Source: an uncultured Lysobacterales bacterium (GTDB lineage: Bacteria; Pseudomonadota; Gammaproteobacteria; Xanthomonadales; SZUA-36). From it: 64,000 nucleotides of DNA. The notes beneath the pieces are model-generated. The model made no database searches. It saw only the letters and a program-made list of their open reading frames with translations, and was not told where the DNA came from. The translations under genes and the position numbers were made by a program. Positions 1-64,000 of this stretch are shown here, in pieces; positions within the stretch are counted from its first letter, which is position 1; the number at the start of each line of letters is the position of its first letter. The DNA lies in NCBI GenBank assembly GCA_937924405.1, contig CALDVW010000041.1, positions 1 to 64,000 of the forward strand, written 5' to 3'.

Positions 1-2
1 TG

Positions 3-272
3 TTGGCCGGCGTTCTGGCCTTTGTCATTTTGTGGGGCTACAACCTAAGCTTCCAGACATTCTTGCGCGAGGACCACGCATTCATCACATTCATCACTTC
101 AAGACGTTTTATGCTGGTTGCGCTGGTGCTCGGCGGGCTGCACTTGTTGTTCATGGGTGTTCAGGGCTGGTTAAAGCCGGAGGGTTGGCATGGGGGCTTA
201 CCACCCATCAGCCTGGTGGCCTTCACGATTTTTGCAATCGGTTATGGAATAAATCTGTTTGGCCGTGAATGA
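3..272 (+). CDS. C-terminal end of an integral membrane protein (truncated by window edge)
   Basis: The reading frame is open from the left edge of the window, so only the last 89 or so residues are present and the true start lies upstream. The fragment has about three hydrophobic segments (roughly residues 2-18, 37-53 and 66-84) separated by short loops, including the loop sequence GWHGGLPPISL. This is what the C-terminal part of a multi-spanning inner-membrane protein looks like. The family cannot be assigned from the fragment; a ferric-reductase-like or haem-binding membrane domain is one possibility but is not supported by a diagnostic motif here. Confidence 0.6.
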   Translation: MAGVLAFVILWGYNLSFQTFLREDHAFITFITSRRFMLVALVLGGLHLLFMGVQGWLKPEGWHGGLPPISLVAFTIFAIGYGINLFGRE

Positions 273-296
273 GCAAGTGGTCTCAAATCCTGTTTG

Positions 297-313
297 GGGT
301 CGGAAGCAGCCAT
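297..313 (+). repeat. Intergenic repeat, copy A (core)
   Basis: The core GGGTCGGAAGCAGCCAT is one of four copies of a 17-base motif (approximate consensus GGGTCGRNAGCNRCCAW) found only between genes in the first 3.6 kb. This copy lies in the 218-base gap between the truncated membrane gene and the 153-residue gene. Surrounding bases (to about 430) show further degenerate similarity, for example ATAGCGGTCATTAAT and CCAAAAGCGGCCGAAC. Confidence 0.5.
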
Positions 314-490
314 AAGCAACCTGGACAGGTTTGATTCCGCCATTGGGCGCATAGCGGTCATTAATCAAAAGTGAATTTCAGTGCAATCTATATCTGCTAC
401 CGGCCAAAAGCGGCCGAACTCAGTGGCTGGAATGACGAGACCAATATATGCTCATGACATATTGAAATCGGGTAAGGAGTCGAAATCAGC

Positions 491-952
491 ATGCTTGACC
501 TTTCAAACTGGGCCGCGTTAGCCGAGATAATTGCTTCCGCAGCCGTTGTGATTTCTCTACTTCTTGTAGCGTATAGCATCCGGCGAAATACAGCGGAAAT
601 CGAACTATCTAATTCCAATTTTCTGTATCAGCTTGAAACGGAAATCGGCGCTGACGTTTCTCGAGACGCAACATTGGCGACCATAATCCACAATTTCAAC
701 CAAGAGGAAACTCTAACGGGAGCAGAGAAAATACAGTATGTTTCGTTACAGGAACGCTATCTTGGTGTTTTGGAAATTGCCTGGACTCAGCATAGGAATG
801 GGACTCTCTCCAACATTGATTGGCGTGACTGGGACAAGTACTTGTCAGATATGTTTACAGGTGGTCTGCCCGAAGAATGGTGGCTTGAGATCAGATCGGC
901 ATATAAGCCTGAGTTCGCAGAGCATGTTGATAGCAAATACGTCCAAAAATAG
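491..952 (+). CDS. Unrecognised protein with an N-terminal membrane helix
   Basis: This 153-residue protein starts at an ATG preceded by GGTAAGGAGTCG, a good ribosome site about 10 bases upstream. One hydrophobic helix is visible at about residues 8-27 (from AALAEIIASAAVVISLLLVA). The rest is soluble, acidic and rich in Trp, with WRDWDKY and EEWWLEI near the C-terminus, and would sit in the cytoplasm or periplasm attached by the helix. I do not recognise a named family with a function. Similar small anchored proteins are frequent orphans in marine proteobacteria. Copies of the intergenic repeat lie on both sides, and no neighbour suggests a role. Confidence 0.7.
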   Translation: MLDLSNWAALAEIIASAAVVISLLLVAYSIRRNTAEIELSNSNFLYQLETEIGADVSRDATLATIIHNFNQEETLTGAEKIQYVSLQERYLGVLEIAWTQHRNGTLSNIDWRDWDKYLSDMFTGGLPEEWWLEIRSAYKPEFAEHVDSKYVQK

Positions 953-985
953 GCCCGCACATCAATAGATTTCAATGACCGCTTT

Positions 986-1002
986 GGGTCGATAGCCGCC
1001 AT
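986..1002 (+). repeat. Intergenic repeat, copy B (core)
   Basis: The core GGGTCGATAGCCGCCAT matches the four-copy motif. It is preceded by AATGACCGCTT, and a second degenerate unit (AATGACCGCTTCCGGGCGG) follows at about 1021-1040, so the copy is a small tandem of related units. It lies in the 190-base gap between two convergently read genes of unknown function. Confidence 0.5.
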
Positions 1003-1142
1003 CAGGCACACAGCCATGTTAATGACCGCTTCCGGGCGGAAAGCAGAACTGTGTTAAGGCCCCGTGATTGGTGCGGTTACGACCGCTCTCGGCCACAACC
1101 GGACACCTCGATCTGTTCGAAAGCTATTCCTCGCCAGACTTG

Positions 1143-2195
1143 TTAACCAATCGATTCCAGAAGTCGTTCAACCAATGCCGCGCCTACCCACGATCCGAGA
1201 CCTAGCATGATGTATAGAACCACTCGACCGTAGGTGCCAGCGTCGAACGGCCATTCGCTAACCTCCAAGAGTCGCCGTTCCAGTGCCAGATCGGCACGAA
1301 GCTGTTGCGCGTCGTCGACCGAGCGCGTATCCGGATCGCAGTGCAACGCAATTGCTTTGCGTATCTGCTTGAGCTCCGATTGCTTCGTTACCTTGATTCG
1401 CAAATGAATGCCCCAGGCAGGCAGTAGCAACGCGAGTACCGTGGCCACGATGAGCAAAACCACTGTCGTTCCCGAAGCTATGGTTGGCGAGTTCGGGTCC
1501 AGCCAAAGATTCGATGATATCGACAGACTAATGATGGCCAGTAGGCTTGTACGTACACCCTGCTGGGCATAAGGCTTCACCCCAGATGTGTCAAATAGAT
1601 CAATGTGACAAATCTGTTTTGCGGTTCGCGAGATGGCAAGCGCCGTCCACACGAGAAGGAACATGAAGCGAAAATTGAACCAGCCGAGAAACACGAGTCC
1701 CACAAATGGAAACGTGTATCCGGCAGGCCAACTCCACGGCGCCAAGAGCAGAAAGGGATTGCTTGGCATATCCAGAAACAAGAGGCACATTGTGAGCGAG
1801 CCGGCGGCGCCAATCCAATTGGACAAGCTCTGCGGAAACAACAAGGGCTCGTGATCCAAAGAAAACTCTCGGACGATCTCATCAAAATGTCCCATCGTCC
1901 AACGCATCAAGTAGTACAGGGCTACCGGCAAATAGCCCATCATCATATACAGCGTCACCGGCGCACGCACCGCAATGTCGGGCAGGCGCCCCCCTTCGAC
2001 TTCATCGACAATGCCGATGAGCCAGCTGAACCAAAAGGCAAGCAAGCCGAGGATCGTAGTGCAAACGATACCCACAACTACAGGTGATAAGGACAGGTTG
2101 TCAGCCAGCCATTGAAGAGCGCGATGTGTAAGTGGCCGGTACGTCAAGACATGCCTCGGGTTAGGTGAACAATTGACAAGGCGGAGTTCGCGCAT
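1143..2195 (-). CDS. Multi-spanning membrane protein of unknown function
   Basis: This 350-residue protein has about seven hydrophobic stretches (about residues 38-60, 80-97, 128-146, 155-180, 214-230, 240-262 and 325-345) and a charged cytoplasmic-looking loop at about residues 265-315 that includes the run EQ/R-rich ALERRLLE. It is an inner-membrane protein, but I see no transporter signature, enzyme motif or known domain. It stands alone on the minus strand between repeat copies B and C. The first 25 residues before the first helix look loosely coding, so a later start is possible. Confidence 0.65.
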   Translation of the reverse strand: MRELRLVNCSPNPRHVLTYRPLTHRALQWLADNLSLSPVVVGIVCTTILGLLAFWFSWLIGIVDEVEGGRLPDIAVRAPVTLYMMMGYLPVALYYLMRWTMGHFDEIVREFSLDHEPLLFPQSLSNWIGAAGSLTMCLLFLDMPSNPFLLLAPWSWPAGYTFPFVGLVFLGWFNFRFMFLLVWTALAISRTAKQICHIDLFDTSGVKPYAQQGVRTSLLAIISLSISSNLWLDPNSPTIASGTTVVLLIVATVLALLLPAWGIHLRIKVTKQSELKQIRKAIALHCDPDTRSVDDAQQLRADLALERRLLEVSEWPFDAGTYGRVVLYIMLGLGSWVGAALVERLLESIG

Positions 2196-2586
2196 TAGCC
2201 GAATCCAGGGACCCCAAGCGTCGAACTGTAACGGATCTGTCGACGACTCCTAAGGATCAATTCCTGCAATTATAGCCCAATGACCACTCCTGGCCGGAAG
2301 CGACTATCAGCTTCCGATCGGTGCGCAGTTCCGTTGTGGGTCGAAAGCGGCCAAAGCCGCCTCTTCAGTATCTTATTCCGGTGTTCAGCGGATAGCAGAA
2401 CTCCCCTGGACGTGAATCTCAGGGGAGCTTAGTTCTCAGTTCGGCCAGAGGCGCTCAACGTCCGGTCAATAGCCGACCTGACCGGCATCGCAAGGTTAAT
2501 CCGGAAACCGAGCAAGCGCCCCCTGGCAAATTCGTGCTGAATGATTTAATTTGCCGGAGACGAAAGATAACCACTGGAGAGCTGTG
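2196..2586. other. 391-base intergenic region with repeat copy C
   Basis: This gap lies between the unknown membrane gene (read leftwards) and the GH16 gene (read rightwards), so it must hold both promoters, though no clear -35/-10 pair stands out. It holds the most extended copy of the local repeat and a perfect 8-base-pair hairpin at 2401-2427. The segment 2280-2330 contains another degenerate unit (TGGCCGGAAGCGACTATCAG). No protein-coding signal was seen. Confidence 0.6.
2338..2452 (+). repeat. Intergenic repeat, copy C with perfect hairpin
   Basis: The core GGGTCGAAAGCGGCCAA (2338-2354) is followed at 2394-2452 by a longer segment closely matching copy D (3553-3609): AGCAGAACTCCCC, then GGACGTGAATC, then GTTCTCA(G/A)TTCGGCCAG. 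Within it, CTCCCCTG (2401-2408) and CAGGGGAG (2420-2427) form a perfect 8-base-pair stem with an 11-base loop. In copy D the same stem is degraded. Confidence 0.6.
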
Positions 2587-3429
2587 ATGAATCTGGTCAA
2601 GGTTTGGAGCCACTGCGTCATCGCCATTGTGCTGTTGGGGGGTTCCATCAGTTCAGCGGCCGCGGACGAAAACCGCTGGCATGTCGACTTTATGGATGAT
2701 TTTACCGGATTCAACCCTGACAACTGGCAGGATCAGATTCTATGGGTCAACGACGAGACTCAGTGCTACGTCCGGGACGGCGCCTACAACACCCGCGAAG
2801 TCAGCGATGGTACTTTGAAACTGAGGCTGGTGAATATCGGGGAGGAAATTCCCTGCGACAACATGAACAAGCGCGGCGAGAGGCACCCGGATTCCCGCTA
2901 CGTGGCCGCCAGGATCGCCTCCAAGAACCGCAAGGAGTTTTCGCAAGGCCGCTGGACCGCGCGCCTGCGCCTGCACGGCAACGGGCAGGCCGGCATGTTC
3001 CCCGCCTGGTGGCTGCTCGGCGCGCGCAACAACGAACCGCCGGTGCAGGAAGAAGATGAGAATATCTGCTGGCCCATGCCCGGATCCGGTGAGATCGATA
3101 TCTTCGAGCACTACGGCAGCAACGGCGCGGACCATTTCGCCGCGCGCATGATCAAACACCTGGGCAACTGCGACGGCGGTGACTGGGAATCGGCGTCGAA
3201 AGTCATCGATGCCGGCCTGGACGCGTACCACGAATACTCGGTGGAATGGGCCGGCGATGATCTGCTTTTCCGGGTAGACGGCGAGGAGGTCTACCGCATC
3301 CCGCGCGGCGGCGCGGAAATCCAGGAACCGCTATTCGCCATTCTCAATTACGCTCTCATCAGCGGCGGCACGATGGAAGGTGAATGGGTGATGGAAGTGG
3401 ACTGGGTGAAGCACGAGTACCGGAAGTAA
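2587..3429 (+). CDS. Secreted GH16 family endo-glucanase (laminarinase-type)
   Basis: This 280-residue enzyme of glycoside hydrolase family 16 would cleave beta-1,3- or mixed beta-glucans outside the inner membrane. The GH16 catalytic signature ExDxxE is present as GEIDIFEHYG, with E169, D171 and E174 the expected nucleophile, assisting Asp and acid/base. The beta-jelly-roll landmarks GRWTARLRL and MFPAWWLL precede it. ATG 2587 was chosen because it follows TGGAGAG and begins a typical signal peptide (MNLVKVW, hydrophobic core, then SSAAA). A TTG at 2551 in the same frame would put 12 charged residues before the signal. The gene is flanked by repeat copies C and D. Laminarin is a likely substrate given the family, but family members also act on agar, carrageenan or lichenan. 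Confidence 0.88.
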   Translation: MNLVKVWSHCVIAIVLLGGSISSAAADENRWHVDFMDDFTGFNPDNWQDQILWVNDETQCYVRDGAYNTREVSDGTLKLRLVNIGEEIPCDNMNKRGERHPDSRYVAARIASKNRKEFSQGRWTARLRLHGNGQAGMFPAWWLLGARNNEPPVQEEDENICWPMPGSGEIDIFEHYGSNGADHFAARMIKHLGNCDGGDWESASKVIDAGLDAYHEYSVEWAGDDLLFRVDGEEVYRIPRGGAEIQEPLFAILNYALISGGTMEGEWVMEVDWVKHEYRK

Positions 3430-3496
3430 ATGTGCGGGCGTTAGCGCAGAAATACTCTAATTTACGGTATGGATCTACCGCCTGAATGATGGCTTC

Positions 3497-3609
3497 GGGT
3501 CGGAAGCGACCATTGAGATCAATGCGCTGATCAGTTCCGGCGTTGCACGGTAAGCAGAACTCCCCAGGACGTGAATCAAAGGTGAGTTTTGTTCTCAATT
3601 CGGCCAGGA
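3497..3609 (+). repeat. Intergenic repeat, copy D
   Basis: The core GGGTCGGAAGCGACCAT (3497-3513) is followed by a segment (3553-3609) closely matching copy C, including AGCAGAACTCCCC, GGACGTGAATC and CGGCCAGGAG. It lies in the 289-base gap downstream of the GH16 gene. Both cores are in the same orientation and at nearly the same distance from the second segment (about 39 bases), so C and D are full-length copies of one element of at least 113 bases. Confidence 0.6.
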
Positions 3610-3718
3610 GCAGACAACTTACGCCGCAATTACGGCGGGCCGAAAAAGCATTCTTCGCAGTGAATTTCCTTTGGGTAACCAACTACGGAAAGGACCATAT
3701 CAGCCTTCGTTTGTATCA

Positions 3719-4492
3719 TCATAGTCTTATCGAAAACCCGACTCCCAGCCGGTAATCCGCAGTACGGTCATTCAGACCCAGCCCAGCATTGAAATCAAAC
3801 TGCATGTGCTCTTTGAGCAGCCACTGGTAGCCTCCATTCAACCAGTGCATATTACCTCCACCCTCCGGCAGGTTCGCTTCCCACTCGACGAATGCAGTGT
3901 GGGCATCGCCCCATGTGAATGGGAACTTCAGGCCGTTATCCAATTGAAAGCCGCTGCTGAACTCGCTGACTTTGACCGTACCCGCCACAGCGAGGGCGCC
4001 GCTGTGCGACCAAATGAAGGCGGCGCTGGGATCCCAGCGATCGCTCGAGAAATTGCTGTCGCCGGTGGGAACGGACAGTTGAAACAGAAGAGCCGTCTGA
4101 GTGCTGGCTTCCTTGTCGCTGATTTTAATCTTGGTTCCCAGCGCCATATCCACCAGCCCACTGGTGTTATCTGTAGCGGAGGTCGCCTTTGACCAACTCA
4201 GGGAAGACAGGAAGACTTCGACCCGGCCGCTCACCCCTGTCCGGATCTCCGCCAGTGGCAATGACGTAGTGTGAGCATCATCGTTGTCACGCGTATAAGA
4301 GATTCCGGTTTCCAGTTGCCATTGGCCGGTCTCTACGACATTGGGCGAAAATGAGAACCCCGGCCGGTTGGTATCGATTGTCTGTCCAACTACCCGACCA
4401 GGCAAAATGAACACGCAAATAACGACCCACAACCACAGACCTTGCCTGAGAGTGGTTAATCGCGGGTGTGGCCTTCTGTAATTATCGATCAT
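3719..4492 (-). CDS. Outer-membrane beta-barrel protein, MetA/phenol-degradation type
   Basis: This 257-residue protein has an N-terminal signal (hydrophobic LWLWVVICVFILP, then GRVVGQ) followed by DTNRPGFSFSPNVVETGQWQLETG, a typical opening for the putative outer-membrane 'MetA-pathway of phenol degradation' family (PF13557). The rest is alternating amphipathic strands ending in LGVGFSIRL with a terminal hydrophobic residue, as in outer-membrane barrels. The start at 4492 follows GAGGGTTGCC. Upstream in-frame ATGs at 4504 and 4540 have no ribosome site. The small acidic protein at 4559-4960 lies just upstream on the same strand. Its cargo is not evident. Confidence 0.7.
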   Translation of the reverse strand: MIDNYRRPHPRLTTLRQGLWLWVVICVFILPGRVVGQTIDTNRPGFSFSPNVVETGQWQLETGISYTRDNDDAHTTSLPLAEIRTGVSGRVEVFLSSLSWSKATSATDNTSGLVDMALGTKIKISDKEASTQTALLFQLSVPTGDSNFSSDRWDPSAAFIWSHSGALAVAGTVKVSEFSSGFQLDNGLKFPFTWGDAHTAFVEWEANLPEGGGNMHWLNGGYQWLLKEHMQFDFNAGLGLNDRTADYRLGVGFSIRL

Positions 4493-4558
4493 GGCAACCC
4501 TCATAATTGCGCAAGTCGAAGTTGTGGCTAATGCCCGCAACGTGATCTGATCGCTCAG

Positions 4559-4960
4559 TCAGAAATCTCCGATGACGGTATTGCTCCTGCCCATGACGGG
4601 GTCTTCCCCGGCTGCATCAGGGCCCAAGCCGGAGCGTGCTTCGATCGTCAAGTAGACTTCGTCATCTCCGAACAAGTCCTCATCCAGAACTTTTGTTTCA
4701 ACTTCAAAAACTCTGTTCACTTTTACGGGTTCGCACGGCCCGGAATCGTCAAACTTGACCTTGTGCTCATCCTTTCCCCACGCGAGTACATCATCATCGA
4801 TCACGTCTTCGCCCCACAGGTCCGTGCTGATGGTGTATTCGCGCTTCGAAGCACAGTCCAACTCGCTGGGATGCAGTTCATATGAATATGCAAGATCGCT
4901 GTAACCAGGTTTCTTGGTAGAAGCCGTTATGGCAAGGCGCACGTTTTCAAAAGTAGCCAT
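4559..4960 (-). CDS. Small acidic protein of unknown function
   Basis: This is a 133-residue soluble protein beginning MATFENVRLAITAS, chosen because that ATG follows CCAAGGAGATTTTTGTC, a strong ribosome site. The frame stays open to 5113 but the extra 51 residues look non-coding. The protein is rich in Asp and Glu (for example DLWGEDVIDDDVLAW), has predicted beta-strand character and ends in GRSNTVIGDF. There is no signal peptide and no domain that I recognise. It lies 66 bases upstream of the outer-membrane barrel gene and may be co-transcribed with it. Confidence 0.65.
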   Translation of the reverse strand: MATFENVRLAITASTKKPGYSDLAYSYELHPSELDCASKREYTISTDLWGEDVIDDDVLAWGKDEHKVKFDDSGPCEPVKVNRVFEVETKVLDEDLFGDDEVYLTIEARSGLGPDAAGEDPVMGRSNTVIGDF

Positions 4961-5162
4961 GACAAAAATCTCCTTGGTGAAATGCTGATCAACAGCCGTC
5001 AGATTGCTGTGACTCACCAATTGTAACTGAGTTTGAAGGGAGACAAAGGATTGTGGAAATGACAGCAACCAACCCGTTTGCATCCGTACCCAATGCGTCC
5101 TTCCTATACACATTCACTGCACCGCCCAGAATCTCTCTGGTCCGGAAGACGTGAGTCAGCGG

Positions 5163-5618
5163 CTAGTCCGTTACATCAAGCACGACAACGGGGATTTGGC
5201 GATCGGTTGCCGCCTGGTAATCGACGTATGGAGGATAAATTTCCACCAGTTTCTGCCAAAGTTCTTCCCGCTCTTCACCATCGGCAATGCGGGCCCTGAC
5301 GTGAAAATGATCATGGGCTACCTGTATGTCACAGTCCGGGTTTTCCACCAGGTTCAGGTACCAGGCCGGGTGACTTGGTGCGCCGCCCTTTGACGCAATG
5401 ATGACGTAACCACCATTCGCTTTTCGGTAAATCAGCGGCAAGGTTCTGATTTCCCCCGACTTGCGTCCCCTGGTGCTTAGCAGCAGTACAGGCAGGATGC
5501 CGGGGCCTCCGACTGCTGTTGAGTCCCAGTCGTGCCCTTTTTCGGGATCTGTTCTGTAGAGTTCCAGGTGGTCACTGATCCAACCCGGCAGTTCTGTTGC
5601 GGTCTTGTCATTACTCAT
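5163..5618 (-). CDS. F420-dependent nitroreductase-family (Ddn-like, FDOR-A) protein
   Basis: This 151-residue protein carries the hallmarks of the deazaflavin (F420)-dependent Ddn family (PF04075): LLLSTRGRKSGEIRTLPLIY, then YVIIASKGGAPSHPAWYLNL, then NPDCDIQ. These segments form the split beta-barrel pocket that binds F420. Known members transfer hydride from F420H2 to quinones, nitro compounds or enones. It is the last gene of the left-hand catabolic operon, 15 bases after the CoA-transferase B gene. Complete F420 biosynthesis genes lie about 18 kb away in the same window, so the cofactor is probably available. The substrate is unknown; reducing an enone intermediate of the pathway is a reasonable guess. 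Confidence 0.88.
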   Translation of the reverse strand: MSNDKTATELPGWISDHLELYRTDPEKGHDWDSTAVGGPGILPVLLLSTRGRKSGEIRTLPLIYRKANGGYVIIASKGGAPSHPAWYLNLVENPDCDIQVAHDHFHVRARIADGEEREELWQKLVEIYPPYVDYQAATDRQIPVVVLDVTD

Positions 5619-5633
5619 GTGTGTTTAACTCCT

Positions 5634-6461
5634 TTACGTATGGTGCCGGAACTCTCTCTTTCTCATGCCATCCGGATCTATTGATTGCCGGATCAGATCG
5701 ACCTGCACTTGCGTCGGCGCCTTGGTGTTGGGAACCGGATCTTCCGGCAGCAATAAGTCGAACCCTGTCTTGGCCTGAACTTCTTCCAAACTGGTGCCGG
5801 GATGAACCGACTTCAAGCGCATCTTCTTACTGACGGGATGGAAATCCATCACGGCCAGGTTGCTGACAACGAGTTGCGGCCCACCCTCCAGGCCCAGCCG
5901 CTGGCGGGCGTCACCACCGTCGAGGTAGCCGGCGGCGCTTCTGAAATCCACTTTTTCCACCATGGACCGCACCGAATGATTCGGATTCCAAAAGTACAGC
6001 TTCTTGCCGATGGAGCCCATGTCCGCCAGGCCCGCGGTTCCGGGCAGCCTCACTCGTGGTGCATGGTAGTCGGTACCAATGACGGAGTTGTTGGCATTAC
6101 CGTACTGGTCCAATTGGGCGGCGCCCACGCAAAACTTCTTGATCCACCGGCCGTTCAGGACGAAATTCCAGAAGTCAGTGTACTGGTCGATATACATGAT
6201 GGAATCCCGCCAGAGTGGGGCTTCGAGGGTAGAAGCGGGTATCCGGTCCGGCCTGGGATCCAGGCCGCCGGAGCTGGCCAGCCAGATCAGATCCGGCGCA
6301 TGAGTCAATCGCGCCAGCATGAATGCGGCCACCGGGATGAAAGAAGCCATTCCGTTGGTGGTCTGGTCTCCGTTGTGAAACTGGTCTGCCAGTACGCTGA
6401 CCATCAGTTCATCCACGGAATAATCGGCGGCGTCGGGACTGTTGCGCCAGTCACTGCCCAT
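5634..6461 (-). CDS. CoA-transferase family beta subunit (IpdB-like)
   Basis: This 275-residue protein belongs to the class I CoA-transferase beta-subunit family near glutaconate CoA-transferase B and mycobacterial IpdB. Visible family segments include QFHNGDQTTNGMASFIPVAA, ASSGGLDPRP and GGPQLVVSNLAVMDF. In steroid-degrading bacteria IpdAB is not a transferase: it hydrolytically opens the last ring of the steroid C/D remnant (COCHEA-CoA). The start at 6461 overlaps the alpha-subunit stop as TGATG and has the ribosome site GGGAGGAAA. The frame is open to 6605 but that is inside the alpha gene. Pairing with a MenB/EchA20-like crotonase in this locus favours the IpdB reading over a simple transferase. 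Confidence 0.82.
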   Translation of the reverse strand: MGSDWRNSPDAADYSVDELMVSVLADQFHNGDQTTNGMASFIPVAAFMLARLTHAPDLIWLASSGGLDPRPDRIPASTLEAPLWRDSIMYIDQYTDFWNFVLNGRWIKKFCVGAAQLDQYGNANNSVIGTDYHAPRVRLPGTAGLADMGSIGKKLYFWNPNHSVRSMVEKVDFRSAAGYLDGGDARQRLGLEGGPQLVVSNLAVMDFHPVSKKMRLKSVHPGTSLEEVQAKTGFDLLLPEDPVPNTKAPTQVQVDLIRQSIDPDGMRKREFRHHT

Positions 6462-7351
6462 CAGTTTTCCTCCCATCGCGAAACTTTCTCCAGAACGGGC
6501 TTGCCACCTGCCGCGTCGAGGTATTCCTGCTGTGTGCCGGGTACGAGAACATGGCGCTCGATAAAAGCAGTCGTCGCTTCCTGGTCCCGCGAGACTTTGG
6601 TCCACGCGCGATGAAATCGGCTGTCATAACCGTAATTGGGGGGGAAAGAAGTCGGATGGGCGCCGTAAGGCACCTCGATTATCGCATCGACCATGAAGCC
6701 GGGCAGGATCGTGCGGTCCGGGTGGCGGCGCAGCATATCACTGTCAACGATTTCCTCCACGGAGACGATTACTTTCTTGGCCGCTTTCGGCATGATGCCG
6801 ATGTCGGGCCACAGTACGGTGGGCTCATACTGAATGTTCCCGAACCGGTCCGCCCGGTGCGCGTGAATCAGGGCCACGTCCGGTACCAGAGCCCGGCAAG
6901 CAAGTACCGGAAATCCGCCAAAAGGATCATCCAGCATTTTCAGATTGTCCGGATTCAGCGCAATCAGATCACTTCCGATGCCACCACGGGTCGGCAGGAA
7001 GGGCAGGTTGCGGGCGCCGGCCCCGAGCCGGGCGTTGAGGATGGTCTCTGATATTTCCTCGACCCTGATGCGGCCGTGCTCAACGGCTTTGCGGTATTGC
7101 TGACACAGGCCGAATTGTTCCATCGAAACCGCGGCGCCGATCAGGCGGTTGATGACGCCTGTGGCAGCCAGCCAGTCCACAGCCATGCCGCCCACCAGTA
7201 CGACCAGACCAAGTTGCCGTTTATCCTGGCGGATCAGTTCTCGCACCAGCGCCATGGGTGCCGCCTGGGTGGCCATGTTTTGCAGAGCCACCACGTCTCC
7301 ATCCTTCACCAGGGTGATGGCTTCCGCCAGCGATTTGATTTTTTCCATCAT
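6461..7351 (-). CDS. CoA-transferase family alpha subunit (IpdA-like)
   Basis: This 296-residue alpha subunit of the class I CoA-transferase/IpdA family partners the downstream beta gene, with a one-base junction. Visible family features are KDGDVVALQNM near the N-terminus, the glycine-rich LGLVVLVGGMAVDWL, and FLPTRGGIGSDL. ATG 7351 is chosen, 5 bases after the SDR stop. A TTG at 7360 overlapping that stop is the alternative and would add three residues. Family knowledge: in the mycobacterial enzyme the alpha subunit carries catalytic glutamate chemistry for retro-Claisen ring opening. Whether this pair transfers CoA or opens a ring cannot be settled from sequence alone. Confidence 0.82.
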   Translation of the reverse strand: MMEKIKSLAEAITLVKDGDVVALQNMATQAAPMALVRELIRQDKRQLGLVVLVGGMAVDWLAATGVINRLIGAAVSMEQFGLCQQYRKAVEHGRIRVEEISETILNARLGAGARNLPFLPTRGGIGSDLIALNPDNLKMLDDPFGGFPVLACRALVPDVALIHAHRADRFGNIQYEPTVLWPDIGIMPKAAKKVIVSVEEIVDSDMLRRHPDRTILPGFMVDAIIEVPYGAHPTSFPPNYGYDSRFHRAWTKVSRDQEATTAFIERHVLVPGTQQEYLDAAGGKPVLEKVSRWEEN

Positions 7352-7356
7352 GGAGT

Positions 7357-8145
7357 TCAAACCATGAAAGAACCGTTTTGTGGCAGCAGGGCGCCGCCAT
7401 CCACCACCAGGGTCTGTCCAGTCACATAGCCGGCTTCGTCACTCGCCAGATACAACATCGCATGTGCGATTTCTTCCGGCTCACCCCACCGTTTCAAAGG
7501 TACGTAGCGGGCCATCAGTTCGCTGCGCTCCTGCGACAGGACCTTATTCACACCCGGGGTCATGACCAGCCCGGGTTCCACGCCGTTCACAGTGACTTTG
7601 TAGCGGGCCAACTCCATTGCGGCGGATCTGATCAACCCATTCAGGCCGGCTTTTGAAGCTGCGTAATGGGCGCAGCCAGGCACGGCTACATGATTTCCCT
7701 GTACCGACGAAGTAAAAAGCACCCGGCCGGATCCGCGCGACTTCATGGCCGGTAAGCAGCCTTTGGTCAGCCGGTAGGCAGCGGTTAGATTCACATTGAT
7801 GACCTCGTTCCAGGAATCGTCGTCCATCTCTTCCAGTGGTTTGTACGGAAAAATACCGGCGTTGTGCACCAGAATATCGATCTTGGCGAATTTCTTCTGC
7901 GCCCCCGAGATCAGCTGACCTGTTCCGGTCGCGGTGCCGATGTCGGCCACGATGCCTTCGGCCAGGCCACCTTCGCGTCTGATGCTTTCAACCACGCGGG
8001 CTACATTTGCCTCGCTACGCGCATTTACCACGACCTGCGCCCCTTCAGCCGCGAACAGGCAGGCAATGGCTTCACCGATGCCTTGCCCGGCCCCGGTTAC
8101 GATAGCCACCTTCCGGTCCAGGCGCCTGTTGGCCGCTGCTTTCAT
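7357..8145 (-). CDS. Short-chain dehydrogenase/reductase
   Basis: This 262-residue classical SDR has the cofactor motif TGAGQGIG, the structural NNAG equivalent as HNAG, the catalytic Ser in LFTSSVQG, and YAASK for the Tyr/Lys pair, followed by DGGALLP near the C-terminus. It oxidises a hydroxyl or reduces a ketone with NAD(P)(H) in the cytoplasm. It directly precedes the IpdAB-like pair, the position where a beta-hydroxyacyl-CoA or ring-hydroxyl dehydrogenase (IpdF/IpdC-like role) is expected in steroid C/D ring breakdown. Alternatives are any 3-oxoacyl reductase role. The 92-base gap upstream is the widest in the left operon and could hold an internal promoter. Confidence 0.85.
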   Translation of the reverse strand: MKAAANRRLDRKVAIVTGAGQGIGEAIACLFAAEGAQVVVNARSEANVARVVESIRREGGLAEGIVADIGTATGTGQLISGAQKKFAKIDILVHNAGIFPYKPLEEMDDDSWNEVINVNLTAAYRLTKGCLPAMKSRGSGRVLFTSSVQGNHVAVPGCAHYAASKAGLNGLIRSAAMELARYKVTVNGVEPGLVMTPGVNKVLSQERSELMARYVPLKRWGEPEEIAHAMLYLASDEAGYVTGQTLVVDGGALLPQNGSFMV

Positions 8146-8237
8146 GATTTCACTGCCTGGCAGATTCCAAGAAACATTTTTGAGTATGATTTCCTCAGGA
8201 GATTCTTCACCCTTTTCGTTTCGGTATCATTGATTCT

Positions 8238-8729
8238 TCAACCTTCGGGCGCACTCATCTGCGCGCCGGGAACAGGATTGAAGTAGTGGATGACAACGTG
8301 TCGCCTGGCGATTTTCCAGACACCCCCGCGCCGCTCGAAGTCGTCGCTGTAGGTTGCGCTGATCATCTGTACAATGTCATCCGCGGTGGCGCCCATGCAA
8401 TCGACATTGCACACGCCGCTGGCGTGATCGGCGTCGTGGAAAGTCAGCCGCAGGTTCGAAGTCAGATGATGCGTCTCGCGCCAGACCGGATAGAGGATGT
8501 CGAAGACTGCTTCACGGATGCCTTCGTGATTATTGAAAGTACCGAAAGGCGCTCCGATTTCCCAGATCGCATCAGGATGCCAGATCGAGATGAAGCGGTC
8601 CCAGTCATGGTTGTCGAAGCCAAGGCAGTAGTCGGTCACCAGGTCGCGCAGGGCGGCCCTGCTTTCCAGTTCGTCGATGCGGCTGGTCAGGGCGGCAATC
8701 TGTGTTTGAAGATCGTTGTGGTCATTCAT
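8238..8729 (-). CDS. NTF2/SnoaL-like protein
   Basis: This 163-residue protein has an N-terminal coiled-coil-like helix (LQTQIAALTSRIDELESRAA) followed by a SnoaL-like cone fold: LVTDYCLGFDNHDWDRFISI, then HPDAIWEI, then HHLTSNLRLTF. Members of this superfamily act as isomerases, dehydratases, cyclases or ring-hydroxylase small subunits, including ketosteroid isomerase. The start at 8729 follows GAAGGACTTAATC. The frame reaches 8771, but that would overlap the cytochrome gene without its own ribosome site. A second NTF2-like protein is in the right arm (19080-19493), so the pathway probably uses two such steps or subunits. The reaction is not known. Confidence 0.75.
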   Translation of the reverse strand: MNDHNDLQTQIAALTSRIDELESRAALRDLVTDYCLGFDNHDWDRFISIWHPDAIWEIGAPFGTFNNHEGIREAVFDILYPVWRETHHLTSNLRLTFHDADHASGVCNVDCMGATADDIVQMISATYSDDFERRGGVWKIARRHVVIHYFNPVPGAQMSAPEG

Positions 8730-8740
8730 GATTAAGTCCT

Positions 8741-9118
8741 TCAATTCTGTAGTGCCCCCTGCTCGATCCACAACCGGATCGTTTCGATCTGGCCGGGGTC
8801 AAGGGGCGGTTGCTGAATGGGCATCAGCCTGCCCGAGCCACCAACCGATTCCCCTGAATCGATCAGCTTGATGTACAGGTAGCTATTGTCGGGAGCGCCC
8901 GGGTCGACAAGAGGCAGCGGGCTCTGGTCTGACGGAATGCCAACCACGCGGGCCCAGGCATCCGGATAGAGACCCAGCCCGCCCTGCTCGGAGCCGGGCA
9001 GGTGACACATCACGCAATAGCTGTTCAGGATCGGCATTACATCGTCTTGAAAACCGATATTTTCCGCCTGAGCGGTGCCGATGAGCGGCGCCAGCATAAA
9101 CGGAAGCCATCGCATCAT
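8741..9118 (-). CDS. Small secreted c-type cytochrome
   Basis: This 125-residue protein has a signal peptide (MMRWLPFMLAPLIGTAQA) and a single haem-attachment motif CVMCH at about residues 35-39, with LMP around residue 100 as a candidate distal methionine. It would be a periplasmic monohaem cytochrome c. It lies 9 bases downstream of the Tat-signal flavoprotein gene and 11 bases before the NTF2-like gene, and so is very likely co-transcribed with them. The obvious role is taking electrons from that flavoprotein to the respiratory chain. The motif and signal are visible; the partnership is inferred from position. Confidence 0.8.
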   Translation of the reverse strand: MMRWLPFMLAPLIGTAQAENIGFQDDVMPILNSYCVMCHLPGSEQGGLGLYPDAWARVVGIPSDQSPLPLVDPGAPDNSYLYIKLIDSGESVGGSGRLMPIQQPPLDPGQIETIRLWIEQGALQN

Positions 9119-9127
9119 GAGCTTTTG

Positions 9128-10873
9128 TCAGGCTTTGTCCAGCGGTTCAAGATGCGCTGCGTTTGCGGCGATGTAGCCAAAGGTCATCGACAGGCCCAGC
9201 GTATGGCCGGCGCCCCAGTATGCTTCTCCGGATGGGCTGGCGATGCAGTTGCCTGCTCCATAGAGTCCGGGGATAGGCTGGTCTTCGGTATCCAGCACCC
9301 GGGCGCTGGCATCGATGGCCGGGCCGCCACAGGTGTCGAGAGCACCTGCTGCGAGAATCAGGGCATAGAACGGACCCTCGTCGCGAAACGGGTGCATGGT
9401 TATGTTCGGCCCCGGGTTTGCCGGCCATTCACTGTCTGCCTTCATCGGGGAGAATACCTGGTGCCACTCGGTATCATAAGCTGCCTGACCGCGCTGAAAG
9501 TCACCGTCTATTCCGGATTTTGCGTAACCATTGAAGCGTTCAAGTGTATTTTTCAGGTTGGACGCAAAGGACGGCCCAAGGGAAACTCCCCCTGTCTGTT
9601 TTGCGACTTCAGACAGACGCCGATCGATATCGGACGCCAGTTCTTCAAGCGAATTGCCTTTAAGCACCTGGCTTGCAGTGTTTGAATCAGCAGGTATCGG
9701 GTACACGCCCGCGAAGCCTTCTGCGGTTCTCTGGTCATAGACCATGAACAGCAACTGGTTGGGAAACTCCGCCTGTGATGCATCGTAGATGCCGTGCACC
9801 TCGGTACGGTCGTTGTAATTCCGGTTTTCATTGACTACCCGGACGCCGTGCCGGTTGACCTGGACCATGGAATCACCCGGCGGAAAAAATACACCGGCTG
9901 CCAGTTTCGAACTCTGCAGCGCTTCTTCGAGCATGATCTGCGTGCGCCACGCACTAGACATGATCCCCATACGGGCGCCGGCGGCTCCGGCAATATTGAT
10001 GAAATCTCCGGTGGCCCAGGGCATGGCGCAGGAACCCCACAGGCGACTGGGTTGGTACATGCCAAGAAATTCCGGGTTGTGGACGTAGCCGCCCGTGGCA
10101 AAAATTGCTGCCTTGCGTATTCGTATCCTGACTTTCGCATCACCCGACTCTGCCTCCACTCCCGCTACACGGCCGTCCGGGTTCAGAATCAGCCGCATGG
10201 CGCGGTGATTGGTCAGTATCGGAATTTTTCGTTCCTTCACGGCGCTGGTCAGTTGCGTCATCAATTCAGGCCCGCCGCCCATGCTCCCGTCATCTTTCAA
10301 GGGCCCGAGCGCGCGGCCTGCCGGGACTTTGTTTTCCGGTACATGGTCAAGGTAGTCCGTCGCAGGCCGGTCGAGAAAGAACATACGCCATTCACCCAGT
10401 TTGAGTGCACCATGGCCGCGTAAGCTGTCGGCCGCACCGGATGCGTTGTCATAGAAGGCTTCCAGTAGTCCGAACTCACGTGTGGAAAGGCCCAGTTGCG
10501 CGTCGGCCGGGTTGAATTTTTCGGGGTAGGAATAGCGCGCCAGGTATCTCAGGCAGTCTTCTTTTTTATCCGTAATGCCCTTTTCCCTGAGCGTGAAATT
10601 ATCGGGTATCCACAGTACACCGGCAGATTTCGCAGAGGTGCCCCCGGTGATGGGTGCTTTTTCGATCACCAGGACCGCATCACCGTTTTCATGTGCCGTG
10701 ATCGCTGCAGTCGCCGCGCCCACGCCGCTGCCGACTACCAGGATATCCGTCTCATGATCCCAGTTGATGGCTGCTTCAGCCCTTGAAGAACGTAATGTGA
10801 TAACGCCCAGCGACAGGGCGCCGGCGCCTGCAATGGCCTGTCTTCGAGTTATGCCTTGCCGGTTTTTACCCAT
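9128..10873 (-). CDS. Tat-exported FAD-dependent dehydrogenase, KstD/fumarate-reductase-like
   Basis: This 581-residue flavoprotein has an N-terminal twin-arginine signal (RRQAIAGAGALSLGVI; R10-R11), then the FAD dinucleotide-binding motif DILVVGSGVGAA (about residues 43-54) followed by E-K and GGTSAKSAGV. The C-terminal FAD segment is GLYGAGN and then GAGHTLGLSMTFGYIA, which closely follows the pattern in 3-ketosteroid-delta1-dehydrogenases and related FAD dehydrogenases. Length fits the family. Export is unusual for KstD, which normally works in the cytoplasm. Together with the adjacent cytochrome it suggests periplasmic dehydrogenation of the incoming substrate. The start follows GGAGAAGGCAA. 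Succinate/fumarate-type or urocanate-type reductases are alternative relatives. Confidence 0.82.
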   Translation of the reverse strand: MGKNRQGITRRQAIAGAGALSLGVITLRSSRAEAAINWDHETDILVVGSGVGAATAAITAHENGDAVLVIEKAPITGGTSAKSAGVLWIPDNFTLREKGITDKKEDCLRYLARYSYPEKFNPADAQLGLSTREFGLLEAFYDNASGAADSLRGHGALKLGEWRMFFLDRPATDYLDHVPENKVPAGRALGPLKDDGSMGGGPELMTQLTSAVKERKIPILTNHRAMRLILNPDGRVAGVEAESGDAKVRIRIRKAAIFATGGYVHNPEFLGMYQPSRLWGSCAMPWATGDFINIAGAAGARMGIMSSAWRTQIMLEEALQSSKLAAGVFFPPGDSMVQVNRHGVRVVNENRNYNDRTEVHGIYDASQAEFPNQLLFMVYDQRTAEGFAGVYPIPADSNTASQVLKGNSLEELASDIDRRLSEVAKQTGGVSLGPSFASNLKNTLERFNGYAKSGIDGDFQRGQAAYDTEWHQVFSPMKADSEWPANPGPNITMHPFRDEGPFYALILAAGALDTCGGPAIDASARVLDTEDQPIPGLYGAGNCIASPSGEAYWGAGHTLGLSMTFGYIAANAAHLEPLDKA

Positions 10874-10914
10874 TTGCCTTCTCCTGTATCAATAGCAGGC
10901 CCGGGGCGGGAATG

Positions 10915-12576
10915 CTAACGCTGCAGTTCGATTCCCGCTGCTTCCCGGTCCCAGCAGTCTGCCGTGATACCTTCTTTCTTCAGTTTGAATTTCTCGACAC
11001 GCTCACTGGGCGTTTTGGGCATGCTGTCCCGAATGGCTATGTAACGCGGTATCGCGAAATAGGCCATGCGCGGTTCACACCAGCGGATCAATTCTTCTTC
11101 GGTCACCTGGTGGCCTTCTTTAAGCACGACGACTGCTTTGACTTCTTCTTCGCCCAGGTCTGAAGGCACTCCCACGGCGCAGGATTCAAGAACTGCCTCG
11201 TGTGAGCTGATCACGGTTTCAACCTCGAAGGAGGAGATGTTTTCCCCCCGGCGCCGGATCGCCTGCTTTTTTCGGTCCACGAAGAAGAAGTAGCCATCCT
11301 CGTCCATGCGCCCGAGATCACCGGTGTGAATCCAGCCGTTACTGAACAAATCCAGCGTGGCTTCGGGCTTGTTGTAGTAACCCGTGGTGCCCACGAACAT
11401 CTTGTTTGATCGCGCGATGAACTCACCCAGGCTGCCGGGTTTGCATTCATTGTCGTCGTCATCGACGATGCGCACATCCCAGCCGGTGATGGGCTTGCCG
11501 CAGGCCCCGGCACGGGGCTCGTCATAGGGGCTGACCAGGCAGCAATAACATTCGGTCATGCCGTAAACTTCGAGAATCTTGGTGTTGAAGCGGTCCTGGA
11601 AAGCATGCCATTCATCTTGCGGGGCCGCTGCTCCAACCATCAACCGGACCGGGTTGTCACCGTCATCTTCGCTTTCTTCCTGTTTCAGCAGAATCGGGAT
11701 GATGCCGCCGATGTAATTGGCCTCGGTACAGTTCCAGCGACGGCAATCGTCCCACAACCGGCTGGCGGAAAAGCGCTCGACAATCACAGCCTTGGCATCC
11801 GCCAGGATGGCGGGGCCGATGGTGATGCCCTGGGCGTTACCGTGGAAAAACGGCAGACCGGTATAGAGAACGTCGTCCTCGGTATAGCGTGAATACCTGA
11901 CGGATTCTGCCCAGATGTCATACCAGTAGTGATGGCTGAACATCACCCCTTTGGATACGCCCGTCGTGCCGGAAGTGTAGAGGATGGTCGCGAGATCGCT
12001 GTAATGCACATTCACATCCGGCGTGTCGGAAGAATGGTCCATCAACTCCGGGAAGGTGAGGTGTTCGAAACCCGCCCATTGCGGTATTGTTTCGCCGGTC
12101 CCGGCGGAGTCCGTGTAGGCGATGTGGCGAATTTCCTCCAGGTCGCCGGCAATGCCCTCGAGGCGGTCCAGGTACTGCAGGTCGGCCGCCAGCGCAACGC
12201 AGTCCGACTGCACCATCTGATAGGCCAGGCCCTGCCCCTTGAGTGCAACATTGATCGGCACTTCGACGGCGCCGATTTTATTGAGGGCAAACCATGCGTA
12301 AAGGAATTCCGGAGAATTTGGCAGCATCAGGGCAACCTTGTCGCCGTGCTTCACGCCCATTGACAGGAAACCGTTGGCCGCCTTGTTGATGCTTTCGTTC
12401 AGTTCGCCCAGCGTGATCGGATCATCCCTGAACTGGAACACGACGTGGTCAGGGTACTGCCTGGCCTTGTCTTCGATGATGCTGGTCAGAACCCGGTCAT
12501 GTTGGGCATATTCCTGCATGTTCCAGGATTCCCACTTCTTCGCGTGGCGCTCGAACTTGTCATCCCATCGGCCCAT
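10915..12576 (-). CDS. Acyl-CoA synthetase (AMP-forming, FadD/CaiC-like)
   Basis: This 553-residue ANL-family ligase has the ATP-binding P-loop YTSGTTGVSKGV (residues 200-211), the A5-type motif VYGMTECY, GWIHTGDLG with the ribose-binding Asp, and the hinge DRKKQAIRRRGENIS. The C-terminal lysine region reads PKTPSERVEKFKLKK, slightly divergent from the common PRT-GK pattern. It should activate a carboxylic acid to its CoA thioester, initiating the catabolic route. It starts 3 bases after the PPOX-family gene stop. Its position beside a TonB receptor and IpdAB-like genes supports a bulky carboxylate, comparable to FadD3 in steroid metabolism, but substrate class cannot be read from the sequence. 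Confidence 0.88.
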   Translation of the reverse strand: MGRWDDKFERHAKKWESWNMQEYAQHDRVLTSIIEDKARQYPDHVVFQFRDDPITLGELNESINKAANGFLSMGVKHGDKVALMLPNSPEFLYAWFALNKIGAVEVPINVALKGQGLAYQMVQSDCVALAADLQYLDRLEGIAGDLEEIRHIAYTDSAGTGETIPQWAGFEHLTFPELMDHSSDTPDVNVHYSDLATILYTSGTTGVSKGVMFSHHYWYDIWAESVRYSRYTEDDVLYTGLPFFHGNAQGITIGPAILADAKAVIVERFSASRLWDDCRRWNCTEANYIGGIIPILLKQEESEDDGDNPVRLMVGAAAPQDEWHAFQDRFNTKILEVYGMTECYCCLVSPYDEPRAGACGKPITGWDVRIVDDDDNECKPGSLGEFIARSNKMFVGTTGYYNKPEATLDLFSNGWIHTGDLGRMDEDGYFFFVDRKKQAIRRRGENISSFEVETVISSHEAVLESCAVGVPSDLGEEEVKAVVVLKEGHQVTEEELIRWCEPRMAYFAIPRYIAIRDSMPKTPSERVEKFKLKKEGITADCWDREAAGIELQR

Positions 12577-12579
12577 GAC

Positions 12580-13182
12580 TTAACTCACCGACAGATCAAG
12601 CTGCGCCTGGCTCATGTACTTGTTGACCAGCTTCTGGCTTTCGCCGTACCAAACACCTTCGTCGTGCGCCTCCAGCATCTTACCGAGGTCCCAGGTCATG
12701 ATCTTCTCGGGCACGACCTCGATGATGCAGCGCAGCGGCGTGTGCACGGCTTCGAAGGCCGCAGCACGCTCTTCGTCCGTGGTCAGCTCGAAGAAATACT
12801 TGTCGATGATCTGCCAGTGAATCTCGCGCATCATCTCGTCGTCGTCGTGGATGACCGCCTGACCCATGACCAGGATAGCTTTCTGATGCCGGACATTGGT
12901 GCCGTCATTGTGGACGGCGACCGTGATCTTCGGGTTCTCCATCAGGCAGCCCACCTTGAGGCGGTAGTTCTTGATCGTGCTCATCATGATGTTGTCATTC
13001 TTGATGACGTAGAACATCGGGGATACGACCGGGTAGCCTCTCTTGTTGACGTGGGCCATGTTGCAATAGGCGTTTCCGCGGTAGAGCAGTTCGAACTCGT
13101 CCTCTTCCATCGGGTAATCCTGGGCTACTCTGAGTTGCTCGAGTCTGACTGGGTCAAATTTGGGTTTTGGTGCGTCCGACAT
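12580..13182 (-). CDS. PPOX/FDOR-B split-barrel flavin- or F420-binding protein
   Basis: This 200-residue protein of the pyridoxamine 5'-phosphate oxidase-like split-barrel superfamily contains VNKRGYPVVSPMFYVIKND, then MMSTIKNYRLKVGCLMENPK and ITVAVHND. This is the strand-turn pattern shared by FMN-, haem- and F420-binding members; the KRG-P-VSP and K-rich T-KN-R segments resemble FDOR-B F420 proteins. The start at 13182 follows AAGGAG at an 8-base spacing. The frame extends to 13236 without a ribosome site. It is the first gene after the TonB receptor, separated by a hairpin. With the F420 genes in this window, an F420H2-dependent reductase is a fair reading, but FMN use is not excluded. 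Confidence 0.75.
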   Translation of the reverse strand: MSDAPKPKFDPVRLEQLRVAQDYPMEEDEFELLYRGNAYCNMAHVNKRGYPVVSPMFYVIKNDNIMMSTIKNYRLKVGCLMENPKITVAVHNDGTNVRHQKAILVMGQAVIHDDDEMMREIHWQIIDKYFFELTTDEERAAAFEAVHTPLRCIIEVVPEKIMTWDLGKMLEAHDEGVWYGESQKLVNKYMSQAQLDLSVS

Positions 13183-13215
13183 GTGAATTGCTCCTTTTGA
13201 ATCAAGATCGCCAAA

Positions 13216-13244
13216 CCGCATCGGCGCTGATTGCACCGATGCGG
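13216..13244 (-). terminator. Hairpin between the TonB receptor and the PPOX gene
   Basis: CCGCATCGG (13216-13224) and CCGATGCGG (13236-13244) form a perfect 9-base-pair stem with an 11-base loop. On the minus strand it is followed only by a short T run (GCGGTTTGG), so it is a weak terminator or an mRNA-processing/stabilising hairpin. It would let the receptor transcript accumulate above the downstream catabolic genes. Confidence 0.6.
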
Positions 13245-13273
13245 ATATGGCGGTTAAACAGTGTGGGTCAATA

Positions 13274-15556
13274 TTAAAATCTGAAGCCTACCTCCAGACC
13301 ATAAGTGCGCGGTGCGCGTGGTGCTGCATAGGACCACAGGCCTGCAACGTCGAATCCAATCTGGTAGCCGTCCTCTCCGCCCAGATTGCGGCCGAACAGG
13401 CTGAAGTACCAGTCGCCGTAATAGTAATTGATCGAGCCATCGATCAAGTTCTGCGATTTGTTGTGCAGTTCCGGCTTATTGGCAAAATCAACTTCGTGCG
13501 CACCAAGATAACGCCAACCGGCCCGGATCAGCATCTGGCCCGCACCCACGGCCCATTCGTAAGAGCCATCAATGCTGAAAGTCGTTTCCGGTGCACGCCT
13601 GAAATCCAGGCCGGAGAAGTCCGTAATTACCGGGTCATCCGTTGTGCCGGTGTTGACCAGGAAATCATCATAGCTGGCGTCCAGTAATCCAAGATTTGAG
13701 CGAATGGTCAACCCTTCCGTGGGCAGCCACATCAATTCGAACTCAGCGCCCTTGATCGTTGCACTGGCGGCATTGACCACACGAGTCACCTGGCCGGTGC
13801 CGCTGGTTTCGGAAGGCTGCTGGATTTCTTCCTGCTTATCCTGATAATCCATGTAGAAAACAGTTGCGTTGAAAATCACGGTACGATCTGCCCACTCCGA
13901 CCGATAGCCAAGCTCATAGTTGTCCACTGTTTCGGGGTCATATGGTATGGTCGCTGTCTCAACGCTGTCGACACGTCCGTTGAAGCCTCCTGCACGGTAT
14001 CCATTTGAATACAATCCGTAGATCATCGAAGCATCGTCAATGGTGTACTTCAGAGCAACCTTGGGTGTGAATTCGTCCCACTTGGCGTTCGCCGCACCTA
14101 CTGTAATGCCGGACTGGTCCGTGGTTTTCTTGTCTTCCGTCCAGCGCCCGCCTAGGGTCAGAGTCCATGCGTCGTTGAAGGAATAATCACCTTCGAAGAA
14201 CAGGGCCTTGGACTTGCTGGTCTGTTTGGTTGTCTGCGGCAGATCCAGCACGATGCCCGGGACCGCGAAACCGATGTAGCTCCGCAATCTGATCTCGTAC
14301 TCGGAGTCCCAGTAATATCCGCCCACCGTGTAGGCCAATTTTCCGCCGGCATCGTAAGTCAGGCGCAATTCATGCGTCGTTTGTTCATATTCCGATGGCC
14401 GATCTGTATGAAATAGTACGTCTGTCACCGCGTCCCAGTCGTTAACCACGGTTTCCTCCGTTTCCCAAATACCGCCGATGTAGTCAATCCGGTAATCGTC
14501 GTTAATGTCCCAACGGGCTTCGAGCTGGTTGGTATCGGCGTCGAAAGTTGCATCATCACAATCGGTGGGTGCTTCGTAGCCAGGCGGAACCCATGGGATG
14601 TCAGGATCGGGAATGGGGATGGTTGCCCCGTCCCCACACTCTCTCAGGATGTCATAGCGATCTCCTGAAACCGGTGTTTCTATATTTGGTGAGCACCAGC
14701 CAAATAAATCACAGAACAACTGGCCGGGCTGGCCAGCATTCAACAGAGGCGGTGAGTCCTGGTCGGTTCTTTCGGCCAGGTAGGTCCATTCAAGTTCAAG
14801 GCCTTGAGTAGGTGCCCAGAGCACATTAATACCACCCGAGGTGTACTTGTACTGGCCATCCTTTCTTCCTGTATTGAGGTTTGTGTAGAAACCCTCGTCC
14901 TGGTTACGATATGCGCCGCTCAGTTTGACACCGAACGTATCGCCATTGCCGAAATTGATTATTCCATCGACCACGCTGGTATCATAATTGCCGTAGCTTG
15001 CCCGAACTTTGCCTCCGAATTCCATTGTCGGCTTGGTTCTTTCCATGATGATGACGCCACCGATGGTATTGCGGCCAAACAGGGTTCCCTGGGGCCCGCG
15101 CGCAACTTCCATTCTTTCCAAATCGATCGCTCTCTCGATACTGCCCGTCATCGTGCCGCGGAATATCCCATCGATTACCACACCGACCGCAGGATCGAAG
15201 TTTTTCTCAACTTCGGAAACGCCGATACCGCGAATGTAGGCAGCAGCCACACCGCCCGGTCCCTGGTTGGTGTCATCGAGTACTGTATTGGGGGAAATAT
15301 AGATCAGGTCACGCACATCGGTGGCAAATGCTGTTTCAATTTCCTTCGTCCCCATCGCACTCACGGACAAAGCGACTTCCTGAAGGTTTTCGACCCGCTT
15401 GCGGGCAGTAACTGTAATTTCTTCAAGTTCTGTGGATTCGTTTCTGGCTTCAGCATCCTCCTCCTGCGCAAGCACCAGAGTCGGTGTGATTAGAATGAAA
15501 CCTGCCAAAATGCAGATGGCCGTAATCAAGATTTTTGCGCTTTTCATGTGCTTCAT
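13274..15556 (-). CDS. TonB-dependent outer-membrane receptor
   Basis: This 760-residue receptor has a signal peptide (hydrophobic core about residues 10-30), a TonB box with the following start of the plug at residues 45-53 (EEITVTARK), plug-domain segments such as NQGPGGVAAAYIRGIG and RGPQGTLFGRNTIGG, and a C-terminal barrel ending in LEVGFRF with a terminal Phe. It takes up a large or scarce compound across the outer membrane using TonB energy. This receptor type (IroN/FyuA-like annotated but often a hydrocarbon or sterol importer) commonly leads degradation loci. Two starts are possible: 15556 (GGAG only 2-3 bases upstream) or 15547 (GGAG about 11 bases upstream). It reads from the divergent promoter shared with the crotonase operon. 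Confidence 0.92.
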   Translation of the reverse strand: MKHMKSAKILITAICILAGFILITPTLVLAQEEDAEARNESTELEEITVTARKRVENLQEVALSVSAMGTKEIETAFATDVRDLIYISPNTVLDDTNQGPGGVAAAYIRGIGVSEVEKNFDPAVGVVIDGIFRGTMTGSIERAIDLERMEVARGPQGTLFGRNTIGGVIIMERTKPTMEFGGKVRASYGNYDTSVVDGIINFGNGDTFGVKLSGAYRNQDEGFYTNLNTGRKDGQYKYTSGGINVLWAPTQGLELEWTYLAERTDQDSPPLLNAGQPGQLFCDLFGWCSPNIETPVSGDRYDILRECGDGATIPIPDPDIPWVPPGYEAPTDCDDATFDADTNQLEARWDINDDYRIDYIGGIWETEETVVNDWDAVTDVLFHTDRPSEYEQTTHELRLTYDAGGKLAYTVGGYYWDSEYEIRLRSYIGFAVPGIVLDLPQTTKQTSKSKALFFEGDYSFNDAWTLTLGGRWTEDKKTTDQSGITVGAANAKWDEFTPKVALKYTIDDASMIYGLYSNGYRAGGFNGRVDSVETATIPYDPETVDNYELGYRSEWADRTVIFNATVFYMDYQDKQEEIQQPSETSGTGQVTRVVNAASATIKGAEFELMWLPTEGLTIRSNLGLLDASYDDFLVNTGTTDDPVITDFSGLDFRRAPETTFSIDGSYEWAVGAGQMLIRAGWRYLGAHEVDFANKPELHNKSQNLIDGSINYYYGDWYFSLFGRNLGGEDGYQIGFDVAGLWSYAAPRAPRTYGLEVGFRF

Positions 15557-15660
15557 TTCTCCATCCCCGTTTAATAATTGATTGTGCCAGTCTTTTGCTG
15601 GTTGCTAACAGTTGCTGTGAATAAAAATTTCGGCCACAGGCCCCGGGTGAATTCAAAAAC

Positions 15661-15675
15661 TTGAACTTTGTTCAA
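15661..15675. promoter_or_regulatory. Palindromic operator candidate, copy 1 (catabolic divergent promoter)
   Basis: TTGAACTTTGTTCAA is a perfect inverted repeat with 6-base arms and a 3-base centre. It lies in the 241-base divergent region between the TonB receptor start and the crotonase start. Just upstream, TTCAAAAACTTGAA adds a further inverted half-site. The same palindrome with one change recurs at 24930-24944 between cofE and the cofC fusion gene. Size and symmetry suit a TetR-type or similar dimeric repressor; a TetR gene (18448-19083) is in the operon read from here. Confidence 0.6.
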
Positions 15676-15797
15676 TGTTTCCACAGAATACGAAGAATTG
15701 TCAAGCATCGAGTGAGTGAAGCCGCGGTGGATTTCCTCCAGGATTGTTTGTCTTGAAATTCCCGGATTTATCGCTGGAAACAAGAGTTGAGGACAGA

Positions 15798-16571
15798 ATG
15801 TCAGATATCGAAGTTGAACGAAAGGGCGAGGTTGAATGGATTCGCCTGAACCGACCGGACCGTATGAATGCTTACGATGCGGAAATGGCGGGGGAACTCA
15901 TTGATGCCGTTGAGAACGCGTCTGATGCCGGTGTGATCGTTTTAACCGGAACAGGCCGGGCATTTTGCGCGGGTGGCTATCTGGCCAATCTGAGCGACCC
16001 GGACCCCGAGGCGCTCAGGAGCATGTTCTACGGATCCCTGAAAGTTTACGAGTCGCTCCGAACCAGCCCTCGCCCGGTTATAGCGGCAGTCAACGGCGCG
16101 GCAGCTGGTGGCGGTAATGAATTGGTAGTGGCCTGCGACATCGCGATAGCCGCCGAAAAAGCCACCTTTGGACAAACCGGAGTGAAGGTCGGCAGCGCAC
16201 CGGTGCTGGGAGGAACCAATTTCCTGAGCATGAGTGTTGGTGAAAAGCGCGCCAAGGAAATCGCCTTCATGTGTCGGCGCTACCCGGCAAAAGAAGCATT
16301 GGAGATGGGCTTGATCAATGCGGTTGTTCCCGCTGAGCAACTTGAAGATGAGGTGACGAAGTGGGCGGATGAGTTGCTCTATATGAGTCCCCGCTACCTG
16401 GAAATCGCCAAGATCAGTTCCAATGTGTGGTGGAATCAGTGTCGCGACAATTACCTCAGCGGTCTGGCCATGCTGGTGCAGGCGATCGGATCAGCGGACA
16501 TGATCGAAGGCGCATCGGCCTTCATGGAAAAAAGAAGGCCACAGTTCCAGGGACGCAAAAAACAACCATGA
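15798..16571 (+). CDS. Crotonase-family ring hydrolase (MenB/EchA20/BadI-like)
   Basis: This 257-residue crotonase has FCAGG at the first oxyanion-hole segment and NGAAAGGGNELVVACD at the second. The region FGQTGVKVGSAP and then RAKEIAFMCRRYPAKEALEMGLIN is the MenB-type signature, where canonical enoyl-CoA hydratases differ. MenB-like crotonases form or break rings by Claisen chemistry: MenB closes naphthoate, BadI opens 2-ketocyclohexanecarboxyl-CoA, EchA20 opens the steroid D-ring remnant. No other menaquinone genes are here, so ring opening in catabolism is the better reading. The ATG at 15798 follows TTGAGGACAG. The frame back to 15744 has no ribosome site. The stop overlaps the next gene by ATGA. 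Confidence 0.82.
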   Translation: MSDIEVERKGEVEWIRLNRPDRMNAYDAEMAGELIDAVENASDAGVIVLTGTGRAFCAGGYLANLSDPDPEALRSMFYGSLKVYESLRTSPRPVIAAVNGAAAGGGNELVVACDIAIAAEKATFGQTGVKVGSAPVLGGTNFLSMSVGEKRAKEIAFMCRRYPAKEALEMGLINAVVPAEQLEDEVTKWADELLYMSPRYLEIAKISSNVWWNQCRDNYLSGLAMLVQAIGSADMIEGASAFMEKRRPQFQGRKKQP

Positions 16572-17698
16572 ATTTTGAGCTCGACGAGCCATACCTAGCG
16601 ATCCAGCGGCAAGCCAGGGATTTTGCCTGTGCAATTGAGCCACTGGCAACGGAAGCGGATGAAATGAGCGAAATTCATCCCGGCGTGCTCACTGCGCTAA
16701 GAGAAAGTGGCTTAAGTGATCTGATGGTACCCGCCGAATACGGCGGTCGCACAAAGCGGCTCGATCCGCTGGCGATTTGCATTGTTCGGGAAGTTTTAAT
16801 GGCCACTTCGGCCCATGCTGATTCGATGTTTGCCCTGCAGGGGATAGGCAGTTATGCCATCACGGTAGCGGGCACAGCGGAGCAGCGTCAGCAGTGGTTG
16901 CCCAGGGTCGCCGCGGCCGAAGTTTTGCCGGCCCTGGCCCTGACCGAACCGGACGCCGGTTCGGATCTTAAGTCGATCACAACAGAAATCACCCCCGGGG
17001 CTGATGGCCTGCTGTTGAATGGGACAAAATCCTATATCTCAAATGCGGGCGCCGCGGCGTTCTATGTCGTGTTTGCCCGTGAAGATTCCGGATTTTCCAT
17101 GCTTCTTGTTCCGGCAGATGCTGCCGGAGTCTCGGTAACACCCACGCCGGAATTGATTGCACCTCACGTTCTGGGTGATGTCAGGTTTGACAACGTCAGA
17201 TTGTCACCTGATGCACGTCTGGGCAATCCCGGGCAGGGGCTGAACCTGGTGCTGGCTACCCTGGGTGTTTTTCGCGTCTCCGTTGCAGGGGCCGCCGTGG
17301 GTCTGGCCCAGGCCGCACTGGAAGAAGCCGTGCGGCACACACGTACCAGGGTGCAATTCGGCCGGCCACTGGCCCGCCTGGGTCCGGTAGCGCAAATGCT
17401 GGCAGATTGCTGGACCGAGGTCGAAATGACCCGGCTGCTCACGTACCGGGCAGCCTGCCTTGCCGTGAATGATCCTGCGGCTTCCCTGAACCACTCTTCG
17501 ATGGCGAAACTGGCAGCCAGTGAAGCCGCGTCACGGGTCGTGGACCGCTGTGTCCAAATGATGGGTAGATATGGCCTGGTGAGGGATTCCAAGATCGAGC
17601 GCCTGTACCGGCAGGCCCGGCCGATGCGAATTTACGAAGGCGCGTCTGAAGTACTGCGGCTTGGCATTGCCCGTCAGCTAACGGAAGAAGTCCGGTGA
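16568..17698 (+). CDS. Acyl-CoA dehydrogenase
   Basis: This 376-residue enzyme of the FAD-dependent acyl-CoA dehydrogenase family has ALTEPDAGSDL in the middle domain, GTKSYISNAG, then TRVQFGRPLARL and the C-terminal IYEGASEVLRLGIARQL, in which the Glu of YEG is the usual catalytic base. It would introduce an alpha,beta double bond in a CoA thioester. It overlaps the preceding crotonase stop by ATGA and the next SDR start by GTGA, so the three are translationally coupled. The long frame upstream of 16568 lies within the crotonase gene and is not used. In steroid degraders such enzymes (FadE types) may work as heteromers; only one subunit is seen here. Confidence 0.92.
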   Translation: MNFELDEPYLAIQRQARDFACAIEPLATEADEMSEIHPGVLTALRESGLSDLMVPAEYGGRTKRLDPLAICIVREVLMATSAHADSMFALQGIGSYAITVAGTAEQRQQWLPRVAAAEVLPALALTEPDAGSDLKSITTEITPGADGLLLNGTKSYISNAGAAAFYVVFAREDSGFSMLLVPADAAGVSVTPTPELIAPHVLGDVRFDNVRLSPDARLGNPGQGLNLVLATLGVFRVSVAGAAVGLAQAALEEAVRHTRTRVQFGRPLARLGPVAQMLADCWTEVEMTRLLTYRAACLAVNDPAASLNHSSMAKLAASEAASRVVDRCVQMMGRYGLVRDSKIERLYRQARPMRIYEGASEVLRLGIARQLTEEVR

Positions 17699-18447
17699 TT
17701 GATCTCAAGCTCGAAGGGCAGGTTGCCATCGTCACCGGCGCAAGCAGGGGACTCGGGCATGCTGCCGCGGTGGCGTTGCATGAACAGGGAGTTAGAGTCC
17801 TGGCCGCGGCGCGTTCATTGGGGGAATTGAAGAAACTTGAAGGATTGGCGCCGAATCAAATCAGCGCCGTGCAATGTGACATGAAGGATGCTGATGCGGT
17901 GGCGGCGCTCCCCGCGCAAGCCATCGACGCCTTTGGACGGCTGGATATCGTGGTAAACAATGCCGGGATCGCTCCGGCTGGCTTTTTTCTCGAGCAAACT
18001 GATGCAGTCTGGGATGATGTGATGGCGGTGAATGTAAAAGCCCCGGCGGTTCTGGCGCGGGCGGCGGGCCACTACATGATTGCCCAGGGTTCTGGAAAGG
18101 TCATCAACATAGCATCCACTTCTGGTATTCTCGGCAAGGCGATGCTGGTGGCTTATTCGTCATCCAAGGGCGCGCTGCTGCAGTTTACCAAGGCGTTGGC
18201 TGCTGAATGGGCCGGTAAGGGTGTGCAGGTCAATGCCATAGCGCCGGGCGCATTCGAAACAGATGCACAGCGCGTGGTTCTGGAGTCACCTGATATCCTT
18301 AAACGGCGCCTGGGCAAGATACCGTCCCGAAGAATGGGTGCGATCGATGAACTCGGACCGCTGGTCTGTTACCTGGCTTCGCCGCTATCAAATTTTGTCA
18401 CGGGGAGCGTTTACGTGATCGATGGGGGGGAATCATGCAAGTTGTAG
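17695..18447 (+). CDS. Short-chain dehydrogenase/reductase
   Basis: This is a 250-residue classical SDR with TGASRGLG for the NAD(P) site, NNAGIAPAG, the catalytic Ser within NIASTSG, the Tyr/Lys pair as YSSSK, and a C-terminal VIDGGES. The GTG start overlaps the acyl-CoA dehydrogenase stop. Its place between an acyl-CoA dehydrogenase and hydratase subunits suggests a 3-hydroxyacyl-CoA or ring-alcohol dehydrogenase step. It is clearly different from the left-arm SDR (7357-8145), so the pathway has at least two alcohol/ketone steps. Confidence 0.88.
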   Translation: MIDLKLEGQVAIVTGASRGLGHAAAVALHEQGVRVLAAARSLGELKKLEGLAPNQISAVQCDMKDADAVAALPAQAIDAFGRLDIVVNNAGIAPAGFFLEQTDAVWDDVMAVNVKAPAVLARAAGHYMIAQGSGKVINIASTSGILGKAMLVAYSSSKGALLQFTKALAAEWAGKGVQVNAIAPGAFETDAQRVVLESPDILKRRLGKIPSRRMGAIDELGPLVCYLASPLSNFVTGSVYVIDGGESCKL

Positions 18448-19083
18448 ATGGGAAATGAATTTCTGATGGATTCTGGCACCAGACCAGCCGAAATCGACGG
18501 ATTGCCCGGAACACGAGGCGGGAAACGCAGGGCCCGAATCCTGTCCGCCTTCCACGAGTGCATTATTTCCAAGGGATACTCGAAAACAACTCTGCGCGAC
18601 GTGGCCCGGGCTGCGGATATGTCGGCCAGTCATCTGCTTTACTATTTTTCCGGAAAGGACACCATTCTTGAGCAGTACTTTGAAAATGTTTCGCAGCGAA
18701 TCATGGAGCGGATCGAGAGTTTTCGCTGTGAGAGTCCCGAGGCACAGGTAGAACTCCTTGCCGAACTGTTCTTTGCCGGCAAGGGTATTACGCGGTCCGA
18801 AATCGGATTTATGCTCGAGTGTTTTGGAGTAGCAGTGCATGACAGCCAGTTGCACAGCGACAAGACAAAATTGGATCGCTTCTGCAAGAAATACCTGCGG
18901 GAACTGTTCGAAAAATCGCCCTGTGGTCCTGGCCAGGCGCGCGATTTTGCAGAGATATCCTATGCATTGTTAATCGGGTTGAGGACAGCAGCATATTTTG
19001 ACCGGCGTCTGGGATTACCCCGGGCACGCAATCTTTTTCACGGTGAAATACTGAACCTCGCGGGGTTCGGGAGCGACAGATGA
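18448..19083 (+). CDS. TetR-family transcriptional regulator inside the catabolic operon
   Basis: This 211-residue protein has a TetR helix-turn-helix at about residues 25-70: RARILSAFHECIISKGYSK, then TLRDVARAADMSASHLLYYF and GKDTILEQYF. The larger C-terminal half would bind the inducer. It begins directly after the SDR stop (TAG-ATG) and overlaps the next gene by ATGA, so it is made with the enzymes it probably controls. A later ATG at 18466 is possible. The obvious candidate operators are the palindromes at 15661-15675 and 24930-24944, with a CoA-thioester or substrate as the ligand; this is inference from position. Confidence 0.9.
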   Translation: MGNEFLMDSGTRPAEIDGLPGTRGGKRRARILSAFHECIISKGYSKTTLRDVARAADMSASHLLYYFSGKDTILEQYFENVSQRIMERIESFRCESPEAQVELLAELFFAGKGITRSEIGFMLECFGVAVHDSQLHSDKTKLDRFCKKYLRELFEKSPCGPGQARDFAEISYALLIGLRTAAYFDRRLGLPRARNLFHGEILNLAGFGSDR

Positions 19084-19493
19084 AAGCAGAAGATAAACTC
19101 GAAATCCATGAACTCCTGGCCCGGGCGGCCTACAGTTTCGATGAAAGGCAACTCGATGTACTGGCATCATGTTATACGACTGATGCTTCCATGCTGATCA
19201 ATATCACGGGCACCGGCGAAGTCGGGCCATTTGAAGGGCGCGATGCCATCATTGGGTTAGTGTCGGCCACGCTGGATGCGCAAACCGATGTCAGGCGCCA
19301 CGTGATTTCCAACATGTTTTTCGAGGCTGAAGGTGATAAAGAGGCCAGGGTGGTGTCCAGCCTGGTGGTCTCTGCCGTGGAAAACGGCAAGATCGATGTC
19401 ATCATCAGCGGGATATACCGCGACGACGTGGTCAAAGATGGGGAGAACTGGAAAATTTCACACCGGCACCTCGATCTTGACCTGCCGTTTTAA
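19080..19493 (+). CDS. SnoaL/NTF2-like protein
   Basis: This 137-residue protein matches the SnoaL-like_4 pattern: EIHELLARAAYSFDERQLDV, then CYTTDASMLINI, FEGRDAIIGLV and RHVISNMFF, ending WKISHRHLDLD. Family members form a conical alpha+beta pocket and act as dehydratases, isomerases or hydroxylase beta subunits. It overlaps the TetR stop by ATGA. It is related in fold to, but distinct from, the left-arm NTF2-like protein (8238-8729), and the specific reaction cannot be assigned. Confidence 0.78.
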   Translation: MKAEDKLEIHELLARAAYSFDERQLDVLASCYTTDASMLINITGTGEVGPFEGRDAIIGLVSATLDAQTDVRRHVISNMFFEAEGDKEARVVSSLVVSAVENGKIDVIISGIYRDDVVKDGENWKISHRHLDLDLPF

Positions 19494-19539
19494 TCGGGCC
19501 GGTGATCATCATTTCACGCATAACAGCGGCTGCAGTTGA

Positions 19540-19995
19540 ATGAGTTCATTACTTAACAGCGAATTGCTGTCCCATATCGGCCGTTCTGCGCCACCGCGGA
19601 AAGAACTGGTCACGCGCCGGGACATCCGCAAGTATTCGGTGGCAACGGGTCAGACCCGGGCCAGTTTTCTTGCCGGTGATGAAGCACCGCCCATGTTCCA
19701 CATCGCACTTTTCTGGGATGTCGTGGAAATGGACCAATTGTCTCCCGACGGAGTTTCGGTTGACACGCTGCTGCCTGAATTTCCACTCAAACGGGCAATG
19801 GCCGGCGGCTGGAAGATTGAGTATTTCAAAAAAATTCATCCGGGTGACGTTCTCACCGCCAGGCGCACACTGACCGATATCTATGAAAAAAAGGGCTCGA
19901 AGGGGCCGCTGATATTCTACGAGTTGATCGTCAAAATCGAAAATGAGGCGGGTGAGCCGGTACTCACCGAAAAAATTACGCGGATTCTGCGGTGA
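19540..19995 (+). CDS. MaoC-type hydratase, N-terminal-like (FAS1-like dehydratase) subunit
   Basis: This 151-residue hot-dog protein of the MaoC_dehydrat_N type has an early segment RRDIRKYSVATGQ and then APPMFHIALFWD, followed by AMAGGWKIEYFKKIHPGDVL. The second MaoC-like subunit follows with a GTGA overlap. Paired single hot-dog subunits of this kind form heteromeric enoyl-CoA hydratases, as in ChsH1-ChsH2 for steroid side chains, with this type being the structural partner and the other holding the catalytic residues. It is likely the non-catalytic or substrate-binding half here. Confidence 0.8.
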   Translation: MSSLLNSELLSHIGRSAPPRKELVTRRDIRKYSVATGQTRASFLAGDEAPPMFHIALFWDVVEMDQLSPDGVSVDTLLPEFPLKRAMAGGWKIEYFKKIHPGDVLTARRTLTDIYEKKGSKGPLIFYELIVKIENEAGEPVLTEKITRILR

Positions 19996-20417
19996 CTGAC
20001 TTGTCCAGAATCAAGACCCTGAGCCCCGGGGATGTCCTGCCCGGGCGTGAATTCTGCTGTGACAATGTTCAGTTGTTTTTCTACAACGCTTCGCTCTGGA
20101 ATGCTCATCGCATCCACTATGATTATCCCTACGCCACCCAGGTCGAAGGGTACCCGGGGCTGGTTGTTGCCGGGCCGCTGATGGGTGACTGGCTGACCCA
20201 GTGTGTGCTCGACTGGATGGAACAGGATGCCACGCTGGTTTCATTCGAGTATTCGAATCGGAAAGCCTGTTACACCGGCGATGTGCTGAACTTCGCCGGA
20301 GAAGTAGCCTCCGTTGAGCAGGACAATGGCCTGGTCACGCTGGATCTGCGGATTACCGACCGGGAGGGAGATACTGTCACGCCGGGCAGGGCAGTGGTCA
20401 GGTTTCCCTTCGACTGA
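19992..20417 (+). CDS. MaoC-like hydratase, catalytic hot-dog subunit
   Basis: This 141-residue hot-dog protein contains NAHRIHYDYPYA, matching the R-specific hydratase motif in which Asp and His act on the enoyl-CoA (here in the N-H-D variant), then GLVVAGPLMGDWL. The start is GTG overlapping the preceding subunit, so equal synthesis of a heterodimer is likely. It should add water to an enoyl-CoA formed by the acyl-CoA dehydrogenase at 16568-17698, giving the hydroxyacyl-CoA needed for retro-aldol cleavage by the next two gene products. Confidence 0.82.
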   Translation: MTDLSRIKTLSPGDVLPGREFCCDNVQLFFYNASLWNAHRIHYDYPYATQVEGYPGLVVAGPLMGDWLTQCVLDWMEQDATLVSFEYSNRKACYTGDVLNFAGEVASVEQDNGLVTLDLRITDREGDTVTPGRAVVRFPFD

Positions 20418-20426
20418 CGCGGGGTT

Positions 20427-21602
20427 GTGGTGGAGTCATTGCGAGGAAAGGTTGCTATTGTCGGCGCTGCTGATACCCAGGTGGGTAAAGTGCCGCATCT
20501 TGGCGCCACGGCCCTGTGTATTGATGCCGCCACGCGAGCGCTCAAAGATGCCGCAATAACAAAAGACCAGGTCGATGGCCTGGTGACCTGTAATTCCTTT
20601 GCAGAACCTTACATGTACCACGCCGAGGCCATTGCGGAATACCTACAGATTTTCCCCCGCTATTGTGTCACGGCGAATGCCGGCGGCGGCACGACCTTTT
20701 CGAGCATCCAGCACGCTGCAACGGCCATCGCGACGGGTGTTTGCGAAACCGTACTACTCTGCATGGCAGACAGCCTGCGTACCGGTCTGAGCCGTGAGCA
20801 GGCGAAAAAAATGCAGTCCTCAACCGGTCATCCCGAATTCGAAACCCCTTATGGTGCAACGGTTCCCGCCTACTATGCCCTCATCGCGCGCGCTCACATG
20901 GATGCCTATGGCACAACAGCTGAGCAGTTCGCTGCCGTGGCGGTCAGTGGCCGGCAGCATGCAGCACGCAACCCGGCAGCGCAGATGCGTGAACTCATCT
21001 CGGTCGAGGACGTGCTCAATTCCCGGATGATTGCTGATCCACTGCACTTGCTGGATTGTTCACTGGTCTCGGACGGCGGCGCCGCGATCGTCATGACTTC
21101 GGCTCAACGTGCATCGGACTTTCCCCACGATCCGGTCTATATTCTCGGCGCCGGTGAGGGGCACTGTCACGAGCACATCAGCCAGGCTAAAAGCCTGACT
21201 ACGTCAGCCGCCGTCGAGTCCGGCCGCCGCGCCTACCGTATGGCCGGCCTGGGCCCGGAAGACATCGACGTGGCGCAACTCTACGACTGCTTCACGCCGG
21301 TGGTCCTGATCGAACTGGAAGACCTTGGTTTTTGCCCGAAGGGTGAGGCGGGCGCTTTCGTGGCATCGGGCGGAACGGCGCCAGGTGGAGTACTGCCTGT
21401 AAATACGCACGGTGGCATGCTTTCTCATTGTCACCCCGGCAATCCCGGTGCAATGTTCTCTCTGACCGAGGCAGTAGCACAACTCAGGCGCGCCGCGGGT
21501 GATCGCCAGGTGGAAGACGCGCAGATTGCACTGGTTCACGGGCAAGGCGGCATCATGTCCAGTCACGCGACGCTGATTTTGGCCAGGGAGAGCGGCACAT
21601 GA
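20427..21602 (+). CDS. Thiolase-superfamily protein lacking the nucleophilic Cys (Ltp2-like aldolase candidate)
   Basis: This 391-residue protein has thiolase fold landmarks, but the position of the acyl-accepting Cys is ANAGGG (residues 83-88), with no Cys. The C-terminal region reads NTHGGMLSHCHPGNPGAMF instead of GHPVGASG. YDCFTPVVLIELEDLGF is typical of the lipid-transfer/SCP2-thiolase-like group. Members such as mycobacterial Ltp2 cleave hydroxyacyl-CoA side chains by retro-aldol chemistry and need a DUF35 partner, which is the very next gene. The start is GTG 20427, and the next codon is also GTG. A true thiolase role is unlikely without the Cys. Confidence 0.85.
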   Translation: MVESLRGKVAIVGAADTQVGKVPHLGATALCIDAATRALKDAAITKDQVDGLVTCNSFAEPYMYHAEAIAEYLQIFPRYCVTANAGGGTTFSSIQHAATAIATGVCETVLLCMADSLRTGLSREQAKKMQSSTGHPEFETPYGATVPAYYALIARAHMDAYGTTAEQFAAVAVSGRQHAARNPAAQMRELISVEDVLNSRMIADPLHLLDCSLVSDGGAAIVMTSAQRASDFPHDPVYILGAGEGHCHEHISQAKSLTTSAAVESGRRAYRMAGLGPEDIDVAQLYDCFTPVVLIELEDLGFCPKGEAGAFVASGGTAPGGVLPVNTHGGMLSHCHPGNPGAMFSLTEAVAQLRRAAGDRQVEDAQIALVHGQGGIMSSHATLILARESGT

Positions 21603-22027
21603 GTGGTCACAATGGAAAATTTTTACCTGTTCCGAGACCAGAAACCGAGGGCTGGTGGGAAAATTGCCGGAATCACAAGCTGATGATCCAGCGTTGCAGC
21701 GACTGCGGTGAGTTCCAGTTTTATCCCCGAATCATCTGTGCTGGCTGTATGAGCGGGCAGCTCGAATGGGTGGAATCTGCGGGGCGCGGAAAGGTCTCCA
21801 CTTATACGGTCTGCAGGCTACCGGTGGCTGAGGCCTACGCGAGCGATGTGCCCTATGTTGTTGCATTGGTCCGCCTCGAAGAAGGGCCGGTGATGATGAG
21901 CAACGTGGTTGATTGCGACCCGGAATCCGTGAAAACAGGTATGTTGGTCGAAGTGGCGTTCCAGAAGTGGTCGGAAACGGTCACCATTCCACAATTCAAA
22001 CCCGTGGCTGAAAGAACAACTCAATGA
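21599..22027 (+). CDS. DUF35/OB-fold zinc-ribbon partner protein
   Basis: This 142-residue protein has an N-terminal zinc ribbon (CSDCGEFQFYPRIICAGC, two C-x2-C pairs) followed by an OB-fold domain (GKVSTYTVCRLPVAEAYA, then PYVVALVRLEEG). DUF35 proteins bind thiolase-like partners and complete their active sites: in Ltp2-ChsH2 the DUF35 domain is required for aldolase activity. It overlaps the thiolase-like stop by ATGA and the amidohydrolase start by ATGA. Here DUF35 is a free protein, whereas in ChsH2 it is fused to a MaoC-like domain. Confidence 0.88.
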   Translation: MSGHNGKFLPVPRPETEGWWENCRNHKLMIQRCSDCGEFQFYPRIICAGCMSGQLEWVESAGRGKVSTYTVCRLPVAEAYASDVPYVVALVRLEEGPVMMSNVVDCDPESVKTGMLVEVAFQKWSETVTIPQFKPVAERTTQ

Positions 22028-23028
22028 CTGACGAACGCGAGGCCTGGCTGGGATTGACGCAGGAAGAAGCCATTGAGCCGGACGTCCTGATCTGTGACCC
22101 GCATCACCACCTGTGGGACTATCCCGGAAGCCGCTACCTGGTCGATGAACTGGCTCGTGATATCAGTGGCGGTCATCGCATAGCCAGCACCTTATTTGTG
22201 GAATGCCGCCAGTTCTATCGCAGTGATGGCCCTGAACAACTGCAGCCTGTGGGCGAAACAGAATTCGTGGACCGGGTAGCAGGGCGCGTTCAAGTGGCTT
22301 CTGGGCCAATTGATATCGCAGCAGGCATCGTCGGGTTTGCTGATCTGACCCTGGGCACCGGGGCTCAGGCCGTGCTCGAAGCCCACATGAACGCCAGTGG
22401 ACGGTTTCGCGGAGTCCGGCATGCCACCGCCTGGGATGAGAGCGACCAGATTCACAATGCTCATACCCACCCGCCCCGTGGTTTGTTGGGTGACCGAACA
22501 TTCCGCGCCGGACTTGCCTGCGTGGAGAACCTGGGGCTATCGTTCGACGCCTGGCTCTATCACCCGCAGATCCTGGAACTGGTAGAGCTTGCACGTGCAA
22601 TGCCGGGCCTTAATATCGTTCTCGACCACATGGCCGGCCCGCTGGGAATCGGCCCCTATGCCGGCCACCGTGAGGAAGTATTCGAGGCGTGGAGCGGCAA
22701 CATGGCGGAACTGGCCACTTGCGGGAATGTATCGGTCAAGCTCGGTGGCTTGACCATGTCCATGAGCGGGTTCGGTTGGCATAGACGTCCGGCACCGCCC
22801 GGGTCGCAGGAACTGGCGGAGGTCATGGGCCCCTATTTCCGCACTTGCATCGAGTACTTTGGTGTTGACCGCTGCATGTTCGAGAGCAATTTCCCGGTCG
22901 ATCGCGCCTCCTGTTCCTACACCGTATTATGGAATGCGTTCAAGCGCCTGAGCAGGGATTACTCTGACGCTGAGCGATCAGCACTTTTTCATGACACAGC
23001 GGCAAAAGTCTACCGCCTGGAAGCGTAA
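22024..23028 (+). CDS. Amidohydrolase_2 family metal-dependent hydrolase or decarboxylase
   Basis: This 334-residue TIM-barrel protein of the PF04909 group has the metal site DPHHHLWD near residue 28, an internal LDHMAG, and MFESNFPVD near the C-terminus with the conserved Asp. Family members are lactonases (LigI, 2-pyrone-4,6-dicarboxylate) and non-oxidative decarboxylases, and several act on lactone products of ring cleavage. It is the last gene of the right-arm operon, ending 9 bases before the convergent cofD gene. Opening a lactone intermediate is a plausible role. Confidence 0.88.
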   Translation: MTDEREAWLGLTQEEAIEPDVLICDPHHHLWDYPGSRYLVDELARDISGGHRIASTLFVECRQFYRSDGPEQLQPVGETEFVDRVAGRVQVASGPIDIAAGIVGFADLTLGTGAQAVLEAHMNASGRFRGVRHATAWDESDQIHNAHTHPPRGLLGDRTFRAGLACVENLGLSFDAWLYHPQILELVELARAMPGLNIVLDHMAGPLGIGPYAGHREEVFEAWSGNMAELATCGNVSVKLGGLTMSMSGFGWHRRPAPPGSQELAEVMGPYFRTCIEYFGVDRCMFESNFPVDRASCSYTVLWNAFKRLSRDYSDAERSALFHDTAAKVYRLEA

Positions 23029-23037
23029 GCGGCCTGT

Positions 23038-23997
23038 TCAGGAAACGGCTTTAATTTTGTGCGCCATCTCCAGGCAGGTCCGGGCCAGTTGCACGCGGTC
23101 CTCCAGCGACACCATTACGGTGTTCTTTACCTCGACCGTTAAGCCCATGTTTTCAATTTCGGGCCGGAGTGCCTGGTCTGCAGTATCCAGGATAAATCCG
23201 TCGAGAAAATCCCGGTAATATTCCGCCACCCAGCTCGCTGAATTGGGTAGCGATAACTCTTGCATCATTTTGACGGTTGGTCCCTTGATTGCCGCCCCCC
23301 CAACCACCGGTGATACGGCGATGATGGGAGCAGGGCAGGTTCTCAGCTGTTCACGCAGGCCCGGCAGAGACAGGATCGGATCGACACTGACAAAAGGGTT
23401 CGATGGACAAAGGAAAACACCGGCAAGATCAGGGCGCGTCAGCCATGCTTCGATGTCCGGATGGGGCCGGGCCCGGTCAATGCCTTCGAACTCAAAACCA
23501 GTGACCGCCGGTGCGCATTTTTCGCGCACGAAATAATGCTGAAAATCCATCGGCCCCTGCGCGGTGAGAACGCGTGTATGCACCGGATCATCGCTCATCG
23601 GCAGTATGGTGTGCCTGATTCCCAGGGCTGTCGCCAATGCGGCGGTCACCTGGCTGAGCGTCTGGCCGGCTCTGAGCCGATAGCTCCGCTCGACGTTCAT
23701 GGCGAGGTCCCGGTCTCCCAGTGAAAACCAGGTTTCACCTCCGAGGGTCCCAAGCGCCTGCATGAAGTGCCAGGTTTCATCACTTCGTCCCCAGCCGGTT
23801 TCGGGATTGTTGAGCCCGGCAAGTGTGTAGACCAGCGTGTCGATATCCGGCGATATGTGCAGCCCGAGATGTTGAAAATCGTCACCCGTATTGACGATCA
23901 GGGCCAAATCATCCGCGCTTAGCAGCTGTGACAGTCCGAGGGCGAGTTTTGCGCCCCCAATACCACCCGTAAGAGCCAGGAAGCAGGATGTATTCAT
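23038..23997 (-). CDS. cofD: 2-phospho-L-lactate transferase (F420 biosynthesis)
   Basis: This 319-residue protein matches CofD/FbiA throughout: the N-terminal LTGGIGGAKLALGL, VNTGDDFQHLGLHISPDIDTLVYTL, CPSNPFVSVDPIL, and AVSPVVGGAAIKGPTVKMM. It joins the phospholactyl-, phosphoenolpyruvyl- or phosphoglyceryl-guanosine made by CofC to Fo, giving F420-0 or dehydro-F420-0 in the cytoplasm. It follows cofE by 10 bases on the same strand, and both face away from the cofC-cofG-cofH fusion gene. Confidence 0.96.
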   Translation of the reverse strand: MNTSCFLALTGGIGGAKLALGLSQLLSADDLALIVNTGDDFQHLGLHISPDIDTLVYTLAGLNNPETGWGRSDETWHFMQALGTLGGETWFSLGDRDLAMNVERSYRLRAGQTLSQVTAALATALGIRHTILPMSDDPVHTRVLTAQGPMDFQHYFVREKCAPAVTGFEFEGIDRARPHPDIEAWLTRPDLAGVFLCPSNPFVSVDPILSLPGLREQLRTCPAPIIAVSPVVGGAAIKGPTVKMMQELSLPNSASWVAEYYRDFLDGFILDTADQALRPEIENMGLTVEVKNTVMVSLEDRVQLARTCLEMAHKIKAVS

Positions 23998-24007
23998 GTC
24001 CGTATTC

Positions 24008-24772
24008 TCATAAGAACAGATCCTCAGCTACAGGGCGGAGACTGTCTCGTGCGGTTTGTGTCGTGTTTTTCACGTTCAATCCGCGCACCAGCGCGGCTGG
24101 AACGCGTTCGGAAGTTTCACCCATCATCAGCGTGGCTGCGGTGGCAATTGAGTCGGCATGGTTGGACAGGGTGACTTTCAATTCGCGGCCATAGATATCC
24201 GTGTCGCCGCGCCGGTCATCCAGCACCATTACCCCTGCGCTGCCGATCGCATAACCCAGTGTTCCCAGCCGCCAGGGTCGATTCATGCTGTCGCTCACTA
24301 TAACGCCCAGCCGCTGACCGGTTTTCTTCTCCAGCGCCTGCCGGAGACGGCGCGCGGACAGGTCAGGATCCGCCGGCAACAGCAGCGCGCATTCGCCCCC
24401 GGCATGATCGATATTCGACTGGTCAATCCCAGCATTGGCGCTGATGATGCCCAGGCGATGGCGCACAATGATCACCCCCGGCGCCTTGCGTATCACCTCG
24501 CTTGACTCACGCAGAATCAATTCGACCAGTCGCGGGTCCTTGTCGGTTTCCAATGCGAGGCTTACCGCAGCAGGAGAAGGATGGACGTCCTTGAGCAGCA
24601 CGGTGCAGCCTTCTGACTTGGAAACGACCTTCTGCGCCACGACCAGAATATCGTCATCCCGGAACTGCAGGCCTTGTCGCTCAAGCGCTGTTGGGATCAG
24701 CCGGGCAAGGTCATCTCCTTCGTGTACAAGAGGCAAGTCGGTAATGGGATATATGGTCAGGCTGTTGTGCAT
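24008..24772 (-). CDS. cofE: F420-0:gamma-glutamyl ligase
   Basis: This 254-residue protein matches CofE: DDILVVAQKVVSKSEG, RHRLGIISANAGIDQSN, SDSMNRPWRLGTLGYAIGSAGV and KVTLSNHADSIATAATLMMGE. It adds glutamates to F420-0. The length is that of a single-domain CofE. It lacks the C-terminal nitroreductase-like domain of actinobacterial FbiB, which reduces dehydro-F420-0, so a separate reductase elsewhere or a donor that avoids the dehydro form (2-phospholactate or 3-phosphoglycerate) is implied. It is the first gene of the minus-strand F420 unit. Confidence 0.96.
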   Translation of the reverse strand: MHNSLTIYPITDLPLVHEGDDLARLIPTALERQGLQFRDDDILVVAQKVVSKSEGCTVLLKDVHPSPAAVSLALETDKDPRLVELILRESSEVIRKAPGVIIVRHRLGIISANAGIDQSNIDHAGGECALLLPADPDLSARRLRQALEKKTGQRLGVIVSDSMNRPWRLGTLGYAIGSAGVMVLDDRRGDTDIYGRELKVTLSNHADSIATAATLMMGETSERVPAALVRGLNVKNTTQTARDSLRPVAEDLFL

Positions 24773-24901
24773 GTTTCAGTGGCCGCAGACGGGAAAATCA
24801 AGATCGGGTCGGGGTCGTCAATAGTACCGTTTTTCTAAGCCTGCACGCCATTAAATTTGCAACATTGTGCGCGGATCCTTGCATACTTGTTATTGATCTT
24901 C

Positions 24902-24920
24902 ATGGTATCTTTGATATCAT
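24902..24920. promoter_or_regulatory. Second palindrome in the F420 divergent promoter
   Basis: ATGGTATCTTTGATATCAT has 8-base arms with one mismatch around a TTT centre. It lies 10 bases from the TTGAAT palindrome, between cofE and the cofC fusion gene. It has the same 8-3-8 layout as the palindrome before ppk2 (33637-33655), but the sequence is unrelated. Confidence 0.45.
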
Positions 24921-24929
24921 CTTGGCTCC

Positions 24930-24944
24930 TTGAATTTTGTTCAA
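24930..24944. promoter_or_regulatory. Palindromic operator candidate, copy 2 (F420 divergent promoter)
   Basis: TTGAATTTTGTTCAA differs at one base from TTGAACTTTGTTCAA at 15661-15675 (preceded by C in both). It lies in the 256-base divergent region between cofE and the cofC-cofG-cofH gene, 85 bases from the latter start. The shared sequence and shared divergent-promoter setting suggest one regulator for F420 synthesis and the catabolic operons. Confidence 0.6.
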
Positions 24945-25028
24945 ATATGAAGGTCTTCAATAGGTGAATTCATACGGGTTTCAACACATCGAATTGCTGG
25001 CGACAAGCCACGATCAGGTTCTGCAAAA

Positions 25029-28000
25029 ATGACTTCGTCGCAAACGCACGAATATCCGGATGAAAGGCTTTGTGCATTGGTTCCGGTCAAGTCACTGGCG
25101 CGCAGCAAGCAACGGTTGAAGGATTGCCTGGGAGAGGATCGCGGAAACCTGACCATAGCGATGTTGTTGGATGTTCTGGCCGCGCTGAACAGCAGCCTGC
25201 ACGTCGCACAAGTCGTGGTGGTTACCGCGGATTCGCGAGTAGCGGGCATTGCGGCTGATCTCGGTGCAGTGGTGCTCGACGAGGTCGGTTCGAATGGCCA
25301 GTCCAGTGGAATGATTGAAGCCATTGAGCAGGGCGTGGCTTTTATCAGGCGTTCCGGTTGGCCGCGTGTTGCCATCTTTCCGGCGGATATTCCGCTGCTC
25401 ACAGGACCCGAACTGGACCGCCTGTTACTTGAATTGCTCGAGGAACGCCGCGCCAAGGGCGCGGAGATTGTTGCGATCGGTCCGGCGAAAGATAGCGGTG
25501 GCACCAACCTGCTGTGCTTCGACACCCGCCTTAGCTTACCTCTGAAATACGGACCGGGCAGCTGTGACCTTCATGTGGAAAGTGCACTCGCAGTTGGCTG
25601 CCAGCCCTTACTGCTTCATGCACCCGCCCTTTCGCTGGATATCGATGAACAAGAAGACCTTGAAGCTTTTGTCTCGATCTGTATTTCCCAACCTGAATAC
25701 CAGGGAACCGAGACCTGGCGGTTTTTACAGGATAACCGGGGGGAAATGATGAATGAGGTGCCGAGCCCGGATTTCGTTTCGGAGCCCGGACTCACGGATT
25801 TGCTGAAGCTGGATGAGCAGACCGACCTGGCCGACCTGTGCCGAATGGCAAGCACTATCCGCAACCAGGGGCACGGCAATATCGTGACCTACTCGCGTAA
25901 AGTGTTCATTCCATTGACGCGTTTGTGCCGCGATTTCTGCCATTACTGCACTTTCGCCACCAGCCCCAGGCACCTTCCGGCGCCATACATGTCAGCCGAT
26001 GAAGCGGTTTCCATTGCGCAGCAAGGTGCGGCAATGGGGTGTAAAGAGGCGCTGTTTACGCTGGGTGAGAAACCCGAGCTCCGCCATGAAGCAGCCCGTC
26101 AGGGCCTGGCTGATCTGGGTTTCGAGTCTACGCTGGAATATGTCGCTCATGTTGCAGGGCGGGTATTAAAAGAAACCGGCTTACTGCCCCATATCAATGC
26201 CGGCTGCATGACGCCGGCAGAAATTCAGATGCTGCGCCGGGTTTCGGCATCGATGGGCATCATGGTTGAGAGCGTTTCCGAGCGATTGTGCGAAAAAGGG
26301 CAAGTTCATTATGGATCGCCTGACAAGCATCCCGCAGCAAGGCTGCAAACCATTGCCGATGCAGGTCGGGCGAGAGTCCCGTTCACTACTGGCATCCTGA
26401 TTGGTATCGGGGAAACCAGGCGGGAAAGACTGGATTCACTGCTTGCGATCAGGGAGCTTCATCGGGAATTTGGTCATATCCAGGAAGTGATCGTGCAGAA
26501 TTTTGTGCCCAAGGCGGATACCAAGATGGCAAGCGTCGAGCCGCCGGGTACCGATGAGTTGCTATGGACGATAGCCATGGCGCGAATCATTTTCGGGCCC
26601 GGAATGAGTATCCAGGCGCCGCCGAACCTGAGCCCGGGGAAGCTACGGCCGCTGGTGGGAGCGGGTATCAACGATTGGGGCGGCGTGTCGCCCCTGACGC
26701 CCGATCATGTCAACCCGGAATCACCCTGGCCCCAGCTCGATAGACTCAGCGCTGAAACTGCACTGACCGGCAAATTATTGCAGCAGCGGTTGACTATCTA
26801 CCCGGATTACGCCACCGCGCCGAACCAGTGGCTGGATAGCCGGATGATCGGTCCGGTTCTGAAACTGGCCGATAGCTACGGGCTGGCTCGAGAAGACGAC
26901 TGGCTCAGTGGAACCTCGATTAAAATTCCTGAAAAATTCACTTTTGCGCCGCTCACTGCGCATGCAGAAGCTAGCCATTCAGCAGTATCGAGCGATATTC
27001 GAGCCGTTTTGGATGACGCGCAAGAGAAAAATCACGTATTCAGTGTGAGTGACATCAGCCGCCTGTTCAATGCACGTGGCGGAGATTTCATTGCCGTTTG
27101 CCAGGCCGCGGACCGGATGCGGAGTTCGCATTGTGGCGAAGCCGTCAGTTACGTAGTCAACCGGAATATCAATTACACGAACATTTGCACGTATCGCTGC
27201 AAATTCTGCGCTTTTGCCAAGGGCAAAAAGAACACAGCGGCCAGTGATGCGCCTTATTTGAAAAGCCCGCAGGAAGTGGGCCAGCTGGCCATCGAAGCCT
27301 GGCAGCGAGGGGCGACTGAAGTTTGTCTGCAAGGTGGCATTCACCCCTCGTTTACAGGTCAGACTTACATTGATATCTGTTCTGCTGTGAACCAGGCGCT
27401 ACCGGAAATGCACATCCATGCATTCTCGCCCCTTGAAGTCACTCATGGCGCTGAATCGCTGGGCATTTCGGTCAGGGAATTTCTCACTGAACTGAAAAAG
27501 GCGGGTCTCAAAACTCTTCCGGGCACCGCAGCCGAAATTCTCAGTGACGACGTTCGTGCGGAAATTTGCCCTGACAAGCTCAATACCAGGCAATGGCTGG
27601 ACGTGGTCGGAACAGCGCATGATCTGGGCCTGTCCACCACTGCAACGATTATGTTCGGGCATGTAGACCGTTATGAGCACTGGGCAACGCACCTTCTTCG
27701 CATTCTGGAATTGCAGCGACGTTCAGGTGGTATCACGGAATTCGTGCCTTTGCCGTTCGTGGCTGATGAAGCGCCCATTTACCGGCGCGGTCAGTCCCGC
27801 CGCGGGCCGACGCTGAGAGAATCCGTCCTGATGCACGCTGTGTCGAGGCTCGTTCTGTCGCCACATATCAGGAATGTTCAGACATCGTGGGTGAAGATGG
27901 GCCTGGAAGGCGCAGCCCTCTGTCTACAGGCCGGAGCCAACGACCTGGGCGGGACTCTCATGAACGAAAGCATCACACGGGCAGCGGGCGCCAGTCATGG

Positions 28001-28241
28001 CCAGGAAATGAAGCCGGAGATCCTCGAAGGAGTGATCGCTTCCTGTCACCGCCTGCCCTATCAGCGCAATACCTTCTATGAACCGGTCGAATCGCGGACA
28101 CCTGCCGGGCTGTCAGCTGAAATCGATATTATCGGCAGCGCTTATACCGACTTTTACGGGAGTCCGTTCCGTGAACGGCCAATAACAATACTTACTGAAT
28201 CGTCAGCGCATTATCCAGCATCAGTTCGGCGCCATTCATGA
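25029..28241 (+). CDS. Trifunctional CofC-CofG-CofH fusion (F420 side-chain activation and Fo synthase)
   Basis: One uninterrupted 1070-residue frame carries three F420 enzymes. Residues about 12-225 are CofC, the guanylyltransferase: LVPVKSLARSKQRL, FPADIPLLTGPELD, AKDSGGTNLL and LDIDEQEDLEAF. Residues about 245-610 are CofG, with radical-SAM cysteines C300-C304-C307 in CRDFCHYC. Residues about 670-1060 are CofH, with C720-C724-C727 in CTYRCKFC, then QGGIHPSFTGQ and LPGTAAEIL. CofG and CofH together make Fo from tyrosine and the ribityl pyrimidine, as FbiC does. CofC fused in front is the unusual part. GGGGGGAA just before two in-frame ATGs (25746 and 25749, M240/M241) could allow separate translation of the CofGH part. 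The last 50 bases overlap the convergent SDR gene. Confidence 0.95.
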   Translation: MTSSQTHEYPDERLCALVPVKSLARSKQRLKDCLGEDRGNLTIAMLLDVLAALNSSLHVAQVVVVTADSRVAGIAADLGAVVLDEVGSNGQSSGMIEAIEQGVAFIRRSGWPRVAIFPADIPLLTGPELDRLLLELLEERRAKGAEIVAIGPAKDSGGTNLLCFDTRLSLPLKYGPGSCDLHVESALAVGCQPLLLHAPALSLDIDEQEDLEAFVSICISQPEYQGTETWRFLQDNRGEMMNEVPSPDFVSEPGLTDLLKLDEQTDLADLCRMASTIRNQGHGNIVTYSRKVFIPLTRLCRDFCHYCTFATSPRHLPAPYMSADEAVSIAQQGAAMGCKEALFTLGEKPELRHEAARQGLADLGFESTLEYVAHVAGRVLKETGLLPHINAGCMTPAEIQMLRRVSASMGIMVESVSERLCEKGQVHYGSPDKHPAARLQTIADAGRARVPFTTGILIGIGETRRERLDSLLAIRELHREFGHIQEVIVQNFVPKADTKMASVEPPGTDELLWTIAMARIIFGPGMSIQAPPNLSPGKLRPLVGAGINDWGGVSPLTPDHVNPESPWPQLDRLSAETALTGKLLQQRLTIYPDYATAPNQWLDSRMIGPVLKLADSYGLAREDDWLSGTSIKIPEKFTFAPLTAHAEASHSAVSSDIRAVLDDAQEKNHVFSVSDISRLFNARGGDFIAVCQAADRMRSSHCGEAVSYVVNRNINYTNICTYRCKFCAFAKGKKNTAASDAPYLKSPQEVGQLAIEAWQRGATEVCLQGGIHPSFTGQTYIDICSAVNQALPEMHIHAFSPLEVTHGAESLGISVREFLTELKKAGLKTLPGTAAEILSDDVRAEICPDKLNTRQWLDVVGTAHDLGLSTTATIMFGHVDRYEHWATHLLRILELQRRSGGITEFVPLPFVADEAPIYRRGQSRRGPTLRESVLMHAVSRLVLSPHIRNVQTSWVKMGLEGAALCLQAGANDLGGTLMNESITRAAGASHGQEMKPEILEGVIASCHRLPYQRNTFYEPVESRTPAGLSAEIDIIGSAYTDFYGSPFRERPITILTESSAHYPASVRRHS

Positions 28242-28959
28242 AGCGCGATTCGTCACTGGCCAGGTAGAGAACCAGGTTGGCAACATCTTCTGCCCGCCCG
28301 ATGCCAACCGGATCGGCCGGATCATTTTTGTCCGGGTCGGGCGGTTCCATTCCAAGCTGCGCGAATGAATTGCGGACCATGGGTGTGTCGATAGCGCCCG
28401 CATGGATCGAATTGCAGCGGATGTTGTATCCGTTCATCTGGCAATGAACAGCGATGGATTTGGTCATGCTGCGCACCGCACCCTTAGCGGCTGTGTATGC
28501 GAAGTACACAGGGTAACCAAGGTGTGAGGCTACGGAAGCCATGTTGATTATGGATCCTCCGCCACGAAGTTTCATGGCCGGGATGGCGGCCCGGCAGCCC
28601 AGGAAAACACCTTCGTTCATGACCGAATTGGCCAGGCGGAATTGTTCCAGGGTGGTGTCTTCCGGAGTGGCGATGAATGCAACACCCGCATTGTTGACGA
28701 GGACATCCAGGCCGCCGAATTCGTCAACGATTTCTGACATGATTTCCTCCCAGCGGCCTTCATCGGAGACATCATGGTGAAAGAAGCGGGTTTGCTGACC
28801 GGTTGAATCGCTGATTTCTGCGGCGAGTTTCTGTCCTGCGTTATCGATGTCGCTGAGAATGACCGTGGCGCCTTCTTCGGCCAGTCTCCACGCATCTGCT
28901 TTTCCCAGGCCCGAGGCTGCGCCCGTGATTAAAACGATTTTTCCGGCCATGCGCGACAT
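28192..28959 (-). CDS. Short-chain dehydrogenase/reductase
   Basis: This 255-residue classical SDR has TGAASGLG for the nucleotide site, LSDID at the second strand end (suggesting NAD preference), NNAGVAFIA, the catalytic Ser in NMASVASH, and YTAAK. The ATG at 28959 follows CGGAGAAATTG. The frame is open to 29217, but that stretch would cover the promoter region and part of the TetR gene. It resembles 3-alpha/3-beta or 7-alpha hydroxysteroid-type and cyclopentanol dehydrogenase SDRs in layout, but assignment is not possible. Its 3' end overlaps the F420 fusion gene by 50 bases tail to tail. Confidence 0.85.
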   Translation of the reverse strand: MSRMAGKIVLITGAASGLGKADAWRLAEEGATVILSDIDNAGQKLAAEISDSTGQQTRFFHHDVSDEGRWEEIMSEIVDEFGGLDVLVNNAGVAFIATPEDTTLEQFRLANSVMNEGVFLGCRAAIPAMKLRGGGSIINMASVASHLGYPVYFAYTAAKGAVRSMTKSIAVHCQMNGYNIRCNSIHAGAIDTPMVRNSFAQLGMEPPDPDKNDPADPVGIGRAEDVANLVLYLASDESRFMNGAELMLDNALTIQ

Positions 28960-28995
28960 CAATTTCTCCGAGTTTATTAAGCGGGCAATCATCGT

Positions 28996-29015
28996 AACAA
29001 GCACAAATGCTTGTT
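28996..29015. promoter_or_regulatory. Perfect palindrome between divergent SDR and TetR genes
   Basis: AACAAGCACAAATGCTTGTT has perfect 8-base arms around CAAA. It lies 37 bases upstream of the SDR start and before the TetR gene, the classic place for a TetR dimer operator controlling both genes. It does not match the TTGAAC palindromes, so this TetR protein probably has a separate target set. Confidence 0.6.
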
Positions 29016-29155
29016 TCAAACAGTTATGACTTTTTTCCGGTTCGATGCGGTAAACTGGACGGATTGATGCATTGAAGAGAAAGTTTTTGTCACCATTCTG
29101 GCTGTTCGATAAAAGGATCGAGCTGCCTGGAAAAACTACTGGCAGGAAATTCGCC

Positions 29156-29773
29156 TTGAATAAACAACCTACCGGGCCCGGTGAAATCGGCTGGCAAGCC
29201 AGAAAAAGTGCGGCCACGCGTGATCAGATAATCAGCGCAGCGATTCGCTGCATTGTAGATTTGAGCTACTCCAAAACGACGATGATCAAGATTTCTGAAA
29301 AAGCCGGCCTGTCCCGTGGTGCAACCCTGCATCACTTCCCGTCCAAAATGGATATCATCAGGGCCGCGGTTGAATATCTTCACGAAAAGCGCATACAGGC
29401 TTTCAGGCGCTCCATCAGGGAAATCCCGGATGGCGCCGATATGGCGCACCTCGCTGTTGAAGCGTATTCCGCCCATCTCAATCACCCGATTTATATCGCG
29501 TTGTTTGAATTGTCTGTTGCTGCCCGAACCGACAATGAGTTGAAAGAAATACTCCATACGGCCCAGTTGGCATTCGATCGCGAGTGGTATGAAACGGCCT
29601 GGGACCTTTTTCCGGAATGGCACTCGGATCGAAAGGCCTTCGACCTTGCTCTGAACCTCAGCCAACAGCTAATGGAGGGGATGGCAATCAGTAACTTTAC
29701 CCACGCACGCCAAATTGACAAGAAACAATTACTGACTTATCTCGAAGAAAAGGTCAGGGAACTGAAACCCTGA
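29156..29773 (+). CDS. TetR-family transcriptional regulator
   Basis: This 205-residue protein has the TetR helix-turn-helix ATRDQIISAAIRCIVDLSY, then MIKISEKAGLSRGATLHHF and KMDIIRAAVEYL. The TTG at 29156 is preferred because AGGAAA lies about 8 bases upstream and the helix-turn-helix then begins near residue 15. An in-frame TTG at 29072 would add 28 poorly conserved-looking residues. It is divergent from the SDR (28192-28959) with a perfect palindrome between them, so it probably represses that gene and itself. Confidence 0.85.
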   Translation: MNKQPTGPGEIGWQARKSAATRDQIISAAIRCIVDLSYSKTTMIKISEKAGLSRGATLHHFPSKMDIIRAAVEYLHEKRIQAFRRSIREIPDGADMAHLAVEAYSAHLNHPIYIALFELSVAARTDNELKEILHTAQLAFDREWYETAWDLFPEWHSDRKAFDLALNLSQQLMEGMAISNFTHARQIDKKQLLTYLEEKVRELKP

Positions 29774-29778
29774 ACGCA

Positions 29779-29799
29779 CCGGGGGCATGATGTCCCCGG
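29779..29799. terminator. Hairpin between convergent TetR and cupin genes
   Basis: CCGGGG (29779-29784) and CCCCGG (29794-29799) form a perfect 6-base-pair stem with a 9-base loop in the 36-base convergent gap. No U-rich tract follows on either strand, so termination efficiency is uncertain. Confidence 0.4.
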
Positions 29800-29809
29800 G
29801 AAAGTGGAT

Positions 29810-30151
29810 TCAGAGTGTTTCGGGGTCGCGGTCTACCGGGCCAGTCAGCGACGAGGGGTCCACGGACATGGCAGCGATGATCCTGTAGCCTGAAGACTCT
29901 TCGGAGTGCAACACGCGTTCCGGCACATCCACCCGGCTGCCGCGCGCGGCGGTCAGGGTACGGTCCTGGTCAGTATCCGTAATCCGGAGCACACCCTCGA
30001 GAACATAGATTTGAGTTGAGAAATCGTGCCAGTGGCTTTCGTTTTTTACAGCCGGTACATCCATCTCAACGGGATACAGGCCGGCAATCTCAATTTCGTC
30101 CCAGACTTGCCCGGTTGAATTGAAGTGATTGCGATACACTGTGATTTTCAT
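29810..30151 (-). CDS. Small cupin-domain protein
   Basis: This is a 113-residue single-domain cupin. The first cupin motif appears as SHWHDFSTQIYVLEG, giving two histidines for a metal, and the second motif as RGSRVDVPERVLHSEE, with one His. It is cytoplasmic, with no signal. Small cupins serve as metal-dependent isomerases, dioxygenase-like enzymes or ligand sensors, and the reaction cannot be told. It is monocistronic between the TetR gene and pntA. Confidence 0.75.
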   Translation of the reverse strand: MKITVYRNHFNSTGQVWDEIEIAGLYPVEMDVPAVKNESHWHDFSTQIYVLEGVLRITDTDQDRTLTAARGSRVDVPERVLHSEESSGYRIIAAMSVDPSSLTGPVDRDPETL

Positions 30152-30469
30152 TGTTGACGCTTACTCTTGCCACTGTGAATGTCATAGTATGCCAGACGAT
30201 GGGGAAGGCCGGCCACGCTGTTGCGCGCCCGGCTTTTTTCTTTGATTGTCCGGAACTTGCGCCAAGTCGGCCTGTTACCGGAAATTCAGGGAATCAATAA
30301 GATTTTATTGACTTACATCTTCCCGCCGGTATTTTTTGTAGGTATGCTCACCCTTGTTTAATTTTTCATCAAATCGGACGTTGCCAGCGACCTGGCCTGA
30401 CCGGAATAAATAGATCAGTTAATCGATGCAACCCTAAGTTGTAAACGGCAAAAAATTCGGAGATTTCAT
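30152..30469. other. 318-base intergenic region upstream of pntA
   Basis: This region lies between the cupin start (read leftwards) and pntA (read rightwards) and must contain both promoters. A terminator-like hairpin followed by TTTTTT lies at 30208-30239. Further right there is an AT-rich stretch (about 30296-30365) with a TTGACT at about 30309, but no convincing -10 at proper spacing. No coding signal or RNA gene was recognised. Confidence 0.5.
30208..30239 (+). terminator. Terminator-like hairpin upstream of pntA
   Basis: GCCGG (30208-30212) pairs with CCGGC (30229-30233), with further CGC/GCG pairing inside the loop, followed by six T residues (30234-30239). No plus-strand gene lies directly upstream, so it may insulate pntA from read-through, or be a leader structure. 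Confidence 0.4.
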
Positions 30470-32008
30470 ATGAGAATCGGTGTACCGAGGGAGATATATG
30501 CGGGTGAAAAGCGCGTAGCTACAACCCCGGATGTGGCTGCCCAGCTGATCAAGCTGGGCTTTGAGGTTGAGGTGGAATCCAATGCCGGAGCCGCTGCAAG
30601 CTATTCCGACGCAGCCTACCGGGAGGCCGGTTGCTCCATCGCTTCGTCTGCGGATGAGGTGTGGGCCGAGTCGGACATCATACTCAAAGTGCGGGGCCCC
30701 GAAACGGAAGAGGCAGCTCGCCTTAAATCGGGGCAGACGCTGATCAGCTTCCTGTATCCGGCTCAAAATCCCGATCTGCTCCAGCAGTTGACCGGGCAAG
30801 GCGTAACGGCCATGGCCATGGACAGCGTCCCGAGAATCTCCCGTGCGCAAAAGGTTGACGCATTAAGTTCTATGGCGAACATTGCAGGCTATCGCGCGAT
30901 CGTTGAGGCCGCACAGCATTTCGGGCGTTTTTTTACTGGCCAGATCACCGCTGCAGGCAAGGTGCCCCCCGCCAAAGTTCTGGTTATTGGCGCGGGTGTC
31001 GCCGGGTTGGCCGCGATTGGCGCTGCCCAGAGTATGGGCGCCATTGTCCGATCCTTCGATACCCGTCCCGAGGTCAAGGAACAGATCGAGAGTATGGGCG
31101 CAGAGTTCCTGATGCTGGATTTCGAGGATGAGGACGGTTCCGGTGAAGGCGGTTACGCCAAAGTCATGAGCGATGAATTCATCAAGGCGGAAATGGCTTT
31201 GTTTGCCGAACAGGCAAAGGACGTGGATATTATTATCACCACCGCACTGATTCCTGGAAAGCCTGCCCCGAAGCTGATCACAGCGGAGATGGTCGAGTCG
31301 ATGAAAGACGGCAGCGTCATCGTTGACCTGGCTGCAGAGCAAGGCGGCAATTGTGAACTTACCGAGCCGGAGAAAGTGGTTGAGCACCATGGTGTCACCA
31401 TCATCGGTTACACGGATTTGCCCAGTCGCCTGGCCACACAGTCCAGCCAGCTTTACGCGACCAACCTGCGACACCTTTTGACTGATTTAACGCCTGAAAA
31501 GGACGGCCGGATAGTAGTCGACATGGAGGACGAGGTGTTTCGCGGCGCCACCGTCTGCAAGGATGGTGAAACGACCTGGCCACCGCCAGCGCCGAAACTT
31601 TCTGCCGCTCCACCCAAGGCGAAGGCAGCACCGCAACCGCCCCCGGTAGTCGAGGAGAAAAAGCGTTCAGTGGCCGGTCCAATCATTGGCATGGTCATCG
31701 CCGGCCTCGCGCTATTGGGCCTGGGTGCCGTTGCACCGCCTTCCTTCATGGCGCACTTCACCGTGTTCGTGCTGGCCTGCTTCGTAGGCTACATGGTGAT
31801 CTGGAATGTAACCGCCTCGTTGCATACCCCACTGATGAGCGTTACGAACGCGATCTCCAGCATCATTATTATCGGCGCGCTGATTCAGATCAGTTCGGAC
31901 AACGAACTGATCAGATGGATCGCCATCGGAACCGTTCTCATCACGAGCATCAATATCTTTGGCGGTTTTGCCGTCACTCGTCGCATGCTCGAAATGTTCA
32001 GGAAGTGA
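30470..32008 (+). CDS. pntA: NAD(P) transhydrogenase alpha subunit
   Basis: This 512-residue full-length PntA has the N-terminal catalytic domain I beginning [20 protein letters not shown], the NAD-binding [32 protein letters not shown] near residues 315-331, then an Ala/Pro-rich linker (about residues 370-395) and four membrane helices in the C-terminal 110 residues. With PntB it forms the proton-translocating transhydrogenase that makes NADPH from NADH at the inner membrane. pntB follows 7 bases after the stop. In some bacteria the alpha chain is split in two; here it is one polypeptide as in Escherichia coli. Confidence 0.96.
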
Positions 32009-32015
32009 GGCCGTC

Positions 32016-33416
32016 ATGAATATTGAAGGAATTATTTCTGTGTCGTACATCATAGCGACCATACTTTTCATCCTGGCACTCGGCGGGCTTTCCAACCAGG
32101 AGACTGCGCGGCGGGGTAACTGGTACGGCATAACCGGTATGGCGATTGCGCTCATTGCAACCGTGTTGGGTGTCGTTACGCGTAACTACGAGTATCTGCT
32201 GGCAGCTCTCGTGATCGGCGGAACCATCGGGTTGATCGCCGCGCGTCGCGTGCAGATGACCCAGATGCCGGAACTCGTGGCCATCCTTCACAGCCTGGTC
32301 GGTGTGGCGGCGGTGGCCGTGGGATTCGCCAACTTCATGGATCCGGGCAGGTTGACGCACTACGTCGGCGTTGAACTGACCATCCATGATATCGAGACCT
32401 ATCTCGGAATCCTGATCGGAGCCGTGACATTCTCCGGTTCCGTTATCGCCTTCGGCAAGTTGTCGGGGCGCATCGGCGGCAAGCCGCTGACTTTGCCAGC
32501 CCGGCACTGGCTCAATCTCGGCCTGCTGATTGCGTCCATCTGGTTTGGCTACCAGTTCGTCGTGCAGTCTGCGGCAGGTGGCGGTACGCAGGAGCTGATC
32601 ATCATGACCGTAATTGCGTTGCTGTTCGGAATTCATATGGTAATGGCGATCGGGGGAGCGGATATGCCAGTCGTGGTGTCCATGCTCAACAGTTACTCCG
32701 GATGGGCCGCCTCGGCGACCGGATTTATGCTGGGCAATGACCTGCTGATCGTGACTGGGGCGCTGGTCGGTTCCAGCGGCGCGATCCTCAGCTACATTAT
32801 GTGCCGTGCCATGAACCGAAGGTTCCTCGCAGTGATTGCAGGGGGCTTCGGAACCAGTGAAGGAACCGTGGTCGTGAGCGGCGAAGATCAGGGTGAGGTC
32901 GATCCGATTTTACCCGAAGAAACTGCTGGGCTATTGCTTGACGCCAAGGAAGTGATGATCATTCCCGGTTACGGAATGGCGGTGGCGCAGGCGCAGCACA
33001 TCGTTCATGAGATCACGCAAACACTGCGCGACAAAGGCGTCAACGTCCGCTTTGGTATCCACCCGGTAGCGGGTCGCATGCCCGGGCACATGAATGTGCT
33101 GTTGGCCGAGGCCAAGGTGCCCTACGACATCGTTTTTGAAATGGATGAAGTCAACGATGATTTCCCGAATGTCGACGTTTCCATCATCATTGGCGCCAAT
33201 GATATCGTCAACCCTTCGGCTTTGACCGATCCTGACGGTCCAATTGGCGGTATGCCGGTGCTAGAGTGCTGGAAGGGCAAGGTGTCCATCGTTCTGAAGC
33301 GCAGTATGGCCACCGGCTACGCAGGGGTGCAGAATCCGCTGTTCTTCCTGGAAAACACCCGGATGTTGTTCGGCGATGCCAAAGACACACTGGATGCGGT
33401 ATTCAAGGAAATTTAG
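32016..33416 (+). CDS. pntB: NAD(P) transhydrogenase beta subunit
   Basis: This 466-residue PntB has about eight membrane helices in the first 270 residues, including the conserved [17 protein letters not shown], then the NADP-binding domain III with [34 protein letters not shown] and [11 protein letters not shown] 32016 follows GTGAGGCCGTC. The longer frame from 31959 overlaps pntA and is not used. It completes the transhydrogenase and is the likely source of NADPH for reductive steps, possibly including F420 reduction through an F420:NADP reductase that is not in this window. Confidence 0.96.
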
Positions 33417-33519
33417 CCGGAACGGCAAGCCGTAAGCAAAGGATTCGTGTGTGGGCAGGCAGTTTTCGACCGTAAACAGGAAGGTGGCTAATTCCCTTTC
33501 TGACCGGCAACTGGGAAGT

Positions 33520-33536
33520 CAGCGGACTCTCCGCTG
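33520..33536 (+). terminator. Short perfect hairpin downstream of pntB
   Basis: CAGCGGA-CTC-TCCGCTG is a perfect 7-base-pair stem with a 3-base loop, 104 bases after the pntB stop. No T run follows, so it is a weak terminator candidate or a 3'-end processing signal. Confidence 0.35.
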
Positions 33537-33636
33537 GAACTCAATTCAAACCTCATTCCATTGCTTGCATATGGAAAAAGTGGGAATCGACTTGACACAA
33601 ATGACGTTCAAGCCGTGAAAATGCCCATTTGGCGAG

Positions 33637-33655
33637 GGTAATTGATACAATTACC
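33637..33655. promoter_or_regulatory. Perfect palindrome upstream of ppk2
   Basis: GGTAATTGATACAATTACC has perfect 8-base arms around ATA, ending 29 bases before the ppk2 start codon. A TTGACA lies at 33592-33597, which could serve as a -35 element. The position would allow a dimeric regulator to block transcription, or the sequence could fold in the leader RNA. Confidence 0.5.
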
Positions 33656-33684
33656 GGTCTGGCTATCAAGAGGTCATTGCAGAG

Positions 33685-34647
33685 ATGAAGCAAGCAACAA
33701 CCAGCGGTCCGCGCCGTGATTCGGTGGATATCAAACAGGTGGTGGTAACGGAAGTCTCCACGCCCGAACCCGCGCCGCAAGTGAGCGCAGAGGAAATCCT
33801 GAGTGAAAGTGAGCCTCTCAAGGAAAGAATAAAACAGTTAGGCAGCGACAAGATCCTCAGTACGCTGGAAAAAGCGGCGCTTGAAAGAAGCCTGAAGCCC
33901 TACCAGGCTGAATTGATCCTGATGCAGAAATACCTCGAAGCAACCAAGCGACGCATGATCATTTTGTTCGAAGGGCGTGATGCATCCGGCAAGGGCGGGA
34001 CTATTCGCCGGGTATCGCGTTACATGAACGAAAAACACTACCGTGTCGTCGCCCTCGGTAAACCCAATGATGCGGCCAGAACGCAGTGGTTTTTTCAGCG
34101 CTATGTAGAACACTTCCCACGCGGGGGTGAAGTCGTCATGTTTGATCGCAGTTGGTATAACCGTGCGATGGTTGAACCCATTTTTGGTTTTTGCACGCCG
34201 GAAGAGTACCAGGCGTTCATGAAAGGTGTGGTTGGTTTTGAGAAAGACCTGGTTCGCCAGGGAACCATCCTGATCAAGTTGTATTTCAGTGTGACCAAGA
34301 AAGAACAGGCTTACCGGTTTGAGCGCCGGAAAAATGACCCCCTGCGGCAGTGGAAGTTGAGCGAAGTGGATTTGCAGGCTCAGGAACGCTGGGATGAGTT
34401 CACCAATCAGAAATACGAAATGCTTAAACGAACACACTCGAATCACGCACCCTGGACGGTTATCCGTTCAAATGACAAGTACGAGGCGCGTCTCAACGCG
34501 ATGCGTGCGATTCTGAATGCAGTGCCCTACGAGCGGGGTAATTATGACATCGATTATGTGCCGAACCCGGAAATCCTCATTTCAGGTTCGCGCGAGGTCG
34601 AGCAGATGGAAGCAGAGCGCATCCGGCGCGGCAAATTTACTTCCTGA
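33685..34647 (+). CDS. ppk2: Polyphosphate kinase 2
   Basis: This 320-residue PPK2-family enzyme has a Walker A GRDASGKGG (residues 97-105), the lid and Walker B-like MFDRSWYNRA (about 152-161), FEKDLVRQGTILIKLYFSV, and RRKNDPLRQWKLSEVD. It phosphorylates nucleotides from polyphosphate, probably NDP to NTP (class I layout, one PPK2 domain). About 50 residues of charged, Pro-containing N-terminal extension precede the domain. It is monocistronic, with a palindrome before it and a strong terminator after it. Confidence 0.93.
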   Translation: MKQATTSGPRRDSVDIKQVVVTEVSTPEPAPQVSAEEILSESEPLKERIKQLGSDKILSTLEKAALERSLKPYQAELILMQKYLEATKRRMIILFEGRDASGKGGTIRRVSRYMNEKHYRVVALGKPNDAARTQWFFQRYVEHFPRGGEVVMFDRSWYNRAMVEPIFGFCTPEEYQAFMKGVVGFEKDLVRQGTILIKLYFSVTKKEQAYRFERRKNDPLRQWKLSEVDLQAQERWDEFTNQKYEMLKRTHSNHAPWTVIRSNDKYEARLNAMRAILNAVPYERGNYDIDYVPNPEILISGSREVEQMEAERIRRGKFTS

Positions 34648-34676
34648 TCCGGTCTTTAAAGGCACTTGGCAGTGCG

Positions 34677-34704
34677 CCCCCGGTTCGCATAGACCGGGGG
34701 TTTT
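34677..34704 (+). terminator. Rho-independent terminator after ppk2
   Basis: CCCCCGGT (34677-34684) and ACCGGGGG (34693-34700) form a perfect 8-base-pair GC-rich stem with an 8-base loop, directly followed by TTTT. It is the clearest intrinsic terminator in the window, 30 bases after the ppk2 stop. Confidence 0.85.
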
Positions 34705-34834
34705 AGTATCTGCATACGGAAAAATTCTTCGCCTCACTGAGTCATTTGACCTAGATATGGATGTTCCGGTTTTTCTCTTAATATTTGGGTGTATTTCTGA
34801 TCAAATTCAGTTGCCTAATTGAAGGATTCTCCGA

Positions 34835-37165
34835 ATGTCATACGCACTCAATTTGAAAGATCGTGGTATCGAGTTCATTCTTCTCGACCCCAATCACTGC
34901 CCGGAGCTTTCCACCGGGGATGACGACAGCCTGGAATTTCTCGATCTTTGTTACAGAACACTCTGTGCGGTCATGTTCAACCACGCATCATCAGGGCATC
35001 CGGGTGGAAGTGTTTCCAGCGGCAGAATCGTCGAATCGTTGCTCTTCAACCAGATGAAGTACGACATCTCCGACCCCATGGACCGGACCGCCGATATTAT
35101 TTCATACGCTGCGGGCCACAAGGCGTTGGGTCTCTATGCCATGTGGGCCTGCCGGAATGAAGCGGTTCGGCAGCATGCGCCCGACCTTCTGCCGGAAGTC
35201 CGCCAGCAACTCAGGCTGGAAGACCTGCTTGGATTTCGCAAGAACCCCATTACGAAAACACCCCTGTTCCTGGAGCACGATGCCAAACCGCTGGATGGTC
35301 ATCCAACGCCACAAACGCCGTTTGTCTGGCTGTCCACCGGGCCCAGCGGTGTGGGTGTAGCCGGCTCTGTGGGCCTGGCTTTAACCCTTAAAGATATGCA
35401 TGGTGATCAGGCGCCCGATGTACATGTCATCGAGGGAGAGGGCGGAATGACTCCGGGCCGGGTGGCCGAAGCACTGGCCTCGGCCGCAACTTCCGGCCTG
35501 GACAATTTTTACTTCCACGTTGACTGGAACCAGTCTTCAATTGACTCTGATGCGGTGACCCGCGAAGAAGGAAAGGCAGGTGAGTACGTCCAGTGGGATC
35601 CGTGCGAGTTCCTGCTGATGCACGGATTCAACGTGATTTACGTACCGGACGGTTTTGATTTTGCGCAGATACGTGAAGCTCAGAAAAAAGCCCTTGCTCT
35701 CAACAACGGACGTCCCACGGGCATCGTTTACCGGACCATCAAGGGGTGGAAATACGGTATCGAAGGCTGCAAGTCCCACGGCGCCGGCCACAAATTTTAC
35801 AGTGACCAATACCTCGCTGCGGTGGAACCTTTTGAACAGGCGCTGGGATTGACATTTCCCCGGTTCGGAGCTGAAAAAACTCCCGAGAACATCGAGAAGG
35901 CATATTTCGAGTCCTTGCTGACGATCCGCCGGGCTTTTGAAGCCAACCCTGAGCTGACCGCCAGACTGGCCGGCTGGATCGCAGATAGCGGGAAGCGGTT
36001 GGCATCATCTCCCAGGGGGTTTCGGGCCGAGGCCCCCGACTTGCAGCAATTATATGAAGTCAACGCCATCTCGGCGCTGGCGCGTCCCGGGTCCTGCACA
36101 TACGAAACCGGTTCCGCCCAGACGCTGCGCGGCAGCCTGAGCCACTGCCTGAATCATGTCAACAAGCTCACCAATGGCGCGGTACTCGCAGCAGCAGCCG
36201 ACCTCTACGGCTCGACCAATGTGGCCGGTATCAGTTCGGGCTTTGGCTCAGGCTTTTGGCATCCCAGGAATAATCCCGAATCCCGGCTGTTTTCGGCCGG
36301 TGGAATTACCGAAGACGCCATGGGCGGGATCTGTTCTGGTATCGCGAGCATGGGATATGAAATCGGTGTCGGCTCTTCATATGGAGCATTCATAGCCCCG
36401 CTCAATACCATTAGCGCCAAAACCCACGGTATCGGACAGCAGACCCTCAGGCACCGCGCGCCGGATGAGCCGAACAGGACGTTCGTCATTGTTTGCGGAC
36501 ATGCGGGTGTCAAAACCGGCGAGGATGGCCCCACGCATGCCGAACCGCAGGCACTGCAGGTTTTGCAGGAAAACTTCCCGGGTGATGTCATGATTACGCT
36601 AACACCCTGGGATCCCAACGAACTCTGGCCCTTGACAGTCGAAGCGCTCCTGCAGCGCCCGGCCGTGATCGCACCTTATGTGACACGCCCCTCGGAGATC
36701 ATTGTAGATCGCGAAGCCCTGGGGTTGGCTGCACCCGAGCAATCCGTAAAAGGTGTATACAAGTTGCTGCAGGCCAACGGCAAGCCGGACGCCTCGATCA
36801 TTTACCAGGGCAGCGACGTGGGTTACGCCTTCGTCAGCGGAGTCCTGCCCAGGCTGAAGGAGAAAGGTATCAACCTCGATGTCTATTACATTTCCAGCGT
36901 GGAACTGTTCGATCGTCTCGACGCTCAGGAAAGAAACGATATCTATCCGTCTTCAGTCGCCGCATCAGCCATGATGTTCTCCGGTTTTACGGCCGCCACG
37001 ACGTATCGCTGGACCATGTCCGAACGAGGCAGGGAATTTACGCACTATCCCTGGAAGCATGGTTTCTTTCTGGGAAGCGGTCCCGGTGACGTGTGCCTTG
37101 AACAGTCGGGCATGCACGCCGAGGCGCAATGGGAGATTATCCAGAAATTCATAGCAGGTAAATAA
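34835..37165 (+). CDS. Atypical transketolase/pyruvate dehydrogenase E1-family thiamine diphosphate enzyme
   Basis: This 776-residue thiamine diphosphate enzyme has transketolase landmarks: SGHPGGS (residues 53-59), GHKALGLYA, LSTGPSGVGVAGSVGLAL, and GEDGPTHAEPQ with E563 and H568. The cofactor and magnesium motif is changed: GEG at 201-203 in place of GDG, with D230-W-N232 further on. The segment YRTIKGWKYG resembles homodimeric pyruvate dehydrogenase E1. It is longer than ordinary transketolases (about 660 residues). The start follows GAAGGATTCTCCG. It lies 35 bases ahead of the GcvT-SHMT fusion gene, so the two are probably one operon. It may transfer a two-carbon ketol unit in one-carbon or glycine metabolism, but the substrate is unknown. 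Confidence 0.82.
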   Translation: MSYALNLKDRGIEFILLDPNHCPELSTGDDDSLEFLDLCYRTLCAVMFNHASSGHPGGSVSSGRIVESLLFNQMKYDISDPMDRTADIISYAAGHKALGLYAMWACRNEAVRQHAPDLLPEVRQQLRLEDLLGFRKNPITKTPLFLEHDAKPLDGHPTPQTPFVWLSTGPSGVGVAGSVGLALTLKDMHGDQAPDVHVIEGEGGMTPGRVAEALASAATSGLDNFYFHVDWNQSSIDSDAVTREEGKAGEYVQWDPCEFLLMHGFNVIYVPDGFDFAQIREAQKKALALNNGRPTGIVYRTIKGWKYGIEGCKSHGAGHKFYSDQYLAAVEPFEQALGLTFPRFGAEKTPENIEKAYFESLLTIRRAFEANPELTARLAGWIADSGKRLASSPRGFRAEAPDLQQLYEVNAISALARPGSCTYETGSAQTLRGSLSHCLNHVNKLTNGAVLAAAADLYGSTNVAGISSGFGSGFWHPRNNPESRLFSAGGITEDAMGGICSGIASMGYEIGVGSSYGAFIAPLNTISAKTHGIGQQTLRHRAPDEPNRTFVIVCGHAGVKTGEDGPTHAEPQALQVLQENFPGDVMITLTPWDPNELWPLTVEALLQRPAVIAPYVTRPSEIIVDREALGLAAPEQSVKGVYKLLQANGKPDASIIYQGSDVGYAFVSGVLPRLKEKGINLDVYYISSVELFDRLDAQERNDIYPSSVAASAMMFSGFTAATTYRWTMSERGREFTHYPWKHGFFLGSGPGDVCLEQSGMHAEAQWEIIQKFIAGK

Positions 37166-37200
37166 TTTCAACCTCATCGGCAGTTCGGAGGAGTAGATTC

Positions 37201-39846
37201 GTGGGTGAGTCAAAAAAAACGGTTTTTTATGATTCGCATGTGAAGCTCGGGGCCAAATTAACCGAGTTCAGCGGCTGGGATAAACCACTGCAGTACCCAA
37301 CGGGAATCATGCAGGAACACCTGGCGACACGGAAACAGGCCGGTCTGTTCGATGTGTCCCATATGGGCCGGTTCGTTATCAGTGGAAAGGAAGCCCTGCC
37401 GTTTCTCCAATACGTGTTGACAAACAATGCGGCAAGCCTTGATGTCGGCCTGGGTCAATACACGATGATCCCCAATGCATCGGGCGGTGTGATCGACGAC
37501 GCCTACCTTTACCGTTTTGTCGAGGATGAATACCTGCTGGTCGTCAATGCCGGCAACCGCGAAAGGGACTGGGATCACCTGGAGAACGAACGCAAGCGCT
37601 TCCCGCGAACCGATATGGTGGACCGGACGCTCGACATTGCCATGCTGAGCCTGCAAGGCCCACGGGCCAAGGAGATTTTATCGGGTATATTCTCGGGCGA
37701 TCTCCCGGAACCCATGAGAAACGAACTCAGCATAGTCGAGTTCGATGGTGGCCAGGTTATGCTTGCGCGGACCGGTTACACCGGTGAACCCATCTGCTTT
37801 GAACTGTTCATCAAACGTAACGAAGCCGTCAAGGTCTGGAACCTGTTGACTGACAAGGGAGCGGTGCCGGCAGGGCTTGGAGCGAGAGATTCCTTGCGCC
37901 TGGAAGCAGGCCTGCCGCTCTATGGGCACGAACTGGGGTTGGACCCGGAGGGTAAGGAAATTCCTGCTTTTGCCTCGGACCTGTCGCGTTTCGCCATCAG
38001 TTTCTCTGAGGTCAAAGGGGACTACATCGGTCGTGAAGCGCTCGAGCTGCAATTCAGGGCGTTGAAAAGCATCCTGGATCAGGATTTTTCCGATATCGGC
38101 GCCCTGCCACAAAGGATATTACTGATTGAACTGTCTGCGCGCGGAATCACGCGCCCCGGAGACAGAGTTTTCCAGGGCGACGACCACGTTGGCTACGTCA
38201 CCAGCGGGACGATGGTGCCATACTGGAAATCGGAAGGTGAGGGCGTCGAGTCACGGTTCGGCACCGAAATCGGCAAGCGGGCGATCGGAATGGCGCTGGT
38301 TTCGAGTGAGCTGTGGGAAGGGGATGAGGTCGAAGTAGAAATTCGGGGGCGCAGAACGCCCGCCACCATCGTGCCCTATTTTCTGCGCGGGGAAGCTCCG
38401 CCTTATGCGCGCCCCATTGTTCATCACGAACCGCAGGAAGATGACGAAACAGCGCCGAAGCGGGGAGCCAGGCAGAAAATAAACGAATTGCTCGATGGTG
38501 CAATCGCCAACACGCGCTGGCGCCAGCAGGATTGTATCAATCTGATTCCCTCGGAAATGTCGCTGTCACCACTGACCAAGTTGCTCTCAATTATGGATCC
38601 GGTTGGCCGCTACGCAGAGCACAAACAGGTAAAGGCGCTTGATGAAGCCGAGGTTTTTTACTACCAGGGCACGGAGTTCATCTGGGAAGTCGAGGAGCTT
38701 TTGAAGCAGGAACTGATGGAATATTTCGGCTGCGCCTCCATCGAAGCTCGACTCATTTCCGGCCAGATGGCCAACATGACGGTTTACAGCGCCATGGTGG
38801 ATTACCTGAACCGCGCTGACCGCAAAAGTGAACAGCGACGGATGCGCAAGGTGATGAATAACCACATCATCAAGGGTGGTCACCTCAGTTCCCAGCCCAT
38901 GGGCGCGCTCAAGGACTATGTTGCCCGGGATCCCCGGACGGAAAAAGCTGCCGTGGTGAACTTTCCGGTGCTGAAGGAAAACCCCTACAGGATTGATACA
39001 AAAGCCACTTTGGAATTAATGGCGGAGCACAAGCCTGAACTCATTATTCTGGGAAAAAGCATGGTATTGCACCCGGAACCTGTTTCAGAGCTGCGCGCAT
39101 TTATCGATGAGCTGGGCCTCGACTGTTTTCTGATGTACGACATGGCGCACGTCCTCGGACTGGTTGGGCCGCATTTTCAGAGCCCTTTCGAGGAAGGCGC
39201 GGACATCGTGACAGGCTCGACACACAAGACATTTTTCGGCACACAGCGCGGGATCATCAGCTCGCGGTTTTCCGAAGACAACACACGCTTTCCGTTCTGG
39301 GAAGCCGTGGAGCGCCGGGCCTTTCCCGGGGCAGTCAGCAACCATCACCTGGGCACACTGGTCGGCCTGCTGATGGCGACCTACGAAATGAACACGTTCA
39401 AAGACGAATATCAGAGAAAGGTCATCAGCAACGCCAGGGCCTTTGCCTGTGCACTGAGGGATTGTGGCCTGGATGTTTCCGGCGACCCCGCCGTTTCTTT
39501 CACCGAAACGCACCAGGTCCTGCTGGATGTCGGTTATTCCAGAGGCCCGCAGTTGGCCAGGCAGCTGGAAGAGAACAACATCGTGGTCAACTATCAGGCA
39601 TCACCTGAAGAAGAAGGCTTTACGGCCTCCGGTTTATTGCGCATGGGTGTGTCTGAAATGACCCGTTTTGGTATGGAAGCAGGCGACTTTGGAGAACTGG
39701 CGGAGCTGATCCGCGACGTCGTCATCGATCAGTCGACGGTCAAGCCCAGGGTGACATCGCTCAGAAAACGATTTCCCGACATGAAGTATTGCTTCACGGA
39801 AGACGAATTCGGGGAGCGTCTCGGGGCATTACATTCTTTGGTTTGA
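37201..39846 (+). CDS. GcvT-like aminomethyltransferase fused to serine hydroxymethyltransferase
   Basis: This 881-residue protein is a fusion of two folate enzymes. Residues about 8-395 are GcvT-like: FYDSHVKLGAKLTEFSGWD, AGLFDVSHMGRF, ARTGYTGEPICFELF, GLGARDSLRLEAGLPLYGHE. After an acidic linker, residues about 420-881 are a divergent serine hydroxymethyltransferase: QQDCINLIPSEMSLSP, and GSTHKTFFGTQRG with K676 as the pyridoxal-phosphate lysine. GcvT-type domains move a methyl or methylene group to tetrahydrofolate, and SHMT passes methylene-tetrahydrofolate to glycine to make serine. The fusion could channel that group directly. GTG 37201 is used because GGAGGAG lies 8 bases upstream. No other glycine cleavage genes are nearby, so the one-carbon donor may not be glycine. 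Confidence 0.9.
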   Translation: MGESKKTVFYDSHVKLGAKLTEFSGWDKPLQYPTGIMQEHLATRKQAGLFDVSHMGRFVISGKEALPFLQYVLTNNAASLDVGLGQYTMIPNASGGVIDDAYLYRFVEDEYLLVVNAGNRERDWDHLENERKRFPRTDMVDRTLDIAMLSLQGPRAKEILSGIFSGDLPEPMRNELSIVEFDGGQVMLARTGYTGEPICFELFIKRNEAVKVWNLLTDKGAVPAGLGARDSLRLEAGLPLYGHELGLDPEGKEIPAFASDLSRFAISFSEVKGDYIGREALELQFRALKSILDQDFSDIGALPQRILLIELSARGITRPGDRVFQGDDHVGYVTSGTMVPYWKSEGEGVESRFGTEIGKRAIGMALVSSELWEGDEVEVEIRGRRTPATIVPYFLRGEAPPYARPIVHHEPQEDDETAPKRGARQKINELLDGAIANTRWRQQDCINLIPSEMSLSPLTKLLSIMDPVGRYAEHKQVKALDEAEVFYYQGTEFIWEVEELLKQELMEYFGCASIEARLISGQMANMTVYSAMVDYLNRADRKSEQRRMRKVMNNHIIKGGHLSSQPMGALKDYVARDPRTEKAAVVNFPVLKENPYRIDTKATLELMAEHKPELIILGKSMVLHPEPVSELRAFIDELGLDCFLMYDMAHVLGLVGPHFQSPFEEGADIVTGSTHKTFFGTQRGIISSRFSEDNTRFPFWEAVERRAFPGAVSNHHLGTLVGLLMATYEMNTFKDEYQRKVISNARAFACALRDCGLDVSGDPAVSFTETHQVLLDVGYSRGPQLARQLEENNIVVNYQASPEEEGFTASGLLRMGVSEMTRFGMEAGDFGELAELIRDVVIDQSTVKPRVTSLRKRFPDMKYCFTEDEFGERLGALHSLV

Positions 39847-39857
39847 GCTACCCCTTT

Positions 39858-41198
39858 TCAAAGCTCCAGGCGAACACCTGATTTGATGAAATCATGGAAG
39901 CCTGCCGCGTCAGCTGACGCGATCCGGATTCTGTCAACAGCTTCAGCGAGATCCGCGGCTCCTGTTGCGATGGACAGGCGCAGGAAATGCTGACCTTCGC
40001 TATCCAGAGCGCCGAAAGAGCGGCGGTCCATGGTGGCGACGTGGTAGCGGTGCAGGAGGAATAGCTGAAACAAAGTTGCCGGGCTGGAATTGCACCGGGT
40101 GCTTTCCTCGAGCGCATCGAATGCAGTCAGTGCCTCGAGGTTTTCGATCACACCCTCAATATTGGGAAAAACATAGAACGCCCCCTTCGGATTTTGGCAG
40201 CGAACGCCTTCGATTTCATTGAGGCCCGTCACCACCTGGTCCCGCCGACGTTGAAATGCATCTCCCATTTCCTGAATGGCCCGGTCGCTTTTTGGTGATT
40301 CCAGCGCAACCCGGGTCGCGATCTGATTGTATGGCGGAATACTGGCGAAATAGTTGATGTTCAGGTTGCGATGGACTTTTGCGTCCGCAATTGTTGGGTA
40401 AACCGCCCAGCCGACCCGGCCGCCGGTCCAGGAGTAGGTTTTCGAAACCGCCGACGCGATAATCGTGCGCTCTTCCATTCCGGGAACCGAGGCGATTGAG
40501 AAATGATCTTCGCCGTCAAACACGATGGCCTCGTAGGCCTCGTCTGAATACACACGCACGTTTGGTGGTGTCTTCTCGAGTATCAATTCGGCCAGTGCAA
40601 CGAGTTGCTCCTGGCTGGCGACTCCCCCGGTCGGGTTGGAAGGGAAATTCAGGTAGATCAGTTTCGTGTGGTCCGAAATGAGTGGCTCGAGCTCATCTGT
40701 TGTGAGTGAGAATCCATGATCTTCGCGCAGGTGGATCGGTACAGGCTTCGCTCCCACGTATGGAATGTAGGACTCGTAAAGTGGGTATCCGGGGGTCGGA
40801 TAGATGATTTCGTCGCCCCGTTCACAGTAGGACTGCTGAGCGAAACCGATCGACGGTCTCGCGCCCGGAAATACGACTACCCGCTCCGGATCAATTTCTT
40901 CCAGCCCCCTGTCCCGGGAGATTTTGCGCGCCAGCGCAGTGCGAAGCTCGGGCATTCCCTGTGGATCGCAATAGGTGGTTTGTCCATCCCTGACGCCCTG
41001 GATCACTGCCTCCGCAATGTGGTCAGGCAGTGGAAAATCGGGCTGCCCCAGGTTGCATCGAATCACCCTGTCAGCGTCCTGCTTTTCTACTTCGAGAATG
41101 CGTGAACCGAATCCAAAGGCTGCTTCGGTGCCCATCAATTGCACCCTTTTTGCAAAAACAGCGGTGCGTGCTGCCGCGTTGCTGTGGCCGTTTCTCAT
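39858..41198 (-). CDS. Class I/II pyridoxal-phosphate aminotransferase
   Basis: This 446-residue fold-type I aminotransferase has LGQPDFPLPDHI, YCDPQGMPELR, PTPGYPLYESYIPYVGA, NFPSNPTGG, YSDEAYEAIVF and the PLP lysine in SAVSKTYSWTGGRVGWAVYP. Family members of this kind transaminate aspartate, alanine or aromatic amino acids. The ATG at 41198 is chosen because TGGAGG lies about 10 bases upstream; TTG 41228 is the longer alternative. It is convergent with the GcvT-SHMT gene, with 11 bases between stops. The region around residues 365-385 (ALEESTRCNSSPATLFQ) is family-typical, but specificity is not clear. Confidence 0.88.
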   Translation of the reverse strand: MRNGHSNAAARTAVFAKRVQLMGTEAAFGFGSRILEVEKQDADRVIRCNLGQPDFPLPDHIAEAVIQGVRDGQTTYCDPQGMPELRTALARKISRDRGLEEIDPERVVVFPGARPSIGFAQQSYCERGDEIIYPTPGYPLYESYIPYVGAKPVPIHLREDHGFSLTTDELEPLISDHTKLIYLNFPSNPTGGVASQEQLVALAELILEKTPPNVRVYSDEAYEAIVFDGEDHFSIASVPGMEERTIIASAVSKTYSWTGGRVGWAVYPTIADAKVHRNLNINYFASIPPYNQIATRVALESPKSDRAIQEMGDAFQRRRDQVVTGLNEIEGVRCQNPKGAFYVFPNIEGVIENLEALTAFDALEESTRCNSSPATLFQLFLLHRYHVATMDRRSFGALDSEGQHFLRLSIATGAADLAEAVDRIRIASADAAGFHDFIKSGVRLEL

Positions 41199-41341
41199 TT
41201 GCAGTGAACCTCCATTGGCTGCATTCAAAATTGTACTTTGGCGGCTGCAGCGGCTAATTGATCTGCGTTAGCCAAGACGTTCGAACAGCAAATCGCACGT
41301 CTGCTCCGCTATACTGCCCGATCATCGAATTGGAGAAGGTC

Positions 41342-42883
41342 ATGAAAACGGGAAAAATTTCGCTGCTTGCCTGCCTGTTGATATCTTCTGCACTGGCTGT
41401 TTCGACAGCACTGGCGGAAGCTGACGGGACAACATCTGCGCCAGCGGAAGAAGCGGCAGAACCAGAGGCCAGGGTGTTTACTACTGAGCATGAAATCGAG
41501 ATCGGTGGTAAGCGGCTGAGCTATACCGCCACGGCCGGCACCTTGATCCTGCGTGACAAGGAAGGTAAAGCCGTTGCTGAATATGGCTACACTTCCTATG
41601 TTAAAAAAGGTGGAAACCACACCACGCGCCCGGTCATGTTTGCCTGGAATGGGGGGCCTGGTTCAGCCTCGATGTGGCTGCACATGGGCGTGCTGGGTCC
41701 GCAACTGGTGGTGGTTGAGGACCTGGAAGTCAACGCCAGGGGACCGTTCAAAAGGATTGCCAATCCACACAGTATTATCGACATGGTTGACCTGGTGATG
41801 GTCGATCCGGTGGGTACGGGCTACTCCCGGGCGGTGGGTGAAGCGAAAAATGAGGATTTCTGGGGGGTCGACAATGACATCAGGACCGTCTCCGATTTCA
41901 TCGTGCAATTCATTACCGACAATGGTCGTTGGAATTCTCCCAAGTTCATACTGGGTGAAAGTTATGGCGGCATGCGGGCCGGCGGTGTTGCCTACGATCT
42001 TCTGACCCGCTACAACGTGGGTCTGAATGGCGTGGTGCTGGTATCGCCGTATATGGACGTGGCCGGTGGCGGTGGAGTTGGCGTGGCGAACATGGCCGTG
42101 GGCTACACCATGGCTTTGTCGAGCTATGCCGCGACCGCCTGGTTCCACGATGCACTCGACGACGAGCCTGCTGATCTCAAGGCCTTCCTGGCGGAAGTGG
42201 ACGAGTTCGCGATCGGCGAGTATCTGTCGCTGCTGGTCAAGGGTGCGCGCGCATCAGACGCCGAACGTCAGGCGGTAGCGGTGAAACTGGGCGCCTATAC
42301 CGGCACCACGGCTGAATACTGGCTGGCGGCCAACCTGCGGGTAACGGAGGGACAGTTTGTGCAGGAGTTGCTGCGCACGCGCGGCCAGCTGGCCGGCAGG
42401 GTCGATTCACGTTTCGCCAGCTATACCACCAACGCACTGGCTGAAAACATGCCATTTGATCCATATATGAGCTCGGTGGGTCCCTCGTTTGTAGCGACTT
42501 TCAACGATTACTACAAAAACGAACTGGGTGTTGATATGGATCGAAACTACGTGGTTTCCGGCGGTTTATACAGGGATTGGGACCGCTCTCACGTTGATCC
42601 TGGCAATGAATATCCTTCTCCGGTGGCCGACACCGGTATCGATCTTGCACATGCGATCATTCGCAACCCGCAAATGAGAGTCCTGGTCCAACAGGGTTAT
42701 TTCGACCTCGCAACACCATATCGCGCCACCGAGTATTTCATCGATCAGATGCCCTTGCCGGATTCGCTGCGTTCTAACGTCAGCATCAAGTATTACGAAG
42801 CGGGTCACATGATGTATGTACACCCGCCGTCGTTGATCCAATTCAGGCAAGACCTGGCTGATTTCGTGACGGCAAACCAGTAG
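41342..42883 (+). CDS. Secreted S10-family serine carboxypeptidase
   Basis: This 513-residue protein has a signal peptide (MKTGKISLLACLLISSALA) and then an Ala/Glu-rich linker before an alpha/beta-hydrolase S10 domain. Visible motifs are WNGGPGSASMW for the oxyanion region, GESYGG (residues 205-210, Ser207 nucleophile), QGYFDLATPY with the catalytic Asp, and GHMMYVHPP with the His. It would remove C-terminal residues from peptides in the periplasm. The start at 41342 follows TTGGAGAAGGTC; the frame to 41258 lacks a ribosome site. Bacterial S10 proteins of this size are common in marine proteobacteria. It is convergent with pgi. Confidence 0.92.
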   Translation: MKTGKISLLACLLISSALAVSTALAEADGTTSAPAEEAAEPEARVFTTEHEIEIGGKRLSYTATAGTLILRDKEGKAVAEYGYTSYVKKGGNHTTRPVMFAWNGGPGSASMWLHMGVLGPQLVVVEDLEVNARGPFKRIANPHSIIDMVDLVMVDPVGTGYSRAVGEAKNEDFWGVDNDIRTVSDFIVQFITDNGRWNSPKFILGESYGGMRAGGVAYDLLTRYNVGLNGVVLVSPYMDVAGGGGVGVANMAVGYTMALSSYAATAWFHDALDDEPADLKAFLAEVDEFAIGEYLSLLVKGARASDAERQAVAVKLGAYTGTTAEYWLAANLRVTEGQFVQELLRTRGQLAGRVDSRFASYTTNALAENMPFDPYMSSVGPSFVATFNDYYKNELGVDMDRNYVVSGGLYRDWDRSHVDPGNEYPSPVADTGIDLAHAIIRNPQMRVLVQQGYFDLATPYRATEYFIDQMPLPDSLRSNVSIKYYEAGHMMYVHPPSLIQFRQDLADFVTANQ

Positions 42884-42954
42884 CGGAACAGACTCAGAGC
42901 TGAGGGGCGTGGATGTCCCCCAGGAGCTGCAGGTTTGCTTTGTTTTGACGGGAA

Positions 42955-44613
42955 CTACGAACGGGATAAGAAGTGAGAAACGAGCCCCCTGGTCGAGCAA
43001 TCGTGATCGCCGGCCTGACCCCTTTCCAGTTCGGGGAGAATAACCTTTGCCAGTTCTTTTCCCAGTTCGACTCCCCACTGGTCAAAGCTGTTGATGTTCC
43101 AGACTACGCCCTGCACGAAAATTTTATGCTCATACAGGGCGATAAGCGATCCAAGCGTTCGGGGTGTGAGCTTATCGATCAGGATGCTGTTGCTTGGCCG
43201 GTTGCCTTCAAAGGTCTTGTGTGGTTTCAGCATCGCGATTCTGTCGTCCGGCACGGCGGTCGCCCTGAGTTGTTTTTCAACCGTATCAGCGGGCAGCCCA
43301 AAGGCCAGGGCTTCGGTTTGGGCAAAGAAATTCGCCATTAATTTGTGATGGTGGTCATTGACCGGATTGAGGGATTCGACAAATCCGATAAAATCAGCAG
43401 GGACCAGCTTGGTGCCCTGGTGAATCAGTTGATAGAAGGCATGCTGTCCATTGGTTCCCGGCTCTCCCCAGATGATGGGCCCGGTTTCATAATCGACGCG
43501 GTTACCGTCCCGGTCGACTGTTTTGCCGTTGCTTTCCATATCCCCCTGTTGAAAATAGGCAGCGAAACGGCTCAGGTACTGATCGTAGGGAAGTAGGGCA
43601 TGGGTCTGGGCGTCAAAAAAATTGTTGTACCAGATACCCAGAAGAGCCAGGGTTAATGGCAGGTTTTCTTCCGGTTCACTGTTCAGGAAGTGCTGATCCA
43701 TGGCGTGGGCGCCTTCCAGAAGCTGTTCAAAGTTATCGAACCCGATACGCAGTGCAATTGACATACCGATGGCTGACCACAAGGAAAACCTGCCGCCGAC
43801 AAAGTCCCAGAATCCGAACATGTTTTCAGTATCGATGCCAAAATTCGATACCGCGCTGCCATTGGTAGAAAGAGCAGCAAAGTGGTTCGAAACGGCTTCT
43901 TCACCCAGGGCATCGGCCAGCCAGGCACGGGCAGTGCGGGCATTTGTCATGGTTTCCTGGGTTGTAAATGTTTTCGAAGCCACCAGGAAAAGAGTTGATT
44001 CGGGGCTGACCCGTTTGAGTGTTTCAGCGATGTCCGTGCCATCCACGTTGGAGACAAAGTGAACGGCCGGCCCATCGGCATAATACTGAAGCGCAGCGCA
44101 GACCATCACGGGGCCCAGATCCGAACCACCTATGCCGATGTTGACCACATCGGTGATGGCTTCACCCGTGGCGCCTTTCCAGTTGCCTGTGCGAACATCT
44201 TCACAGAAGCGCTTCATTTTCAGCAGGACCGCGTTGATTTCCGGCATGACGTCACTCCCATCCACCATGATCGGGGAATTGGAGCGGTTGCGTAGCGCCA
44301 GGTGAAGTACCGCCCGGTTTTCGGTCCAATTGATCTTGTCCCCGGCAAACATTCTGGCAACGCTTTCCGCCACACCGGTTGATTCGGCCAAGTCGCGCAG
44401 GAGGGGGAGTGTTTCCGCCGTGGCAAGGTTTTTCGAATAATCGAGCAGAATCCCGAGATCAGGATGATCAATGGACATTTTTTCAAATCGCGTCTCGTCT
44501 TCAAACAACTCGCGCAAATGAATTTTTTTCATTTTGTCAGCGTGAAGCTGAAGCGCCTTCCATTGGGGTGACTGAGTCAATTCGCTCACATCGGGTTCCT
44601 CGGGTCTCGGCAT
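42955..44613 (-). CDS. pgi: Glucose-6-phosphate isomerase
   Basis: This 552-residue phosphoglucose isomerase has the family patterns [47 protein letters not shown], the active-site region [19 protein letters not shown], and GVELGKELA near the C-terminus. It interconverts glucose-6-phosphate and fructose-6-phosphate in the cytoplasm. Length and motif spacing match the Escherichia coli enzyme. It is monocistronic and convergent with the S10 peptidase gene, and divergent from the Gfo/Idh gene with 125 bases between. Confidence 0.97.
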
Positions 44614-44738
44614 GAATCAGGATACCAAACACAATTGTACATAACCCCCCGGCTGGCCGTTGATACGCACGCGCAGGGAAATTTTTTGTTACTTTACGAG
44701 TCTTCCCACTACGGCGAGCCAGAAATCAGGAGATCAGG

Positions 44739-45881
44739 GTGGACAAGTCGAATGAAAACAGAACCGGGTCGCGGCCTATAGATTCAGAACGGCGGCGAAT
44801 GCTGGAAGCAGCGGGGGCAGGGGCGCTGACCGCGGCATTTGGCGGCCTGCTGGCTGGCCTATCTCGCCGGGCCGAGGCACAGCCCACCAGGACCTTGCGC
44901 TGGGGCATTGTCGGCACGGGTGGAATCGCCAATTCGATGGCGCCCATGATCCACCAGGCGTCGCATGCCGAGCTGGTAGCTGTATCCAGCCGCAAAATGG
45001 AAACCGCGAAAGAATTTGCGGCGAAACATAACGTTGGAAAATCGTTCGATTCATGGTCTGACATGGGTGACTGGAAGGGCGTGGATGCAATTTACGTCGC
45101 CACGCCCACCAGTGTCAGGGAAGAAATCTGTGTTGCAATGGCAAACAACGGCAAGCATGTGCTGGGCGAAAAGCCATTCGCCAGTCTGCCTTCGCTTAGG
45201 CGTATTACCGCTGCTTGCCGGAACAATGGAGTGAGTTTCATGGATGGCACGCATTTCGTGCACCAGGCCAGAACGGCGCATATCCAGTCCAACATGCAGG
45301 GCATGGTCGGCTGGCCCTGGTCCGTCGCCTCGGCTTTTCAATTTGGTCTGACCGACTTGAACAATATTCGCCTGAACCCACAACTTGAACCTTACGGGGC
45401 GATCGGAGATGCCGGTTGGTACAACATGCGCGCAGCAGTGGAATACCTGTCACCGGACGTGGAGATTGTATCCGTCGATGCCTACCTGCGCCGCGAGAAC
45501 CAGAACAACGCCGTCGTCAGCGGCAGCGGCGTCATTGTATTCAATGACGGCTCGACAACAACGTGGAACTGCGGGTTTGAATCCGGAGCGGGAGTGATGG
45601 ATCTCAGGATATCCGGCGCCATTGGTGTCATTAAACTGGATGATTTCCTGACCCAGCGTCCCCCGGATCAACCCGCGAGTTTTGAATATCGCGAGGGCTG
45701 GTCAAAAACGAGAATGATCGAAGTCCCTGCGGCGAAGCCCGGTGCGGCCATGATGTTCGAAAATTTTGCGGCCATGGCAGGAAATCGTGATTTGCTCGAT
45801 GCCAGCATTCGCGCCAGTGAACGAACGCAGGAATGGCTGGACGCCGCCTGGAACAGCGCGCTTGCCCATGAACGCGGGTAA
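44739..45881 (+). CDS. Tat-signal Gfo/Idh/MocA-family oxidoreductase
   Basis: This 380-residue protein begins with a twin-arginine type signal (DSERRRMLEAAGAGALTAAF, then SRRAEAQ) followed by a Rossmann fold, LRWGIVGTGGIANSM, and the family motif GEKPFA for the catalytic Lys. The C-terminal half has the alpha/beta dehydrogenase domain with WYNMRAAVEYL. Family members oxidise or reduce sugars or related hydroxyls with NAD(P). Some exported members keep a tightly bound cofactor, as in glucose-fructose oxidoreductase. Start GTG 44739 follows AGGAGATCAGG. The substrate is unknown, and no sugar transporter is nearby. Confidence 0.88.
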   Translation: MDKSNENRTGSRPIDSERRRMLEAAGAGALTAAFGGLLAGLSRRAEAQPTRTLRWGIVGTGGIANSMAPMIHQASHAELVAVSSRKMETAKEFAAKHNVGKSFDSWSDMGDWKGVDAIYVATPTSVREEICVAMANNGKHVLGEKPFASLPSLRRITAACRNNGVSFMDGTHFVHQARTAHIQSNMQGMVGWPWSVASAFQFGLTDLNNIRLNPQLEPYGAIGDAGWYNMRAAVEYLSPDVEIVSVDAYLRRENQNNAVVSGSGVIVFNDGSTTTWNCGFESGAGVMDLRISGAIGVIKLDDFLTQRPPDQPASFEYREGWSKTRMIEVPAAKPGAAMMFENFAAMAGNRDLLDASIRASERTQEWLDAAWNSALAHERG

Positions 45882-45925
45882 ACCGGTGGGTGTTGGCGGC
45901 CAGCAAAGGGGCAGGTTTTTGATAG

Positions 45926-46807
45926 TCATTTCAACTGCGACCATAGAGCATTGATCAGCGGACTGGCCAATTTCTTCTCAAGTGTAAACAGGCCAACTTC
46001 GTAGGCTTCCAGTGCCGGTTTTATATCCAGAACCCGGACGGTATCCGCAAGCGGGCTGTTATCCAGAACAATTTGAGGCACCACACCCACTCCCAAGCCC
46101 AGGCTCACCATGCTGACGATCGCTTCATTACCGGCAACTTGTGCGTAGATATTCGCTTGCACGCCGAGTGCACGGAACCACTGGTCCACTCTTCTGCGCG
46201 CCAGACCGCGTTCTGACAGAATCATCGGTTTACCAGCCCATTCTTCCGCTTCAGGCTGGGCATTGCCCGAATGAATCTGCCCTTTTTTGCGCCTGGCTTC
46301 GATAAATACCAGCGGTGATACGGCAATCAATTTGAATGCGAGTCCTGCCATCAGATTTTGGGGTTTTGCACCTATCGAGATATCTTCTTCGCCCGACAAA
46401 ACCCGAGGGATGGCGTCTTCGGGATCACCGGTGTGAAGTTTGATTTCTATGTGCGGATGATCGCGCCTGAAACGGGTCAGAATTTCGAACAGGAAGCTGT
46501 AGCTGGCAGTGACGGAGCAATACATGCTGACTTCACCACGAAGTTCACCCGACTCCTCCATCAGTTTATTGCGAATAGCATCCCAATCACCGAGGGTGTC
46601 CCGGGCATAGTTGAGGAACAATCTGCCGGCATGGGTCAGGGATACGCTACGGTTATTACGCTCAAACAAATCCACGCCGAGTTCATCTTCCAGTCTTTTG
46701 ATACTGCGGCTCAGCGCCGATGGACTCACATGGCTGGCCTCGCTGGCCCGGCCAAAATGCAGGCAGTCGGACAGGTTGACGAATTGTTTAAGCGAGCGCG
46801 CATCCAT
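45926..46807 (-). CDS. ilvY: LysR-family regulator of ilvC
   Basis: This 293-residue LysR protein has the N-terminal helix-turn-helix FGRASEASHVSPSALSRSI followed by KRLEDELGVDLFERNNR, and a periplasmic-binding-like C-terminal sensor. It is divergent from ilvC with 111 bases between them, the arrangement in which IlvY activates ilvC in response to acetolactate or acetohydroxybutyrate. The sequence MDARSLKQFVNLSDCLHFGRAS closely follows the IlvY N-terminus. Assignment rests on this and on the position. Confidence 0.92.
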   Translation of the reverse strand: MDARSLKQFVNLSDCLHFGRASEASHVSPSALSRSIKRLEDELGVDLFERNNRSVSLTHAGRLFLNYARDTLGDWDAIRNKLMEESGELRGEVSMYCSVTASYSFLFEILTRFRRDHPHIEIKLHTGDPEDAIPRVLSGEEDISIGAKPQNLMAGLAFKLIAVSPLVFIEARRKKGQIHSGNAQPEAEEWAGKPMILSERGLARRRVDQWFRALGVQANIYAQVAGNEAIVSMVSLGLGVGVVPQIVLDNSPLADTVRVLDIKPALEAYEVGLFTLEKKLASPLINALWSQLK

Positions 46808-46818
46808 GGTTTAATTAT

Positions 46819-46865
46819 TGCATAAAACGCATCATTATAATGAATATATATCATTTTACGCATCG
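46819..46865. promoter_or_regulatory. Candidate IlvY operator region
   Basis: In the ilvY-ilvC divergent region TGCATAAAACGCA (46819-46831) fits the LysR T-N11-A pattern with TGC/GCA dyad ends. The heptamer ACGCATC (46827-46833) recurs at 46858-46864, 31 bases or about three helical turns away. Tandem sites on one face of DNA suit a LysR tetramer. Confidence 0.5.
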
Positions 46866-46873
46866 TATTGTGA

Positions 46874-47935
<1,062 letters not shown>

Positions 47936-47955
47936 GGCTCAGCCACCTCGGCGAG

Positions 47956-49776
47956 TCAAAAAGTACTTTCAACCTGTTGCTGAATTCCTTCGCAAATTGC
48001 CCGGGAATCGGCGAGCAGGTCGCCCAGCGTCGCTGCCATTTTTTCGATAAAGGCTTCGTCCTTCGTGTGTGGCAGGTTGATGCGCACATTGTGAATGGCC
48101 CCCTGTACCCCGGCGTAAGCCATCAAGGCTCCCACCCCGGCGTCACTCATTACCGCTTTGTTGCCCAGGTCGGCCGCCGCCTGGCAGAGGTCCAGAACTT
48201 CCCGGCAAAGTTGTGCCGTTTGCAAAGGAACTTTAGCCGCTGACTTATACCCTGCCTGAATAACTTCGGAGCGCAGGGCGATCTGTTCAGCACTGTCCTT
48301 GGCCATTCTCAAACCCGCGATCACTTCATTGAAGGCCTCGGTGTCCGCGTCCACAGCCGCGATGAGACCATCCTTGGCAGCCTGTGCTTTCTCGGCCAGT
48401 TTGCACAAATCATCATAGCGGGCGTCGAACTCGCCTTTACCGATGGAAAGGTTGAATACCATCGAAGCTAGCGCGGAACCCAGGGCGCCGGCCAGTGCGG
48501 CGATAGAGCCACCGCCGGGTGCCGGCGTGTCACGCGAAACCTCATCGACAAAATCAGCCGTGGTCATGGAGACCAGCGGACCGTCTGCCACTGGCATGCC
48601 GATGACTTTTCTCGTGATGTCAAACTCGGCAACATCGCTGAGTCCCATCGCCTGAACGGCGGTGGTGACTATATCCCGGGTCGGAATACCGGTGGATTTT
48701 TGCATTTTTCGAAGATAGAAGTGTCCGGCCTGGTTCATGGCCTGGAAAGGCACGACGCCGACAATCTCCGATCCGGTGATGACGATTCCGCGTTTCACGG
48801 CCAGTTCGCGGGCTGCCTCCAGAACATCCTGAGGGCTCGTTAGTTTGTAATCAGTCAGATTCAGAGAAATCTGGGCGCAATGGTAGTCTTCGACTACCCA
48901 GCCAATACCCTTAAGATGCGTGAACATTCCGTCTTTGTATACCGGTCGTCCAATGAGATCATCCGGGTCGAGTCCGATGCTCCGATAACGTTCATGGAGG
49001 TCGCCCCCGTATTTTTCCTTGTAGAACAGAGCCAGATCATCGAATGTGCCTGCCACGAAATCGGAATTTCCATCAGCGAATTTGCCTTCTTCGAAATAAA
49101 CGACATCGCCCTTGTAGTAGAAAGGTTCAATATTACCGGCCCGCTTCCAGCGACCGCGCTCGCGAATTTCGTATGCGATTTCGTTGGCATAGCGCCGGTC
49201 AGTCGTGTTGAGATTAATGTTGTAAGCAATGAGAAATTCGCGGGCGCCGACTGCGGTGGCCCCGGATTTTCTGTTGAATTCGGATGGTCCGAAATCCGGT
49301 TTCCATTCGGCCCTGTTCAGCTTGCTCTCCAGACCCTCATATTCACCGGCACGCACATCGGCCAGGTTACGTCGCTCAGGGCGATTGGCCGCCTGCTCAT
49401 ACAGGTAAACGGGAATACCCAACTCGTCACCAATACGCTGTCCAACCTGCCGGGCGATTTCTGCGCACTCTTCCATCGTTGCCCCGGCCACCGGCACAAA
49501 TGGACAGACGTCGGTTGCTCCGAAACGGGCGTGCTCGCCCGTATGCGCGGACATGTCGATCAATTCGGATGCCTTTTGAACAGCACGAAACGCGGCTTCG
49601 GCGACTGGCCCCGGCTCGCCAATAAATGTCACTACCGTTCGATTGGTGCTTTCGCCGGGATCCACATCCAGCAGGCGGATACCCTGCACGCTCTCGATCA
49701 CATCGGTGATTTGAGAGATAACCGCCAGATCCCGGCCCTCAGAAAAGTTTGGAACACACTCAATTATTTTTTTCAC
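47956..49776 (-). CDS. Bifunctional glutamate formiminotransferase/formiminotetrahydrofolate cyclodeaminase
   Basis: This 606-residue protein has the animal-type FTCD fusion layout. Residues 1 to about 330 are the formiminotransferase (IECVPNFSEGRD, GESTNRTVVTFIG, AHTGEHARFGATDVCPFVP with the catalytic His). After a linker, the C-terminal helical cyclodeaminase starts near residue 405 (DEVSRDTPAPGGGSIAALAGALG). It takes the formimino group of formiminoglutamate, from histidine breakdown, to tetrahydrofolate and releases ammonia to give methenyl-tetrahydrofolate. No hut genes are adjacent. It is convergent with ilvC, with 20 bases between stops. Confidence 0.94.
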   Translation of the reverse strand: MKKIIECVPNFSEGRDLAVISQITDVIESVQGIRLLDVDPGESTNRTVVTFIGEPGPVAEAAFRAVQKASELIDMSAHTGEHARFGATDVCPFVPVAGATMEECAEIARQVGQRIGDELGIPVYLYEQAANRPERRNLADVRAGEYEGLESKLNRAEWKPDFGPSEFNRKSGATAVGAREFLIAYNINLNTTDRRYANEIAYEIRERGRWKRAGNIEPFYYKGDVVYFEEGKFADGNSDFVAGTFDDLALFYKEKYGGDLHERYRSIGLDPDDLIGRPVYKDGMFTHLKGIGWVVEDYHCAQISLNLTDYKLTSPQDVLEAARELAVKRGIVITGSEIVGVVPFQAMNQAGHFYLRKMQKSTGIPTRDIVTTAVQAMGLSDVAEFDITRKVIGMPVADGPLVSMTTADFVDEVSRDTPAPGGGSIAALAGALGSALASMVFNLSIGKGEFDARYDDLCKLAEKAQAAKDGLIAAVDADTEAFNEVIAGLRMAKDSAEQIALRSEVIQAGYKSAAKVPLQTAQLCREVLDLCQAAADLGNKAVMSDAGVGALMAYAGVQGAIHNVRINLPHTKDEAFIEKMAATLGDLLADSRAICEGIQQQVESTF

Positions 49777-49892
49777 GGCTCTGCACTCTATAAAATCTGT
49801 ATTCGTTCATGATAATCAAAATTACCGCTTAGTCCGCAATTTTCATATACTCTGCACTCGCGCTTTGAATAATAATTCCGGGATGCTGCACC

Positions 49893-50906
49893 ATGAGAAA
49901 CTTTTTGCTCGCTTTATTCGCTGTATTTTTCCTGTCTGATGCCACTGCTGAGCAAAGCCTTTCACTGGGTAATGATGCGTGGCCGCCCTTCATTATTGAC
50001 GGCGTTGAACAGGGAATATCGGAAAAGCTGGTCTGTGAGGCACTTGATCGCGCCGGGTGGACGTGTGAGATACGTGTCCAGGACTGGGATAGAGTCCTTG
50101 AAGAGACGAAAAAAGGTTCACTCGAAGGAATTGCTGCGGCCTGGCGTACCGCGGAAAGGGAAAAATTTCTTCTGTTTTCCAACCCGTATCTGACCAACCG
50201 CATCGTACCGCTGGTTGCAATGGGCCACCCGCTTGAGGTTCATACGCTTGGCGATCTTACTGGTAAGCGTATTGCGATGGTTCCGGATTACGCCTACGGT
50301 GATGAGATCGAGCAGGCGAGAAAGTCTTTCAGCGAAATACCCGTCAAGGGTACTGTCGAGGCCATTGCGGCTGTGCAGGCTGGCAGGGCGGATATCGCCC
50401 TGATTGATGAACTTGTCGCCAGGGCGCACCTGGAAAGTGGCTCGTCGCTGAACGTCTATTTAATCGACACGGTTTTGGCCTACAGGGAATTGCACTTCGC
50501 CGTGTCGAGGCAACATCCGCGGGCCGAAGAAATCATTTCCGAATTCCATCGCACCTATGAAATGATGCTCAAGGACGGGGCTGTTAACGAAGCACTGGGT
50601 GTAGATTGGCTGGCGACAGATCTGGGTAACGACGGCAAACTTGACCTGGTGCTGCGCAAAGGGATGAGTTTTGACGACATCGAAGATCCTGCAAAGAGTG
50701 GGACGACGTACGCCCTGGAACAGTCAGAATACCAGATGATGTCGCAGCCCAACCTGGATTATTCCCAGATGAACTACCAGGTTGACGGCAAGTCACATTC
50801 TTCGCTGCAGTCTGCACTGGTCGATGTATTCGGCAAGGATGTCGTTTGCACCCACAAGGAATATTCATCTCAGTTCGACTGCAGCAAATTGTTCAAGCCG
50901 AAGTGA
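49893..50906 (+). CDS. Periplasmic solute-binding protein, family 3
   Basis: This 337-residue protein has a signal peptide (MRNFLLALFAVFFLSDATA) and a SBP_bac_3 domain: LSLGNDAWPPFIIDGVEQG, AAAWRTAEREKFLLFSNPY, LGDLTGKRIAMVPDYAYG, and GRADIALIDELVA. This domain ends near residue 245, and about 90 further residues with no recognised domain follow (ends HKEYSSQFDCSKLFKPK, one of two late cysteines). No permease or ATPase gene is adjacent, so it may serve a distant transporter or act as a sensor. Amino-acid-like ligands are usual for the family. Confidence 0.85.
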   Translation: MRNFLLALFAVFFLSDATAEQSLSLGNDAWPPFIIDGVEQGISEKLVCEALDRAGWTCEIRVQDWDRVLEETKKGSLEGIAAAWRTAEREKFLLFSNPYLTNRIVPLVAMGHPLEVHTLGDLTGKRIAMVPDYAYGDEIEQARKSFSEIPVKGTVEAIAAVQAGRADIALIDELVARAHLESGSSLNVYLIDTVLAYRELHFAVSRQHPRAEEIISEFHRTYEMMLKDGAVNEALGVDWLATDLGNDGKLDLVLRKGMSFDDIEDPAKSGTTYALEQSEYQMMSQPNLDYSQMNYQVDGKSHSSLQSALVDVFGKDVVCTHKEYSSQFDCSKLFKPK

Positions 50907-50919
50907 TTGGGCCGGGCAA

Positions 50920-51615
50920 TCAAGCGGCGCCCACATGTACGTCCGTCATTCTGCGCAATTTGTGCGCAATGTCTGCGCTGCACAGTGAATGCACATAGGA
51001 TTTATACAATCCCTGCCGATTGAATAGAGGTTCCAGGGCATCACGCTCCCAGGCCATTAGATCGGTTGCCCCGGCGGAAATAACATCGGCACTGACTGCC
51101 TCCCCGCTGATGAAGCTGAGTTCACCCACGAATTCTCCTGCATTCAGCACGGTAATCTCGTTGCCGTTTTTCAAAATCCTGCATGAGCCCCTCACAATCA
51201 GATAAAGGCACTCGTTGCGCTCGCCGTCGTTCAACAGGGGTTCGTCTTCGGCCAGGCTCATGTGTTGCGAAAGTTTGAAGATGGTGGCGGCTTCACGGGG
51301 CTTCAGGTCGGTGAATTTTTGTTGGTAAGCCAGCTTTTCAAAGTCATCGAAGCTTGGCGGGCGCATGGAAAACAATAGAATGATCAAGTTGACCAGATTC
51401 ACAGCCAGGAAACAGCTTTGCCAGAATATGGCGGACCACAGTGGTTCGAGTTGGAAATAAAAGTAGGGAAATGTCGATACGGCGGCAATGATAGCCAGTA
51501 CCCTCAACCAGAACATGCTGGTGAGCATGTAGGAAATGACATAAAGCGAATTGGCAATGAAGAAAATGACGGTTTTGTCCGTGAGAAAGTCCATGGCATT
51601 CATCGGAGTATCCAT
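50920..51615 (-). CDS. Popeye-like membrane protein with a cyclic-nucleotide-binding domain
   Basis: This 231-residue protein has three membrane helices in the first 90 residues (KTVIFFIANSLYVISYML, then LRVLAIIAAVSTFPYFYF, then LAVNLVNLIILLFSM) followed by a cNMP-binding fold: LSQHMSLAEDEPLLNDGERN, YLIVRGSCRIL, LNAGEFVGELSFISGE. This order matches the Popeye-domain protein layout, which binds cyclic nucleotides in animals. There is no helix-turn-helix, so it is not a Crp-type regulator. Start 51615 is preferred over 51645, as the latter has no ribosome site. Whether it binds cAMP is unknown. Confidence 0.8.
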   Translation of the reverse strand: MDTPMNAMDFLTDKTVIFFIANSLYVISYMLTSMFWLRVLAIIAAVSTFPYFYFQLEPLWSAIFWQSCFLAVNLVNLIILLFSMRPPSFDDFEKLAYQQKFTDLKPREAATIFKLSQHMSLAEDEPLLNDGERNECLYLIVRGSCRILKNGNEITVLNAGEFVGELSFISGEAVSADVISAGATDLMAWERDALEPLFNRQGLYKSYVHSLCSADIAHKLRRMTDVHVGAA

Positions 51616-51756
51616 TTTTTCCGGTTCGAGAGTTGAACAGAGCATAGCAAGGATGGAATTACCCGGGCGACCCCAGGGTGTGATAAGGTTTCGCGACTTT
51701 AAACCTTCCGCGACAAAATCATCTCAAATTTTTCCAGGCATCACCGCATTCTGTAC

Positions 51757-53004
51757 ATGCTCGGTCTGATCCTTGCGGGTGAGGCAATCTATGCTTTGCC
51801 ATTCCACGTAACGCGATTTTTCCGGCCCACGGTATTGGATGTGTTTGGTCTGACCAATACTGAGCTTGGCACTGCGCAGGCTGTTTACGGCATTATCGCG
51901 ATGCTGACTTATTTTCCGGGCGGGCCGCTGGCAGACCGGTTTTCGGCACGGACACTGATTTCCCTGTCCCTCTGGACCACTGCGGCCGGTGGTCTGTATA
52001 TGGCGACATTGCCCGGCTTTCATGGATCCGTTCTTATTTGGGGGTTCTTCGGGTTCACCACGATCCTTCTGTTCTGGGCGGCGCTGATCCGGGCTACCCG
52101 GGACTGGGGCGGCATCGATGAACAGGGCCGTGCCTACGGGCTTCTGGAAGGTGGGAGAGGTTTGCTGGCTGCACTCTGGGCATCATTGGCCGCACTTCTT
52201 TTCGCCTTTGTGTTTCCGGAAGGAATCGGCGATGCCGCTATGGAAGACAAAAGGCAGGCGCTGCGCATGGTCATTCTTGGCTATACGTTCATCACCGCCA
52301 CAGCGGGTATTTTCACCTGGTTCACGCTGGCTGATCCCCATCCCAGTGAACAGCGGGAACTGGAGGAGTGGAAGCCCGGGACCGAGAGCGTCTGGGCGCA
52401 CATCATGCAGGTACTTCGCCTGCCGGCGGTATGGCTTATCTCTCTCGTCGTCATTTGCGCGTACGTTGCCTACAAGGGCTTTGACAACTATTCCCTCTAT
52501 GCTGTCGTAGGATTCGGCATGTCAGAAGTCGAAGCGGCGAAGATTGTCGCCATTGGCGCCTGGATGCGTCCGGCCGCCGCACTTGCCGCAGGACTGCTCG
52601 GTGACCGATTCCTTGTTTCACGGATGACGGTGGCGTGCTTTGCCTTGTTGCTGGCATCCCAGCTGTTTTTCGCCGTTTTTACACCACAGCCGGGAGTGGC
52701 CTGGGTCTTATTGCTCAACATCCTGATAGGTGGTTCAGCCATGTTTGGCCTGCGCGGCCTGTATTTTGCGCTGTTCGAGGAGGCCAGGATTCCGGCAGTC
52801 GTCACCGGGACGGCGGTGGGGCTGGTCTCGGTGGTAGGTTACACGCCGGATGTGTTTGTCAGTTACACAGGAGGTGTATTGCTTGACCGGTCTCCCGGCC
52901 TCGCCGGGCATCAGCATTACTTCTATTTCCTGGCCGCATTCGCGGCCATCGGACTGCTCGTCAGTGTTGTACTGATGCGAATGTTGCGGCGACAGCAGGT
53001 TTGA
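51757..53004 (+). CDS. Major facilitator superfamily transporter
   Basis: This 415-residue protein has about 12 membrane helices and an MFS loop 2-3 signature, GGPLADRFSARTLISLSLW. Other markers are TRDWGGIDEQGRAYGLLEGG and GVLLDRSPGLAGHQHYF. The ligand is not evident from the sequence. The first ATG is at 51757, but the frame stays open back to 51703 and the residues before it (SRHHRILYM) look like a normal cytoplasmic N-terminus. No ATG, GTG or TTG is available there, so either a rare start codon (ATT or ATC) is used or translation begins at 51757. Confidence 0.85.
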   Translation: MLGLILAGEAIYALPFHVTRFFRPTVLDVFGLTNTELGTAQAVYGIIAMLTYFPGGPLADRFSARTLISLSLWTTAAGGLYMATLPGFHGSVLIWGFFGFTTILLFWAALIRATRDWGGIDEQGRAYGLLEGGRGLLAALWASLAALLFAFVFPEGIGDAAMEDKRQALRMVILGYTFITATAGIFTWFTLADPHPSEQRELEEWKPGTESVWAHIMQVLRLPAVWLISLVVICAYVAYKGFDNYSLYAVVGFGMSEVEAAKIVAIGAWMRPAAALAAGLLGDRFLVSRMTVACFALLLASQLFFAVFTPQPGVAWVLLLNILIGGSAMFGLRGLYFALFEEARIPAVVTGTAVGLVSVVGYTPDVFVSYTGGVLLDRSPGLAGHQHYFYFLAAFAAIGLLVSVVLMRMLRRQQV

Positions 53005-53098
53005 AATCGCGCAATGTGTGGCTGTGGTCATAGCCTGGCCTTGCACGGCATGTTAACTTCTAATGAGAGTCGCCAGATAACATTCTAAGGCCATCATC

Positions 53099-54541
53099 TT
53101 GAGTGGTGAAAAATCATTTTTTGCAGGTCTGCGTCACAGGATCAGAGGCAGACAGGAAACGGTTACGCCTGAGCCTGCTCAGCGTTTACGTCTGTCTGGC
53201 AAGGGAATCCGGATTCCAATCCAGGGCACTTCTTTTGCCGTGGAGATGGGTAAACAGACCATTCACCTTTGTCCGGATCTTCCGGTGGAATCCGGTCTGC
53301 GCCAGTCGCCTTTTGACTTCATCCTGTTCGACCCGGAGCTTTACTACACGGGCATAGCCCACACCCTGCGGCTGTCTCCGGGACAAAAGCTCGCCATCGA
53401 CTACCGCGAAGAAAGTCAGAAGATCGTTTTCAGTCATTACCGGGAGGCGTTCCGCAGGCATCTGCAGATTACTCATGAAGGCGATTTCCTGGTGTTTCGC
53501 GATCCCATATCCGAGTTGGGAACCTACCTGTGCCTGCTTGCGGAGGAGGAAGGAAGTTCACGCTTTGACCTGCACCGCCGGCGCAACCTGGAAAGAATCA
53601 TCGAAGTTTTTGGCGGTCCGGTGACACAGCAACCGGCTGATGAAGCATTGGAAACAATCAGGCAGGTCAACCAGATTCTGAAGCAGGATGCCTATCGCAG
53701 GCAGGACTCATTTGGCAACGCCGGGGGTGTAGTCGAGTTACCTTCATATCTCACGCCGATCGTGGTCGGCGATCTTCATGCACAAACGGACAACCTGCTC
53801 AAGATTCTGAGTGAAAACTCATTCCTGGAAAGTCTGGAACGCGGCGAGGCGGCGTTGGTCCTGCTCGGTGACGCGGTTCATCGTGAGGCCGATAGCGAAT
53901 TGTCCAACATGGACAGTTCGGTATTGATCATGGATATGATCATTAAACTGAAGCTCCGATTCCCGAAACAGGTTTTCTTTGTTGTGGGCAATCATGACAG
54001 CTTTTCCCCCGATGTGATGAAGGCAGGTGTGCCCCAGAGCCTGTTGTGGGAGAAAAAAGTAACGCAATTGCGGGGCGAGGAATATCGTGAAGAATTGAAC
54101 CTGTTTTATCGGCAATCACCACTGGTGGTTCTGTCAGAGGATTTTGTCGCGTGTCATGCAGGGCCGCCCCGCTCCTCGGTCACTTTGAATACTCTGGTAG
54201 AGGTTCGCCAATATCCAACCCTGGTACACGAGCTTACCTGGAACCGGGTCAAGACAAAGGCCTTTCCGATGGGCTATACGCGCAGCGATGTGCGCCGCTT
54301 CAGAAAATCACTGAACCTGGCCGAAACCACTCCGTTTATCGTCGCCCACTTTCCCCAATCCAAGGAAGAGACCCTGTGGCTGAACGTGGCCCAGATACCG
54401 CATCATCATGTTCTGTACAGCGCCCGGACCAGTTTTTTGGCCGTATTTACACGAATCCAGGGCGAAATGATTCCGCAGATCTATCCGGCGGAACGCCTGC
54501 GCGATGCTATTAATGCAATGGCCCGGAATATAAATTTTTGA
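53099..54541 (+). CDS. PPP-family metallophosphatase with an unknown N-terminal domain
   Basis: This 480-residue protein has a C-terminal metallophosphoesterase of the PPP serine/threonine phosphatase type, with GDLH (224-227), GDAVHR (257-262), GNHD (297-300) and the CHAG motif with H353. These residues bind the two metals and the phosphate. The N-terminal 200 residues match no domain I know. It could dephosphorylate protein or nucleic-acid ends. Start TTG 53099 follows AAGGCCATCATC. The P-loop gene (54676-55347) is convergent, with 134 bases between, and may be a functional partner. Confidence 0.82.
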   Translation: MSGEKSFFAGLRHRIRGRQETVTPEPAQRLRLSGKGIRIPIQGTSFAVEMGKQTIHLCPDLPVESGLRQSPFDFILFDPELYYTGIAHTLRLSPGQKLAIDYREESQKIVFSHYREAFRRHLQITHEGDFLVFRDPISELGTYLCLLAEEEGSSRFDLHRRRNLERIIEVFGGPVTQQPADEALETIRQVNQILKQDAYRRQDSFGNAGGVVELPSYLTPIVVGDLHAQTDNLLKILSENSFLESLERGEAALVLLGDAVHREADSELSNMDSSVLIMDMIIKLKLRFPKQVFFVVGNHDSFSPDVMKAGVPQSLLWEKKVTQLRGEEYREELNLFYRQSPLVVLSEDFVACHAGPPRSSVTLNTLVEVRQYPTLVHELTWNRVKTKAFPMGYTRSDVRRFRKSLNLAETTPFIVAHFPQSKEETLWLNVAQIPHHHVLYSARTSFLAVFTRIQGEMIPQIYPAERLRDAINAMARNINF

Positions 54542-54675
54542 TCTGGAGTCGAAGACGACCCACGGCCAGCCGTCACTGCCTCAAGGCTTCTTACCGTATG
54601 TGCAAGCCGCCATTCGCTGTTCCTGGCCTGACCACGGTTGGGCAAGTCGAGCAAATCCGGGGTCTTTAAATAGGG

Positions 54676-55347
54676 CTAGTGCGGGTCCACGAAACGCCTG
54701 GGGTTTCCCTCGAAGGCTTTTCGAACCTGAACCTCCATTCCCTGGCAGTGAAAATACCGGGCGAGTTCCCAGTATACGGAAAACTGTCTCTGAACCTGCT
54801 CCAGGCTGACCTTCCGGTCTACCGGGTGAGTTCCTTTTTTAATCCTCTGTCTACGAATTTCATAGATGAGTTCGGGTGGGGGAAGCTGAAAGTCAAAAAT
54901 GAACTTGTGGCGCCAGTCGGTCTCAAGAAATCCTTCACCTTCGGGAGGGATCTGAATACGGTTGAGTTCAATATCTGAAAGCGAATCCAGCCATTCAGGA
55001 TCAAAAACAGCGTGGCTTTGCTTGTGCCCCCTGAAAGGAAGTCCGAAGTGAACCTCTCTGGGTCGAAAGGTCAGAATCCGGTTGCGCCACCAGTTATTCT
55101 CACACAGGTCCAGGTAGCCCTCCTCCGACCAGCCTCCGAGTTTTGTGACCAGCGACGTTTTGCCGCTGCCGGGCGGCCCGGTGACGATAATCTGCCGAAA
55201 GCGCTGCCCCTCGGGAAAGGGGATACCCTTGATCAAGACCAGATTTTCGACTTCGACTGTTTTCAATGGCGGAAACGGCTTTGAATTTTGAATATTGTAC
55301 CCGCCCTGTGTTGCAACTTTGTGACTGGAAGTTTCCAGGACTTCCAT
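54676..55347 (-). CDS. P-loop NTPase of unknown function
   Basis: This 223-residue protein has a clear Walker A motif GPPGSGKTSLV (residues 57-67), preceded by FRQIIVTG. Other visible segments are GYLDLCENNWWRNRILTFRP and LSDIELNRIQIPPEGEGF. It has the size of a small kinase or single-domain ATPase, and the Walker B is not obvious. It is convergent with the PPP phosphatase. A kinase/phosphatase pair, as seen in nucleic-acid end-healing systems, is possible but no ligase gene is present. Start ATG 55347 has only a weak ribosome site. Confidence 0.7.
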   Translation of the reverse strand: MEVLETSSHKVATQGGYNIQNSKPFPPLKTVEVENLVLIKGIPFPEGQRFRQIIVTGPPGSGKTSLVTKLGGWSEEGYLDLCENNWWRNRILTFRPREVHFGLPFRGHKQSHAVFDPEWLDSLSDIELNRIQIPPEGEGFLETDWRHKFIFDFQLPPPELIYEIRRQRIKKGTHPVDRKVSLEQVQRQFSVYWELARYFHCQGMEVQVRKAFEGNPRRFVDPH

Positions 55348-55396
55348 TTAAAGGGGTTGCAATGACTGCAAGGATCAGTTCACCACGGAGGGTAAT

Positions 55397-55603
55397 ATGA
55401 CTATCCAAGCCAGCGAGACCCCGGGAGATCCGGTGAATCAAAAGCTGACTTTTTGCGTGTCATCTGCCTTCGGCCGGCAACTGCGGGCAAACGGGGACAG
55501 GGGAACCGATCATGGCCGCGGTCTGTACACGATAATTGCAGGTTATGGCGTGAGGGGTGGGCCTTACGGCAGGGTCGCAGTCAATTGCTGTGGTCGGAAT
55601 TAA
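55397..55603 (+). pseudogene. Remnant of a DUF1501-family protein
   Basis: A 68-residue frame contains SAFGRQLRANGDRGTDHGRG, then TIIAGYGVRGGPYGR. This is the characteristic late segment of DUF1501 proteins (PF07394), which are normally over 400 residues. The upstream body of such a gene is absent, and the frame ends soon after the motif in CCGRN. An ATG with a good ribosome site (CGGAGGGTAAT) precedes it, but the first 25 residues do not look like the family. It is most likely a gene fragment in the 317-base gap (55348-55664) that otherwise contains nothing recognised. Confidence 0.5.
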
Positions 55604-55664
55604 ATGGTTCGCATCGATCGGGATTCGCGGTATTCTCTTTTGAATCACGGCCACAAAAAACTGC

Positions 55665-57155
55665 ATGAACACTCCCTCAAGCAAGTCAAATTTTTTCCCT
55701 GTATTCGCGACAACCAGCTTGATCGTTATCGTACTGCTCGTAATTTATTCCTTAAGCGGTAAACCCTTATCGATAGAAAACTGGCACCAGGAAAAGCTCA
55801 GTGAGGAATTCTCTGCCGACCAGCTGGGTAAGGGCATTAACAGTTTCGATGATTATCTGCGATTGGAAGAGCGTCTGTTCAGGGAACTGGATGAAGAGAT
55901 ATACAGCCGGACCGGTACGGGGCCGGAACAGTTACTCAACCGTTTCAGCAAGGGCAGTATGGCGGACCCTATGTCGCGCGAACCGAACTGGAATAGAAGT
56001 TTTGAACTGAATTCCGGTGGTGATGCCGGAGCCGTCTTGTTGCTCCACGGCATGTCAGACTCGCCCTACAGCCTGCGTGCGCTGGGTGAGCAGCTGGCGT
56101 TGTTGGATTACCGGGTTCTGGGGTTGCGGATTCCTGGTCATGGTACGGCGCCATCCGGCTTGAAATATGTGGCGTGGCGGGACATGGCGGCCGCGGTTAC
56201 GCTGGCCGCGAAGCACCTCGAGCCGTCGACCGGCTCCGGCTCACTACATATTATCGGTTATTCAAATGGCGCTTCCCTGGCGCTCGACTATGCATTAAGG
56301 GCGCTGGAGGATCGAACGCTTCCCGAACCCGCCAGCCTGGTCCTGATATCAGCCTCCATCCGGGTTCATCCCGCAGCGGCCCTTGCCCGTTTCAAGAACG
56401 CGCTGGCAGTTTTGCCCGGCCTCGGTGGCTGGGCCTGGCTGGATGTGATGGACGAGTTCGATCCCTACAAGTACAACTCCTTTGCCACCAATGCCGGCGC
56501 TCAAGTGCACGCTATTACCACCGACGTGGATCGTCGCATCCAGCAACACGCTGGGAATCCAAATCGTTCCCGCGAACTGCCGCCCATAATGGTGCTCAAT
56601 TCGGCTGTGGATGCTACGGTAACGGCTGATGCGGTGGTCAACAGCCTGCTGATGCGACTTCCAGCGGGTCGAAATGAGCTGGTGCTGTTCGATATCAACA
56701 GGGACGCCGTCGTTCAATCTACTCTCATGGTCTCTGATCCCGGGCCGTTGACCCGGCGGCTGATGGCCGACAAAGACCTGCCGTTTGCAGTCACCATTGT
56801 CAGTAACGAGGGGCCGGACAGCAGTAGTGTCGTGGCTCGCTACAAGGCCTGGCAGGCCAAGCAGGCGGCAGTGGTTAAGCCCATCGGAATGTCCTGGCCC
56901 GCAGGCGTTATTTCACTTTCGCATGTCGCCATGCCGTTTCCTCCGGACGATCCCCTTTACGGGGAGCTAAATCCACAGTATGCCGATTCAGTTTTTTTGG
57001 GCAACCTCGCGATCAAGGGTGAGCGGGGCCTGTTGAAACTGCCTGCTGACTGGTTGCTGCGTCTTCGGCACAACCCGTTTTACGACTATATGGAAACACG
57101 GGTCGTCGATTGGCTGGACAAAAACACAGACCGGGATCCGGCTTCGTTCAGGTAG
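55665..57155 (+). CDS. Membrane-anchored alpha/beta hydrolase
   Basis: This 496-residue protein has one N-terminal helix (about residues 10-30) that would anchor it in the inner membrane with a periplasmic body. The hydrolase fold shows AVLLLHGMSDSPYSLRALG for the oxyanion strand and the nucleophile elbow GYSNGAS, with a likely His near LSHVAMPF. Lipase or esterase activity is expected. Known relatives with LLHG-SDSP and G-S-G motifs act on acyl esters. It stands alone on the plus strand after the DUF1501 remnant. Confidence 0.85.
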   Translation: MNTPSSKSNFFPVFATTSLIVIVLLVIYSLSGKPLSIENWHQEKLSEEFSADQLGKGINSFDDYLRLEERLFRELDEEIYSRTGTGPEQLLNRFSKGSMADPMSREPNWNRSFELNSGGDAGAVLLLHGMSDSPYSLRALGEQLALLDYRVLGLRIPGHGTAPSGLKYVAWRDMAAAVTLAAKHLEPSTGSGSLHIIGYSNGASLALDYALRALEDRTLPEPASLVLISASIRVHPAAALARFKNALAVLPGLGGWAWLDVMDEFDPYKYNSFATNAGAQVHAITTDVDRRIQQHAGNPNRSRELPPIMVLNSAVDATVTADAVVNSLLMRLPAGRNELVLFDINRDAVVQSTLMVSDPGPLTRRLMADKDLPFAVTIVSNEGPDSSSVVARYKAWQAKQAAVVKPIGMSWPAGVISLSHVAMPFPPDDPLYGELNPQYADSVFLGNLAIKGERGLLKLPADWLLRLRHNPFYDYMETRVVDWLDKNTDRDPASFR

Positions 57156-57248
57156 AATCGGCCCGATTGGTGTACCTGAATCGAGCCGGGACGGGTGCCT
57201 TCAATGGTACACTCGTTGTTTGACCAATCCGCACAGGTATCGATCTGA

Positions 57249-57920
57249 ATGAACCCGGTTAATCCAACCGAGTCGCTGCAAAAACGCGGTGAACGGCTGT
57301 ATGAAGTCACGACCCAGATCGGTTGCGGCATCAGGCGATTCGAGAAAACCGGCAGGGCACAGCTCGAGGCCTTGTTAAGGCATGGCCTCAATCCCTGGGA
57401 CAGGTTATTGGATATTGGCTGCGGTGCGCTTTGCGGCGGCTATTGGATGATCAACTTTCTTCATGCGGGAAACTACCGGGGCATTGAACCCAACACGTTC
57501 ATGTTCAATGCCGGTGTCGAGCACCTGGTGGAACCCGGACTTTTTGAAGAAAAAAAGCCCAGGTTCCTGCATAACGATCAATACGACTTCTCAGGTTTTG
57601 GTGAGAAGTTCGATTATTTTCACGCACACTCAATCTGGACCCACGCGCCAAAGAAGGACCTGGAAAAAATGCTTGATGGTTTTGTCGAATATACCAATCC
57701 CGGCGCCCGATTCCTGACATCTTTCAAATCGCCCGGGCTATTTCGACCGGACTACAAGGGAGATACATGGATTGGCCGATCTCACGAGTCAGATGATCCA
57801 GGGATCTGCCGGCACAGCTATCATTGGATTCAGCAGGCGTGCGAATCCCGGGGCCTGGCAGTCGAATTACTCAAAGGCGAGAAGATCCACAAGCAGAAAT
57901 GGATTCTGATTCGCCGGTAG
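57249..57920 (+). CDS. SAM-dependent methyltransferase
   Basis: This 223-residue class I methyltransferase has motif I RLLDIGCGALCGGYW, then GIEPN for the acidic residue after strand 2, and FDYFHAHSIWTHAPKKDLEK for motif II and the following helix, as in small-molecule methyltransferases. The target is not known. It is followed 6 bases later by a sulfotransferase gene, and the two probably share an operon. Both might modify a surface glycan or a small metabolite. Confidence 0.82.
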   Translation: MNPVNPTESLQKRGERLYEVTTQIGCGIRRFEKTGRAQLEALLRHGLNPWDRLLDIGCGALCGGYWMINFLHAGNYRGIEPNTFMFNAGVEHLVEPGLFEEKKPRFLHNDQYDFSGFGEKFDYFHAHSIWTHAPKKDLEKMLDGFVEYTNPGARFLTSFKSPGLFRPDYKGDTWIGRSHESDDPGICRHSYHWIQQACESRGLAVELLKGEKIHKQKWILIRR

Positions 57921-57926
57921 AAAACA

Positions 57927-58616
57927 GTGATCTGCCGCAAACACAACTGCCTGTTTGTTCATATTCCGAAAACGGCGGGACAAAGCATCGAGCAGTTTTT
58001 CATGAACCGTTTGCAGCTGGATTGGGATCGGGACCGCGCAGCCCTGCATTTACAGAACAACAGCGATCCGGCACGGGGCACAGAGAAACTGGCGCATCTG
58101 TCGGCTGCCGAGTATGTCGCTTGCGGACACATTTCACAGGAAGAGTTTTCCAGCTTGTTCAAATTCAGTTTCGTGCGCAATCCATGGACGCGAATTCTTT
58201 CAGAATATCGATACCGTAACTACTTTCAGCACCGCAGTTTCCGTGACTTCGTGCTGAACCGCATGCCGCAGCCGGGTTGGGACGATAAATATCGTCATGT
58301 GATGCCGCAGTACGACATGTTGCATGACGACAATGGGAAACTACTGGTGGATTTTGTTGGCCGCTTCGAATCCCTGCAAGAAGACTTCGACAATGTTTGT
58401 GACCACCTGGGGATAGACAATTCACAATTACCACACCGAAACAGGTCGGATAAGAAATCTCGCGCTTTAAAGAGAAAAGCACGCAACTGGCTGTTCTCGA
58501 ATGGCGAAAACCAGCTCAGAAGCCTGGCCGATTTCTACGATGATGAATCCAGGGAAGCCGTTGCAGAGTACTACCAGAAAGACATTGATGCATTTGGCTA
58601 CAGATTTGACTGCTGA
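57927..58616 (+). CDS. Sulfotransferase family 2 protein
   Basis: This 229-residue protein matches the sulfotransferase_2 (PF03567) layout. The 5'-phosphosulfate loop is in FVHIPKTAGQSIEQF (about residues 10-24), and the 3'-phosphate-binding segment is SFVRNPWTRILSEYRYR. The second half contains FVGRFESLQEDFDNVCDHLG, typical of the family. It would use PAPS to sulfate a carbohydrate, probably in exopolysaccharide or lipopolysaccharide. GTG 57927 is the start. No glycosyltransferases are adjacent. Confidence 0.88.
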   Translation: MICRKHNCLFVHIPKTAGQSIEQFFMNRLQLDWDRDRAALHLQNNSDPARGTEKLAHLSAAEYVACGHISQEEFSSLFKFSFVRNPWTRILSEYRYRNYFQHRSFRDFVLNRMPQPGWDDKYRHVMPQYDMLHDDNGKLLVDFVGRFESLQEDFDNVCDHLGIDNSQLPHRNRSDKKSRALKRKARNWLFSNGENQLRSLADFYDDESREAVAEYYQKDIDAFGYRFDC

Positions 58617-58669
58617 TTGGCGGCCTTTTAGTTCAGACGTGTTATTGAAGGCGAGCAGCCTGTCGAACT

Positions 58670-59329
58670 TTATTCTCTGATATCGGCACCGTCGCTGGCT
58701 GCATTCTGCGGGTTGGCATCTGTTGAGGAATCAACCGGGATTTTTGTCGCCAGCAGGTCATCCACGCCGTATCCGTATCGCTCAGTGAGTTCCATGATGG
58801 CTGTCATGGGTACGTCCAGGTAAGTAATTTGCTCGGCCGGAAGAACCTGGGTAATGCCCGAAAAGCTGTTCGGCACGCTGGGAATAAAAATCATGGAGCG
58901 GCCATCGGACAGCTTCTGAATTTCAAAACCAACCCGTTCCGCTGAGCCAAGTGCAAGCGCTACCGGTTTGAAGTGGTTGGTTTCATCTTTATCGAACCCG
59001 CCTTTTATCCCTTTGACGATCGAGTAACCTGGAATTTTCATGAGAAATTTTGATTCGAGGCTCTTGATGAAACCACTGGCCAGCGCATTGCGGGCGATCA
59101 GCCCTGCAAAGAAAGAGACGAAGATAACCGCAACAATTGCGATCAGGTTGGCCAACGCCACGCCACCCACGCTGTCAATCGGAATAAAATCGGCCATGGG
59201 CTCGGCAATGATCATCATGAAACCCACGGCCTTGGTCAATACAAAAACCAAAAACACCACAGGAACCAGGAACAGCAGACCGCCGATGATCGTCGTAGCA
59301 ATGAATTGAATGCCTTTACTGTCTGTCAT
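58670..59329 (-). CDS. DUF502 membrane protein
   Basis: This 219-residue protein has two N-terminal membrane helices (ATTIIGGLLFLVPVVFLVFV and NLIAIVAVIFVSFFAGLIA), then KFLMKIPGYSIVKGIKGGF and MIFIPSVPNSFSG, matching DUF502. The function of this family is not established. A second DUF502 gene lies upstream on the same strand (59535-60125), with 205 bases between, so this is a local duplication or a paired complex. Confidence 0.85.
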   Translation of the reverse strand: MTDSKGIQFIATTIIGGLLFLVPVVFLVFVLTKAVGFMMIIAEPMADFIPIDSVGGVALANLIAIVAVIFVSFFAGLIARNALASGFIKSLESKFLMKIPGYSIVKGIKGGFDKDETNHFKPVALALGSAERVGFEIQKLSDGRSMIFIPSVPNSFSGITQVLPAEQITYLDVPMTAIMELTERYGYGVDDLLATKIPVDSSTDANPQNAASDGADIRE

Positions 59330-59534
59330 GATCGAATACCGTTAAAATCCGAGTTCGTGCTCACAATAATGGAAGTCATCCACAATTGCATGCCCACCAG
59401 TAGTAATTCACATGGCGTATCCTAGCCGGAAGGGGCTGACGACCCTGTTCATTTGCTTTTGCAGCATGCTCTGCCCTTCAACCCAGGCTGGCTGGTAAGG
59501 CTGCTGAACACATTGTCTTTGCCGAAGAACCGAA

Positions 59535-60125
59535 TTACTTATCGCCGCTCTTTTTCATAGCGTCAGAGAGCCCCAGACCGAAATGTGTCAGGGCCAGGGA
59601 GTACTCGTCGAGAGAGACCGGGATCAGTTCGACCCGGTGAGCGGGAACCACCCTGATCGTGCCGGCAAACGGGGTCGGTGTCCAGGGCTGCATGACGACC
59701 AGCATGTCATCCCCGTGTTCTTCGATTACATAAACCGGTTCGAGCGAGCCGTCTTCGTGCTTCAGGCTGGCTGGCTTGAAAGATTTTCCGTCTTCGAGGT
59801 TGAGAAAGGCGGCGACCAGGCTTTTAAGCATCCGGTACATGGGCACTTTGTTCAGGGTGCGGTCCTCGATCCATTCCCCGGCGATGCGGCTCGGTTTAAT
59901 GGACCAGATAATTCCCAGCGTCAGTGCAGCCAGGACAATCAGGATCACCGCGATGATTTCGGTGGCGTCTTCCTCCCTGAAAGTACCCTGGGGAAAGAGA
60001 TCGGCGATGGGTGTGGCGAAGTGAATCATGACTTCCAGCAATTCCCTGATGACGAGGAATACCATCACGACGGGAATCAGCATCACCAGGCCTCTGACGA
60101 TGGCGTTTTTCAAGTACCTGAACAT
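59535..60125 (-). CDS. DUF502 membrane protein
   Basis: This 196-residue DUF502 protein has two membrane helices (GLVMLIPVVMVFLVI and IIAVILIVLAALTLGIIWSI) and the soluble segment NKVPMYRMLKSLVAAFL, then MQPWTPTPFAGTIRVVPAHR. The start at 60125 follows AGGAGGCAGGATT, which decides it over the longer frame from 60176. It is divergent from the outer-membrane protein gene at 60194, with about 68 bases between, and shares sequence layout with the downstream DUF502 paralogue. Confidence 0.85.
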   Translation of the reverse strand: MFRYLKNAIVRGLVMLIPVVMVFLVIRELLEVMIHFATPIADLFPQGTFREEDATEIIAVILIVLAALTLGIIWSIKPSRIAGEWIEDRTLNKVPMYRMLKSLVAAFLNLEDGKSFKPASLKHEDGSLEPVYVIEEHGDDMLVVMQPWTPTPFAGTIRVVPAHRVELIPVSLDEYSLALTHFGLGLSDAMKKSGDK

Positions 60126-60193
60126 AATCCTGCCTCCTGAATGACGGACCTGCAGTAACTCTGGGTTGGATTTCATTCTACATCTGATATCTT

Positions 60194-61141
60194 ATGGCGA
60201 TGCTAAGGTCCAAGTCAGTAAAATTAATCAACAGGGCATTATTTTTCCTGCTACTGACAGTCTTTTGCAGCCAGTCAATGGCGCAGGACCTCGAGCCCCG
60301 TCGATGGTCGCATTTACCCAGCGGGCTGAATGTTTTCGGTTTAGCCAGCGGCTGGACTGACGGGGATATTTTTTTTGATCCCGTACTTCTTATTGAAGAC
60401 GTTACTTTTGAGCTGTACGCCGCCGGCGCCGGTTATGTTCGCACCTTTGGACTGTTTGGAAAATCAAGCCGGATTGATTTCAATCTTCCATATGCCAGTG
60501 GCCGCTGGGAAGGGATCGTCGATGGCGAATACACGTCGATTCGGCGGCGCGGGCTGATGGATCCACGGCTTCGGTTTTCCATCAATCTGTACGGGGCGCC
60601 GGCGCTCAAAGGCGGTGATTTCGTACAGTTCAAAGGGGATAATCCGGTCAATACAACCATTGGGGCGGCATTGGCTGTTACATTGCCGTTCGGTGATTAC
60701 GACAACACAAAGCTGATCAACCTGGGCGGCAACCGAATGGTTTACCGGCCGCAACTGGGAATATTGCACCAACGGCGTAATTTGCAATTGGAATTAACCG
60801 GTTCTGTCTTTCTGTTTGAGACCAATGATGAATTCTGGAACGGCAACGTACTCAAGCAGGACCCGCTGTGGTTTGTGCAGGCCCACGTCATCTACTCTTT
60901 CAGACCCGGGTGGTGGGCCAGCGTCAGCGGGGGGTTTGCACATGGCGGCCGGTCGGAAGTGAATGGAGTCCCCAAGATTGACGACCGGAGAAAACGCTAC
61001 ATTGCTTTGAGCCTCGGTGTGCCGATCAATCAACAGCAGGGACTGAAATTTACTTACTTGACCAGTGACACTCATATCGAAACCGGCGCCAACACCAACG
61101 CCCTGTTAATGGGTTGGACGTTTGTCTGGGGGGGCAGGTAA
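60194..61141 (+). CDS. Outer-membrane beta-barrel protein, MetA/phenol-degradation type
   Basis: This 315-residue protein has a signal peptide (LINRALFFLLLTVFCSQSMAQ) followed by EPRRWSHLPSGLNVFGLA, the usual start of PF13557-type barrels, and amphipathic strands such as FGLFGKSSRIDFNLPYASG and LALAVTLPFGDY-like pieces. It ends in ALLMGWTFVWGGR. It is probably an outer-membrane channel for hydrophobic compounds. It belongs to the same family as the gene at 3719-4492 but differs in sequence. ATG 60194 or the third codon ATG 60200 could start it. Confidence 0.78.
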   Translation: MAMLRSKSVKLINRALFFLLLTVFCSQSMAQDLEPRRWSHLPSGLNVFGLASGWTDGDIFFDPVLLIEDVTFELYAAGAGYVRTFGLFGKSSRIDFNLPYASGRWEGIVDGEYTSIRRRGLMDPRLRFSINLYGAPALKGGDFVQFKGDNPVNTTIGAALAVTLPFGDYDNTKLINLGGNRMVYRPQLGILHQRRNLQLELTGSVFLFETNDEFWNGNVLKQDPLWFVQAHVIYSFRPGWWASVSGGFAHGGRSEVNGVPKIDDRRKRYIALSLGVPINQQQGLKFTYLTSDTHIETGANTNALLMGWTFVWGGR

Positions 61142-61243
61142 ATTCGCTCCAGCCCTCTTCCGCGTCCGGGTCTGGCGCAAGCGGCGGAGAGGCCATAGAA
61201 TGCAGCGATTCGTTCAAGTACAGCCATACGGGCAAAAACCACC

Positions 61244-62380
61244 ATGCCACCTAAACCACCACTGACTGCTGATGAGCTGCTCGAGCTGAGAAATCGGCTG
61301 GATGAAATAGACAGAGGCATCATTGATCTCGTGGCCGAGCGACAGGCCGTTGTTACAGCCATCGGGGAACACAAACTGAAGACGGGTGCGCCGCTGCGGC
61401 ACTATGCCCGCGAACGCGAAGTGATCGACCGCGGCATGGCGAGGGCGGAATCCCTTGGCCTTTCGGGGCGGGTTGCGAGGGAAATCCTGGAGACGCTGAT
61501 TCACCACTCACTGGGCAACCAGGAGACCTACCAGTTGGTGCAGTCCGATCACGGCCAGGGTAAACAGGCCCTGGTGATAGGTGGGCTGGGCCGGATGGGG
61601 GAATGGATGTCGCGCTACCTGGACATGGTTGGCTACCATGTCGATGTGGCAGATCCAGTGGAGAAAGAAACGCCGTTCGACCGGGTATCCGACTGGGAAA
61701 AAATGATAGGCAATTACGACCTGGTCGTCGTGGCCGTCCCGCTGCGTCCTTCCAATGCCATCCTGCACCGTCTGGCGGAATTGAAACCGCGCGGCCTGGT
61801 CTTTGACATCGGATCGCTGAAAAGCCCGATGCAGAGTGGCCTGGAAGCCCTCGCACAGTCAGGCTGCCGAGTCTGTTCAGTACACCCGATGTTCGGCCCG
61901 GATGAAATCGGGCTGTCAGGCCGCCACATCCTTTTCGTCGATGTAGGCAACAAAGAGGCGCTGGCCGATGCACGCGCGCTGTTCGCCCACACGGCGGCTG
62001 ACTGTGTCGATCTCAGCCTGCAGGAGCACGATGAAGTCATGGCCTGGGTTCTCGGCTTGTCACACCTGGTCAATATCGCCTTTGCCAGTGCGCTGGCGGA
62101 GAGTGGCGAGGCTGTGCCACTGCTGCGGCAGATATCCAGCAGTACCTTCAACGCCCAGTTGAAAGTCGCGGCACAGGTCGTGTCTGAAAATCCACACCTC
62201 TACTACGAGATTCAGCAGGGCAATCGCATGACCGGCGAAGTGGTCGATCAATTTAGCCGGGTGTTTGAAGAGTTGGCCCGGGCGGTACGGGTTGGTGACG
62301 AGATAACCTGGACGCGGGCGATGGAAGTCGCCAATCAAAGGATCAGTTCAGGTCAGCGAAACGGGAATGGCGAGAAATAA
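61244..62380 (+). CDS. tyrA: Bifunctional chorismate mutase/prephenate dehydrogenase
   Basis: This 378-residue T-protein has an AroQ-type chorismate mutase in residues about 5-95 (LRNRLDEIDRGIIDLVAERQ, IGEHKLKTGAPLRHYAREREV). The NAD-dependent prephenate dehydrogenase follows (ALVIGGLGRMGEWMSRYL at about 108-125, DIGSLKSPM, SVHPMFGPD with the catalytic His, and LGLSHLVN). It makes 4-hydroxyphenylpyruvate for tyrosine. This mutase-dehydrogenase fusion is typical of Gammaproteobacteria. It abuts the convergent aldehyde dehydrogenase gene stop to stop. Confidence 0.95.
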   Translation: MPPKPPLTADELLELRNRLDEIDRGIIDLVAERQAVVTAIGEHKLKTGAPLRHYAREREVIDRGMARAESLGLSGRVAREILETLIHHSLGNQETYQLVQSDHGQGKQALVIGGLGRMGEWMSRYLDMVGYHVDVADPVEKETPFDRVSDWEKMIGNYDLVVVAVPLRPSNAILHRLAELKPRGLVFDIGSLKSPMQSGLEALAQSGCRVCSVHPMFGPDEIGLSGRHILFVDVGNKEALADARALFAHTAADCVDLSLQEHDEVMAWVLGLSHLVNIAFASALAESGEAVPLLRQISSSTFNAQLKVAAQVVSENPHLYYEIQQGNRMTGEVVDQFSRVFEELARAVRVGDEITWTRAMEVANQRISSGQRNGNGEK

Positions 62381-63871
62381 TCAGCTCTTTGATTTCACCA
62401 GGAAATTGTAAACACTCGTTGCGAATTTGCCATAAGGCGGCCTCAGATACTTCATCGCGCTGAAGCTTGCCTGGTAAAACACTGGCCGTAACTTGGAAAA
62501 CGTCACAAAGCCTTCGTAACCATGGTAGTGCCCCATACCGCTGGGTCCGACGCCTCCAAACGGCAAATCGTGCTGGGCGACATGGAACAAAGCGTCATTT
62601 ACAGTTACGCCGCCGGACATGATCCGGTCGATGTACATCGAGGTGAGCACGCTATTTTTGCTGAACGGATAAAATGCCAGCGGCCGGTCATGACTGTTGA
62701 CGTACCTGATGACTTCTTCCGGTTCCTTGTAAGTAAGCACCGTCATGATTGGGCCAAAGATTTCACGTTGGCGGACGATCATGTTATCCGTGGTATCCAG
62801 CGCCAAATGCAGGGGGATTTTGCGGGTTTCGCGATTACTGGGCTGATCGCCGGAAAGGTTCACGATGGTGGCGCCCTTGCTGCGCGCGTCTTCCAGAGTT
62901 TCCTGGAGCCGGTCGAAGGAACGGTCATCTATGATTGACGTGTAGTCCGTGTGATTGATGTCCGGGCAATGTTTCGCCACATATTCCCGGGCTTTTTCAA
63001 CCAACTGGTCTTTCTGGCTTTCATGTACAAAAACGTAATCGACGTTGGTGCAGATTTGTCCCGCGTTGAACTGCTTGACGAACATGATCCGCTCGACTGC
63101 TTTGTCCAGTGGATATTCCGGGTCGATCACCGCCGGGCACTTGCCACCCAGTTCCAATACCACCGGCGTCAGGTTTTGCGCTGCGGACGCCATTACCGCG
63201 CGACCGGTCTGGCCCGAGCCGGTAAACATGATCAGGTCAAATGGAATCTGCGAAAATTCTATGCCAACGCTGCCGGTTTCCTCGAACCAGGCGAGTTTTT
63301 CCTCCGGAAAATACTTTGCGGAAGCTTTTTTCAACAACCGTGAAAGCGCAATCGAGTTTTCGGACATTTTCACCATGGCGCGATTACCCGCCGCAAAAGC
63401 GAAAGCAAGTGGTAAAAAGGACAGGTTAACCGGAAAATTCCACGGCACGATGATGCCTATTACGCCCAGCGGCTGTGGTATGACGCGATTCTTTGCGCCC
63501 GGGTAAAGGCTGATATCGACGTGGCGCTTCTGTGGTTTCATCCACTTTTTAAGATGCTTGATGGCGTCATTGATACCATCCGTTACGGCGATGACCTCGG
63601 CAAAAAGGCTTTCATGGCGCGACCGGTTGCCGTAATCCTGGTTTATGGCCTCGACGATTTCATCGCGATTTTCGTTAAGCATTTTCTTAAGGGCTAGCAA
63701 GTCCTGTTTGCGCTGCTCATAGTCCGGTATCGGGTCGGCCAGATAGGCCTCGCCCTGTTTTTTAAACGCAGCGTTCAACATTTCAGAAGTCTTTGATTGG
63801 CTGCCCGTCATTGCGGCTACTTGAGGTGATGCGGTTTCTTCAGTAACGACTCTTTCGCTTGCTTCGTTCAT
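62381..63871 (-). CDS. Coniferyl-type aldehyde dehydrogenase
   Basis: This 496-residue aldehyde dehydrogenase has the coniferyl/fatty aldehyde type layout: IIVPWNFPVNLSFLPLAFAF for the nucleotide region, VVLELGGKCPAVID with the general-base Glu, and NAGQICTNVDYVFVHE with the catalytic Cys. A C-terminal PFGGVGPSGMGHYHGYEGF follows. It oxidises a lipophilic or aromatic aldehyde to the acid with NAD. ATG 63871 is chosen, with AGGCAAGGAC just before it; the frame reaches 63931. The last 69 bases of the window (to 64000) show nothing recognisable. Confidence 0.9.
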   Translation of the reverse strand: MNEASERVVTEETASPQVAAMTGSQSKTSEMLNAAFKKQGEAYLADPIPDYEQRKQDLLALKKMLNENRDEIVEAINQDYGNRSRHESLFAEVIAVTDGINDAIKHLKKWMKPQKRHVDISLYPGAKNRVIPQPLGVIGIIVPWNFPVNLSFLPLAFAFAAGNRAMVKMSENSIALSRLLKKASAKYFPEEKLAWFEETGSVGIEFSQIPFDLIMFTGSGQTGRAVMASAAQNLTPVVLELGGKCPAVIDPEYPLDKAVERIMFVKQFNAGQICTNVDYVFVHESQKDQLVEKAREYVAKHCPDINHTDYTSIIDDRSFDRLQETLEDARSKGATIVNLSGDQPSNRETRKIPLHLALDTTDNMIVRQREIFGPIMTVLTYKEPEEVIRYVNSHDRPLAFYPFSKNSVLTSMYIDRIMSGGVTVNDALFHVAQHDLPFGGVGPSGMGHYHGYEGFVTFSKLRPVFYQASFSAMKYLRPPYGKFATSVYNFLVKSKS

Positions 63872-64000
63872 GTCCTTGCCTGTCGGTTTGCGGATCTTCG
63901 CCGGGTAACCATACATTCTAGCCGAATCCACGTGATATGGGTCGTCAGAAATGAAAATTGTGATTTTCCCGGTCTGACGTCCGTGTCACTATTCAGTGCA

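Follow-up and report, generated by a model that had tools for sequence, protein, structure and literature searches.

A putative Tat-exported ketone dehydrogenase of the CDH clade and the adjacent monohaem c-type cytochrome, a candidate electron acceptor

What a flavoprotein with an export-type N-terminus oxidizes, and where its electrons go, is the question raised by two adjacent genes in a 64,000-nucleotide stretch of an uncultured Lysobacterales genome (assembly GCA_937924405.1, contig CALDVW010000041.1, positions 1 to 64,000; the whole stretch is termed the window). The original prediction described this pair as a Tat-exported, KstD-like dehydrogenase that passes electrons to a secreted monohaem cytochrome. 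Its coordinates, the RR signal, the 9-base gap between the genes (9119-9127, with both genes on the minus strand), and the secreted CXXCH neighbor were confirmed here, while the "KstD-like" name applies at the superfamily level only, the nearest characterized enzyme being cyclohexanone dehydrogenase (CDH). The pair comprises the following features:

9128-10873, minus strand: gene for an FAD protein of 581 aa, a putative CDH-clade ketone dehydrogenase made as a Tat-type precursor (open reading frame, Pfam, CDH match, and structural model)
10877-10884, minus strand: probable ribosome-binding site of the flavoprotein gene, GGAGAAGG (read by eye)
10772-10873, minus strand: putative Tat signal peptide, residues 1-34, with ITRRQAIAGAGALSLGVITLRSSRAEA (motif; unfolded in the model; cleavage inferred from A-x-A)
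10841-10846, minus strand: twin-arginine codons, R10-R11 (open reading frame translation)
10028-10030, minus strand: codon of Cys282, aligned with CDH Cys305 (alignment and CDH crystal geometry)
8741-9118, minus strand: gene for a secreted monohaem c-type cytochrome of 125 aa, PSCyt1-like, a putative electron acceptor (open reading frame, profile, alignment, and model)
9002-9016, minus strand: haem-binding CVMCH, residues 35-39, the only CXXCH of the protein (open reading frame and alignment)
8822-8824, minus strand: codon of the invariant Met99, a putative sixth haem ligand (alignment)

The flavoprotein start at 10873 is backed by the ribosome-binding site at 10877-10884, and the Pfam FAD_binding_2 domain spans residues 43-559 of the product (4.1e-47). 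The N-terminus, MGKNRQGITRRQAIAGAGALSLGVITLRSSRAEA, comprises T-RR-Q-A-I, an uncharged run of 16 residues, and an A-x-A site. As to whether Tat predictors would recognize this signal, which the original prediction had made a test of itself, the flavoprotein passes a TATFIND-like rule, the sole Tat scoring used, as do 12 of 10,000 shuffled versions of this N-terminus. In the AlphaFold model (pLDDT 90.3), residues 1-34 score below 50 and the fold starts beyond them. On this sequence evidence, the flavoprotein would be exported to the periplasm by Tat.

The nearest solved relative by sequence is CDH (8am8/8am3/8am6, ∼404 bits vs. 144 bits for KSTD1), with 222 of 558 residues identical in the alignment. 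A fold search of the model returned CDH with a Z of 52.1 (rmsd 2.1-2.3, 529-531 residues aligned), 7p18 with 45.6, and 4c3x with 43.8. CDH (EC 1.3.99.14; PDB 8AM3, 8AM6, and 8AM8) comes from Alicycliphilus denitrificans K601, where its gene is Alide2_4318; according to the available text of the CDH paper, the acceptor in the assay is DCPIP and the catalytic residues are Tyr195, Tyr376, Tyr570, and Gly574 (PMC10966990). In the alignment these positions correspond to Y174, Y353, Y552, and G556 of the flavoprotein, so that the catalytic set is the same. The two proteins also share a Cys near the FAD: the sulphur of CDH Cys305 lies 1.84 Å from FAD C8M in the crystal structure, and FAD is probably bound covalently through Cys282 in the window protein. 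The differences from CDH lie in the pocket, where W113 (at the pocket mouth) and F496 of CDH correspond to Val86 and Trp470, so that the pocket is likely wider than that of CDH. The W113A variant of CDH opened the pocket to a bulkier substrate (PMC10966990, available text); Val86, occurring naturally at this position, thus hints at a substrate bulkier than cyclohexanone.

With the KstD enzymes (KSTD1, 4c3x; 7p18 from Sterolibacterium denitrificans), the flavoprotein shares the superfamily fold and the Tyr/Tyr/Gly chemistry, but KSTD1 falls in a separate branch, carries Gly at the Cys282 position in the alignment, and belongs to a family whose NCBIfam equivalog cut-offs are missed by far (NF009478, 261 vs. 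789 bits; NF005882, 224.9 vs. 788 bits; NF009479, 197.1 vs. 793 bits). Furthermore, KshA_C (PF19298), from KshA, the 9-alpha-hydroxylase found in aerobic steroid degraders, has no match in the genome, which is 90.47% complete, as judged against a weak control set (a match in 1 of 14, none over the cut-off). The KstD label is thus not supported; in terms of sequence, the flavoprotein is a member of the CDH clade within the fumarate reductase/succinate dehydrogenase flavoprotein superfamily. The accompanying statement that the characterized enzymes are cytoplasmic or membrane-associated needs amending as well, given that the deposited CDH sequence itself has an RR-type N-terminus, with RRGFLRA and a hydrophobic stretch. 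The main text of the CDH paper, when searched by term, makes no mention of signal, Tat, periplasm, cytochrome, or electron acceptor (PMC10966990).

Members of the clade were gathered by a search with the window flavoprotein, and the sample leans toward its kin. In a 60-row maximum-likelihood tree, 46 rows including CDH form one group (SH-aLRT 100), with KSTD1 and 13 other paralogues outside it; the clade (branch length 0.89-0.95) also has an SH-aLRT of 100 in a 47-row tree, both trees being made by a quick method with SH-aLRT support and no bootstrap. Cys282 is kept in 45 of the 46 clade rows, and the exception (L055, from Bradyrhizobium) also lacks the signal and two catalytic tyrosines. Another row, L104, has no Tyr at the same two positions in the alignment; it keeps the signal, the Cys, and the cytochrome neighbor. 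Outside the clade, Cys occurs in 1 of 14 rows (L061) and a Tat-like signal in 1 of 14 (L066). The FAD-contacting Cys is also present in signal-less members from Rhodococcus, Synergistaceae, and Shinella, and it is thus a marker of the clade, not of export.

The second gene encodes a small protein whose N-terminus, MMRWLPFMLAPLIGTAQA, was judged by eye to be a Sec-type signal. Both the CXXCH and the M99-P100 pair are unvarying across 13 homologues, and the protein therefore likely binds one His/Met-ligated haem c. The PSCyt1 profile (PF07635) gives 19.5 bits, below its gathering score of 22, which the homologue at L099 exceeds with 23.2 bits. In the fold search, the cytochrome model (pLDDT 86.4) matched the alpha chain of hydrazine synthase best (Z 8.8, 110 residues aligned, 24% identity) and FoxE second; as modeled, the protein is a monohaem c-type domain, and these matches assign it no function.

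Pairing was counted in the DNA downstream of the flavoprotein gene for 38 of the 46 clade rows. The remaining 8 were set aside, either for lack of usable downstream sequence or for cut genes (L024, L052, L056, L081, L134, and CDH, available as protein only), or for a missing N-terminus (L020, with the cytochrome present, and L050, with the cytochrome absent). A c-type cytochrome gene comes next in 22 of the 30 Tat-like rows and in none of the 8 signal-less rows (Fisher p 0.00026, with relatedness ignored). After correction for relatedness, there are 5 independent pairs, of which a mean of 3.4 run in the same direction and 0 against (p ∼0.25, not significant); the association is then consistent with, and not proof of, a tie between Tat signal and cytochrome. 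Three rows with Gly or Ala before the RR (L098, L101, and L102) were set as Tat-like by eye, against the rule, and when this change is undone the table reads 19 Tat-like with a cytochrome, 8 Tat-like without, 3 non-Tat with, and 8 non-Tat without. The rows are partly non-independent (L100, L102, and L112 are close). No CXXCH open reading frame occurs within 450 nt downstream in the 13 non-clade paralogue rows that have enough sequence, and two C-terminal fragments kept outside the count, L039 (G021) and L060 (G070), have no CXXCH gene within 1.5 kb. For the conserved pairing that the original prediction had proposed to look for, the paired majority of Tat-like rows speaks in favor and the 8 unpaired rows speak against. 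Relatives lacking both signal and partner, which it had named as counter-evidence, do exist: the 8 signal-less clade rows lack the two together.

The partners belong to two cytochrome families. A PSCyt1-like partner is present in 16 rows (from gammaproteobacterial kin, Novosphingobium, Croceicoccus, an Emcibacter MAG, and others), and a class-I cytochrome c in all 7 of the CDH-type loci counted, including those of Caballeronia sp. NK8 and Paraburkholderia sp. PGU19. The adjacent class-I cytochrome of L084 is 90% identical to that of L100 (tblastn). On two class-I representatives the PSCyt1-like profile scores no higher than 9.6 and 3.8 bits, roughly the level expected from having a CXXCH in common. 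A Shinella member that branches beside the CDH-type loci has neither signal nor cytochrome. Some distant pairs sit in other pathways, namely P450/Rieske clusters in Novosphingobium and a hydroxyquinol cluster in Caballeronia; given these differing gene surroundings, conservation across distant members extends to the flavoprotein-cytochrome pair but not to the pathway. In N. aromaticivorans the pair is SARO_RS18575/SARO_RS18580.

The Tat-like members with no adjacent cytochrome are L090, L091, L049, L094, L105, L106, L107, and that of Aromatoleum aromaticum EbN1; the first four come from close kin of the window and share its cluster, yet no cytochrome gene adjoins the flavoprotein. One genome, G966, contains three genes of the clade and a single cytochrome gene, adjacent to one of the three. 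A cytochrome encoded elsewhere was sought in 12 genomes in which a PSCyt1-like gene was unseen beside at least one clade gene, or in which a contig end truncated the gene. Matches were found in 5 of them: G966 (the adjacent gene), G012 and G063 (open frames of 149 and 157 aa on other contigs), and G061 and G062 (weaker, mostly in long frames). A partner encoded elsewhere was therefore rejected as the general cause of unpaired rows, as it explains few of them. In these unpaired Tat-like members the acceptor may be O2, quinone, or another cytochrome.

Much of the gene order in the window recurs in near gammaproteobacterial relatives. The genes around the pair are:

10915-12576, minus strand: acyl-CoA ligase (AMP-binding), directly upstream of the flavoprotein gene and kept beside it in near relatives (profile match)
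8238-8726, minus strand: SnoaL-like/NTF2 protein, directly downstream of the cytochrome gene (profile match)
7357-8145, minus strand: short-chain dehydrogenase (profile match)
5634-7360, minus strand: two CoA-transferase-fold subunits (6461-7360 and 5634-6605), related to IpdAB, Gct, and AibAB
12580-13236, minus strand: PNPOx-fold protein with a weak F420-type match below the cut-off (profile match)
13274-15556, minus strand: TonB-dependent receptor, conserved in near loci (profile match and locus comparison)
15744-16571, plus strand: enoyl-CoA hydratase-family protein, divergent, in the same conserved cluster
16427-17698, plus strand: acyl-CoA dehydrogenase, divergent, in the same conserved cluster

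After the divergent pair follow SDR, TetR, SnoaL, MaoC-like, thiolase, DUF35-type, and amidohydrolase genes. For subunit A of the putative CoA-transferase, the IpdA and glutaconate CoA-transferase scores tie, and subunit B favors glutaconate CoA-transferase. Where glutaconate CoA-transferase has what we take to be its catalytic Glu, subunit B reads Ser, and hence it need not be a CoA-transferase. The near relatives also encode a PQQ dehydrogenase with haem, either within the cluster or close to it; no clear copy of this type was found in the genome of the window, and a PQQ alcohol dehydrogenase was set aside as the upstream step. The only hint that desaturation precedes CoA activation, as originally proposed, comes from the adjoining acyl-CoA ligase gene, which is kept in the near gammaproteobacterial loci.

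We regard it as quite probable that the gene pair specifies a periplasmic ketone dehydrogenase of two components, in which the cytochrome would re-oxidize an FAD protein that is probably covalently flavinylated. The flavoprotein would fold and take up FAD, probably via Cys282, in the cytoplasm, and would be exported by Tat in the folded state. It would then desaturate a cyclic ketone next to the carbonyl, with the alpha proton removed by Tyr353/Tyr174, the oxyanion held by Tyr552 and the amide of Gly556, and the beta hydride transferred to FAD N5. The product of the neighboring gene, the Sec-exported monohaem cytochrome, may re-oxidize the reduced flavin in one-electron steps and would pass the electrons toward a terminal oxidase. 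A compound larger than cyclohexanone is the probable substrate, one that would belong to an alicyclic or terpenoid-like catabolic cluster. The original interpretation is thus partly supported, being right in outline and wrong in the family name: inference favors Tat export and electron transfer to the neighboring cytochrome, since signal and c-type neighbor recur across the clade with two cytochrome families, and since the genome encodes TatC and a cytochrome c assembly protein.

The same genes could be read as an exported 3-ketosteroid delta1-dehydrogenase of a steroid degrader that feeds cytochrome c, a reading we consider distinctly unlikely. The superfamily and the Tyr/Tyr/Gly catalytic positions are common to both enzymes, the CoA-transferase subunits resemble IpdAB, the thiolase/DUF35 pair resembles Ltp2-ChsH2, and an EchA20-like neighbor is present. 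A plasmid of Novosphingobium sp. ES2-1, which we take to be an estrogen degrader, also carries a CDH-clade gene. However, the distance to the KstD cut-offs and the separate branch of KSTD1 count against such an enzyme, and canonical steroid degradation is weakened further by the lack of a KshA_C match in the genome (with weak controls), by the presence of a single CDH/KstD-like gene and no other, and by the CoA-transferase scores, which tie for subunit A and favor the glutaconate enzyme for subunit B.

An exported desaturase with O2 or the quinone pool as its acceptor is unlikely in our judgment; the cytochrome would then serve another step (e.g., a quinoprotein alcohol dehydrogenase) and share only the operon. 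The eight Tat-like clade rows without an adjacent cytochrome and the PQQ dehydrogenase of the relatives' clusters are in line with this arrangement, and Tat proteins without a cytochrome gene are mostly oxidases in another superfamily, that of the amine oxidoreductases (PMC12224317, available text). It is opposed by the position of the cytochrome directly after the flavoprotein in unrelated pathways, by a cytochrome family that varies while its place stays constant, and by the genome of the window, in which no clear counterpart of the relatives' PQQ dehydrogenase was found. Very improbable, in turn, is a periplasmic reductase in which the cytochrome feeds the flavin, after the manner of the flavocytochrome c fumarate or urocanate reductases. 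These share the superfamily and the FAD_binding_2 fold with the window protein, and urocanate reductase and flavocytochrome c3 are among its structural relatives (Z 37-41); the TIGR01813 flavocytochrome c match of 146.7 bits, however, misses the cut-off of 285.45, the catalytic residues match those of CDH, whose dehydrogenase activity was assayed with DCPIP, and the neighbors are catabolic, with acyl-CoA ligase and enoyl-CoA hydratase-family genes. The flavocytochrome c fumarate and urocanate reductases do have a periplasmic haem partner, but they are reductases with a multihaem domain, and the partner here has a single haem.

For the favored two-component dehydrogenase, several known systems offer comparison. 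In p-cresol methylhydroxylase and flavocytochrome c sulfide dehydrogenase, a covalent FAD protein is joined by a c-type cytochrome subunit, as in the proposed pair, although their flavoprotein families are unrelated to the window protein. Within the amine-oxidoreductase superfamily, a Tat signal together with an adjacent Sec-cytochrome gene predicts cytochrome-using dehydrogenases, as tested by kinetics (PMC12224317, available text). The NicA2/Pnao-CycN systems described there likewise combine a Tat flavoprotein with an adjacent Sec-exported cytochrome c, and by analogy the window pair probably works in the same way, although the flavoprotein superfamilies are unrelated and the amine enzymes carry out C-N and not C-C oxidation. 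In the titles and abstract openings of the open-licence PMC literature, no CDH or KstD enzyme was found described as paired with a cytochrome, and neither the main text of the CDH paper (PMC10966990) nor the part of that literature searched names a physiological acceptor for the CDH branch. The dedicated-cytochrome architecture proposed here fits what is already proven for Tat-exported amine dehydrogenases (PMC12224317, available text).

There is demand for CDH and KstD enzymes in the production of unsaturated ketones and steroids, and the pairing names concrete candidate acceptors in two cytochrome families and a ferredoxin. If the proposed coupling is true, some alicyclic ring desaturation would occur outside the inner membrane and deliver electrons to the respiratory chain at cytochrome c. 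Extended to the whole CDH clade, CDH included, it would describe ketone desaturases with a Cys-tied flavin and a genetically linked one-electron carrier that is exchanged with the compartment (PSCyt1-like or class-I cytochrome c if Tat-exported, ferredoxin if cytoplasmic), a generalization to which we give slightly better than an even chance. The member from R. koreensis has no signal and no ferredoxin- or cytochrome-type neighbor. On four Rhodococcus plasmids, the gene for the unexported clade enzyme is followed by a ferredoxin gene, with an overlap of 4 nt.

The products of the CoA-transferase-fold gene pair in the catabolic cluster (window 5634-7360) have scores that fall between those of the Gct, AibAB-type, and IpdAB-type entries. 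At the position where a glutaconate CoA-transferase is expected to have Glu, the pair instead has an aligned Ser.

Coenzyme F420-related genes adjoin or lie within this gammaproteobacterial cluster, which encodes an F420H2-dependent quinone reductase family protein. These genes, and a further large ORF of the window, are as follows.

Window 23038-28241 and 5163-5618 (joint coordinates of the F420-related genes): CofD and CofE, coenzyme F420 genes adjoining the cluster
Same joint coordinates: 1070-aa ORF with CofC and radical-SAM/CofH domains, adjoining the cluster
Window 37201-39846: 881-aa ORF with an aminomethyltransferase (GCV_T) match, then a serine hydroxymethyltransferase match further along

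The 881-aa ORF is an apparent GCV_T/serine hydroxymethyltransferase fusion. Within or near the same catabolic cluster, five near relatives (loci L092, L090, L091, L094, and L003) have a haem c domain-containing PQQ dehydrogenase; a clear counterpart of this kind was not found in the genome from which the window derives (GCA_937924405.1).

Some members of the cyclohexanone dehydrogenase (CDH) clade, to which the window flavoprotein belongs, are altered or split. In the Bradyrhizobium sp. Gha member (L055/L013), loss of the Tat-type signal goes together with loss of Cys282 and of tyrosine at two catalytic positions, and this protein has perhaps changed its reaction. In an Emcibacter MAG (L014, 2448-4155), the flavoprotein gene is broken into two frames, with the downstream cytochrome gene retained.

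Members of the clade are also found on plasmids. On plasmid pISP1 of Sphingomonas sp. MM-1 (L134, 5983-7923), a truncated CDH-clade gene adjoins IS6100 and lies near the lindane-pathway genes linA and linX; L081 has this truncated form as well. On Rhodococcus plasmids (L135, L144, L145, and L146), an unexported CDH-clade gene overlaps a ferredoxin gene, in clusters that also hold a Rieske protein, an NTF2-like protein, and an aldolase.

Follow-up and report, generated by a model that had tools for sequence, protein, structure and literature searches.

A GEG-type branch of the transketolase superfamily linked to an aminotransferase gene in several bacterial phyla

A 64,000-nucleotide stretch of DNA from an uncultured Lysobacterales bacterium (the window) encodes a transketolase-like thiamine diphosphate (ThDP) enzyme, TKL, which our sequence comparisons assign to a subfamily, so far uncharacterised, of the known transketolase superfamily. 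A role of the enzyme in serine and hydroxypyruvate metabolism is plausible. The earlier note on this DNA had drawn attention to the metal motif of TKL and to the GcvT-SHMT fusion gene that follows it. The more widespread partner, however, is a class-I aminotransferase (AAT) encoded beyond the fusion, and this link is more interesting than the metal motif.

Results

The features of the locus are as follows (positions are those of the window).

34676-34701, + strand: terminator-like hairpin after the PPK2 gene (consensus match only)
34835-37165, + strand: TKL, transketolase-like ThDP enzyme of the GEG subfamily, ATG start, 776 amino acids
35435-35443, + strand: GEG codons, TKL residues 201-203; Glu202 replaces the metal ligand Asp155 of E. 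coli TktA (by alignment)
36518-36538, + strand: GEDGPTH codons, TKL residues 562-568, including the equivalents of TktA Asp469 and His473 (by alignment)
37183-37200, + strand: Shine-Dalgarno-like sequence GGAGGAG, preceding the GTG at which the fusion starts
37201-39846, + strand: GcvT-SHMT fusion, 881 amino acids; GcvT at about 1-400, SHMT at about 426-881, PLP lysine K676
39858-41228, - strand: AAT, convergent with the fusion, the conserved partner of TKL

Both motifs described in the earlier note, GEG (in the context VIEGEGGMTPG) and the retained GEDGPTH, are present in the TKL reading frame, and the protein is indeed longer than standard transketolase (776 residues against 663 in TktA), its extra length lying mainly in inserts at about 107-155 and 520-550. 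The distance of 35 bases to the fusion, which starts with GTG at 37201, was also as reported. AAT ends 11 bases past the stop codon of the fusion, on the opposite strand. Because a terminator-like hairpin lies between the PPK2 gene and TKL, in a region with 11 such sites observed and 7.2 expected, TKL and the fusion are probably transcribed as one unit, of which TKL is probably the first gene. The proteins of the locus look soluble. Elsewhere in the window, a single reading frame of 1070 amino acids (25029-28241, + strand) carries CofC, two radical-SAM domains and CofH_C; this CofC-CofG-CofH-like chain points to coenzyme F420 biosynthesis in this gammaproteobacterium.

TKL matched the Pfam domains Transketolase_N (58 bits, cut-off 22) and Transket_pyr (39.5 bits, cut-off 27), and its C-terminal domain scored 23 bits, slightly under the cut-off of 27. 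The NCBIfam transketolase models gave 83-137 bits against cut-offs of 488-788, for example 111.2 bits for TIGR00232 (cut-off 682) and 137.4 for NF004559 (cut-off 488). As these scores lie far below the curated equivalog cut-offs, TKL is best classified as a member of the transketolase superfamily and not as an orthologue of a known transketolase. All sequence matches in the PDB were transketolases, both for the protein (35 of 35) and for the TKL profile (41 of 41). The predicted structure, of moderate confidence (mean pLDDT 71), returned only transketolases among its top 50 Foldseek hits, with TM values of 0.5-0.6. Sequence and model are consistent with a transketolase fold composed of an N-terminal ThDP domain, a pyrimidine-binding domain and a C-terminal domain. 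In a maximum-likelihood tree, 32 TKLs formed one clade (support 100/99) apart from 13 transketolases and five AceE sequences, the latter forming a separate clade of their own (100/100). Long branches meet in this tree, in which the separation of the clade is firm and its sister group is not settled. By these phylogenetic and profile comparisons, the TKL clade is a real, uncharacterised transketolase branch.

The segment like pyruvate dehydrogenase E1 proposed in the earlier note did not withstand comparison. An hhalign run of TKL against the transketolase of its own genome gave a probability of 99.4% (E 6e-22), whereas that against the AceE of the same genome gave 1.6%, and PDH-E1 families were absent from the Pfam and NCBIfam scans of TKL. 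The sole local resemblance to AceE that we saw pairs TIKGWKYGIEG of TKL with TVKGYGMGEAGE of AceE; a similar stretch, KTFKG or KTVKG, occurs in transketolases too in the alignments. These results, together with the transketolase-only profile matches in the PDB, rule out a PDH-E1 affinity.

The GEG motif had been considered an alteration of the usual GDG. It is, however, a property of the whole subfamily, in which the equivalent of TktA Asp155 is Glu in all 32 relatives examined. Fourteen TKLs were aligned residue by residue with TktA. Identical in every one of them (TktA numbering) are the catalytic set Glu411, His26, His66, His100, His261, Asp469 and His473, the sugar-phosphate set Arg358, Ser385, His461 and Arg520, the metal/ThDP residue Asn185, and Arg91 and Asp381. 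Two positions differ from TktA in all 14, Asp155 (Glu) and Leu116 (Ser). The roles of these residues are taken here to be those established from transketolase structures. Given this conservation, the sites for the ketol donor and for phosphate both look intact. GEG is also found in the E1-alpha subunit of human BCKDH (sequence of PDB code 1dtw), a working ThDP enzyme, and by analogy Glu as a metal ligand would be no defect in TKL. This precedent, the presence of GEG in 32 of 32 members and the otherwise intact active site speak against a loss-of-function lesion. TKL is probably a working two-carbon transferase.

The shared GEG and the presence of an aminotransferase as partner might instead point to an E1-like decarboxylase, which would act on a 2-oxo acid that AAT makes from an amino acid and transfer the resulting acyl group to a carrier, lipoyl or another. 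We consider this very improbable, as TKL has no sequence relation to the E1 families, no lipoyl acyltransferase gene is found among its conserved neighbours, and it retains His100, Asp469 and the phosphate residues of transketolase.

TKL was found in 13 of 200 genomes from the order of the window organism, all belonging to one family; a draw of 369 genomes from the class gave no carrier but the genome of the window itself. Outside the class it occurs in 18 of 132 genomes of the Zixibacteria phylum (locus L011 among them), in one of 292 drawn from the Melainabacteria phylum (L014), in one Bacteroidota bin and in one Deltaproteobacterium (Myxococcota in the tree labels). Since the carriers are mostly metagenome bins, single odd placements may be due to misbinning. 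The fusion is present in seven of the 13 TKL genomes of the order, spread over four genera of the one family; it always lies directly after TKL, and all seven genomes also carry AAT. The TKL-fusion pair, whose conservation in relatives mattered to the earlier note, is thus kept in every fusion-bearing genome. AAT relatives (E 1e-60) were found in 13 of the 200 genomes, 12 of which also bear TKL. These counts do not represent independent events, since the carrier genomes share ancestry and the genes lie side by side.

Three arrangements were observed. In the first, TKL and the fusion face a convergent AAT (the window, L003, L004, L008 and L111). In the second, AAT and TKL occur without the fusion (L007/L110, L009, L010/L099, L109, L011, L081, L013, L014 and L016). 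The third, found in G042/L097, is a codirectional run of the three genes in the order AAT, TKL, fusion. AAT adjoins TKL in most carriers of the window's family. TKL has AAT as its immediate upstream neighbour in genus g5, which lacks the fusion, in two Zixibacteria loci (L011 and L081), in both Melainabacteria contigs (L014 and L016) and in L013. No AAT of this clade lies beside most Zixibacteria TKLs or beside those of L012 and L015, and a search at E 1e-60 found none in G201. In the Zixibacteria loci L082, L086 and L087, TKL follows genes for asparaginase II, an HD-domain protein and a tryptophanase/tyrosine-phenol-lyase-like protein; in the first two of these loci, it is followed by genes for a less closely related aminotransferase (37-39% identical) and an alanine-racemase-like protein. 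Beyond AAT, no generally conserved neighbour of TKL was found among the loci compared. The fusion, limited to one family, looks like a later addition.

The window's TKL and fusion are additional to housekeeping copies. Its own genome also encodes an ordinary transketolase (contig C29), an SHMT (contig C64) and, on the same contig as the window (106157-106900), a canonical GcvT, followed by a 128-residue frame that may be gcvH. Another transketolase-type match accompanied TKL in 13 of 14 genomes checked, the exception being G171 (89% complete), with only TKL and an AceE-like match. A role of TKL as stand-in for a missing transketolase is ruled out for its own genome and most others, as is, for its own genome, a role of the fusion as stand-in for a missing SHMT or GcvT.

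Two transketolases are common in many bacteria, and the complete active site, save for the Asp to Glu change, and the varied contexts of TKL in Zixibacteria would be in keeping with an extra isozyme of the pentose phosphate pathway whose neighbours are incidental. We regard this as unlikely. The very deep separation of the clade and the scores far below the transketolase cut-offs speak against it, as do the presence of a further transketolase in almost all genomes checked and the recurrence, in different phyla, of one kind of aminotransferase gene linked to TKL.

The AAT genes themselves were compared by pairwise identities. Window-type AATs are only 53-57% identical to AATs of the other type, whereas identities of 77-82% separate the TKLs of the family, which suggests that one AAT has been replaced by another of the same kind beside TKL. 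Such a swap argues that the aminotransferase activity itself is needed. The nearest named relatives of AAT include aspartate transaminases. One genome devoid of TKL at E 1e-100 (G004) has an AAT of the window type (80% identity), and 170 bases away, on the same strand, lies a reductase homologue. The best PDB and NCBIfam matches of this homologue are glyoxylate reductase, with the glyoxylate/hydroxypyruvate reductase GhrB also scoring high; the NCBIfam score is below cut-off (379 against 455 bits), and the arrangement comes from a single genome. This context fits an AAT that would produce glyoxylate or hydroxypyruvate.

The GcvT half of the fusion, judged by its visible motifs, keeps IDD and GLGARD, and scored 312 bits with NF001567 (cut-off 300) and 269 bits with TIGR00528 (cut-off 236). 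The SHMT half, judged against E. coli GlyA, keeps the equivalents of K229, H126, D200, H203, H228, S35, Y55, E57, Y65 and R363. Its closest solved structure is an SHMT of the Methanocaldococcus type (PDB code 4bhd), and the second a threonine aldolase (PDB code 7k34). Three positions are altered, S99 to Q, N347 of the folate site to Q and R372 to F, and with these changes the half might instead work as an aldolase or transaldolase. The fluorothreonine-transaldolase model gave 139 bits against a cut-off of 650.

Besides the canonical GcvT and the fusion, the window's own genome encodes about eight GcvT-domain proteins, in frames of 392-1053 amino acids on contigs C24, C46, C48, C50, C74, C80 and C109. 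Three of the frames (821, 822 and 1053 amino acids) have the size of dimethylglycine- and sarcosine-oxidising enzymes. This richness suggests that methylated amines or similar compounds are used extensively, and glycine and CH2-THF may be abundant in these genomes. Near the AAT-TKL genes of G127 (L110, 8828-14000) are genes resembling trimethylamine methyltransferase, the betaine-type corrinoid protein MtgC, methyl-THF:corrinoid methyltransferase and a corrinoid activator.

One-carbon genes near TKL (GcvT and SHMT, and the corrinoid methyltransferase genes of G127) would suit an enzyme like dihydroxyacetone synthase, fixing formaldehyde released by one-carbon metabolism. Such genes are, however, no general partners of TKL, and no specific likeness to dihydroxyacetone synthase was seen in the comparisons made; we hold this reading to be very improbable.

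Discussion

The TKL subfamily, its retained residues, its gene linkage and its paralogy to housekeeping copies are observed. The best explanation that we can offer for the whole, held tentatively, is that of a competent GEG transketolase fed with hydroxypyruvate by AAT and, where the fusion is present, with serine by the fusion. TKL would be catalytically active with ThDP, would have Glu in the place of Asp among the ligands of Mg, and would move a two-carbon ketol group onto a phosphorylated aldose. The probable donor here would be hydroxypyruvate, long known to serve transketolase as an irreversible ketol donor, whose decarboxylation would make the transfer irreversible. AAT would convert serine to hydroxypyruvate, and an SHMT next to these two enzymes would be placed to form or cleave serine. 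The GcvT part of the fusion would load or hold CH2-THF, from a one-carbon source such as methylated glycines or the glycine cleavage system, and the SHMT part would join it to glycine to give serine. The net route would thus run from glycine and a one-carbon unit through serine and hydroxypyruvate to a ketose phosphate and CO2. Activity, donor and acceptor, this direction and any channelling are what we infer from the patterns described.

The AAT-TKL-fusion run of G042, the cross-phylum linkage of AAT and the kept PLP and serine residues of the SHMT half were counted in favour of this serine/hydroxypyruvate route. So were the transketolase sequence and retained residues of TKL, its co-occurrence with AAT in the order, the apparent swap of one AAT for another, the reductase gene near AAT in G004, the GcvT-domain proteins of the window's own genome, the methyltransferase-like genes of G127 and the serine transaminase and transketolase cascade in vitro. 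Against it stand the orientation of AAT in the window, convergent and not codirectional with the TKL-fusion pair, and the fact that its substrate cannot be read from the sequence, with aspartate transaminases among its nearest named relatives. The reductase link, seen in G004 alone, and the altered positions of the SHMT half also count against it. As most Zixibacteria TKLs and those of L012, L015 and G201 are without such an AAT, the general role of the subfamily need not involve serine. We regard the route as possible, though less likely than not. That the fusion, AAT and TKL make up a natural assimilation or salvage module irreversibly joining C1/glycine metabolism to the pentose phosphate pathway seems to us rather unlikely. 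Of the earlier proposal, which derived a glycine- and serine-linked route from the TKL-fusion pair, the compatibility with the gene content stands; the proposal was incomplete and missed the wider partner, AAT.

TKL might, on the other hand, be specialised for an unusual ketose or keto acid, of which AAT would make or consume the aminated form, the substrate then not being serine. The long isolated branch, the many residues invariant within the subfamily and the inserts around the active site would suit such a specialisation, as would the position of TKL in L082 and L086 between a tryptophanase/tyrosine-phenol-lyase-like gene and an aminotransferase gene. However, TKL keeps unaltered the residues by which the ordinary donor and phosphate sites are defined, and conserved sugar-modifying genes beside TKL are absent from the neighbourhoods compared, so that we consider this reading somewhat unlikely.

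If the serine/hydroxypyruvate route is correct, it would define a multi-phylum transketolase subfamily that had no assigned function, provide a naturally linked counterpart of the serine-transaminase/transketolase pair that chemists had to build, and constitute a second bacterial entry of serine carbon into central metabolism besides the reduction of hydroxypyruvate to glycerate. A search of the open-access literature returned nothing relevant on a GcvT-SHMT fusion or a transketolase-aminotransferase operon.

Comparison with known systems

TKL resembles TktA and TktB (EC 2.2.1.1) in fold, domain order, the catalytic His/Glu/Asp set, the phosphate-binding Arg/Ser/His set and the GEDGPTH motif. 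It differs from them in being only about 25-30% identical, in having GEG for GDG in all members, in its two inserts and in its aminotransferase partner. GEG for GDG in the ThDP metal motif is shared with human BCKDHA (PDB code 1dtw), from which TKL differs in subunit architecture and to which we found no further specific similarity. The fusion keeps the core residues of GcvT (T-protein) and of SHMT/GlyA in its respective halves but, unlike either, joins both in one chain. A cascade of serine transaminase and transketolase functions in vitro (PMC8719814), and the reaction pair proposed for AAT and TKL would be the same, serine to hydroxypyruvate followed by ketol transfer. In the engineered cascade, separate enzymes were combined, whereas the TKL and AAT genes are naturally linked and their substrates are predicted.
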